Shown piece by piece: positions 1 through 34,699 of a DNA stretch of 34,699 nt. The position numbers and the translations under genes were made by a program. Within the stretch, counting starts at the first letter, position 1. Each line of letters opens with the position of its first letter. The notes under the pieces are model-generated. The model was not told the DNA's origin. It saw only the letters and a program-made list of their open reading frames with translations, and did no database searches. Source of the stretch: Steroidobacteraceae bacterium (GTDB taxonomy: Bacteria > Pseudomonadota > Gammaproteobacteria > Steroidobacterales > Steroidobacteraceae); contig JANWKL010000153.1 of the NCBI GenBank assembly GCA_025451375.1, forward strand, positions 1 through 34,699, read 5' to 3'.

Positions 1-279
<279 letters not shown>

Positions 280-300
280 AGGGCCGCGACGAGTTTCACG

Positions 301-1962
301 GTGAGCGAGGCAACCGTTGACTACGTGATCGTCGGCGCAGGCTCCGCCGGCTGCGTGCTCGCGGATCGCCTGAGCGAGGACGGGCGGGACAGTGTGCTCC
401 TGCTCGAGTACGGGGGCTCGGATCGTTCCTTGTGGATCCAGATGCCGACCGCGCTGTCGGTGCCGATGAACATGCCCCGCTACGACTGGCGCTACTTCAC
501 GCAAAGCGAGCCAAACCTGAATGGCCGGCGCCTGCACACTCCGCGCGGCAAGGTTCTCGGGGGCTCCTCCTCGATCAACGGTCTGGTGTACGTGCGCGGC
601 AACCCGCTGGATTACGAGCGCTGGGTGGCCGAGGGCGCGAGCGGCTGGGGGTATCACGACGTGCTGCCGTATTTCCGCCGCGCGGAAAAGCGCGCCGCGG
701 GAGCTGACGATTACCGCGGCGGCGACGGCAAGCTCGAAACGCGCCGAGGTTTGCTCACCAATCCGCTGCACGAAGCGTGGCTTGAGGCCGGACGCGAAGC
801 AGGCTACCCGCGGACGGCCGATATGAACGGCTTTCAGCAGGAAGGCTTCGGGTACATGGACATGACGGTGGGGGGCGGCCGGCGCTGCAGCGCCGCCAAC
901 GCCTATCTGCGGCCGGCGCTGCGCCGGCGCAATCTGGAGGTGCGCACGCATGCCCTTGCCACGCGCATCCTGTTCGAGGGCCGGCGTGCGGTTGGCGTGC
1001 GCTACTGGCGCGGCGGGCAGCTCTTTGACGTGCGCGTGCGGCGCGAAGTCATCGTGTGCGCAGGTTCCATCAACTCCCCGCAGCTGCTGAAACTTTCCGG
1101 CATCGGACCTTCACAGGAGCTGGGCGAACACGGCATCGCGGTCGTCCACGAACTTCCCGGCGTCGGTGAAAACCTGCAGGACCACCTCGAGTTCTACTTC
1201 CAGGTGGCGTGCCGCGAGCCCATCACCCTGTATAGCGAAATGTCGACGTTGCGCCGGGCCCTGATCGGTGTGAACTGGCTGCTGACGCACAAGGGTCTGG
1301 GCGCCACCAATCATTTCGAGACCGGCGGCTTCATCCGCAGTCGCGCCGGAGTGCGCTACCCGGACATCCAGTTTCATTTCCTGCCGATGGCCGTGAGCTA
1401 CGACGGTTCGTCGCTGGCGCACGAGCATGGCTTCCAGGCACACGTGGGACCGCTGCGCTCGTTGAGCCAGGGCTGGGTGCGGCTGGCATCCGCGCAGGCG
1501 CTCGATAAGCCGCTGATCCTCTTCAACTACATGTCCCGTCCCGAAGACTGGCAGGAGATGCGCGCCTGCGTGCGCCTGACGCGCGAGATTTTCGCGCAGC
1601 GGGCCTTCGAGCGTTATCGCGGCCGCGAGATCCAGCCGGGAGAGGCGGTGCAGACGGATGCGCAGATTGATGCCTTTATCCGCGCCAAGGCTGAAAGTGC
1701 CTTCCATCCGTCCTGCTCCTGCCGCATGGGCAACGCTGCAGACCGGCGCGCGGTCGTCGATCCCGCCACGCGCGTCATTGGCCTGGACGCACTGCGGATC
1801 GTCGACTCCTCGATCATGCCCTCGATCACGACCGGCAATCTCAACGCCCCGACCATCATGCTGGCGGAGAAAGCCGCCGACCACATCCGGGGAGTCACAC
1901 CGCTGGCGCGTGCGAGCGCGCCGTATTACGTCGCGACTGACTGGGAGCGGGCGCAGCGTTAG
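301..1962 (+). CDS. betA: choline dehydrogenase (GMC oxidoreductase)
   Basis: An FAD-dependent enzyme that oxidises choline to betaine aldehyde, and can go on to glycine betaine, passing electrons to the membrane-bound respiratory chain. The 553-residue product is the usual BetA length (about 556 in E. coli). The N-terminal dinucleotide-binding motif GAGSAG is at residues 12-17, with the FAD-ribose acidic residue in LLLEYGG. The GMC signatures RGKVLGGSSSINGLVYVRG and GSINSPQLLKLSGIG follow. The catalytic His is His469 in FHPSCSCRMG, with the partner Asn in GNLNAPTIM. Sequence runs such as HELPGVGENLQDHLE and HFLPMA match BetA rather than other GMC enzymes. The start is a GTG with only a weak GA-rich site upstream. 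The gene follows betB by 21 bases, so the two are likely co-transcribed, and it converges with the sulfotransferase gene 6 bases beyond its stop. Confidence 0.93.
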   Translation: MSEATVDYVIVGAGSAGCVLADRLSEDGRDSVLLLEYGGSDRSLWIQMPTALSVPMNMPRYDWRYFTQSEPNLNGRRLHTPRGKVLGGSSSINGLVYVRGNPLDYERWVAEGASGWGYHDVLPYFRRAEKRAAGADDYRGGDGKLETRRGLLTNPLHEAWLEAGREAGYPRTADMNGFQQEGFGYMDMTVGGGRRCSAANAYLRPALRRRNLEVRTHALATRILFEGRRAVGVRYWRGGQLFDVRVRREVIVCAGSINSPQLLKLSGIGPSQELGEHGIAVVHELPGVGENLQDHLEFYFQVACREPITLYSEMSTLRRALIGVNWLLTHKGLGATNHFETGGFIRSRAGVRYPDIQFHFLPMAVSYDGSSLAHEHGFQAHVGPLRSLSQGWVRLASAQALDKPLILFNYMSRPEDWQEMRACVRLTREIFAQRAFERYRGREIQPGEAVQTDAQIDAFIRAKAESAFHPSCSCRMGNAADRRAVVDPATRVIGLDALRIVDSSIMPSITTGNLNAPTIMLAEKAADHIRGVTPLARASAPYYVATDWERAQR

Positions 1963-1968
1963 TGAGTC

Positions 1969-3984
1969 TCAGTCCCGGTAGCGCGTCAGCGCGTCCCCGA
2001 GCGCTTCGCGCAGCGCGCCGAGCCACGGCTCGTAGTGGCGCCACTGGTCGAGGCCTTCGCGATACAGCGGCTGACGGACCTGCTCGGAGCTGGCGGTGCG
2101 CACGCTGCGCTCGGTCTTGTAAAACTCGATACAGGCCGGTTCAAACTCGAGGCCGCAGTAGTCGAGCAGGCGGCGCACGTTCCCCGGGAGGTCATCGACC
2201 AGGTCCTCGTGCTGTATCCGCAGCACCCGCCCCGGCAGCACGGCATTCCAGTGCCGCATGAGTTCGAGATAAGTGCGGTAGTAGCGCGCGATGTCTTCGA
2301 TGCTGTAGGTGAATTCCTGCCCACTCGCGAACAGCTGCTTGAGATTGCCGAAACAACAGGCCATCGGCTCGCGCCGGGCGTCGATGATCTTCGCGTTGGG
2401 CAACATCAGGTGAATAAGCCCGATGTGGCGGAAGTTATTGGGCATCTTGTCGATGAAGTGCGCTTTGCCGCTGCGAAAGACGCGCGTGTCGCTAAGATAC
2501 TTCTCGCCGAGGCGGCGATAGTCCGCAGCCGTCATGTCCGCCAGCACCGCCGGATAGCGCGGGTTGTCGGGGTCCGGGTCGCGGCCCGCAAGGTCCACCA
2601 CCAGACGCGGGATATCAGCGAGCTCCTGCGTGCCTTCGACCGCGGAATGTGACGCCAGGATCTGCTCGATGAGCGTCGAGCCGGAGCGCGGCAGACCCAC
2701 GATGAATATCGGGTCGGCGGCGGGCGCTCCGCCATCCCGGTTACGGGCGAACAGCTGCGGTGTGCAGACCCCGATCTGCAGGCGGGTGTTGCGTTCGAAG
2801 ACTTCCGGGCGGTAGCGACTCTCGGAGCGTTTGAGTGCGTTGCCGCGGACGTAGTACTCGAAGGACGTCGCATATTGCTCCTGGTCCTCGAGTGCCTTAC
2901 CGAGTGCAAAGCACAGCTGGTAGCGGTCAGTCACCGATGTCGATGCGGCTGATTCCGCGGCGCGCATTTGCTCTAACTCCCGGTCCGCGAACCGGTAGGT
3001 CTTGAGATTCGCCAGACTCCACCAGGCGTCGCCGTACCCGGCGCGCGCCGCCGCCGCCGCGTGATACGCGGCGATGGCCTCCTCGCGCCTGCCTAGGGTC
3101 TTGAGGGTGTGAGCGATCGACAGATGCAGCTCAGCGGGCTGCAGCGCGCCGGGCAGCAACTCCCGGTACAGTTCGATGGCGCGTTCGTGCTGGCCAAGGC
3201 CCACACATGTCATCGCATGGAGTGTGCGATAGCTGCGATCGGCAGGGTCCGCGGCGAGTAGTTTTTCTGCTTGCTCCCGTGCTTGTTTGTACAGGTGGCG
3301 TTTGACGAGCACCTGCGCGTAGTCGAACCGGGCAGGGTGATAGTCGGGCGCCACGTCGAGCACCGCCTCGAGCAACAGTTGCGCGTCGTCGAGCACGTCA
3401 CGCTCGATGCCGATGCGCGCGAGCAGACGCATGGCTTCGACATGGTGGCCGTGGCTGAGCAGGAAAGCGCGAATCACGTGCTCGGCCGCCGTCAATTCAC
3501 CGTCCGAGAATAGTGCGCTCGCCGTGACGACCTCCCGCGGGAGCTTTTTCAACGTCGCCACATGCGCGGCCGCTTCCGCAGCGTTCGCCGCCTGCCCGGT
3601 CATGCGGTACAGGCCTTCGAGCATGCTCCAGCTCGCCGGCAGCGCCGGGTTGATCCGTACAGCGCGCAGGAAGGCATCAATGGCCGCCGCAGCCTGCTTC
3701 AGCGCCACATGACAGTGCCCTCGCTCCTGGTACAGGCGGCTGAAGCGCGCATGCAGCTTTTCAAGCGCGTCGAGCGTGACCAGCGCTGCCGGGATGTCGC
3801 CGAGGTGACGTTGCGCAAGCGCGCGCAGGTAGAGGACGTCGCGATTCTCCGGCACCACGAGCAGCAGCGCCTCGGCCGCCCGCAGGCCCGCGGTGAACCG
3901 CCGCTCCGTTACGAGTCCGCGTATGCGCCGAACCTCAAGTTCCACCGGCGAGGGATGGCTCATGGCCGGGGCAGTATCAGACAC
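1969..3984 (-). CDS. TPR-repeat sulfotransferase (PF13469-type), copy A
   Basis: A predicted cytoplasmic PAPS-dependent sulfotransferase fused to an N-terminal helical-repeat domain; the acceptor is unknown. Of 671 residues, about 15-400 form tetratricopeptide-like repeats (clear units such as EEAIAAYHAAAAARAGYGDAWW). The sulfotransferase domain covers about 425-665. The 5'-phosphosulfate loop is GLPRSGSTLIEQILASH at about 430-446, with an acidic residue (Glu454) after it, where tyrosylprotein sulfotransferases have their catalytic base. The 3'-phosphate region is KIIDARREPMACCF at 532-545. No signal peptide is seen. The GTG at 3984 is used as start; an ATG at 3963 is an alternative and neither has a strong ribosome site. 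It lies 52 bases downstream of a TonB-dependent receptor, so probable co-transcription. The sulfotransferase half is very similar to that of the product of 17276-19339. Confidence 0.85.
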   Translation of the reverse strand: MSDTAPAMSHPSPVELEVRRIRGLVTERRFTAGLRAAEALLLVVPENRDVLYLRALAQRHLGDIPAALVTLDALEKLHARFSRLYQERGHCHVALKQAAAAIDAFLRAVRINPALPASWSMLEGLYRMTGQAANAAEAAAHVATLKKLPREVVTASALFSDGELTAAEHVIRAFLLSHGHHVEAMRLLARIGIERDVLDDAQLLLEAVLDVAPDYHPARFDYAQVLVKRHLYKQAREQAEKLLAADPADRSYRTLHAMTCVGLGQHERAIELYRELLPGALQPAELHLSIAHTLKTLGRREEAIAAYHAAAAARAGYGDAWWSLANLKTYRFADRELEQMRAAESAASTSVTDRYQLCFALGKALEDQEQYATSFEYYVRGNALKRSESRYRPEVFERNTRLQIGVCTPQLFARNRDGGAPAADPIFIVGLPRSGSTLIEQILASHSAVEGTQELADIPRLVVDLAGRDPDPDNPRYPAVLADMTAADYRRLGEKYLSDTRVFRSGKAHFIDKMPNNFRHIGLIHLMLPNAKIIDARREPMACCFGNLKQLFASGQEFTYSIEDIARYYRTYLELMRHWNAVLPGRVLRIQHEDLVDDLPGNVRRLLDYCGLEFEPACIEFYKTERSVRTASSEQVRQPLYREGLDQWRHYEPWLGALREALGDALTRYRD

Positions 3985-4036
3985 CGGGGCCCCAACGCAA
4001 GGCGCGCTTGAGCTCAGCTCGCCCGAAGTTCAGGCC

Positions 4037-6778
4037 TCAAAATTTGTAGCCGAACGACATGCTGAGCACCCGCGGCCGTAGCGGCGTCTGCGCGACGATG
4101 AACTGGTCGGTGCTGACGAAGGTACTGGCGTTCGAATTGCTCACGTTTTGGCCGGAAACAATCACGTACCACGGATCCTTCGTAACGCCGAAGGAGGCGT
4201 CATAAGTGGTGTAAGCCGGATTCTCGAACCGCAACCGCGAGGTCGTGAGGCCTGATACGGCGAACGAAGGATTCGAGCCCGCCTGGGTATATGAATGGCC
4301 GCTGTGGCTGGCGCTGAATTGCACGAACGGCAGGTAGTCCCCGAAGCTCCACTCGTAGCGCGCGCGCAGGCTGAACTGCAGTGGCGGCGCATTGGCGCTC
4401 GGGGCACCGACCGGACCGTACGGGTTTTGGATCGGCGCGCAGCTGGCGATGCCGCTGGGGCAAGCTTGCGTGATCTGCTTGCCGAAGTTGTTGCTGGCGG
4501 GATTGTTGTCGATCAGCACCGGCGAATTCGTCTGCCGGCTCTGATTCCAGGAGGCCGCACCCTGCAGCGTCAGGCCGCTGACAACCCGGGCGATCACCGA
4601 GGTCTCGATACCCTTGATGAGGAAATCCTGACCGTTGGTGTCGTAGAAGATGTTGCCGACTACGCCGGGGTCGAAGAACGGCACCTGGACGTTGTCCCAG
4701 TTCTCCCGGTAGATAGCCCCGTTCCACTGCAGGCGGTGATCAAGAAATTCCGTCTTCCAGCCGATTTCGTTGTTCGTCAACCGGTCGGAAAAATACGCGG
4801 AGGCCAGCAGGTACTGCGGCACTCCGTCGGTTCCCAGGGCCTTCGCCGAACCGCCGTTCTGGTTGAAGCCGCCGGGGCGGAAGCCCTGCGAAAAGGTGTA
4901 GTACACCATGGCATCCGGTGTGACGTGCCAAGTGAGGTTGCCGCGGCTCTTGAAGCCGGACTCGGTGTCGCGCAGATTCGCCGCGTCGAGGTTGAACGAG
5001 AACCCTGCAGCGTGGCATCCGGCGGCTTGCACACCGTCCTCAAAGCAGCCGAAGCTCGACAGCACGCTACCCGCCATGGAGTTCTTGAACTGAAAGTGGC
5101 GGGTGCCCACCGTGGCCGTCAGCACCTTCGGTATCAGGTCGTAGTCGAGCGACACGAAAAAAGCCGTCTGCTTGGTGTCGCGCACCTGGTCCTGATAGAA
5201 GGAGATGGGGGCCGGATGAATGCCGGGATTCACCACCGTCGATCCGGGGAACGTGCCTACGTCCGAGAAGCAGCCGGAATTTCCCGGCGTTCCGGGTGCG
5301 CCGCTGGCGGTGCACGATGGCACGCTCTTGTAACCCCAGCCGGTCTGGTCGAAGAGCTTGTTGTCCTCGTAGTACGCGCCGGCGATCGCGCGCAGACGCC
5401 ACTCATCCGGTGTGCTGAGGCGAAACTCGTGTTGCTGGTGGGTGTTGCGCTCGACCGAGTGCCAGATGACGCTCGGCGAGAAGCAGGTTGACTTCAGATT
5501 CGTGTCGCCCGCGCCGCCGTTCAAGCCCTCCAGGAAGCCCCCCGTCCCCGGCCCGTAGCACTGATAGTAGTCGGCATAGAAGCCGCGGGAGTAATTGGTG
5601 TAGTCGCCGATCTGATCGACATTGCGCACCAGATAGCCGCCGGTATAGACCGCTTTCAGATCGCCGAACTTGCCGTTCACCGTCCACGCGGTGCTCTCGA
5701 ATCTGTCTTTGTTGTAGGCCTTGTTGAAGAGCGTGACTTCGAGCGGCTGCAGCGGCGCGCCATCCGAGGCATTGGGCTGCTGGTAGAACACGCCCCGCGT
5801 GTCCATGTCCTGGTACGACTGGGTGATCAGCGCGTCCCAGTCATCATTGAACTTGTACAGTGCCTCGACGCGAAACCCCTGGTACGTGACCGGGTTGATG
5901 GCCCTGCCGGCCAGGCTGCCGTTACTGATCACCGGGCTGCCGGGTGGCACGCCAAAGGCGGTCGCTGAATTGCCCGCGCCGGAACACACGCCGTTCACCG
6001 GCGTGCCGCTGGCGCAGCCGGTCGCATAGTTCGCGTAATGGATCCCGATGTCGCTGGCGCTGCGCGTGAAGGTCGCCGGCACGTTGTCGATGTAGCCGCC
6101 ACGCCGGTCGCTGTAGACCACGCCACGCACGGCCATGGCGCCGGGGATCAGCGGCAGGTTCAGCACCGCAGTCAGCGCGGTATTCGGATCCCCGTGAGCG
6201 GTCACCCCGTACTCGGCCTTGGCGCTTCCCTCGGCGACGTCGAGTTTCGGTTCGTTGGTGATGTAGCGGATCACGCCAGCCTCGGCGCCCGCACCGAACA
6301 GCGTTCCCTGCGGACCTTCGAGAACCTCGATGCGATTCAGATCGGCGGCGTAGATGTCGAGATTGCGACCCGGGAGTTGACCGGATTGATTGTCCAGATA
6401 GATCGCGACGTTCGGCCACACGCCCGTGGAGCCGCTGCCCTGGCTCGGCTGCGTGCCGGCGCTCAGCCCCCGCATGAAGACCTCGTTCTGGCCGGGCCCG
6501 TTGCTCGCCGAGGTAACGTTCGGCAGAAATTTGATGTAGTCGTCGAGCGTCGAGACGTTGAGCTGCTGCAGGGACTGCGCCGTAAAGGCCTGCATGGAGA
6601 TCGGCACGTCCTGCATGTTCTGCGAGCGGCGCTGTGCCGTAACGACGATTTCGCTGAGCGTGTCGGCAGCCGGACTCGGGCCGGCATTGGACGTGTCAGC
6701 CGGCGCGTCCGCAGCGGTCGCGGCGAACGATGCGCTGCCGAGGATCGCCGCCACCGCATAGGAGATCTTCGAGTTCAT
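4037..6778 (-). CDS. TonB-dependent outer-membrane receptor, copy A
   Basis: A 913-residue beta-barrel transporter that would take up a scarce ligand across the outer membrane with energy from TonB-ExbB-ExbD. Residues 1-23 are a signal peptide (charged start, AVAAILGSASFAATA core). A TonB-box-like stretch EIVVTAQRR is at about 43-51. The plug domain includes FMRGL, YLDNQ and the signature VLEGPQGTLFGAGAEAGVIRYITN. Barrel motifs include FSQGFRPGGFN, and the last residue is Phe (FGYKF), the usual outer-membrane insertion signal. A good Shine-Dalgarno AAGGGA lies 8 bases before the ATG. A Tyr-rich segment with two close cysteines nearby lies at about residues 392-408. It follows an AraC-type regulator by 20 bases and precedes a sulfotransferase. 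The ligand cannot be told from sequence; the family also includes receptors for siderophores, glycans and other organics. Confidence 0.92.
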   Translation of the reverse strand: MNSKISYAVAAILGSASFAATAADAPADTSNAGPSPAADTLSEIVVTAQRRSQNMQDVPISMQAFTAQSLQQLNVSTLDDYIKFLPNVTSASNGPGQNEVFMRGLSAGTQPSQGSGSTGVWPNVAIYLDNQSGQLPGRNLDIYAADLNRIEVLEGPQGTLFGAGAEAGVIRYITNEPKLDVAEGSAKAEYGVTAHGDPNTALTAVLNLPLIPGAMAVRGVVYSDRRGGYIDNVPATFTRSASDIGIHYANYATGCASGTPVNGVCSGAGNSATAFGVPPGSPVISNGSLAGRAINPVTYQGFRVEALYKFNDDWDALITQSYQDMDTRGVFYQQPNASDGAPLQPLEVTLFNKAYNKDRFESTAWTVNGKFGDLKAVYTGGYLVRNVDQIGDYTNYSRGFYADYYQCYGPGTGGFLEGLNGGAGDTNLKSTCFSPSVIWHSVERNTHQQHEFRLSTPDEWRLRAIAGAYYEDNKLFDQTGWGYKSVPSCTASGAPGTPGNSGCFSDVGTFPGSTVVNPGIHPAPISFYQDQVRDTKQTAFFVSLDYDLIPKVLTATVGTRHFQFKNSMAGSVLSSFGCFEDGVQAAGCHAAGFSFNLDAANLRDTESGFKSRGNLTWHVTPDAMVYYTFSQGFRPGGFNQNGGSAKALGTDGVPQYLLASAYFSDRLTNNEIGWKTEFLDHRLQWNGAIYRENWDNVQVPFFDPGVVGNIFYDTNGQDFLIKGIETSVIARVVSGLTLQGAASWNQSRQTNSPVLIDNNPASNNFGKQITQACPSGIASCAPIQNPYGPVGAPSANAPPLQFSLRARYEWSFGDYLPFVQFSASHSGHSYTQAGSNPSFAVSGLTTSRLRFENPAYTTYDASFGVTKDPWYVIVSGQNVSNSNASTFVSTDQFIVAQTPLRPRVLSMSFGYKF

Positions 6779-6783
6779 TGCTT

Positions 6784-6793
6784 GATCCCTTTA
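6784..6793 (-). promoter_or_regulatory. ribosome binding site of TonB-dependent receptor A
   Basis: On the minus strand the sequence TAAAGGGATC precedes the ATG at 6778, with AAGGGA about 8 bases from the start. It lies inside the 20-base gap after the regulator gene. The receptor can therefore be translated on its own from a message that also carries the regulator. Confidence 0.6.
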
Positions 6794-6798
6794 ATCAA

Positions 6799-7863
6799 TC
6801 AGTCGAATCCGCGGGCACCCGCCGCGTCGCCGTTCGCCCGCCGCTGCGGCCGCAGCCGGTGGGTCGAGGGCGCACGACCGTAGGCGTCCTTGAACTGCCG
6901 CGAGAAATGCGCGCAGTCCGCAAACCCTGCCTCATTGGCAATGTCGGTAACCGAGCGATCGGTGTTGACGATCAGCCAGTTGGCGTAGCGCATGCGCAGC
7001 TGTCGGTAAAGCGAGGCGGGCCCGGTGCCGGTGTGTTTGCGACACAGGCGCTCCAGCTGCCGCGCCGAGACGCCCAGCTCGGCGGCGACTGCCGCAACCG
7101 TGATCGGGCGCGCCAGATTCTGTTCCATGAGCAAGAGCGCCCGGCGCACGCGCGGCTCCGTCACGTCCGCCGCCAGCGGCGGGTGCGGCTGCGCTTCGTT
7201 TCCCGAGCGTGGACGGTCGAACAACAACACCTGGCTCGCCTTGGTTGCGGCCGCACTTCCCAGGTGTTGTCCAATCAGACAGGTAGCCAGCGCCGCAGCG
7301 CCGGCGCCGCCGGCGCAAGTGATGCGCGCGCCGTCGGTGAGAAACAGCCGGTCCGCGATGACTTCCTGGCCCGGAAACTCGCGACGAAAATCCTGATAGT
7401 GGTACCAGCTCACGCACGAGCGCCGGCCCTTCATGAGTCCGGCCCGGCACAGGATGAAGCTCCCGGTGCAAATGCCGATCATCGGCACGTGCGTCGCGCC
7501 AACCTCGCGCAGGTAGCGCAGCGTCGCCTCGTCGATCTGGGGTCCGGCATGGAGGATGCCGCCGATCACCACCACGTAGTCGAGGCAGTCCGGCGCCAGC
7601 AACCCGCTGGTTGGCCCGAGCATCACGCCACAGCTGGCCGCTATCGGGTCGGGTCGGCTCGCCATGATCGACCATTGGACGTGCAGCGGGCGGCTGCGAT
7701 CGCCTTCGTCGGCGGCCAGCCGCAGGTGATCGATGAAGACGCCGAACGCGGAAAGTGTGAAGTGCTGAGCCAGGATCACGCCGACGCGCAGCGACGGGCG
7801 GGCGTCACGCTCGCCCGGGATGACCGGATGCATGTTTGAGTGGAGCATTGAACGCGCACTCAA
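6799..7863 (-). CDS. AraC-family regulator with N-terminal GATase1-like domain (GlxA/GbdR type)
   Basis: A 354-residue transcription factor. Residues about 25-215 form a DJ-1/PfpI (class I amidotransferase-like) sensor domain. The nucleophile-elbow-like segment is GICTGSFILCRAGL around Cys132. Residues about 235-340 carry the AraC DNA-binding domain with two helix-turn-helix units: ITVAAVAAELGVSARQLERL, and SVTDIANEAGFADCAHFSRQF with the conserved Phe-Lys-x-x-x-Gly-x-x-Pro end. The family includes GbdR, the glycine betaine/dimethylglycine regulator of Pseudomonas, so control of choline/betaine genes or of the next receptor is plausible but unproven. The start is uncertain. The longest reading begins at TTG 7863 with AGGGGA about 11 bases upstream; ATG codons at 7848 and 7833 are alternatives. 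The stop is 20 bases before the receptor start, which suggests one transcript. Confidence 0.88.
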   Translation of the reverse strand: MSARSMLHSNMHPVIPGERDARPSLRVGVILAQHFTLSAFGVFIDHLRLAADEGDRSRPLHVQWSIMASRPDPIAASCGVMLGPTSGLLAPDCLDYVVVIGGILHAGPQIDEATLRYLREVGATHVPMIGICTGSFILCRAGLMKGRRSCVSWYHYQDFRREFPGQEVIADRLFLTDGARITCAGGAGAAALATCLIGQHLGSAAATKASQVLLFDRPRSGNEAQPHPPLAADVTEPRVRRALLLMEQNLARPITVAAVAAELGVSARQLERLCRKHTGTGPASLYRQLRMRYANWLIVNTDRSVTDIANEAGFADCAHFSRQFKDAYGRAPSTHRLRPQRRANGDAAGARGFD

Positions 7864-8065
7864 TGGTTATCGTTCCCCTGACGCGGCTATATTCCATCAA
7901 GGCCGCGGGAGACGCAAGACAGGCAATCTGTTGCCAGAAAAATACAGCTAGAGCAATCACATACGAGTAAATCGCGTCGGTCGGAGCCAGATCCAGTCCT
8001 GCACAAGGCCATTGAATGAACGTTCAGAGAGTCCGCGCATGGAAGATCCGGCCAAGGGCGAGGGG
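7864..8065. other. intergenic region upstream of the AraC-type regulator
   Basis: A 202-base gap between the pirin stop and the regulator start, both on the minus strand. It is less GC-rich than its surroundings. It contains an imperfect inverted repeat, CGCGGC at 7882-7887 and GCCGCG at 7902-7907, close to the regulator start, which could be an operator or a structured leader. A TATAGC hexamer on the minus strand lies between the repeat arms, but the only upstream TTG hexamer is badly spaced. I do not call a promoter. No gene is visible here. Confidence 0.4.
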
Positions 8066-8992
8066 TCAGGTCGAAGCGGGCTTCGCGGCGTCGGCGCGCA
8101 GATGCAAGCCCGCCGGGTCCGGCGCCACCAGCGGCGCCGAGGGACTGCCATGGACACTGCCGAAGCGCTGCCCGGCGTTCCACTCGTGCGTTGCCTGCTG
8201 GATTTCCGCGGGCGTGCGCGCCACGAAGTTCCACCACAGGAGAATTTCCTCACGGAACGGCGTTCCGCCGATCACGATCAGCCGCGCTGCGCTATCGCAG
8301 CTGATGTCGATTGAGTCGCGTCCCGGGCCGACATAAAGAAGCGTCCCGGGCGCCAGGGTCTCGCCGGCGACCTGCGCCTCGCCCTCGAGCACCAGTGCCG
8401 CATGTTCAAAGGAGTTGCTCACCGGGAGCGCAAGGCGTCCGGGTCTCTTGGCCAGGAGGTCGAGGCCGACCAGCGGCGAGAAGACTTCAGCGGGGGACGT
8501 GTGCCCGAACACGCTGCCGGCAAGTACGCGGACACTGAACCCTCCGGACTCGATCAGCGGCAGCTGCGGGTGGTTGCGGAAGGACGGCGCGCGGTGGCGC
8601 TCTGCGTCCGGAAGCGCGATCCACAGCTGCACGGCGTGCAGACGGCTGGTGCTCCCGGATGGCTTGCCGTGCGCCGGCGGGACGCTGTCTTCGGAGTGGG
8701 AGATCCCGCTTCCGGCCGTCATGAGGTTCACCTGGCCCGGGGTAATGACTTCTTCATTCCCCAGGCTGTCGCGGTGAACCACGGCGCCCTCGATCAGCCA
8801 GGTGAAGGTCTGCAGGCCGATGTGCGGATGCGGTCCGACCCGCAGCCCGTCTCCGGGCGGAAAGTCCAAGGGTCCCGCGTGATCCAGAAAACACCAGGCG
8901 CCCACCATGCGCCGCCGCGTGTTGGGCAGGGCGCGCCGGATGGTGAGCCCGCCGCCGATGGTGCTCGATCGCGCTTCGATCCGTTCAGTCAC
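8066..8992 (-). CDS. pirin family protein (bicupin)
   Basis: A 308-residue cytoplasmic two-cupin protein. The N-terminal cupin carries the pirin metal site: His55 and His57 in GPHPHIGLQTF, then His99 and Glu101 in AGSGISHSED. The pirin landmarks LDHAGPLDFPPGDG and FNYHP-like FRNHPQLPL/GFSVRVLAG are in order. The C-terminal cupin includes a pirin-typical GGTPFREEI. Bacterial pirins bind a non-haem metal; some oxidise flavonoids such as quercetin, others have regulatory or redox roles, so the activity here is open. The start is a GTG with AAAGGA 6 bases upstream. It is the third gene of a compact minus-strand unit after TMEM175 and OsmC (11-base gap). Confidence 0.92.
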   Translation of the reverse strand: MTERIEARSSTIGGGLTIRRALPNTRRRMVGAWCFLDHAGPLDFPPGDGLRVGPHPHIGLQTFTWLIEGAVVHRDSLGNEEVITPGQVNLMTAGSGISHSEDSVPPAHGKPSGSTSRLHAVQLWIALPDAERHRAPSFRNHPQLPLIESGGFSVRVLAGSVFGHTSPAEVFSPLVGLDLLAKRPGRLALPVSNSFEHAALVLEGEAQVAGETLAPGTLLYVGPGRDSIDISCDSAARLIVIGGTPFREEILLWWNFVARTPAEIQQATHEWNAGQRFGSVHGSPSAPLVAPDPAGLHLRADAAKPAST

Positions 8993-9003
8993 GGCGTGTC
9001 CTT

Positions 9004-9411
9004 TCAGGCGAGGGAGGTCGCGATGCGCACTTCGCCGCTCAGCACCTTGTGAATGGGACAGGCGTTGGCGATCTGCAGCAGCCGCTCGCGTTGTTCGGCG
9101 CTCAGAGCCCCGCGCACGGTGATGCGCCGGCGAATGTCGTTGCCGCCGGCCGCGGGCTTACCCTCGGGGTTGAATTGCAGCTCGACCTGAACCTCCTCGA
9201 GCACCCAGCTTTTGCGTGCGGCGTACATGCGCAGGGTAACGGCGGTGCAGGCGCCAAGCGCGGACAGCAACAGATGGTGCGGCGTGGGCGCAAGATCTGC
9301 GCCGCCGAGCGCCACAGGTTCATCTGCCTGCCACTCATGAGCGCCATCGCTCAGGGTCACGAGATACGGCGCAGCGTTGCTGACGGCAGTCACAGTAGGG
9401 ATGTCGTTCAT
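9004..9411 (-). CDS. OsmC/Ohr-family peroxide-reducing protein
   Basis: A 135-residue protein of the OsmC superfamily, cytoplasmic thiol peroxidases that reduce organic hydroperoxides. The two redox cysteines are at expected places: Cys55 in LLSALGACTAVTLRMYA and Cys118 in ANACPIHKVLSG. The helix between the domains (TPHHLLLSALGAC) is typical. From wording and length it is closer to the OsmC/YhfA-like general group than to classical Ohr. It starts at ATG 9411, 3 bases after the TMEM175 stop, and ends 11 bases before the pirin start, so the three genes form one transcript. Which peroxide it handles cannot be read from sequence. Confidence 0.9.
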   Translation of the reverse strand: MNDIPTVTAVSNAAPYLVTLSDGAHEWQADEPVALGGADLAPTPHHLLLSALGACTAVTLRMYAARKSWVLEEVQVELQFNPEGKPAAGGNDIRRRITVRGALSAEQRERLLQIANACPIHKVLSGEVRIATSLA

Positions 9412-9414
9412 GGA

Positions 9415-9996
9415 TTAGGTCCTGTTCCTGACCAGCGATTCAATGCGGGTGTCGGGGATGATCCACAGCAGCGACACGGCGATGTACAGCGCAATCGCCA
9501 CCCACGGACGCACGAATGCGAGACCGCTGGCAGCAACGTAGAGCGCCAGAGACAGCTTGCCTTTGCGATCGCTGCCAACCGCCCGCGCCAGGCGCGAATC
9601 ATGGCCGTTGCAGGCAATGAGCTGCCACGTCAGCACGGTATAAGAAATGGCGGCGCCGGTGAGCACGATCCCGTAGGAGGCGACGGGCAGGGCAGTCAGG
9701 CCCGCCTCATCGATCCAGCGGATGACGAACGGCACCAGCGACAGCCAGAACAGCATCGCAAGATTCGCCCATAGCACCTTGCCATTGACGTGTTCGGAGG
9801 CGTGCAGCAGGTGGTGATGGTTGTTCCAGAAGATTCCTACGTTTATGTAACTGAGCACGTAGGCCAGGAACACCGGCACGCCCGCACGCAGCGCATCCAG
9901 GCTCGCGTCATGCGGAACGCGGATCTCGAGCACCATGATGGTGATGATGATCGCGACGACGCCGTCGGTGAAGGCTTCAAGGCGGCCCTTTCCCAT
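9415..9996 (-). CDS. TMEM175-family (DUF1211) potassium channel-like membrane protein
   Basis: A 193-residue inner-membrane protein with about six hydrophobic segments. The first helix carries the family signature RLEAFTDGVVAIIIT (Arg5, Phe9, Thr10, Asp11), which in bacterial TMEM175 channels lines the potassium pore. The length matches single-repeat bacterial members, which act as tetramers. The FWNNHHHLLHA stretch after helix two is also typical. It is the first gene of the TMEM175-OsmC-pirin unit, starting 59 bases from the divergent mauE-like gene. Channel activity is known for the family but not shown for this protein. Confidence 0.85.
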   Translation of the reverse strand: MGKGRLEAFTDGVVAIIITIMVLEIRVPHDASLDALRAGVPVFLAYVLSYINVGIFWNNHHHLLHASEHVNGKVLWANLAMLFWLSLVPFVIRWIDEAGLTALPVASYGIVLTGAAISYTVLTWQLIACNGHDSRLARAVGSDRKGKLSLALYVAASGLAFVRPWVAIALYIAVSLLWIIPDTRIESLVRNRT

Positions 9997-10055
9997 GCCG
10001 TGATGCTACGTGCATTCGCGCGGCGAGGCGATCGTACGGAGGCGATCGCGTTATC

Positions 10056-10604
10056 ATGCCGGCCTATATGCTTGACCCCGCCGTCGGCGCGCTGCTCGTG
10101 GGCTGTTACGCGCTGCTGTTCGCAAGCGCCGCGCTGCATAAGCTTGTGGATCTGCCGCGCTTTGCGGCTGTGGTGGATGCGTATGCGCTGCTGCCCGGCA
10201 GCGCGCGGCTGGCCTGGGCGGTGCCGTTGAGTGAGCTCGGCGCCGGCGTCGGCATGCTGTCAGGACTCACGCGCCCCTGGGCGGGGGTTCTCGGGGCGGT
10301 ATTGCTGGTCGCGTATGCCCTGGCCATCGGTGTGAATTTGCACCGTGGTCGGACGGATCTTGCCTGTGGGTGCGGCGGACCGAACGAGCGGCGCGCGATT
10401 GCACCCTGGATGGTGTGGCGCAATCTCGCGCTGGCACTGCTCGTGTCCGGCACGCTCCTGAAGTGGAGTCCCCGGCCGATGCTTAGCGTAGATGCACTGA
10501 CGGTTGCCGCGGGCGTGGCAACGGTGGCCCTGCTGTACGTCAGCCTCGATCGTCTGCTGGGGCAGGTGCTGCCGCGCGCGCAGCTGCTGCGAGGCTCCCC
10601 GTGA
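10056..10604 (+). CDS. mauE: MauE/DoxX-like redox-associated membrane protein
   Basis: A 182-residue inner-membrane protein with four to five hydrophobic segments. It resembles MauE, which with MauD is needed to mature the small, disulfide-rich subunit of methylamine dehydrogenase. Visible family features are ASAALHKLVDLPRF near residues 23-36 and a vicinal-type redox motif CGCGG (Cys104, Cys106) where MauE proteins have CGCFG. The start is ATG 10056; a second ATG 12 bases on is possible. A GGAGG sits about 13 bases upstream of the first. The stop overlaps the GTG of the mauD-like gene by four bases (GTGA), which indicates translational coupling. No amine dehydrogenase subunit gene is in the window, so the client protein is unknown. 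Confidence 0.8.
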   Translation: MPAYMLDPAVGALLVGCYALLFASAALHKLVDLPRFAAVVDAYALLPGSARLAWAVPLSELGAGVGMLSGLTRPWAGVLGAVLLVAYALAIGVNLHRGRTDLACGCGGPNERRAIAPWMVWRNLALALLVSGTLLKWSPRPMLSVDALTVAAGVATVALLYVSLDRLLGQVLPRAQLLRGSP

Positions 10605-11185
10605 CCGCGCTCGCGATATCCAACGTCGTACTGTGGGTCCTGGTGGTGGCGCTCGCGGCGGTGGTGCTGGCCCTCACGCGCCAGCTCGGCGTCCTGCACG
10701 AGCGCATCGCGCCCGCCGGCGCGCTCATGCTCAACCGGGGCCTTACCGTCGGTGAGCCCGCGCCGCTGCTTGAGGTCACGGACCTGGCGGGCCGGGCCGT
10801 GACGATTGGCGCGCCGCGAGATGACGGCCGCAGCACGCTGCTCCTGTTCGTGTCGCCGACCTGCCCGGTATGCAAGACGCTGTTGCCGGCGGTGCTCTCG
10901 AGCAGGAAGGACGAGCGCGGCTGGCTGGATGTCTTGCTCGCCAGCGATGGCGATCTTGCGCAGCAACGCGCCTTCGTCCGCGATCAGCGTCTGGAAGCCG
11001 TGCCCTATATCGTCTCCGGTGCGCTCGGTCTGGCCTTCCAGGTTGGCCGGCTGCCGTTCGGGGCGCTGCTCGATGAGCACGGCATCGTGCGTGCGCGCGG
11101 GCTCGTCAACTCGCGTGAGCATCTCGAGAGTCTGTTTGAGGCGAAGCGTCTGGGCGTCGCTTCGCTGCAGGAGTATTTCTCATGA
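10601..11185 (+). CDS. mauD: MauD-like thioredoxin-fold protein
   Basis: A 194-residue protein anchored by an N-terminal membrane helix (about 5-25). The helix is followed by the very MauD-like stretch LTRQLGVLHERIAPAGALML and a thioredoxin-fold domain with the redox motif CPVC (Cys88, Cys91) in FVSPTCPVCKTLLP. MauD acts in the periplasm in forming or sorting the six disulfides of the methylamine dehydrogenase light chain. The close match in the linker makes MauD a better call than general TlpA/ResA. The start is GTG 10601, set by the GTGA overlap with the upstream gene. Its own TGA overlaps the ATG of the methyltransferase (ATGA). The later cis-Pro region is AVPYIVSG. Confidence 0.85.
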   Translation: MTALAISNVVLWVLVVALAAVVLALTRQLGVLHERIAPAGALMLNRGLTVGEPAPLLEVTDLAGRAVTIGAPRDDGRSTLLLFVSPTCPVCKTLLPAVLSSRKDERGWLDVLLASDGDLAQQRAFVRDQRLEAVPYIVSGALGLAFQVGRLPFGALLDEHGIVRARGLVNSREHLESLFEAKRLGVASLQEYFS

Positions 11186-11817
11186 ACGACCCGACAGCCC
11201 TCGACCAGGCGGTGCGCACGGTGCTCGAAGACTACGAGGCGCGCGCGGAGCGCGAAGAGAAGGTGTGGAGCACGCTCTCGAGTGAGGAAGCTGCGCGGCG
11301 ACGCGATGAGATGCTGCTGCCGGTGGGCCGCGCGACCGGAACGTTCCTCAATCTGCTGGTGAAGTCCGGGGAGGCGCGCCGGATCCTGGAGATTGGCAGC
11401 TCCTACGGTTATTCCACGACCTGGCTGGCCGAAGGGGCCCGGGCGGTAGGCGGCAAGGTCACCTCCCTTGAGAACAAGGTGGAGAAGACCGAGTACGCCA
11501 GCGCGCAGCTGGCGCGCGCCGGGCTGAGTGAATACGTCGAGTTCGTGATCGGCGATGCGCTCGCGAGCATCAGGACGCTCGCGGGACCATTTGACCTGGT
11601 GCTGATCGATCTGTGGAAGGATCTGTACGTGCCGGTGTTCGAGCTCCTGTATCCGAAGCTCGCTCAGGGCGCGATCGTGGTGGCCGACAACATGCTGCAA
11701 CCCGAGAGCGCGCGGATACACGCCAGGGCGTACCGCGAGCGCGTGCGCGTGGCGCGTGATGTCACTTCGGTTCTCCTCAGCATCGGCAACGGCATCGAGG
11801 TCAGCCGCTTTCAGTGA
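11182..11817 (+). CDS. class I SAM-dependent O-methyltransferase (COMT/YrrM-like)
   Basis: A 211-residue cytoplasmic methyltransferase of the catechol/caffeoyl-CoA O-methyltransferase-like family. SAM motif I is ILEIGSSYGYSTTWLA (about residues 68-83). The acidic residue after the second strand is in TSLENK, and the family LVLIDLWKDLYVPVFELLYPKL block follows at about 139-160, then GAIVVADNML. Typical members have Asp-Ala-Asp-Lys at the metal site; here it reads Asp-Leu-Trp-Lys, so metal dependence or substrate may differ. It is coupled to mauD by a 4-base overlap and is the last gene of that operon. Its 3' end overlaps the convergent AlaX gene by 17 bases. The substrate is unknown. Confidence 0.85.
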   Translation: MNDPTALDQAVRTVLEDYEARAEREEKVWSTLSSEEAARRRDEMLLPVGRATGTFLNLLVKSGEARRILEIGSSYGYSTTWLAEGARAVGGKVTSLENKVEKTEYASAQLARAGLSEYVEFVIGDALASIRTLAGPFDLVLIDLWKDLYVPVFELLYPKLAQGAIVVADNMLQPESARIHARAYRERVRVARDVTSVLLSIGNGIEVSRFQ

Positions 11818-12520
11818 GGATGATCTCGACGCGCTTGTTGTGCTTGCCCTCGCTGCGCACCCGCACCACGCGGATGGCTCCGATCTCACCGATGTTCGCG
11901 ACATGCGTGCCGCCACAGGGCTGCAGGTCAATCCCTGGAATCTTGAGCAGGCGCACCCGGCCTGCTCCCCGCGGCGGCGCCACGCTCATGGTCTTGACGA
12001 GCTGCGGCTGGGCATCCAGTTCGGCGTCGCTGATCCAAGCGGTCTCGGTTGCCACCCGCGATGCCACCAGTGAGTTGGTTTCCATTTCGATGTGCGCGGC
12101 GTTCAGCAGCGCCAGCTCGATGTCGAAGTCGAGGCGCGCCTTGTCCGGGGAGATGTTGCCGCCGGTGACCGGCGCGCGGACCACGCACGACATGAGATGC
12201 AAAGCCGTGTGCAGACGCATGAGGCGGTAGCGTCGCGGCCAGTCAATCGTAAGTTCCACCTCGTCTCCGGTTGCCGGCAGCACGCTGCCCGGCGCCGGCA
12301 GATGCAGCACGTCATCGGAGCCTTCGCCCTTACGGGTGTCGGCGATTGTGATTCGCCGTCCGTCCGCCAGGCGCAGCACGCCGGTGTCGCCGGCCTGACC
12401 GCCGCCCTGCGGGTAGAAAATGCTGCGATCGAGCCCGATCCCCCGCTCGCTGACCCGGGTCACGCGCGCGCTCGCGGTGCGCAGGTAAGCATCGTCGCGG
12501 AACAGGAGGGCGGTACTCAT
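11801..12520 (-). CDS. alanyl-tRNA editing protein AlaX (AlaX-M type)
   Basis: A 239-residue stand-alone homologue of the AlaRS editing domain, which hydrolyses Ser-tRNA(Ala) (and Gly-tRNA(Ala)) in the cytoplasm. The zinc site is complete: His104 and His108 in RLHTALHLM, and Cys202 and His206 in PCGGTHVANIGEIG. The glycine-rich FYPQGGGQAGDTG motif at residues 35-47 marks the medium AlaX class. The ATG at 12520 is chosen over a longer reading to 12814 because it has AGGA 7 bases upstream. The longer reading would also run antisense into the PhzF gene. It diverges from phzF-like gene with 42 bases between starts, and its 3' end overlaps the methyltransferase gene by 17 bases. Confidence 0.93.
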   Translation of the reverse strand: MSTALLFRDDAYLRTASARVTRVSERGIGLDRSIFYPQGGGQAGDTGVLRLADGRRITIADTRKGEGSDDVLHLPAPGSVLPATGDEVELTIDWPRRYRLMRLHTALHLMSCVVRAPVTGGNISPDKARLDFDIELALLNAAHIEMETNSLVASRVATETAWISDAELDAQPQLVKTMSVAPPRGAGRVRLLKIPGIDLQPCGGTHVANIGEIGAIRVVRVRSEGKHNKRVEIILTESG

Positions 12521-12562
12521 GGTGTGTGGTCCTGCAAGTGGCGCGCTAGAATCCGACGAGCC

Positions 12563-13405
12563 ATGACAACCCACGCCTACCGGATCGTCAATGTCTTCAC
12601 CGAGGGACGCCGCACTTTGAGCGGCAATCCGTTGTGTGTGTTCGAGCGCGGCCAGTCGCTCGATGAGGCGACCATGCAGGCCCTGGCCCTGCAGTTCAAT
12701 CTCTCCGAGACGACTTTCATCCTGCCTTCCGAACGCGCCAATGCGCGGGTTCGGATCTTTACGCCACGCTTCGAAATGCCCTTTGCCGGCCACCCGACCC
12801 TGGGCACGGCGCACGTGTGTCGCGCGCTTGGATTGGGCGGTGAGCGACTCACCCTCGAGATGCAGGCGGGCGTGATCGCCGTGCGCGCGCTTGATGATCG
12901 GTGGACCTTGCAGGCCAATGCGCCGACCTGGCGCGAGGTCGCAGGTCCCCGGGCGCTGCTGGCGGGGATGCTCGGTGTTGCAGAACGGGATCTCGCGGAG
13001 CGGCCGCTGTGGGTGAATGCGGGCCGCGAGCAGCTGATCGTGCCGCTGACGAGCGAGGCGGCGGTGCGGCGCGTGAACGTGCAGGCGGGACTGCTCGCGG
13101 AGCTCAAGAGCATCGAGGGACAGAGCATGGTGTACGTGTTTGCCGCCGCCGGCAGCGCCACCCTGGCGCGCTTCTTCTTTCCGGTGGGCAACTCGGTGCG
13201 GGAAGATCCGGCCACCGGCTCAGCGACCGCGAATCTCGGCGGCTGGTGTCTGGCGATGGGGCGGACGCTCCCCTGTGAGTTCGATCTCTCGCAGGGAGAG
13301 TACACCGGACGGCCCTCGCAGCTGCGCCTGCAGGTTGATCAGGAGCGCCGCATATTCGTGAGCGGTGAGGTCATCGAGATCGGCCGCGGCAGCATCACCC
13401 TGTGA
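12563..13405 (+). CDS. PhzF-family isomerase/epimerase-like protein
   Basis: A 280-residue protein of the PhzF/DapF-fold family. The catalytic glutamate is Glu49 in FNLSETTFIL. Other family blocks are RIFTPRFEMPFAGHPTLGTAHV and, near the C-terminus, VREDPATGSATANLGGW. PhzF itself isomerises dihydro-hydroxyanthranilate in phenazine synthesis. No other phenazine genes are here, so a general PhzF-like isomerase is the safe call. The ATG at 12563 is used; the same frame is open upstream only as antisense of AlaX. The stop overlaps the GTG start of the HAD gene by four bases, so the two form an operon. Confidence 0.92.
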   Translation: MTTHAYRIVNVFTEGRRTLSGNPLCVFERGQSLDEATMQALALQFNLSETTFILPSERANARVRIFTPRFEMPFAGHPTLGTAHVCRALGLGGERLTLEMQAGVIAVRALDDRWTLQANAPTWREVAGPRALLAGMLGVAERDLAERPLWVNAGREQLIVPLTSEAAVRRVNVQAGLLAELKSIEGQSMVYVFAAAGSATLARFFFPVGNSVREDPATGSATANLGGWCLAMGRTLPCEFDLSQGEYTGRPSQLRLQVDQERRIFVSGEVIEIGRGSITL

Positions 13406-14133
13406 ACGCACCGCCCGTGAAGCTCACTGATTTCAAGGCGCTCACGTTCGACTGTTACGGGACGCTCATCGACTGGGAGACGGGCATCCTGGCGGCTCTT
13501 GCGCCGCTGCTGCGCACGGGCGGGGCGCCACGTGCGAGCGAGGCGGTGCTGGCCGAGTTTGCAAAGCAGGAGTCGGCGCAGCAGGCGGCGACCCCGGGCA
13601 TGCTGTACCGCGATCTCCTGGGCGAGGTGCATCGACGTCTCGCGCGCGAATGGCGGCTGAGCCTCCCGGACGCCACCCACGTGGCTTTCGGCAACTCAGT
13701 GCCGCAATGGCCGGCATTCCCCGACACAGCGGCCGCGTTGCAATACCTCGGGCGTCACTACAAGCTCATCGTTCTCTCGAACGTCGATCGCGACAGCTTC
13801 GCCGCCAGTAATAAAAAGCTGGGCGTTGAATTCGACGCCATCTGCACCGCGCAGGACATTGGCGCGTACAAACCCGATCCGCGCAACTTCCGCTACCTCA
13901 TCGACGCGGTAGCGAAGCTCGGGATCGACCGGGGACAAATCCTGCACACCGCCCAGAGCCTCTACCACGACCACGTACCGGCGAAGGCCGCGGGACTGGC
14001 GACCGCGTGGATTGATCGTCGTCGGCAGCAGGACGGCTGGGGCGCAACGCTGCCACCGGCTGGCAAGCCCGGCTTCGACTTCCGCTTCGCAAGTCTCAAG
14101 GACATGGTCGACACGCACCGCGCACTGGACTGA
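13402..14133 (+). CDS. HAD-superfamily hydrolase (haloacid dehalogenase type II-like)
   Basis: A 243-residue cytoplasmic hydrolase. HAD motif I is TFDCYGTLIDWE with nucleophile Asp17. Motif II is LIVLSNVDR (Ser126, Asn127). Motif III Lys157 sits in GAYKPDPRNF. The fourth region, HTAQSLYHDHVPAKAAGLATAWIDR, follows the L-2-haloacid dehalogenase layout. The Ser-Ser-Asn stretch found there in true dehalogenases reads differently here, so it may be a phosphatase of this subgroup, not a dehalogenase. The GTG start overlaps the PhzF-like stop (GTGA). The stop is followed by a 280-base gap before the second receptor. Confidence 0.87.
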   Translation: MNAPPVKLTDFKALTFDCYGTLIDWETGILAALAPLLRTGGAPRASEAVLAEFAKQESAQQAATPGMLYRDLLGEVHRRLAREWRLSLPDATHVAFGNSVPQWPAFPDTAAALQYLGRHYKLIVLSNVDRDSFAASNKKLGVEFDAICTAQDIGAYKPDPRNFRYLIDAVAKLGIDRGQILHTAQSLYHDHVPAKAAGLATAWIDRRRQQDGWGATLPPAGKPGFDFRFASLKDMVDTHRALD

Positions 14134-14413
14134 AGCCGCAGGAGCCGGAAGATGCGCCGTCATCATCGGTTCACGAGGGCGTGCCAGGATCGTCCCGGCA
14201 GGCGTTGACCCGCGGGGGTTGGCTGCGGGCGTGGCGCCGCCCGAGCTCGCCTATGATGCGTGCGCGCCACACCATCCAGGCGGCTGCGTCCTGCGATGAT
14301 GACGCCTTTATTCAAGCGCACGCTGGGCGAGTGGTATAAAAGTAGTGTGGGGAGCCGCACATGCGGGTGGAATGCGCTGGCGTGGGAAACAAACAACTGA
14401 GCCTCAGGGGACA
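14134..14413 (+). other. upstream region of TonB-dependent receptor B
   Basis: A 280-base non-coding gap. The first half is GC-rich with short inverted repeats (for example GGGCG at 14227-14231 and CGCCC about seven bases later) but no T run, so it is not a clear terminator for the PhzF-HAD pair. The second half is AT-richer and holds the possible promoter listed separately and a CAGGGGAC ribosome site just before the ATG pair at 14414/14417. The receptor frame stays open back to 14345, but that stretch looks non-coding. Confidence 0.5.
14311..14340 (+). promoter_or_regulatory. possible promoter of TonB-dependent receptor B
   Basis: A TATAAA hexamer at 14335-14340 resembles a sigma-70 -10 box, with TTCAAG 18 bases upstream as a weak -35. 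The hexamer is unusual in this GC-rich background and lies about 75 bases before the start codon. The -35 match is poor, so an activator may be needed or the start site may be elsewhere. Confidence 0.3.
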
Positions 14414-17182
14414 ATGATGAAGCCTAATCCGAAGATCGCCGCGGCCGTGGCGGCCATACTGAGTGCGTCGAGCACCGCAATTGTCTATGCGCAGCAGGCC
14501 CCTACGGCCCCTGCCGCCACGGGGAACGAGCTGGCGGAGGTGGTCGTCACCGCGCAGCGCCGCTCCGAGAACCTGCAGGACGTGCCGATTACGATCCAGG
14601 CGATCAGTGGTCAACAACTGCAGCAGCTGAACGTCGTGTCTTTCAATGATCTGCTCAAGTACACGCCGAACGTGACCTTCAGCGGCAACGGCCCGGGCAC
14701 CGGCAACATCTTCATGCGCGGACTGGGCGGCGTGGGTTCTGGCAACCAGTCACAGTCGACCACTGCGCCGTTCCCGAACGTGGCGTTGTATCTGGACGAC
14801 CAGTCGATGCAGTTCCCGGCGCGCAACAATGACGTCTACCTGATCGACATGGAGCGTGTCGAAGTGCTCGAGGGTCCGCAGGGGACGCTCTTCGGCGGCG
14901 GCGCGCAGGCAGGCGCGATTCGTTACATCACCAACAAGCCGCGGCTGAACGCGGTCTCGGGCGACGTCAATGCCGCCTATGGCATCACCGCTCACGGTGA
15001 CCCGAATACCGCGCTCAATGCGGTGCTAAACGTCCCGCTGTCCGACCGGTTCGCATTGCGCGGGGTATTCTTCTCGGAGCGCCGCGGCGGCTACATCAAC
15101 AACGTTGCCAGCACGATCGGCTATCTGCCCGGTACACCGCCGCACGACCTGGGAGGAAATCCGACCGCCAACAACGGCGCCCTGCAGGCAAGCAACACCA
15201 ATAGCGTCGACTACCAGGGCGCGCGTCTCTCGGCGCTGTGGAAGATCAACGACGACTGGGACGTGCTGCTGCAACAGAACTATCAGAACCTGCAGGCGGA
15301 CGGTTATTTCTACGCCTACCCGGTGGGCACCGACGGCAATGCCCTGCCCAAGTACGACATCACCGCCTTCGCGCCGGCGTTCAACAAGGATCGCTACGAG
15401 AGCACGGCCTGGACTTTGAACGGCAAGCTGAGCGATATGCTGAGTATGGTGTACACCGGCAGCTACATGGTCCGTAACATCGACGGGCAACAGGACTATT
15501 CCAATTACATGCGCAGCGCGGTTGGTTCCTACTACGCCTGCATCGGTACCGGCGCCGGATATTTCAACTCGGGCGCGAAGCATTTCCCGGGGCCATATCC
15601 CGGCCTGGCGGGCTCGCCGCTGCAATGCACCTCGCCGGTCGGAAGCTGGCGCGACATAGTCCGTAACACCCACCAGAGCCACGAGTTCCGGCTGAGCACC
15701 AATGCCGACTACCGCCTGCGCGGCCTGGTCGGGCTGTATTGGGAGAAGTTCGTCATCAACGACAACCAGATGTTCAACTACCTGGGCATCCCGCAGTGCA
15801 GCCCCGCCAATCTTGCCGCTGCCGCGGCCGGTGGGCCGAGCTGTCTGTCGGCCGTGGGACCGGAACCCGGATCCTTTGCGACCGACCCCTCCCTGCGCCT
15901 GAACACGAACACGGCCTTCGGCGAAGACGAGCAGCGCGGCTACAAGCAGAAAGCCTTGTTCGTGTCGGCCGACTTTGACCTGATCCCCAAGGTGTTGACG
16001 GCAACCGGTGGCGTGCGCTTCTACCACTATGACGAATTCGAGCACGGCTCGGAGTACTACAGCGAAAGCACGAGCCCGCTGGTGGTAAATCACGCCAATG
16101 GTGCTTGCACCGCAGCCGGGGCCTGCGGCTTTCCCATCAACCTGGACAAGAACGAGAGCGGCCATCGCTTACGCGGCAATCTGACCTGGCACATCACCCC
16201 GGACATGATGGCCTACTACACCTACTCGGAAGGGTTCCGTCCGGGTGGCTTCAATCGCACCTCCTCGCTGCCGGGCCTGCCGCCCTCGCTTAAGGGGGTG
16301 GCGACGTATTGCGGCGGCCCGATCTCCGGTGTACCGCAGGACAAACTGGACCCGAGATGTGCCGTCGGCGGGAGCCTCTTCGGGCTCAACACCACGCAGT
16401 TCAACAAACCGGCGGGCTACAGCTCTGACAATCTGAAGAACAACGAGATCGGCATCAAGAGCGAGTTCTTCGAGCATCGGCTGGTCTTGAATCTGTCCGG
16501 TTACATCATGAAGTGGAGCGACATCCAGCTGCCGCTGTTCGACCCGGTGCACCTTGGGAATACGACCTTCGATGTCAATGGGCCGAGCTACAAGGTCAAG
16601 GGATTCGAGGCACAGTTCGTGGCGCGCATTACTGACGGACTCACGGTCGAGGGTTCGAGCTCGGTGAACTCCGCCGAGCAGACGAGCGCGCCGTGTCTGC
16701 CGAGCAACCGCGCGACGGCAGGCAACCCGACCCCGATTGGTCAGTGCATAAGCGTAGTCAAGCAAACTACCTTCACAAATCCGTACGGCGTGCTCGGCAC
16801 GCGGCCGCCGTTCTCGCCACCGTGGATGTTCAACATCCGGGCACGGTACGACTGGAGCATGGCGGGCGAGTACAAGCCGTTTGCCTGGGTTGGCGCGAGC
16901 CACACCGGTCCGCAGAGCAACGAGCCGCAGAGCTTCCCTGATGGCAACCTGCCGCCGAACAGCATCAATCCGACCACGACGTATCTAAGGTACGAGATCC
17001 CCGGCTACACGACCTACGATGCGGCCCTCGGCGTTTCCAAGGATAACTGGTCGGTGCAAATCAACGGCAGCAACCTGTCCAACGAGTACGGTCCCACCAA
17101 TATCTCGTCCGGGCAGTACTTCAAGTCGGTAATCCCGCTGCGTCCGCGCGTCCTGATGGCGCAGTTCGGGTGGAAGTTCTAG
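14414..17182 (+). CDS. TonB-dependent outer-membrane receptor, copy B
   Basis: A 922-residue outer-membrane transporter, clear paralogue of the product of 4037-6778. The start at ATG 14414 (or the adjacent ATG 14417) is preferred over 14345 because CAGGGGAC precedes it and a signal peptide then begins at once (KIAAAVAAILSASSTAIVYA). The TonB-box-like stretch is EVVVTAQRR. The plug has FMRGL, VALYLDDQ and VLEGPQGTLFGGGAQAGAIR. Barrel motifs include YSEGFRPGGFNR, and the C-terminus ends FGWKF. The segment DYSNYMRSAVGSYYAC (361-376) matches the DYTNY...YYQC segment of copy A. It is followed by an intrinsic terminator and then two sulfotransferase genes. The ligand is unknown; the different barrel loops suggest it differs from that of copy A. 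Confidence 0.92.
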   Translation: MMKPNPKIAAAVAAILSASSTAIVYAQQAPTAPAATGNELAEVVVTAQRRSENLQDVPITIQAISGQQLQQLNVVSFNDLLKYTPNVTFSGNGPGTGNIFMRGLGGVGSGNQSQSTTAPFPNVALYLDDQSMQFPARNNDVYLIDMERVEVLEGPQGTLFGGGAQAGAIRYITNKPRLNAVSGDVNAAYGITAHGDPNTALNAVLNVPLSDRFALRGVFFSERRGGYINNVASTIGYLPGTPPHDLGGNPTANNGALQASNTNSVDYQGARLSALWKINDDWDVLLQQNYQNLQADGYFYAYPVGTDGNALPKYDITAFAPAFNKDRYESTAWTLNGKLSDMLSMVYTGSYMVRNIDGQQDYSNYMRSAVGSYYACIGTGAGYFNSGAKHFPGPYPGLAGSPLQCTSPVGSWRDIVRNTHQSHEFRLSTNADYRLRGLVGLYWEKFVINDNQMFNYLGIPQCSPANLAAAAAGGPSCLSAVGPEPGSFATDPSLRLNTNTAFGEDEQRGYKQKALFVSADFDLIPKVLTATGGVRFYHYDEFEHGSEYYSESTSPLVVNHANGACTAAGACGFPINLDKNESGHRLRGNLTWHITPDMMAYYTYSEGFRPGGFNRTSSLPGLPPSLKGVATYCGGPISGVPQDKLDPRCAVGGSLFGLNTTQFNKPAGYSSDNLKNNEIGIKSEFFEHRLVLNLSGYIMKWSDIQLPLFDPVHLGNTTFDVNGPSYKVKGFEAQFVARITDGLTVEGSSSVNSAEQTSAPCLPSNRATAGNPTPIGQCISVVKQTTFTNPYGVLGTRPPFSPPWMFNIRARYDWSMAGEYKPFAWVGASHTGPQSNEPQSFPDGNLPPNSINPTTTYLRYEIPGYTTYDAALGVSKDNWSVQINGSNLSNEYGPTNISSGQYFKSVIPLRPRVLMAQFGWKF

Positions 17183-17199
17183 GCGGCAGCACCCTAAGC

Positions 17200-17221
17200 C
17201 GACCCGACCGCCTGCGGGTCG
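17200..17221 (+). repeat. inverted repeat after receptor B
   Basis: CGACCCG at 17200-17206 pairs with CGGGTCG at 17215-17221, a 7-base stem with an 8-base loop, shortly after the receptor stop. No T run follows, so by itself it is not a terminator. It may protect the 3' end of the receptor message or assist the stronger hairpin 20 bases later. Confidence 0.5.
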
Positions 17222-17239
17222 CGGTGCGTTAAGATGAGG

Positions 17240-17267
17240 GGCGGACCGCAGGGTCCGCCTCTTTTTT
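17240..17267 (+). terminator. intrinsic terminator between receptor B and sulfotransferase B
   Basis: GGCGGACC (17240-17247), a GCAG loop and GGTCCGCC (17252-17259) make a perfect 8-base GC-rich stem, followed by TCTTTTTT. This is a textbook Rho-independent terminator for the + strand. It ends only 8 bases before the ATG of the next gene, and the AGG of that gene's ribosome site begins at 17268. Transcription through to the sulfotransferases therefore needs read-through, anti-termination or a start inside the receptor gene. Confidence 0.85.
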
Positions 17268-17275
17268 AGGCGCAC

Positions 17276-19339
17276 ATGGAACCCGCCCCGGTCACCACTT
17301 TCCCATTGCCAGCGAGCGCGCCAGTGACGGCGGCAACCTCCGGCGAGGCCATGCGCCTGCGCGAGCTGCTGCGGCAACAGCGCTTTGCCGAGGTGCCGCC
17401 CGCCGCCCAGGCGCTGCTCGCCGAGTCTCCCGGGCAGCGCGACGCGTTGTTGTGTATGGCGATTGCCCAGCGCTTCCTCGGGCAGGTCCCCGAAGCCTTC
17501 AACACGCTCGCGATCCTCGAGCAGCATCATCCGCGCTTCAGTCGTCTGTATGAGGAGCGCGGCCGCTGCCACGTCGCGCTGCGCCAGGGGCCGCCGGCGA
17601 TCGAGGCGTTCCTCAAGGCCGTGCACCTCAACCACGCACTCCCGGGAGCGTGGGGGATGCTCGAGGGCCTGTACCGCATGCAGGGCGAGCCGCACAACGC
17701 CGCCACCGCGGCCAGCCAGGTGGCGACACTGCGCGACCTGCCACAGGAAGTGGTCGTCGCGACCGGCCTGTTTGCAGATGGCGAGCTGGAAGCGGCCGAG
17801 GGGCTGGTGCGCGCGTATCTGCTCAAGCACGGCGATCACATCGAAGCGATGCGGCTGCTGGCCCGCATCGGCATCGCGCATAAGATCTACTTCGATCCGC
17901 AGGTGCTGCTCGCCGCGGTACTCGAGCGCGCACCCGACTATCGAGCCGCGCGCCAGGAGTACGCCTTCGTGCTCATCGAGCTGCACCGTTATCAGGAGGG
18001 CCGCCGCGAGCTCGATGAGCTCATGAAGGCTGAGCCCGAAAGCCGTGCCCTCAAGACCCTGTATGCGGCGGCGTGCGTAGGCGTCGGTGAGCACGAGGCG
18101 GCGATTGGCCTGTATCGCGAGCTGCTCGTCGGGGGACCTGCGGACTCCGAGGCGCACCTGTCGATCGGACACGCACTGAAGACGCTCGGGCAGACTCAGT
18201 CCGCGATCGACGCCTACCGCCGCGCCGCCGACTGTCGCGCTGATTTCGGGGACGCGTACTGGAGCCTCGCCAACCTGAAGACCTACCGTTTCACTGCTGA
18301 TGAACTGACGCGGATGCAGAGCGTCCTCGCCGCGCCCGCGACCGGAGTCGTCGATCGCTACCATGTGGGCTTCGCGCTCGGCAAGGCGCTCGAAGACCAG
18401 GGTGATTTTGCCGCATCGTTCCGCCACTATCAGCTGGGAAACGAGCTCAAGCGCCCCGAGTGCCGGTACCGGGCCGACCTGATCGAGAGCAACACGCAGC
18501 AGCAGATCAAGGTCTGCAGCGCGGACTTTTTCGCCGCCCGCAGCGGGTGGGGGAATGCGAGCCCTGATCCCTTCTTCGTCATCGGGCTGCCGCGCTCGGG
18601 CTCGACGCTGATCGAACAGATCCTGGCGTCGCACTCGCAGGTCGAAGGCACGCAGGAACTGCCCAACGTGCAGCAGATCGTCAGCCGCCTGCGCGGCTTC
18701 GGGCCCGAGGCGCATGAGCCGCGCTATCCGCGCATCCTCGCGAGCCTGAGCGCCGAGGATTTCCGCCAGCTGGGCGAGGAGTACCTCGCCGACACGCGTA
18801 TCTATCGCAGCGGTCGGCCCCATTTCATCGACAAGATGCCGAACAACTTCCGGCACGTGGGCCTCATCCACCTCATGCTGCCGAAGGCGCGCATCGTCGA
18901 CGCGCGGCGTGAGCCAATGGCCTGCTGCTTCAGCAACTTCAAGCAGCTGTTCGCGAACGGCCAGGAATTCACCTACAGCGTCGAGGACATCGCCCGTTAC
19001 TACCGCACGTACCTGGACCTGATGCGGCATTGGGACCGGGTGCTGCCGGGACGGGTGCTGCGCGTCTACCACGAGGATGTGGTGGATGACCTGGAAGGCA
19101 GCGTGCGGCGCCTACTGGATTTCTGCGGGCTCGAGTTCGAGCCGCAGTGCGTCGCCTTCCATGAGAACCGCCGCAGCGTGCGCACCGCGAGCTCGGAGCA
19201 GGTGCGACGGGCAATCTATCGTGACGGACTGGGACAATGGAAGAGCTTCGAGCCTTGGCTCGAGCCATTGCGGGGCGCACTCGGCGATGCGCTGAACAGC
19301 TACCGCGAAGAGCAGGACACACATGCGACCGGATCGTAA
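17276..19339 (+). CDS. TPR-repeat sulfotransferase (PF13469-type), copy B
   Basis: A 687-residue predicted PAPS-dependent sulfotransferase with N-terminal helical repeats, paralogous to the product of 1969-3984. Repeats cover about 25-410 (for example HLSIGHALKTLGQTQSAIDA). The 5'-phosphosulfate loop is GLPRSGSTLIEQILASH from Gly437. The acidic Glu in VEGTQEL follows, then HFIDKMPNNFRHVGLIHLML, the 3'-phosphate region RIVDARREPMACCF, and RVYHEDVVDDL. No signal peptide. ATG 17276 has AGG five bases upstream, directly after the terminator; an in-frame ATG at 17351 is an alternative. The 3' end overlaps the next sulfotransferase gene by 17 bases. The acceptor is unknown; the fixed place beside a TonB-dependent receptor is the main clue. 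Confidence 0.85.
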   Translation: MEPAPVTTFPLPASAPVTAATSGEAMRLRELLRQQRFAEVPPAAQALLAESPGQRDALLCMAIAQRFLGQVPEAFNTLAILEQHHPRFSRLYEERGRCHVALRQGPPAIEAFLKAVHLNHALPGAWGMLEGLYRMQGEPHNAATAASQVATLRDLPQEVVVATGLFADGELEAAEGLVRAYLLKHGDHIEAMRLLARIGIAHKIYFDPQVLLAAVLERAPDYRAARQEYAFVLIELHRYQEGRRELDELMKAEPESRALKTLYAAACVGVGEHEAAIGLYRELLVGGPADSEAHLSIGHALKTLGQTQSAIDAYRRAADCRADFGDAYWSLANLKTYRFTADELTRMQSVLAAPATGVVDRYHVGFALGKALEDQGDFAASFRHYQLGNELKRPECRYRADLIESNTQQQIKVCSADFFAARSGWGNASPDPFFVIGLPRSGSTLIEQILASHSQVEGTQELPNVQQIVSRLRGFGPEAHEPRYPRILASLSAEDFRQLGEEYLADTRIYRSGRPHFIDKMPNNFRHVGLIHLMLPKARIVDARREPMACCFSNFKQLFANGQEFTYSVEDIARYYRTYLDLMRHWDRVLPGRVLRVYHEDVVDDLEGSVRRLLDFCGLEFEPQCVAFHENRRSVRTASSEQVRRAIYRDGLGQWKSFEPWLEPLRGALGDALNSYREEQDTHATGS

Positions 19340-21572
19340 CGATCCGTGCCCGTGCGCCAGCGGGAAGAAGTTCAAGCACTGCTGCGGGGCGCTCGCGCCA
19401 GTCCCCGGGGCAGGGCCGGCCGATCCCCGCGAGATCGGCCTGCTGGTCGGCATGGTCAATCAGGGTCGTCCGCAGGAGGCGCAGGCGCGCGCGACCGCAC
19501 TGCTGCGTGCGCAGCCGGAGTCGGGACCGCTGTGGAAGGTCCTGAGCGTCGCGCTCCTGCGCCAGGGCAAGGATGCGCTGCCGGCGCTGCGCCGGGCGGC
19601 GCAGCTCCTGCCGCAGGATCCGGACGCGCACGCCAACCTGGGCTCGGAGCTGCGCGCCCGCGGGGAGTGGGGGACGGCGCTCACGAGTCTGCTGCACTCC
19701 CTCACGCTGCAGCCGCGCAACCTCGAGGCGCTCATCGATGCCGCCGATGCCGAGCGCGCGCTTGGCCGGGCGCGCGAGGCGGTCGCGCTCTACCAGCTGG
19801 CTCTGCAGATCGATCCGCGCCGCTGCGAGGCGCACAACAACCTGGGAAATGCATTCCTCGACATTGGCCAGCCGGCCGAGGCTGTTGGCTGCTACCGACG
19901 GGCGCTCGAACTGGAGCCCGACCAAGCGCAGGTGCAGTGCAATCTCGGCAATGCGCTGCGCCAGCTCGGGCAGTTCGAGGAGGCAATAACCTGCACCCGG
20001 CGCGCGCTCGCACTCGCACCGGGCCTGAGTATGGCGCACAACAACCTCGGGCTTTCGCTCGCCGGTCGGGGACGACGCGAGGAAGCCATCGCGAGCTACC
20101 GACAGGCACTGGTCCTCAACCCCAACTACGTCGAGGCACTGAATAACCTCGGCAAGGTACTGCCGGAGGTCGGCGGACGTCACGAAGCCGTGGCGCAGTT
20201 CCGCAAGGCCATCGACCTTGATCCCACGCGCGCCGAGAGCCACTGCAACCTCGGCAACGTGCTGTTCGAATTCCGACGGTCCGAGGGGGCGGAGTCCTGT
20301 TATCGGCGGGCGCTGGCGCTGGAGCCTCGCCATACAATGGCCCATGCGGGCCTGGGCTCGGCATTGCGCATGCAGCGCCGTGCCACCGAGGCAGAAGCCA
20401 GCTGTCGCGCCGCCCTGGCCATCGACCCGAACTGCGTGGCAGCACTTTCGGTTCTCGGTGAGCTACGCGCCGACCAGGGTCAATTTTCCGAAGCCGAGGC
20501 ATTGTTCCGGCAGGCGATTGCCATCGATCCGGGCTTCCCCTTCGCGTTCTACAGCCTCGCGATGAATCGCAAGATGACCGGCGACGATACCGCCTGGCTG
20601 AAGGGCACTGAAGCCTTGCTGGCAACGCCCTTGCCGCTGCGCCACGAGATCAGCCTGCGTTATGCGCTCGGCAAATACTTTGACGACATCAGGCAATACG
20701 ATCAGGCCTTCAGCAGCTATCGACAAGCTAACGAGCTGGTCAAGCGCTACCGAGTCAACTACGACCGGGCAAAACTGACTGAGCGCGTCGACCGGGTCGT
20801 CAACCATTTTACAAGCGCGTCGATTCGCCAATATCAGTCCGCCGGAGACAACTCCGAACGTCCGGTCTTCATCGTCGGCATGCCGCGATCGGGGACCTCG
20901 CTGACCGAGCAGATTCTTGCCTCCCACCCCGCAGTGTTCGGTGCCGGAGAATTGCCTTTTTGGCAAACTGCATTCGCCGCCTATGAAGCGGCAGAGCTCG
21001 AGAGCCGCGCCGGCTCGAGCCTCATACCGCACATGGCGCGTGACTATCTCAGTCGCCTGACGGCGTTATCCGGCGACGCGCAGCGTGTGGTCGACAAGAT
21101 GCCGCTGAATTTCATGAACGTCGGACTGATCTGCGCCGCGTTCCCGCGGGCCCGAGTCATCCATGTGCGGCGCCATCCGCTCGACACCTGCCTGTCGATT
21201 TACTTCCAGTATTTTTCACACCTGCACCCCTACGCGAACGATTTTAACAACCTGGCGCACTTCTACGGTGAGTACATTCGCGTCACCGCTCACTGGCGGA
21301 CCGTGCTTCCGGCGACGATGCTGCTGGAGGTTCCCTACGAGGCACTGATCGCGGATCAAGAGGGCTGGGCGCGGCGGATGGTGGATTTCATCGGTCTGCC
21401 CTGGGACCCGAAGTGTGTGGATTTTCACGAAACCGATCGCACCGTGATCACTCTCAGCAAGTGGCAGGTGCGGCAGAAGATCCATGCCTCATCGGTCGGG
21501 CGCTGGCGCCACTACGAGAAACACATCGCCCCGCTGCAGCAGCTGCTGAGCCCTGGCGCGCCGCACGGATAG
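19323..21572 (+). CDS. SEC-C zinc-knuckle / TPR / sulfotransferase fusion protein
   Basis: A 749-residue protein with three parts. Residues 6-22 (RNDPCPCASGKKFKHCCG) are a SEC-C motif with Cys9, Cys11, Cys20 and Cys21 (the third ligand position is followed by Cys rather than His), the zinc knuckle known from the SecA C-terminus, where it binds SecB and ribosomes. About ten canonical TPR units follow (residues 40-430; repeated AHNNLGNAFLDIGQPAEA-like units). A sulfotransferase domain has the phosphosulfate loop GMPRSGTSLTEQILASHP around 519-536, then VVDKMPLNFMNVGLI, and the 3'-phosphate region VIHVRRHPLDTCLSIYFQ from 612. It is more distant from the two other sulfotransferases than they are from each other. 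The ATG at 19323 overlaps the preceding gene and has AGGAC just upstream. It converges with the EamA gene, stops 4 bases apart. Confidence 0.88.
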   Translation: MRPDRNDPCPCASGKKFKHCCGALAPVPGAGPADPREIGLLVGMVNQGRPQEAQARATALLRAQPESGPLWKVLSVALLRQGKDALPALRRAAQLLPQDPDAHANLGSELRARGEWGTALTSLLHSLTLQPRNLEALIDAADAERALGRAREAVALYQLALQIDPRRCEAHNNLGNAFLDIGQPAEAVGCYRRALELEPDQAQVQCNLGNALRQLGQFEEAITCTRRALALAPGLSMAHNNLGLSLAGRGRREEAIASYRQALVLNPNYVEALNNLGKVLPEVGGRHEAVAQFRKAIDLDPTRAESHCNLGNVLFEFRRSEGAESCYRRALALEPRHTMAHAGLGSALRMQRRATEAEASCRAALAIDPNCVAALSVLGELRADQGQFSEAEALFRQAIAIDPGFPFAFYSLAMNRKMTGDDTAWLKGTEALLATPLPLRHEISLRYALGKYFDDIRQYDQAFSSYRQANELVKRYRVNYDRAKLTERVDRVVNHFTSASIRQYQSAGDNSERPVFIVGMPRSGTSLTEQILASHPAVFGAGELPFWQTAFAAYEAAELESRAGSSLIPHMARDYLSRLTALSGDAQRVVDKMPLNFMNVGLICAAFPRARVIHVRRHPLDTCLSIYFQYFSHLHPYANDFNNLAHFYGEYIRVTAHWRTVLPATMLLEVPYEALIADQEGWARRMVDFIGLPWDPKCVDFHETDRTVITLSKWQVRQKIHASSVGRWRHYEKHIAPLQQLLSPGAPHG

Positions 21573-21576
21573 CCGT

Positions 21577-22413
21577 TCATGCGGCGAAGGCGATGCACAC
21601 GGCACCGAGTGTGATGGCAAGACAGACCAGGATGCGGCGCCTCGTGAGACGCTCCCCAAGGAGGAAGTGGCCGATCAGGGCCGCAAACACGATGCTGGTC
21701 TCGCGCAATGCCGAGACCGGCCCGAGCTTGCTGACGGCGAGGACTGCGATGATTGATCCGTAGCTGGCGAAGGACATGAATCCGCCGGCCATGGCCTTGA
21801 CGGTCTCGGATGCCCGCGGTCTCATGGTCATTCCCCCGCGCAGCAGCAGGAACGTCACGGTGAGGAGAGCGCCATACATCAGGAAGATCCAGGCCGCATA
21901 GGATTGCGGATTTCCTGACAGCCGCACACCGATGCCGTCAGCGGTTACGTAGCTCGCAACCAGCAGGGCCGTCAGCAGGCCGAGGGCGAGGGTTGTCGCC
22001 TGCGCTCGCATCCTGCCAAAGGCGAGGCTGACGATCCCGAGGGAAATCAGCGCGATGCCGAGTAACCCGGCGGGGCCGACGCGCTGACCGGCAAACACCA
22101 AACCGCCGATGGTGACCAGCAGCGGTACGCTGCCCCTGACGACGGGGTAGACCTGTGCCAGTTCCCCGGAACGGTAGGCATGCGCCAGGAGAATGATGTA
22201 GGCGACCTGCAGGACTGCGGAGATGGCCAGATACGACCAGCTTGGCGTCAACGGCAGGGGCAGCAGCAAGGCGAACGGCAGCGCCGCGAGCGAGGTAGCG
22301 AAGCTCATGGCCGTGACGGACCACAACCGGTCGGAGCTGCTGCGCAACAAGGCGTTCCAGGTAGCGTGCAACACCGCCGCGAGCAGTGTCAGCGCGATGG
22401 CGGTCGGCCTCAC
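21577..22413 (-). CDS. EamA/DMT-superfamily transporter
   Basis: A 278-residue inner-membrane protein with about ten hydrophobic helices in two homologous halves, as in drug/metabolite transporters of the EamA family. Start of half one: ALTLLAAVLHATWNALLR. End of half two: GPVSALRETSIVFAALIGHFLLGERLTRRRI, the usual signature of the ninth and tenth helices. Members export or import amino acids, amines and other small metabolites; the substrate here is not readable. The GTG start lies 31 bases after the stop of the PotC-like permease, so it is probably the last gene of the importer operon. Confidence 0.88.
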   Translation of the reverse strand: MRPTAIALTLLAAVLHATWNALLRSSSDRLWSVTAMSFATSLAALPFALLLPLPLTPSWSYLAISAVLQVAYIILLAHAYRSGELAQVYPVVRGSVPLLVTIGGLVFAGQRVGPAGLLGIALISLGIVSLAFGRMRAQATTLALGLLTALLVASYVTADGIGVRLSGNPQSYAAWIFLMYGALLTVTFLLLRGGMTMRPRASETVKAMAGGFMSFASYGSIIAVLAVSKLGPVSALRETSIVFAALIGHFLLGERLTRRRILVCLAITLGAVCIAFAA

Positions 22414-22444
22414 TGGCGGCTCACTTCGAAGGGTGGAGCGTCCG

Positions 22445-23305
22445 TCAGCTCTGCGCGCGCCGGCCGCCGCGGATGAGCGTCAGCGCAATGGCGGCCGAAG
22501 CCAGCATCAGGAAAAGACTGACCGCGTTCAGTACCGGGGTGGCGCCCTCGCGCATCCGCCCGTACATCATGATCGTGAGGGGCGAGTCGCCACCGACTAA
22601 CATGAGTGTCGTATTGAAGTTCTCGAATGACATCAGGAAGGCGATCGCCGCCGAACCGATCAGCGCCGGACGCAGGTAAGGCAGCGTGATGGTCCACAGC
22701 ACCGCCGGCGCGGATGCCCCGAGGTTCAGGGCCGCATCCTCCAGGGTGCGGTCGAAGCGCTTGAGCCGCGCGCTGATGGTGAGCGTGGCAATCGCGGCGA
22801 TGTAGGAGAACTGTCCCAGGACCACCAGGGGCAGACCGGGCCGCAGAAAATCCGCCTCGATGCCGAACAGGTCGCTGCACAGCTGCGCCAGGCGGCTCGC
22901 AAACGCCAGGATCGAAATACCGAGAATCACCCCGGGAATGACCAACGGGATAAGCATGAGCATCGACAGGGCGCCCTTGCCGGGAAAGCGTGTGCGCTCC
23001 ATCAGAAACGCGTTGGCGGTGCCGAGCGCCACGGACAGGCCGGTGACCCACACGGCTACGACGCAGCTGGTCCAGATGCTGCCCAAGAGCTCGTCATCGC
23101 GGAACAGCCCGACGCGTCCGGCGGCTTCGTTGCCGAGGAACCAGTCGAGGGTGAACCCGTGCCACGGGGGCGCAGGGTAGGGCGCGTCGTTGAACGCAAA
23201 CACCGCCACCACAGCCAACGGCAGGAACAGGAACGTGAGGAACGCAACGACGTACAGCACCGTTGCGGCGCGCAGCCAGGCCGGTCGTGGCAGGGTGGGA
23301 ATCAC
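22445..23305 (-). CDS. ABC transporter permease, PotC-like
   Basis: A 286-residue inner-membrane permease of the spermidine/putrescine type. It has about six helices and the EAA loop EDAALNLGASAPAVLWTITLPYLRP, which docks to the ATPase. The N-terminal helix AATVLYVVAFLTFLFLPLAVVAVFAFND is typical of PotC/PotI. The start is GTG 23305, giving a GTGA overlap with the upstream permease stop. A longer open reading to 23461 would run into that gene and adds unlikely sequence. It works with the products of 23302-24186, 24179-25312 and 25309-26385. Confidence 0.92.
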   Translation of the reverse strand: MIPTLPRPAWLRAATVLYVVAFLTFLFLPLAVVAVFAFNDAPYPAPPWHGFTLDWFLGNEAAGRVGLFRDDELLGSIWTSCVVAVWVTGLSVALGTANAFLMERTRFPGKGALSMLMLIPLVIPGVILGISILAFASRLAQLCSDLFGIEADFLRPGLPLVVLGQFSYIAAIATLTISARLKRFDRTLEDAALNLGASAPAVLWTITLPYLRPALIGSAAIAFLMSFENFNTTLMLVGGDSPLTIMMYGRMREGATPVLNAVSLFLMLASAAIALTLIRGGRRAQS

Positions 23306-24186
23306 GCGCGCCGCATCACGTCGCTGAACCGCTGGCCGCTGATTTTTAGCCCCAGCCAGACCATGGCGGTGGACAGCGCGAGCAGCAGGAAGCCGAAGGC
23401 CGCGCCCTGTTCCCAGTTGAAGCGCGTAATGAACTGGGTGTAGATCTGTTCGGTAAACCACTGCGAGCTCTTGCCGCCGAGGAGTGTAGGCGTCAGGTAA
23501 TTGCCGAGCGTCAGCATGAACACCACGATGCAGCCGGCGGTGATGCCCGGCGCGGCATGTGGAATGACGATCTCGCGCAGGATCGACCAGCCCTTGCCGC
23601 CCAGATCATAGGCGGCCTCGATGAGGGCGTTGTCGAGGCTTTCGAGGCTGCTGACGAGCGGCACCACCATGAACAGGAGCGACGTGTACACCAGGCCCAC
23701 GAGGATGGTGGCATCGTGGTACAGCAACTCGACCGGCTCGCGGGTGATGCCAAGATGCACCAGCAGCGCCGGCAGCACGCCGGATTCTCGCAGCAGGATC
23801 ATCCAGCCGAGCGTGCGAACGGTTTCGCTCACCCAGAAGGGAATCAGGCACACGACAAACAGCAGGGCGCTCATGCGCCCGCGCGCCAGCTTCGCGATGA
23901 TCCAGGCGATCGGAAACGCGACCAGCAGGGTGAGCACGGTTGCGATCGCCGACATCAGCGCGGTCCTGACGAACACGTGCCAGTACAGCGGTTCGCCGAA
24001 GAAGGTGCGGTACTGCGCCAGGCTGGCAACGTACTCGCGCGGCGCGACGCGCTCGCGAAACGACAGCAGCGCCAGGTCCAGGTGCGGCAGGATGATCAGC
24101 GCGAACAGCCACAGCAGGGCCGGGGCGAGCAGCAGCGCCAGCAGCAGTCGGCGGTACCACACCGCTGTTATTGCGGTTTCAGGCAC
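23302..24186 (-). CDS. ABC transporter permease, PotB-like
   Basis: A 294-residue inner-membrane permease, partner of the PotC-like protein. The first helix is LLLALLLAPALLWLFALIILPHL. The EAA loop is IEAAYDLGGKGWSILREIVIPHAAPG, and TLGNYLTPTLLGG is a PotB/PotH hallmark. The GTG at 24186 is chosen, because the longer frame to 24309 lies wholly inside the ATPase gene in another frame and encodes an Arg/Ser-rich shadow. It overlaps the ATPase gene by 8 bases and the PotC-like gene by 4 bases, so translation is likely coupled. Confidence 0.92.
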   Translation of the reverse strand: MPETAITAVWYRRLLLALLLAPALLWLFALIILPHLDLALLSFRERVAPREYVASLAQYRTFFGEPLYWHVFVRTALMSAIATVLTLLVAFPIAWIIAKLARGRMSALLFVVCLIPFWVSETVRTLGWMILLRESGVLPALLVHLGITREPVELLYHDATILVGLVYTSLLFMVVPLVSSLESLDNALIEAAYDLGGKGWSILREIVIPHAAPGITAGCIVVFMLTLGNYLTPTLLGGKSSQWFTEQIYTQFITRFNWEQGAAFGFLLLALSTAMVWLGLKISGQRFSDVMRRA

Positions 24187-25312
24187 TAGCCGCGCGGGCG
24201 GGGAAGCAGATCGCCCGCTCCGGGTCGAAGGTGAAGCAGACGCGCGCGCCGACCGTAAGGTCCGAGTAGGCGCCGGTCTGCGGCAGCGCGATGCGCAGCT
24301 GCAGGCCACTGCGGGACTCGCGCAGCAGCACGACCGAGTTGGCGCCGTCGAACAGCATGCCTGTCACCTCCCCGCTGTGCGCCGTCTGGCCGGCTGGCAG
24401 TTCCGCGGGCGTTCGGCCGAGCATCGCGGCCTCGGGCCTGATGAAGGCCTCCACCGCTGCGCCCGCCGCGATCTCGCCATGCCGGCGGGCGCGCACCACC
24501 CAGCCGCCGCCCGTGTCCACCTCCACGAGCGAAGCGGTGATGCTCAACGCCTTGCCAGCCAGGCGGTTGTTGGCGCCGACAAAATCGGCGACGAACGAGG
24601 TAGCGGGGGAGTAGTAGAGTTCCTGGGGTGTGCCGAGCTGTTCGAAGCGCCCGTGATTCATCACGCCGACGTGGTCGGACAGCACCAGCGCCTCGGACTG
24701 GTCGTGGGTGATGTACACGAAGGTGGTGCCGAAGGCGCTTTGGAGCTGCTTCAGCTCGAGCTTCATGTGCTCGCGCAGCTTCAGATCGAGCGCCCCGAGC
24801 GGCTCATCGAGCAGGAGCAGCGTGGGCTCGAGCACCAGGCTGCGCGCAATTGCGACGCGTTGCCGCTGTCCGCCCGACAGCTCGTCAGTGCGCTTGCCGC
24901 CCGCACCGGCCAGCCCAACCCGCTCCAGCATGGCTTCGGCACGCCGCAGGCGCTCGGCGCGGCCCACGCCGCGACGCGCCAGCCCGAACGCGACGTTCTG
25001 CGCGACCGACATCATCGGAAACAGCGCCAGATGCTGAAATACCATATTGACCGGACGCCGGTTGGGAGCGACCTGCGCCATGCTGCGTCCGCCGATGGCG
25101 ATATCGCCGCTGTCGGGCTGGATAAAGCCGGCAATCATCCGCAACAGCGTCGTCTTGCCGCAGCCGGAGGGGCCGAGGATCGAGAAGAAACTGCCGCGCG
25201 CCACGCTGAAGGACAGGGTGTCGACCGCAACGTGCGTCGCGAAGCGCTTGCTCACGGAGCGCACTTCCAGGTCGGGTGTCGCACCCGACACGGCGATCGT
25301 GGGCGCGTTCAA
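24179..25312 (-). CDS. ABC transporter ATPase, PotA-like
   Basis: A 377-residue cytoplasmic ATPase of the spermidine/putrescine importer class. Walker A GPSGCGKTT is at 47-55, the Q-loop in MVFQHLALFP (91-99), signature LSGGQRQR at 145-152, Walker B LLLLDEP at 165-171 and the switch His203 in YITHDQ. Residues about 240-377 form the TOBE regulatory domain found in PotA/UgpC-type ATPases. Its ATG overlaps the binding-protein stop by four bases (ATGA) and its end overlaps the PotB-like start. Confidence 0.94.
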   Translation of the reverse strand: MNAPTIAVSGATPDLEVRSVSKRFATHVAVDTLSFSVARGSFFSILGPSGCGKTTLLRMIAGFIQPDSGDIAIGGRSMAQVAPNRRPVNMVFQHLALFPMMSVAQNVAFGLARRGVGRAERLRRAEAMLERVGLAGAGGKRTDELSGGQRQRVAIARSLVLEPTLLLLDEPLGALDLKLREHMKLELKQLQSAFGTTFVYITHDQSEALVLSDHVGVMNHGRFEQLGTPQELYYSPATSFVADFVGANNRLAGKALSITASLVEVDTGGGWVVRARRHGEIAAGAAVEAFIRPEAAMLGRTPAELPAGQTAHSGEVTGMLFDGANSVVLLRESRSGLQLRIALPQTGAYSDLTVGARVCFTFDPERAICFPARAASA

Positions 25313-26385
25313 TCGGCCGCCTTCACCCGATCGAGTACCTCACCCTCGATCGCCTCCAGCCCCGGCGGGATCGCCGGATACCATTTGATGTTTTTCAGGC
25401 CGTCGGGGAAGGATTCGGCGAACTGCGCGCGAACGCGCGGATCCATCAGCTGATCGGCACCCTTGGCGGCGGTGAAATTGCCGATGGATTTGGCAACCTT
25501 GGCCGCAATCTCGGGGCGCATCACGAAATTGATCCAGGCGTACGCGCCGGCGTCGTTGCGTCCGCGTGCCGGCAGCGCAAACGTGTCCATCCAGGCAATT
25601 GCACCCGAGCGCGGATTGATGAACTTGATATCCGGGTTCTCCCGGTTGAGCGCCCAGCCGCCCGAGTCCCACATCATCGCGGCGTAGATCTCACCGGTGC
25701 GCATGCCGTTGAGCAGCTGGTCCTTGTTGTCGTAGAAGAAGCGGAAGTTCGCCTTGCAGGCGGTGAGCGTCTTGCCGATCTGCTGCATGAGCGCCGTGTA
25801 CGCCTTGGTATCGCCGTACAGCGCAAAGGGATTCTTGCCCGAGGCGAGGGCGAAGGCCATGAGAGTCGGGCGCTTCAGGCGCACCGCGGTCCTGCCGCGC
25901 AGCTCGGGTTTGCATAAATCCCCGTAGTCGCTGATGCGGGTGCGTTTGGAGTTGTAGACCAGGCCCTCCGTGCCCCACACGTAGGGCAGGCCGTAGAGCC
26001 GGCCGCCGATGGTGGCGTTGGTGCGCACGGTGGCGAGGAGCTCCGGCACAAATTCATCCAGCCGCACCTTGCTGGTATCGAACGGCTTGTAGATGCCGAA
26101 CTCCTGCTGGGCGCCGAAGATGCGGTCCTGCGAGGGCTGGGCCAGGTCAAAGCCGGCGCCGCCGGTGGCACGCAGCTTCGAGATCATCTCCTCATTGTTT
26201 GAGAGCGTCACTTCGACCTGGATGCCGGTTTCCTTGCGGAACTGGGCGACGACCTCGGCGGGCACGTAGTCCGCCCAGGTAATGATCCGCAGGACCTTGG
26301 CGTTGTCGGCGCGCGCCGGAGCACCCGCAACGAGCCCCAGGACCAGCAACACCGTGAGCACGCAGCGACCAGAAATTGAGATCAT
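25309..26385 (-). CDS. periplasmic polyamine/amine-binding protein, PotD/PotF-like
   Basis: A 358-residue solute-binding protein. The start is ATG 26385, which puts a signal peptide right at the N-terminus (CVLTVLLVLGLVAGAPARA, cleavage near residue 27) and has AGGGG about ten bases upstream; a longer reading to 26436 would not. The mature part follows PotD. VLRIITWADYVP (Trp37, Tyr40) matches the first ligand strand, AAMMWDSGGWAL has Trp239, and GAIAWMDTFALPA holds Trp265 and Asp267. These match the Trp and Asp that grip the amine in PotD. The ligand is therefore probably a cationic amine, but several PotD pocket residues are changed, so spermidine or putrescine cannot be assumed. First gene of the importer operon. 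Confidence 0.9.
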   Translation of the reverse strand: MISISGRCVLTVLLVLGLVAGAPARADNAKVLRIITWADYVPAEVVAQFRKETGIQVEVTLSNNEEMISKLRATGGAGFDLAQPSQDRIFGAQQEFGIYKPFDTSKVRLDEFVPELLATVRTNATIGGRLYGLPYVWGTEGLVYNSKRTRISDYGDLCKPELRGRTAVRLKRPTLMAFALASGKNPFALYGDTKAYTALMQQIGKTLTACKANFRFFYDNKDQLLNGMRTGEIYAAMMWDSGGWALNRENPDIKFINPRSGAIAWMDTFALPARGRNDAGAYAWINFVMRPEIAAKVAKSIGNFTAAKGADQLMDPRVRAQFAESFPDGLKNIKWYPAIPPGLEAIEGEVLDRVKAAD

Positions 26386-26518
26386 GTGACAAGCGCCCCT
26401 AAGCGGTTTGGATCTTGCCGCCACGTTGACAGGCAAGTTTTTGGCGGGATAGTCTCAGTGAACGATAGCATCGCCCCATCCGCTTGTCGTCGGATCGCCC
26501 GTCGCGGGCAGCAGCGCA
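26386..26518. other. divergent promoter region between importer and phosphodiesterase operons
   Basis: A 133-base gap between the starts of two operons that point away from each other, AT-richer than the genes around it. The + strand promoter is listed separately. On the minus strand I found only a weak TTGCCT hexamer without a good partner. Shared control of both operons from here is plausible. Confidence 0.5.
26426..26453 (+). promoter_or_regulatory. sigma-70-like promoter for the phosphodiesterase operon
   Basis: A perfect TTGACA at 26426-26431 is followed after 16 bases by GATAGT at 26448-26453 (four of six matches to TATAAT). This would place the transcript start near 26460 and leave an untranslated leader of about 60 bases before the ATG at 26519. 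Confidence 0.5.
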
Positions 26519-27445
26519 ATGTTTGACCTGCAGGGTCACCGCGGCGCACGCGGCCTATGGCCCGAAAATACGCTCGCGGGCTTTGCCCGTGCGATTGAGC
26601 TCGGCGTGAGCGGCCTGGAGCTCGATTGCGGGGTGACGCGGGACGGGGTGGTGGTCGTCAGTCACGACCAGGAGCTCAATCCCGACTGCACGCGTGACGC
26701 GCACGGGCGCTTTCTCACGGCTGCCGGGCCGCCGCTCGTCGAACTGAGCTACGCGCAGCTGCAGGCCTACGACGTCGGCCGGCTGCGGCCGGGGAGCCCC
26801 TACGCTGCGCGCTTCCCGCAGCAGCAGCCCGTGGATGGCGAGCGCATACCGCGACTGGCGGACGTGCTGACCCTGGTGCGCACGCACGGGCGCGGCCGGG
26901 TGCGGGTTGCCATCGAGGTCAAGTCCTCTCCCGAGCAGCCGCAACTCACGCCGACTCCGGAAAGTTTCGTGCAGGCGCTGCGGGCTGATCTGGAACGCAC
27001 GGGCACGGCGTCGCTGGTCGCGATCCTGTGCTTTGACTGGCGGGTGTTAAGCGCGGCGCAGCGGCTGATGCCGCAGGTTGCGACCGTGGCGCTGACCGAG
27101 CAGCAGCCCGGTGATGACACCGTGCGGATGGGTTCGCCGCACCCCTCGCCGTGGCTCGGCGGACTGGATCCGGCGCATTTCGACGGCTCGATCACGCGCC
27201 TCGTGCAGGCGAGCGGCGCGGGCACCTGGGGCCCGGACTACCTGGATCTGGATGCGCAACGGGTCGAGCAGGCGCACGCCCTGGGGCTGCGCGTCGTGCC
27301 GTGGACCGTCAACGAGACGGCCGACATGGAGCGGCTGCTCGAGTATGGTGTGGCGGGCATGATCACCGATCGCCCGGACGTGCTGCGGACGCTCCTCGAG
27401 CGCACGGGACTGCCGGTTCCGCCGCGGCCGCAGGAGTACTCGTGA
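26519..27445 (+). CDS. glycerophosphodiester phosphodiesterase
   Basis: A 308-residue enzyme that would split glycerophosphodiesters into glycerol-3-phosphate and an alcohol such as choline or ethanolamine. The GDPD active site is complete: GHRGARGLWPENT with His7, Arg8, Glu16 and Asn17; LELDCGVTRDG with Glu34 and Asp36; and the second catalytic His49 in VVVSHDQ. The TIM-barrel end LGLRVVPWTVNETADMERLLEYGVAGMITDRPD is typical. No signal peptide, so it acts in the cytoplasm (UgpQ-like) and needs substrate import. First gene of a three-gene operon, with one base between its stop and the next ATG. Confidence 0.94.
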   Translation: MFDLQGHRGARGLWPENTLAGFARAIELGVSGLELDCGVTRDGVVVVSHDQELNPDCTRDAHGRFLTAAGPPLVELSYAQLQAYDVGRLRPGSPYAARFPQQQPVDGERIPRLADVLTLVRTHGRGRVRVAIEVKSSPEQPQLTPTPESFVQALRADLERTGTASLVAILCFDWRVLSAAQRLMPQVATVALTEQQPGDDTVRMGSPHPSPWLGGLDPAHFDGSITRLVQASGAGTWGPDYLDLDAQRVEQAHALGLRVVPWTVNETADMERLLEYGVAGMITDRPDVLRTLLERTGLPVPPRPQEYS

Positions 27446-27446
27446 C

Positions 27447-28301
27447 ATGAGCCAGCCGCGCGTCCTGGTGATCGACGGCAACCGGGCGGCGACCCGCGAA
27501 CAGCAGGTCGCCGCTGGCGGCCAGCCGTCCGGGGAGGGCTACGCGCAGGTGTTGCAGAGCCTGGCCGGGGTGAGCTGCGACATCGTGCGGCCGGCCGACG
27601 GGGAGGTGCGGTTTGCTGCCGGCGCTGGCCTCGGAAGTTATGACGGCGCGGCGATCACCGGCTCCGCCCTCAATATTTACGACGGCGGTGCGCACATCGA
27701 GCGGCAGATCGAGCTGGCGCGCGCCGTGTTTGCCGCCGGCCTGCCGTTCTTCGGCAGCTGCTGGGGCATGCAGGTGGCGGTGAGCGCGGCCGGTGGCCGC
27801 GTACGTCGCAATCCGCTCGGGAGGGAATTCGGATTCGCGCGCCGCATCGAGCTCGCAGAGGCGGGTCGCCAGCACCCGATGCTCAGGGGCAAGCCTGCGG
27901 TGTTCGAGGCGCTCACCGTGCACCGCGATGACATCGAGCAGCTTCCCGCCGGCGTCGTGGCGCTGGCGAGCAACGACATGGGGGTGCAGGCCATCGAACT
28001 GCGGCACGGCGCCGGCACTTTCTGGGGCGTGCAGTACCACCCCGAATTCAGTTTCAACGAGCTGGCAGCAACGACGCTGCGCTACGCTGCCGTGCTCCTC
28101 GAAGAGCGGCTGTTCGCGGACCGCGCGGAGCTGGAGGTGTTCGTGACCGATCTGCACACGCTGATGCGCGATCCTCGTGACCGGCGCCTCGCCTGGAAAC
28201 ACGGGCTTGGTGCAGGGCTGCAGGATGAATCGTGCAAGCTTGCGGAGCTGCGCAACTGGCTGCAGCTGCAGGTGTTGCCTCATGCAAGGCAGCGCACCTA
28301 A
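27447..28301 (+). CDS. class I glutamine amidotransferase-like hydrolase
   Basis: A 284-residue stand-alone class I glutamine amidotransferase domain with an added C-terminal helical part. The triad is visible: Cys105 in FFGSCWGMQVA, His198 and Glu200 in FWGVQYHPEFSF. There is no attached synthetase domain. Such free-standing domains can hydrolyse gamma-glutamyl amides; IpuF of Pseudomonas sp. KIE171 is a known gamma-glutamyl-L-alaninol hydrolase associated with a glutamine-synthetase-like ligase. The presence of such a ligase nearby (31734-33101) makes this role the best inference here. It is distinct from the PuuD peptidase family. Starts 1 base after the phosphodiesterase stop and abuts the next gene without a gap. 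Confidence 0.85.
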   Translation: MSQPRVLVIDGNRAATREQQVAAGGQPSGEGYAQVLQSLAGVSCDIVRPADGEVRFAAGAGLGSYDGAAITGSALNIYDGGAHIERQIELARAVFAAGLPFFGSCWGMQVAVSAAGGRVRRNPLGREFGFARRIELAEAGRQHPMLRGKPAVFEALTVHRDDIEQLPAGVVALASNDMGVQAIELRHGAGTFWGVQYHPEFSFNELAATTLRYAAVLLEERLFADRAELEVFVTDLHTLMRDPRDRRLAWKHGLGAGLQDESCKLAELRNWLQLQVLPHARQRT

Positions 28302-29087
28302 ATGACTTTCACTGAGCATCCGGACTGTGCGGCGGCCGTGTCACTCGCCGGGCAACTCGCCGACGCGGCGCGCAGCATTGCGCTCGCGCACTTCCGCACG
28401 CCGCTGGCGGTGGAGCGCAAAGGCGACGGCAGTCCCGTGACCGTCGCGGACCGCGGCATTGAAATCGAGATGCGCCGCATGATTCGAGCAGCCTTTCCCG
28501 GGCATGCCATTCGCGGTGAAGAGTTTGCGGCCGAGGGGGAGGGCGAATTCACCTGGGTTCTGGATCCCATCGACGGCACGAAGAGCTTCGTCACCGGGTT
28601 TCCGCTGTTCGGATCCTTGATCGCGCTGTTGCAGGAGGGCCGGCCGGTGCTCGGCGTGATCGAGGCGCCGGCGCTGGCTGAGCGCTGGGTAGGTTGTGAG
28701 GGCCGTCCTACGCTCTTCAATGGCACTAGAGTCCACACCAGCGCCTGCAGCACTACGGAGCAGGCCGTGGTCTATACGACTACGACGGAAACCTTCGATG
28801 CCGGGGAGCGGCGGCGCTTCGAATCCCTGAGCGCGCGCGCCGCCCTGCGTCGCTTTGGCGGGGATTGCTATCTCTACGGCATGCTCGCCAGCGGTCACTG
28901 CGACCTGGTGATCGAGGTGCAGCTGAAGCCCCATGACTTCATGGCCGCAATCCCGATCATCGAAGGTGCCGGCGGGACAGTCAGCGACTGGCGCGGAGCG
29001 CCCCTCAGTGTTGCCTCCGACGGCCGGGTCGTGGCGGCGGCGACCGAAGCGTTGTGGCGGCAGGCGATCGAAGCGCTGAGCGCCTGA
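28302..29087 (+). CDS. inositol-monophosphatase-family phosphatase (HisN-like)
   Basis: A 261-residue Mg2+-dependent phosphatase. Metal ligands are Glu73 in IRGEEF, Asp88 and Asp91 in WVLDPIDGTKSF, and Asp212 in LKPHDFMAAIPIIEGAGG. The GGDCYLYGMLASGHCDLVIE block is closer to the HisN-type histidinol-phosphate phosphatases than to SuhB. However, no other his genes are here, so it may act on another phosphomonoester, such as a sugar or polyol phosphate released in this pathway. Its ATG follows the amidotransferase TAA with no gap; last gene of the plus-strand operon, followed by two hairpins. Confidence 0.9.
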   Translation: MTFTEHPDCAAAVSLAGQLADAARSIALAHFRTPLAVERKGDGSPVTVADRGIEIEMRRMIRAAFPGHAIRGEEFAAEGEGEFTWVLDPIDGTKSFVTGFPLFGSLIALLQEGRPVLGVIEAPALAERWVGCEGRPTLFNGTRVHTSACSTTEQAVVYTTTTETFDAGERRRFESLSARAALRRFGGDCYLYGMLASGHCDLVIEVQLKPHDFMAAIPIIEGAGGTVSDWRGAPLSVASDGRVVAAATEALWRQAIEALSA

Positions 29088-29102
29088 CTGTAGCACCGCA
29101 GC

Positions 29103-29130
29103 AGCCGGCCAAAGCCACGCCTTTGGCCGG
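29103..29130. terminator. hairpin after the phosphatase gene
   Basis: GCCGGCCAAA at 29103-29112 pairs perfectly with TTTGGCCGGC at 29121-29130 around an 8-base loop, 16 bases beyond the phosphatase stop. The A/T run sits inside the stem, not after it, so it is not a canonical T-tailed terminator. Placed between convergent operons, it probably ends or protects transcripts from both sides. Confidence 0.55.
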
Positions 29131-29149
29131 CGGAAACGGAACTACTGTC

Positions 29150-29177
29150 CGCCGAAATCGCTTCGAAGCGATTTCGG
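29150..29177. terminator. 28-base perfect palindrome between convergent operons
   Basis: A perfect 14+14 inverted repeat with no loop, centred at the TTCGAA at 29161-29166; arms begin GCCGAAATCG. It ends 8 bases before the stop of the alcohol dehydrogenase gene, so it lies in the 3' end of that minus-strand transcript too. A transcriptional terminator or mRNA-end stabiliser for both strands is likely; a protein binding site is the alternative. Confidence 0.6.
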
Positions 29178-29185
29178 CCAATGAA

Positions 29186-30352
29186 TCAGCCCGCGAGGCC
29201 CATGTCTCCCTTGACCGCCGAGCGGAAGATACGTGCGTAGCCTGCTGCATCCGTCGGCAGCGGATTGCCGCTCGCCGATGGATCAAGCGAGGCCTCATGT
29301 CCGATGATGTCAGGGTTGGTGAGCGGCACGCCGATCTGCGCCAGCGTGTGTGGGATATTCAGCCGCTCGCGAAACTTCAGAACCCAGTCGAACACTGCGG
29401 CAAACGGCTCGCCGGACAGGTTCAGCGTCCGCGCGATGACGGACAGCTGGGGTTCGATCGCCTGGCGGTTGTGCACGATGAGATAAGGCAGGAGCACCGC
29501 GTTGGTCAGGCCGTGATGCGTGTTGAAATGCGCGCCGACCGGGTGCGCGATGGCGTGTACCCCGCCCAATCCCTTCTGGAATGCCGTTGCACCCATGCTT
29601 GCTGCCGCCAACATGCGTGAGCGGGCTTCGAGGTCAGAGCCGCGCTCGCAGGCGCGCGGCAGATAGGTCTGGATCAGCCGCATGCCCTCGAGCGCGATGC
29701 CGTCGGCCAGCGGGTGAAAGCCCGGTGCACAGAAGGCCTCGAAGCAGTGCACGAAGGCATCGATGCCGGTGGCGGCGGTGATCGCCGGCGGCAGACCGAC
29801 GCTGAGCTCCGGATCGCTGATCACCACCCCCGGCATCATCTGCGGGTGAAAGATGATTTTCTTCTGGTGCGTGGCCTCGTTGATGACCACCCCGGCGCGG
29901 CCGACCTCCGAGCCTGTGCCGGCGGTGGTGGGAACGGCGATGATCGGTGCGATGCCGCGGCGGTCGGCGCGCGTCCACCAGTCGCCGACGTCTTCGAAAT
30001 CCCACAGCGGGCGCGTCTGCCCGGACATGAAGGCGATTACCTTGCCTGCATCGAGTGCTGAACCGCCGCCGAAGGCGATGACGCCGTCGTGGGCGCCGTC
30101 CCGGTAGGCAGCCAGACCGGCCTCGATGTTGGCGGCGACCGGATTGCCGCGTACGCCGGCAAACAATCCGCTGCCGGGTACGAGTTCGCGGGCCCGCCGT
30201 ACCATCGGCGTATCGCGCAGCCCCTCGTCCGTCACCAGCAGCGGGCGCCTGATGCCGAGCAGGGCGCAAGCGGCGGGCAGCTCGGCGAGGCGGCCCGGGC
30301 CTGCCCAGATGGTGGTGGGATAGTTCCAGTTCGCTTTCAGAAGTACGCTCAC
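29186..30352 (-). CDS. iron-containing (group III) alcohol dehydrogenase
   Basis: A 388-residue NAD(P)-dependent alcohol dehydrogenase of the FucO/AdhB/GbsB family. The dinucleotide motif is GGGSALDAGK (95-104), followed by PTTAGTGSEV. The metal ligands are Asp198, His202, His266 and His280, at the spacing of FucO, in GIDAFVHCFEAF, GVHAIAHPVG and NTHHGLTNA. GTG 30352 is used because it gives the GTGA overlap with the aldehyde dehydrogenase stop; the frame is open to 30550 but that part is antisense-like filler. It is the last gene of the MFS-ligase-aldehyde dehydrogenase-alcohol dehydrogenase operon. Oxidation of a gamma-glutamylated amino alcohol would fit the context; choline oxidation (GbsB-like) is another option. 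Confidence 0.9.
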   Translation of the reverse strand: MSVLLKANWNYPTTIWAGPGRLAELPAACALLGIRRPLLVTDEGLRDTPMVRRARELVPGSGLFAGVRGNPVAANIEAGLAAYRDGAHDGVIAFGGGSALDAGKVIAFMSGQTRPLWDFEDVGDWWTRADRRGIAPIIAVPTTAGTGSEVGRAGVVINEATHQKKIIFHPQMMPGVVISDPELSVGLPPAITAATGIDAFVHCFEAFCAPGFHPLADGIALEGMRLIQTYLPRACERGSDLEARSRMLAAASMGATAFQKGLGGVHAIAHPVGAHFNTHHGLTNAVLLPYLIVHNRQAIEPQLSVIARTLNLSGEPFAAVFDWVLKFRERLNIPHTLAQIGVPLTNPDIIGHEASLDPSASGNPLPTDAAGYARIFRSAVKGDMGLAG

Positions 30353-31734
30353 GTCGTCACCCGCAGGTGGAATGATTTTGGCCGTGTCAGGTGCTCGTAG
30401 CCGATTACCGAGAGCGTACAGCCTCGCCCCGAATCCTTCACGCCAACCCAGGCGAGTGCCGGATCCAGGTAGTCGCAGCGATTCATGAACCAGGTGCCGG
30501 TCTGCACCTGGGCGCCGAGCGTTTCGGCAGCGCCGGCATCGCGCGTCCACACCGCCGCTGTCAGGCCGAAGGGACTGTCATTCATCCGCGTCACCGCCTC
30601 GGCGTCCGAGTGCACCTTCATGAGGCCGGCAACCGGGCCGAAGATCTCCTCGCGCATCACGGACGAATCGGGCGGGGCATCGATGAGCAGCTGGGGTGCA
30701 AGGTAGGGCGTGCCGGCCTTGCTGTGGGGGAAGTCCCGCTCCTCGATCACCGCGCGCGCACCGGCTGCAACGGCCGCGCTCACCTGCGCGCGGATCGCGT
30801 CAGCCGCGGCCGTGCGCACCACCGGCCCGAGCGTGACCTGCGGGTCGAGCGGATCGCCGAGCCGGTACTGTTGAATCAGCTCGACGCAGCCGCGCGTGAA
30901 GCGCTCATGGACGCTTTCGTGAACATAGATACGCTGCAGGCCGCAGCAGGACTGGCCGGAGTTGAAATAGGCACCGTCGACGATGTTTTCGATCGCATGG
31001 GGCAAGTCGGCATCATGACGCACGTACACCGGATCGCAGCCGCCCAGCTCCAGTCCGACACCAATGAAGCGCTCGGCGGCAACGCGCTGCACGGCGCGCC
31101 CCCCGGCCACCGAGCCGGTAAAGGCCACGAAGTCGACCCGCGGGTCGCGGATCACGTCTTCCGTGTCGGCATGTGTCAGGTGCAGTACCTGGAATAACCC
31201 CGCCGGGAGTCCGGCGGCGGCGAAGCATTCCGCGAAGACTTCCGCGCACAGCGGCGTCTGTGCCGAGTGCTTCAGTACCACGGCGTTGCCGGCCATCAAC
31301 GCCGGCACCACGCTGTTGACCGCGATCAGGTACGGATAATTCCAGGCAGCGACCGTAAACACCACGCCGAGCGGCTCGCGGCGCACGAAGCGGCGAAAGT
31401 CCGGCTTCGCTCCGGCGTCCAGATCGGCGAGCGCCGTGGCGGCGATGGCCGTCATGTGGCGGGCGCGCTCGAGCGTGCCGCGAACCTCGCTCGGCGCGAA
31501 ACGTATTGGCCGGCCCATCTGCCAGCTCAGGTCGGTGGCGATCTGCGACCCGCGCCGCTCGAACTCGTTGCAGAAGCGCTCCATGATGGCGGCGCGCTCA
31601 GACACCGGCACGTCGCGCCATGCTGGCTGCGCCGCGCGCGCCCGCTGCAGGGTCGAATCGATCTGCGCGGTGCTCGCGGGCGTGCGCTCCACGTACACGC
31701 GGCCGTCAACGGGGGAAATGGTTTTGAGGCTCAT
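30349..31734 (-). CDS. NAD(P)-dependent aldehyde dehydrogenase
   Basis: A 461-residue cytoplasmic aldehyde dehydrogenase. The NAD-binding block is VAAWNYPYLIAVNSVVPAL and FTGSVAGGRAV. The catalytic general base is Glu229 in GLELGGCDP and the nucleophile Cys263 in FNSGQSCCGLQRIYVH. The EEIFGPV motif follows near residue 369. At 461 residues it is shorter than BetB-type enzymes and resembles the succinate-semialdehyde/short-chain group. Its ATG overlaps the ligase stop by one base, and its stop overlaps the alcohol dehydrogenase start by four, so all three should be made together. It probably oxidises the aldehyde made by the next enzyme. Confidence 0.93.
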   Translation of the reverse strand: MSLKTISPVDGRVYVERTPASTAQIDSTLQRARAAQPAWRDVPVSERAAIMERFCNEFERRGSQIATDLSWQMGRPIRFAPSEVRGTLERARHMTAIAATALADLDAGAKPDFRRFVRREPLGVVFTVAAWNYPYLIAVNSVVPALMAGNAVVLKHSAQTPLCAEVFAECFAAAGLPAGLFQVLHLTHADTEDVIRDPRVDFVAFTGSVAGGRAVQRVAAERFIGVGLELGGCDPVYVRHDADLPHAIENIVDGAYFNSGQSCCGLQRIYVHESVHERFTRGCVELIQQYRLGDPLDPQVTLGPVVRTAAADAIRAQVSAAVAAGARAVIEERDFPHSKAGTPYLAPQLLIDAPPDSSVMREEIFGPVAGLMKVHSDAEAVTRMNDSPFGLTAAVWTRDAGAAETLGAQVQTGTWFMNRCDYLDPALAWVGVKDSGRGCTLSVIGYEHLTRPKSFHLRVTT

Positions 31735-33101
31735 CAGATGATCTCGAAATACCGGGCCAGCTCCCAGTCAGTGACCGCGCTGCGGAATTCGCGCTCTTCC
31801 CACTGGCGGGTGGCTGCGAAGTGCTCCACGAAAGGCGCGCCGAACAGCGCCTGCGCGGCTTTGGAGTGCGCCAGCCGCTCGGCCGCCTCGCCGAGCGTAC
31901 GCGGTAGCTGGCGCTCGGCGGGAAGCTTGCGGTCATAGGCGTTACCGGTGATCGGCTCATCGGGCTCGATGCGGTGCTCGATGCCCCACAGGCCCGAACC
32001 GATCGCCACCGCGAGCGCGAGGTACGGGTTGATGTCCGCGGCGGCTATGCGGTACTCCACGCGCTGGGCCTGCGGACCGCCCTGGATCACGCGCAACGCG
32101 CAGGTCCGATTCTCGACGCCCCAGGTGGCGCTCGTCGGCGCCCAGAAGCCCGGCACCAGGCGCGTGTAGCTGTTGACGGTCGCGGCGACCATCGCCAGGA
32201 GCTCGGGCATCAGCGCCTGCTGTCCGCCGACGAACCAGCGCATTTCCGGCGACATGGTATGGGGGCTCGCCTCTGCGTAGAACGCGGACGATCCGTCCTG
32301 GCGGGCGAGCGACACATGCAGATGTCCGCTCTGCCCCGGCAGCTGCTGCGACCACTTGGCCATGAAGGTCGCCATCAGGCCGCGACGCTGCGCGAGCACC
32401 TTGACGAAGGTCTTGAAAAGCGCGGCGCGATCGGCCGCTTCGAGCGCCTCGGTGTAGTGCAGCGCCGCCTCGATGACACCCGGTCCGGTCTCGGTGTGCA
32501 GGCCTTCGATTGGCATGCGCATGTCCTCGGCCAGCTGCAGCAGTGCCTGGTAAAGCTCGGCGTGCACCGAACTGCGCAGCACCGAATAGCCAAACATCCC
32601 CGGGGTCAGATTCTGCAGGCCGCGATAGCCTTTCTCGCGCACGCTCGCCGGCGTCTCATTGAAGACGAAGAATTCATATTCGGCAGCCGCCGAGGCGCCG
32701 TAGCCCATGCGCGCCGCGCGCTCGAGGACCCGGCGCAGCGTCGCCCGCGGGCATACCGATTCGGCATGACCGGTAAACTCGCCCAGGAACAAGAGCATGT
32801 TGCCCTCGAAGGGCAGGGCGCGGCAGGTTGCGGGAAGCAGCCGCACGGCAGCATCCGGAAAGGCGGTGTGCCAGCCGGTGAAGGTGATGTTGTCGTATTG
32901 CGTGTCGTTGGAATCCCACCCGAGCACGACGTCGCAGAATGCCATGCCCTTGTCGAGCGCCGAGAAAAACTTGGCGCGATCGATGTACTTGCCGCGCAGG
33001 ATGCCGTCGTTGTCGAAGACGCCCACCTTGACGTGCGTCAGGCCGCGCTCCTCGACGATCGCCCGGGCCTGCGCGCTGGTGCGCACGTCTTCTGGTTGCA
33101 T
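31734..33101 (-). CDS. glutamine-synthetase-like gamma-glutamyl-amine ligase
   Basis: A 455-residue member of the glutamine synthetase family, of the PuuA/GlnT/IpuC kind that couples glutamate to an amine with ATP. Motifs in order: AAEYEFFVF and ETGPGVIEAAL (metal-binding glutamates), LPGQSGHLHVSL (ATP/metal His), and RVEYRIAAADINPYLALA (glutamate/phosphate site). In place of the ammonia-type N-terminus it has the VGVFDNDGILRGKYIDRAKF beginning seen in amine-specific members. ATG 33101 has AAGGA nine bases upstream; a TTG at 33125 is less likely. The neighbours (aldehyde and alcohol dehydrogenases, free amidotransferase, amine-type importer) argue for catabolic gamma-glutamylation and against nitrogen assimilation. 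The amine is unknown. Confidence 0.88.
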   Translation of the reverse strand: MQPEDVRTSAQARAIVEERGLTHVKVGVFDNDGILRGKYIDRAKFFSALDKGMAFCDVVLGWDSNDTQYDNITFTGWHTAFPDAAVRLLPATCRALPFEGNMLLFLGEFTGHAESVCPRATLRRVLERAARMGYGASAAAEYEFFVFNETPASVREKGYRGLQNLTPGMFGYSVLRSSVHAELYQALLQLAEDMRMPIEGLHTETGPGVIEAALHYTEALEAADRAALFKTFVKVLAQRRGLMATFMAKWSQQLPGQSGHLHVSLARQDGSSAFYAEASPHTMSPEMRWFVGGQQALMPELLAMVAATVNSYTRLVPGFWAPTSATWGVENRTCALRVIQGGPQAQRVEYRIAAADINPYLALAVAIGSGLWGIEHRIEPDEPITGNAYDRKLPAERQLPRTLGEAAERLAHSKAAQALFGAPFVEHFAATRQWEEREFRSAVTDWELARYFEII

Positions 33102-33110
33102 GCAGCTGAT

Positions 33111-33115
33111 TCCTT
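33111..33115 (-). promoter_or_regulatory. ribosome binding site that sets the ligase start
   Basis: AAGGA on the minus strand, nine bases before ATG 33101. It lies downstream of the alternative TTG at 33125 and so argues for the ATG. Confidence 0.55.
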
Positions 33116-33178
33116 GGGCGGTCAACGGGAGGCCGTTAGCCTAACATGCGGCGCCGATACCCGGCCCGAAGGCGCAAA

Positions 33179-34528
33179 TCACTCCGGCGTCGTCGTCGCG
33201 CGGCGCGCAGTCAACACGTACAGGTAACAGGAGCCCAGTGCGGCGAGCCCACTCACCACCGCGAGCGCCAGGAACATGCCCCCCCAGCCGAAACGCACCG
33301 CGAGCCACGCCATGATGCTGCCGGCCGCCACGCCGCCGAAGTAGCCGGTGCCGTCGACCAGGCCCGAGGCGACCGCCCCGGCCTGGCTGCCGCCGAAATC
33401 GAGCGCGAACGCCCCGGGCAGAAACACGTAGGGTCCGAGCAGGCAGAAGGCGACGACCCCGATCATGATGACCGGCAGCACCCTGCCTGCGGTGCCGGGG
33501 TGCAGTTGAGTGAGAACCAGCAGACCGGCCGCGGTGCCGGCGAGCCCGAGGATCAGCAGCAGCGCCCGGCCGTTGTGCCCCAGTCGATCGCTCGCCCAGC
33601 CGGCGAGCATCGCCGAGACCGCGCCGACGCCCGGAAACACCGCGGAGGTCACTGCGGCCTCGCTGACCTTCAGGCCGAGGAAGTCGTGAAGGTAGGAGGG
33701 CGTCCAGGTGTTGAAAGTCTCGCGCACCATGGTGGTGGCAAACCCGAGCAGGCAGACCGTGAGGAACGCACGACTGCGCAGCAGCGGCAGGACCAGCGTC
33801 AGGTAGCTTTGCGGGCGGCCGGCGTGAGCGAACACGTTTGTCGGGTTGGCGACCGCTGCGGGGAAACCTTCATCGGTGCACGACTCGCGCAGGAACAGCA
33901 GGTTCGCCAGGAACATCGCGCCGGCCACCGCCGCCCCGAACACGAACACTCCCCGCCACGGCACGCCGTGCGCGAGCAACAGGCCCATGCTGGGCCGTGC
34001 GACGGCGTCGCCGATCAGATAGCTGCAGCTGAGGATTGCCGCCACCGCGCCGTAGCGCGAGTAATGGAACCACCGGGACGAGACTTTGATGAGCGCCGAC
34101 CAGCCGATCGACTGCGACAGGCGGTTGGCAATCCAGGCGAGCGTGAAGAGGGGCAGAGTGCCGCTCGCGGCGAACAGCAGCGTGAAGAGCGTCGCACCGC
34201 CGGTCGCGATCAGGAGGTTGCGCTTGCCACCCCAGTAGTCGCCGAGGCTGGTGAGGAACCACTTACCGAGGGCGTAAGCGAACACGCCGGCCGAGCCCAT
34301 CCAGCCGATGCTCAACATCGCGGTGTCGTGGCTCACGCCGTGCGAGCGCAGTTCCTCGATCAGCAGTGGGGTCGCGACCGGAAGATTCGCGCGGCAGAAA
34401 TAGCAGGACGCGTAGCCGAGGAACAGCAGCAGCACCGTGCGGGCCTGGGCCAGCGCCAAGGCAGGTGAGCGCGGTGGTGCGGCCGCGGCCGCGGCCACCG
34501 CCACCGCTGCCGCGTCTATGGCAGCCAC
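33179..34528 (-). CDS. MFS transporter, organophosphate:phosphate antiporter (GlpT/UhpT-like) family
   Basis: An inner-membrane transporter of about 440-450 residues with twelve predicted helices in two halves. The first helix, LLFLGYASCYFCRANLPVATPLLIEE, follows the OPA-family start, with the conserved Tyr and Arg. ANRLSQSIGWSALIKVSSRWF and RWFHYSRYGAVAAILSCSYLIGDA match the fourth and fifth helix region of GlpT-type proteins. Import of glycerol-3-phosphate or a related phosphoester is the family role. The start is uncertain: the frame is open to the window edge, but the region before about 34528 looks non-coding. GTG codons at 34528, 34504 and 34498 are candidates, none with a strong ribosome site. 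The stop is 77 bases before the ligase start, so it is probably the first gene of that operon. Confidence 0.85.
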   Translation of the reverse strand: MAAIDAAAVAVAAAAAAPPRSPALALAQARTVLLLFLGYASCYFCRANLPVATPLLIEELRSHGVSHDTAMLSIGWMGSAGVFAYALGKWFLTSLGDYWGGKRNLLIATGGATLFTLLFAASGTLPLFTLAWIANRLSQSIGWSALIKVSSRWFHYSRYGAVAAILSCSYLIGDAVARPSMGLLLAHGVPWRGVFVFGAAVAGAMFLANLLFLRESCTDEGFPAAVANPTNVFAHAGRPQSYLTLVLPLLRSRAFLTVCLLGFATTMVRETFNTWTPSYLHDFLGLKVSEAAVTSAVFPGVGAVSAMLAGWASDRLGHNGRALLLILGLAGTAAGLLVLTQLHPGTAGRVLPVIMIGVVAFCLLGPYVFLPGAFALDFGGSQAGAVASGLVDGTGYFGGVAAGSIMAWLAVRFGWGGMFLALAVVSGLAALGSCYLYVLTARRATTTPE

Positions 34529-34563
34529 GGCACGGAGTAGGGCCTGGTGTTGGTGAAATTCAT
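34516..34563 (-). CDS. possible 15-residue leader peptide upstream of the MFS gene
   Basis: On the minus strand an ATG at 34563 with a GGAG six bases upstream opens a 15-codon frame (MNFTNTRPYSVPWLP) ending in TAG at 34516-34518. It overlaps the first MFS start candidate in another frame. It lies 12 bases upstream of the next candidate (GTG 34504), so coupled re-initiation is possible. It could instead be the true N-terminus joined to the MFS frame by a sequencing frameshift, or chance. Confidence 0.35.
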   Translation of the reverse strand: MNFTNTRPYSVPWLP

Positions 34564-34699
34564 CTTGTGCTCCAGGGTTATCCCAACTCTTCGTCTTTTC
34601 CCCCGGTAGAGCTGAGCGGCGACACGGCAGGCGTTGCAGCGGAGGCAGTGACGCCAACGGCGTCTGGGCCGGCGGCGCCGCGTTGGCTGCGGCCACGGA
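34564..34699 (-). other. region upstream of the MFS operon, cut by window end
   Basis: A 136-base stretch with no gene that I can support. It includes a small hairpin, GACGCC (34650-34655) and GGCGTC (34659-34664), and the GGGGGAAAAG/GAGTTGGGATAACC sequence (minus strand) ahead of the leader frame. A promoter probably lies here or beyond the window; I cannot assign its boxes. Confidence 0.35.

Follow-up and report, generated by a model that had tools for sequence, protein, structure and literature searches.

Receptor and sulfotransferase genes in the window

The window, which is the whole stretch of 34,699 nucleotides of Steroidobacteraceae DNA that we analysed, carries a TonB-dependent receptor gene next to a TPR-sulfotransferase gene twice, on opposite strands. 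A sequence-only reading had described this doubled arrangement and had taken the two pairs to be paralogues. Both pairs were recovered, together with the following features.

301..1962, + strand: choline dehydrogenase BetA, convergent with enzyme 1 (TIGR01810, 805 bits; cut-off 732)
1969..3984, - strand: TPR-sulfotransferase of pair 1 (P0001, 671 aa; PF13469 at 165.8 bits, plus TPRs)
4037..6778, - strand: TonB-dependent receptor of pair 1 (P0002, 913 aa; PF07715 and PF00593)
5591..5605, - strand: DYTNY motif of the pair 1 receptor (from the sequence)
6799..7863, - strand: AraC-type regulator whose gene stops 20 bp upstream of receptor 1, in the same orientation (best NCBIfam model GbdR)
14414..17182, + strand: TonB-dependent receptor of pair 2 (P0003, 922 aa; PF07715 and PF00593; AF2 model)
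15494..15508, + strand: D361-Y362-S-N-Y365 motif of the pair 2 receptor, the proposed sulfation site, at the start of predicted extracellular loop 4 (comparison of alignment columns in linked and unlinked receptors; loop placed by AF2 strand order)
15497..15640, + strand: predicted extracellular loop 4 of the pair 2 receptor, residues 362-409, with Y374, C376 and C405 (AF2)
17276..19339, + strand: TPR-sulfotransferase of pair 2 (P0004, 687 aa; PF13469 at 174.4 bits, plus TPRs)
18569..19144, + strand: PF13469 match of P0004, containing R440, E461 and K520 (Pfam, alignment)
19190-19192, + strand: S639 of P0004, just past the PF13469 match (hand-mapped alignment)
19323..21572, + strand: second TPR-sulfotransferase, P0005, with an N-terminal SEC-C motif (PF13469 at 149 bits; SEC-C)

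The paralogy held, with the enzymes 60% identical and the receptors 49% identical, and each of the shared motifs that had been quoted (e.g., FMRGL, GPQGTLFG, LRPRVL; DARREPMACCF) was present in both copies. Both window receptors showed plug and TonB-dependent barrel domains above the Pfam cut-off, the pair 2 receptor being scanned from an upstream start at 14345. The main match of the two paired enzymes was PF13469, for which the cut-off in that scan was 27 bits; weaker PF00685 matches were also above their own cut-off. The intergenic gap was 52 bp in pair 1 and 93 bp in pair 2. P0005 is divergent from P0004 and starts 17 nt before the end of P0004. The same receptor, enzyme, enzyme order was also seen at two other loci (L211 and L230).

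The AF2 model of P0003 (pLDDT 82) had 22 barrel strands by manual count of the DSSP list, and its best PDB fold matches were TonB-dependent siderophore receptors (Fiu, FyuA, PiuA, and FhuA). With a plug domain and a predicted 22-stranded barrel, P0003 is modelled as a TonB-dependent receptor. The AF2 model of P0004 had a pLDDT of 90.7.

A third pair was located on contig C33 of the same genome, in reversed order, with the enzyme (L024:2245-4248) followed by the receptor (4291-6840). This 2.66 Mb genome contained four PF13469 matches and 19 barrel matches. Of the four PF13469 genes, three adjoin a receptor; the other is P0005, which overlaps P0004. Chance adjacency was rejected as not credible from these counts, since three of four PF13469 genes lie beside a receptor when there are 19 barrels in 2.66 Mb. 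APS kinase, which is required for PAPS synthesis, was also present in the genome.

Recurrence of the pair in other genomes

We examined the gene neighbourhood at 80 named loci, the closest relatives, counting enzymes that scored above 600 bits (n = 85). Adjacency was recurrent: 74 of the 85 enzymes lay within 600 bp of a receptor, 73 of the adjacent pairs were on the same strand and the median gap was 82 bp. The remaining 11 enzymes were without a receptor. Four of them (L048, L058, L062, and L096) started less than 0.9 kb from a contig end, three (L053, L057, and L061) had a receptor 1.4-2.5 kb away, and for the last four (L043, L056, L059, and L098) no receptor of the first class was found near the enzyme with a profile blind to the TGSR class described below. 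The pair is also present in named isolates, among them Novosphingobium nitrogenifigens, Dyella, Rhodanobacter, Colwellia, and Alteromonas.

We also drew 299 genomes from the phylum, the own genome among them; 17 of these had the enzyme subfamily, and the receptor clade occurred in exactly these 17. Of the 25 enzymes and 25 receptors found, 22 of each were neighbours as read from coordinates, including three pairs in the own genome. Scoring covered the three best candidates per genome, and additional copies could have escaped it. The bit-score limit for the enzyme in this draw (lowest kept 567, next 469) was chosen after the gap was visible. At the preset threshold of E 1e-100, an enzyme match was found in 53 of the 299 genomes, 36 of these without the receptor clade.

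Receptor and enzyme trees matched over 80 pairs (r 0.91), while the best tree-distance correlation among 2000 permutations was 0.15. For paralogous pairs inside each of three genomes the correlation was 0.95-1.0. Gene order was reversed (enzyme first) in a subset of pairs, which still kept the pair and the YxxY motif. Recurrent adjacency and matching trees thus support the earlier suggestion that the two proteins act together. In the open-access literature searched, no account of such a pairing was found.

The sulfotransferase domain and the receptor tyrosine motif

A profile built from 15 catalytic domains was searched against PDB sequences. The top seven matches were protein-tyrosine sulfotransferases (TPSTs), with E-values from 4.2e-13 to 8e-10, followed by two polyketide-type sulfotransferases at 1.5e-9 and 1.7e-9, and SULT1A1 was at 0.0025. 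The catalytic residues of TPST1 are R79, E100, K159, and S286 (PMC5562738). By hand-mapped alignment these correspond to R440, E461, K520, and S639 of P0004. All 89 enzymes compared, P0005 among them, conserve these residues, which may not be unique to TPSTs. By sequence comparison, the catalytic domain is homologous to that of TPST. R102 and R285, which are among the acid-binding arginines of TPST1, were not conserved, aligning (hand-mapped) with Pro463 and Ala638 of P0004, so peptide recognition must differ from that of TPST1. Since these arginines are absent, we describe the enzyme as one that would work like a TPST and do not classify it as one.

For the TPR part, O-GlcNAc transferase (OGT) ranked first among natural proteins by sequence and first overall by fold. 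The 50 best matches listed in a PDB fold search with the whole enzyme were solely TPR-type or similar helical-repeat proteins; with sulfotransferases absent from this list, the TPST assignment rests on sequence. We expect the enzyme to be cytoplasmic from visual inspection of the N termini. Enzymes and receptors could not be told apart by a simple hydropathy maximum.

A predicted extracellular loop of the partner receptors carried the pattern [D/E]-Y-[S/T]-x-Y. Among 729 receptor columns compared between linked and unlinked receptors, Y365 ranked first, being tyrosine in 100 of 100 linked receptors, none of which had Phe, and in 1 of 73 unlinked receptors, 14 of which were gapped at this column. 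Six unlinked receptors that scored with the linked clade (>600 bits) had been set apart; all six have both tyrosines, and their inclusion gives Y365 in 7 of 79. Y362 was found in 99 of 100 linked against 9 of 73 unlinked receptors. Asp361 was also frequent in unlinked receptors (60/73), which means that an acid at -1 does not mark linked receptors specifically. Of the 100 linked receptors, one (L085) was without Tyr362 and four were without the acid. The exact pattern was absent from 8 of the 74 linked receptors at the named loci: three were cut off, three read DYAxY, one read AYSDY, and one was L085.

The phylum draw showed the same tendency, with Y362 and Y365 in 22 of 22 linked receptors, the preceding acid in 20 of 22 and the exact pattern in 19 of 22; the three unlinked receptors had Phe or Gln at the Y362 place. 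Six enzyme-first receptors from this draw were without the loop cysteines, yet kept DY[ST]xY. Among 27 genomes of the family without the enzyme subfamily, 29 of the 30 best receptor loci did not show the pattern, and at the remaining locus it lay near residue 208 of the frame, away from the loop. An earlier table gave the motif in 11 of 12 linked and 10 of 96 unlinked receptors, counts that contain one misclassified locus (L221, whose enzyme, reading PRAG, was missed by the filter) and two partial duplicates (L171 and L176). Five motif receptors in two genomes (G069 and G094) had no sulfotransferase in the fetched flanks, and one (L235) had a non-TPR sulfotransferase alone, about 1 kb away.

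A second class of receptor, the TGSR type, also adjoins TPR-sulfotransferases. The gene often found beside these receptors is one that we take to be of the 2OG-Fe(II) oxygenase type (PF13759). DY[ST]xC occurred in 2 of 11 TGSR receptors, both near enzymes (in G000, G069, G094, and part of G010). We dropped this class as convergent support: with more sequences the tyrosine was often Phe and was also present without an enzyme, and no tyrosine column stood out between 23 linked and 30 unlinked TGSR receptors.

Genomic context, candidate substrates and related systems

The genomic context of 70 pair loci was compared with that of 50 unlinked receptors, 3.8 kb on each side. A BCCT transporter was enriched near the pairs (21/70 against 0/50), a comparison confounded by taxon, as cases were drawn from the whole phylum, the BCCT cases came solely from loci L064-L104 and the controls came from two genomes of the window's family. 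MarR was also enriched (13 against 0). No significant difference was seen between these 70 and 50 loci for GMC (3 against 0), FDH/ADH (4 against 0), SoxA (4 against 4), dehydrogenase-GcvT (3 against 4), MttB (3 against 1), Rieske (2 against 1), AraC (1 against 0), or aldehyde dehydrogenase (7 against 3). Amine catabolism as a general context was therefore kept only in part, most of the amine genes tested showing no enrichment. Among neighbouring ORFs of at least 130 aa, the commonest cluster was a transporter, at 21 of 70 loci, and no cluster occurred at more. The AraC-type regulator near receptor 1 scored 168.9 bits with the GbdR model, a model for choline metabolism, below its cut-off of 480. 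The dehydrogenase-GcvT fusion beside the C33 pair resembles the sarcosine oxidase and GcvT models, below curated cut-offs.

On balance, we think that receptor and enzyme probably form a functional unit, in which a dedicated cytoplasmic PAPS-dependent tyrosine sulfotransferase would act on loop tyrosines of the receptor before export and so tune ligand binding. TPST-type catalytic residues lie behind an OGT-like TPR superhelix, whose groove would hold the unfolded receptor precursor prior to Sec export, and the active site would sulfate Tyr362 (after Asp361) and perhaps Tyr365. After export, the sulfotyrosines on extracellular loop 4 would provide a fixed negative, aromatic patch for the ligand. 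For part of the family a quaternary ammonium compound is a possible ligand, since those pairs have betaine/carnitine/choline-type transporters as neighbours. Lone motif receptors occur in enzyme-bearing genomes and could receive the modification in trans. The conserved acidic-tyrosine loop motif makes the receptor the best-evidenced of the three substrates proposed. An acidic residue at -1 is described as a key TPST determinant (PMC5562738). Because the motif and the enzyme move together as a single linked clade, their co-occurrence fits a substrate but also common ancestry combined with ligand binding.

Quaternary amines are often bound by aromatic side chains, and the tyrosine loop could be a plain aromatic cage for a cationic amine, with the enzyme sulfating the imported ligand or a metabolite (e.g., a choline-type alcohol) in the cytoplasm for trapping or storage. 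The BCCT transporters beside 21 of 70 pairs, the choline dehydrogenase beside pair 1, and the fusion gene beside the C33 pair are in its favour. We nevertheless consider this unlikely: a small substrate does not need an OGT-like TPR superhelix, the catalytic domain is closer to TPST (4e-13) than to SULT1A1 (0.0025), with polyketide sulfotransferases nearly as close (1.5e-9), and no neighbour cluster of at least 130 aa exceeds 21 of 70 loci, BCCT being the sole carrier surveyed. It seems more doubtful again that the enzyme sulfates a different secreted or surface partner of the receptor, be it a small peptide, a glycan, or another outer-membrane protein. The genes nearly abut, leaving scant room between them at a median gap of 82 bp, and the commonest neighbour is the transporter at 21 of 70 loci, although a small peptide gene could lie further out than this survey of ORFs of at least 130 aa. 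This reading gains from the second, divergent sulfotransferase that follows in the window and at L211 and L230, and from RaxST of Xanthomonas, which acts on a secreted peptide (PMC6637879).

Joint transfer alone would yield both adjacency and matching trees, as expected if the genes were a cassette, co-transcribed and co-inherited for regulatory or historical reasons, in which neither acts on the other. This we judge quite improbable, as pair and YxxY motif persist despite the reversed order in a subset, pairs have been kept through repeated duplication within genomes, and the 17 of 299 genomes with one of the genes also have the other.

Sulfation of the receptor by its neighbour would have partial parallels in known systems. 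Animal TPST1 and TPST2 are the closest solved sequences to the catalytic domain and share its four catalytic residues, and their preference for an acid before the target tyrosine fits the proposed site (PMC5562738). Unlike them, the bacterial enzyme is fused to a TPR superhelix, is expected to be cytoplasmic and lacks counterparts of TPST1 R102 and R285. RaxST of Xanthomonas is a bacterial tyrosylprotein sulfotransferase that uses PAPS, has its gene beside that of its substrate and was modelled by its authors on human TPST2 (PMC6637879). RaxX is made as a precursor peptide of 60 residues, and its cluster encodes a type I secretion system (PMC6637879), whereas here the neighbour is an outer-membrane receptor; no RaxX-type peptide or RaxAB exporter was found among the window ORFs scanned or the 10 neighbour-cluster representatives annotated (ORFs of at least 130 aa), and these representatives included no exporter. 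Methanobactin operons also combine a sulfotransferase (MbnS) with a TonB-dependent transporter, but MbnS is a PF00685 protein that is found with MbnA/B/C and whose expected target is a peptide threonine (PMC3621798), while the enzymes here have PF13469 as their main match, with TPRs. A scan of the window ORFs not dedicated to MbnA/MbnB gave no MbnB-type match. O-GlcNAc transferase likewise has an N-terminal TPR superhelix ahead of its transferase domain, which is a glycosyltransferase and not a sulfotransferase. In Sutterella wadsworthensis, the sulfotransferase gene SwASST9 lies near a gene for TonB-type transport, but it is an ASST gene and a single case, and the main text of its report contains no TPR or tetratricopeptide term (PMC10932419).

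In the literature consulted, bacterial protein tyrosine sulfation is described for the RaxX peptide of Xanthomonas (PMC6637879). We put at about even the chance that bacteria also make tyrosine-sulfated outer-membrane transporters, on which a dedicated, TPR-guided cytoplasmic enzyme would write loop sulfotyrosines that set the ligand specificity of its partner. If so, one TPR-sulfotransferase subfamily would gain a function, with a testable site at Tyr362/Tyr365 and a handle on what these receptors import, and tyrosine sulfation would be a routine modification of bacterial nutrient receptors, the pair being present in 17 of 299 genomes of the phylum.

Receptor and enzyme gene pairs

The sequence-only reading had placed a TonB-dependent receptor beside a TPR-sulfotransferase (PF13469) twice in the window, and both pairs were recovered. 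The draft genome that holds the window (contig C153) is 2.66 Mb and 93% complete.

Features of the two pairs
4037-6778, minus strand: receptor of pair 1 (P0002)
1969-3984, minus strand: enzyme of pair 1, after its receptor
14414-17182, plus strand: receptor of pair 2 (P0003)
17276-19339, plus strand: enzyme of pair 2 (P0004), after its receptor
19323-21572, plus strand: second, divergent TPR-sulfotransferase carrying a SEC-C motif, after pair 2 and overlapping its enzyme by 17 nt

A third pair, in reversed order, was located on contig C33 of the same genome, which had four PF13469 and 19 PF00593 matches. Within this genome P0003 matched P0002 best and the C33 receptor next. The enzyme's best matches among named records were from Steroidobacteraceae MAGs. 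Two further genomes of the family share the receptor/enzyme/enzyme order of pair 2, their second enzymes being at L211:7406-9733 and L230:7802-10033. Between the pairs, 10056-14133 encoded on one strand MauE, a redoxin, an O-methyltransferase, an unassigned ORF, a PhzF-domain protein (its listed ORF longer at the N terminus by about 160 residues) and a HAD hydrolase.

When named genomes were scanned with the alignment of the enzymes, at least 590 relatives were confirmed, and the best 80 loci, the nearest relatives, were kept. These held 85 enzymes above 600 bits. The neighbouring receptor shared the enzyme's strand in 73 cases, immediately upstream in 68 and immediately downstream in five, and lay on the opposite strand in one; the remaining 11 enzymes had no receptor within 600 bp. 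Record titles of pair loci among the best 80 included Steroidobacteraceae, Rhodanobacter, Dyella, Novosphingobium, Erythrobacter, Maricaulis, Parvularcula, Emcibacter, Rhodothalassium, Colwellia, Alteromonas, Paraglaciecola, Woeseiaceae and Wenzhouxiangellaceae. One pair (L067) came from a contig assigned to a Chloroflexi bin, which may be proteobacterial and misbinned.

Because the 80 named loci represent nearest relatives only, we added a draw of 299 genomes from the phylum, the window's own included. The enzyme subfamily occurred in 17/299 genomes (25 genes; at least 567 bits, next match 469) and the receptor clade in the same 17 (25 genes; E up to 1e-100), these copy numbers being lower bounds because only the three best candidates per genome were scored. 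By coordinates 22 pairs were adjacent, with gaps below 320 bp between matched stretches, and the window's genome supplied three of them. Three enzymes (G266:C2, G353:1424554 and G378:C33) had no listed neighbour, nor did three receptors, the lowest scorers at 351-370 bits. Both query profiles came from paired genes, so the draw gauges the association of these two clades and not of all sulfotransferases and receptors. The proposed adjacency is recurrent, at 74 of 85 enzymes among the best 80 loci and in 22 pairs of the phylum draw.

Receptor and enzyme trees also matched, which the sequence-only reading had named as support. FastTree distances correlated at r = 0.91 over 80 pairs (the L054 receptor entering two), a value inflated by common species history, against 0.15 for the best of 2000 permutations. 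Among paralogues within single genomes r was 1.0 in the window's genome (three distances) and 0.95 in G069 and in G094 (six distances each). No description of the pairing was found among the titles and abstract openings listed from an open-access library.

The enzyme

The AlphaFold2 model of the enzyme was confident (pLDDT 90.7, 47 sequences) and showed TPR-type helices to about residue 420 plus a sulfotransferase domain. By sequence the TPR part best matched an engineered TPR protein, with O-GlcNAc transferase (OGT) next; by fold the OGT TPR domain was the best match. With a catalytic-domain profile of 15 sequences, the seven best solved sequences were protein-tyrosine sulfotransferases. R440, E461, K520 and S639 of P0004, mapped by hand, aligned with R79, E100, K159 and S286, the catalytic residues of TPST1 in excerpts of PMC5562738, and were kept in 89/89 enzymes. 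The acid-binding R102 and R285 of TPST1 were not conserved.

Inspection by eye found a signal peptide in receptors P0002 and P0003 and none in the enzymes; hydropathy maxima did not separate enzymes from receptors. The window's genome encodes an APS kinase, and a cytoplasmic, PAPS-using enzyme is therefore plausible.

A second class of receptors, the TGSR type, also frequently adjoined TPR-sulfotransferases (L239:1746-11932, L249:3554-15330, L306-L335), with up to three at L249. Several of these loci carried beside the receptor a short protein, presumably of the 2OG-Fe(II) oxygenase type, and they may form a separate multi-enzyme modification cluster.

The tyrosine motif of receptor loop 4

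The receptor was modelled as a plugged barrel resembling siderophore receptors (pLDDT 82, 49 sequences), with residues 362-409 of P0003 as the fourth extracellular loop by strand count; the model was weak at 380-399 (pLDDT <50). Extracellular loops of such receptors are usually variable, yet in 67 receptor-first receptors D361, Y362, Y365, Y374, C376 and C405 were 97-100% conserved. The exact motif [DE]Y[ST]xY was present in 66/74 linked receptors at the best 80 named loci. In the phylum draw all 22 linked receptors had Y362 and Y365, 20 an acid at 361 and 19 the exact motif; the three unlinked receptors had Phe, Gln and Gln at 362. Six enzyme-first receptors of this draw (L396-L401) lacked the cysteines and retained the motif.

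We compared 100 linked with 73 unlinked receptors column by column; the linked set comprised 70 from named loci, 19 of the phylum draw and 11 from the window's genome and two more of its family. Y365 ranked first of 729 columns (100/100 linked against 1/73 unlinked) and Y362 tenth (99/100 against 9/73), with Phe at neither position in any linked receptor; D361 did not discriminate (92/100 against 60/73). Outside these counts, six unlinked receptors of the motif clade had both tyrosines, one of them (L235) lying about 1 kb from a non-TPR sulfotransferase. N254, W282, R615 and G337 also discriminated, and the tyrosines therefore mark the receptor clade as well as, possibly, the sulfation site.

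The motif was absent from 29 of 30 receptor loci in 27 family genomes without the enzyme subfamily, hand-picked from 120 for a weak or no match; the remaining locus (L267) had it near frame residue 208. Eighteen of the 27 had no PF13469 match and nine had other sulfotransferases. Five motif-clade receptors (L209, L204, L207, L233, L253) had the enzyme elsewhere in the genome and no sulfotransferase in the fetched flanks; a GMC-oxidoreductase-like ORF lay near that of L209.

Amine context and proposed mechanism

A BCCT transporter lay within 3.8 kb of 21/70 pair loci against 0/50 unlinked receptors; Pfam, run on a single representative, confirmed BCCT at 650 bits. Lineage may partly explain this link because all 21 loci fall in the more distant set L064-L104 and the controls represent two genomes in the family of the window. 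Pair 1 adjoined a choline dehydrogenase gene, above the curated cut-off, and an AraC regulator closest to GbdR, below its cut-off. Contact between a cationic quaternary amine and a sulfotyrosine-bearing loop makes chemical sense, but such an amine as the ligand is a guess. Near pair 2, genes for a polyamine-type ABC transporter, a glutamine synthetase-like protein, an aldehyde dehydrogenase and an Fe-alcohol dehydrogenase (22445-33125), matched by NCBIfam models under their cut-offs, suggest polyamine or amine catabolism.

Excerpts of PMC5562738 name the tyrosine and an acid at position -1 as key features of TPST recognition. The receptor's conserved D-Y and the adjacent TPST-like enzyme, whose TPR groove resembles that of OGT, are best read as substrate and enzyme. 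Alongside the observed gene pairing, enzyme type and motif, we infer that the two proteins interact. Loop 4 would be sulfated ahead of Sec export, its sulfotyrosines would then face outward, and they would affect ligand binding. The linked receptor at L085:7450-9870 has lost Tyr362 (SDNAY) and retained Tyr365, a natural variant helpful for telling which tyrosine is modified.
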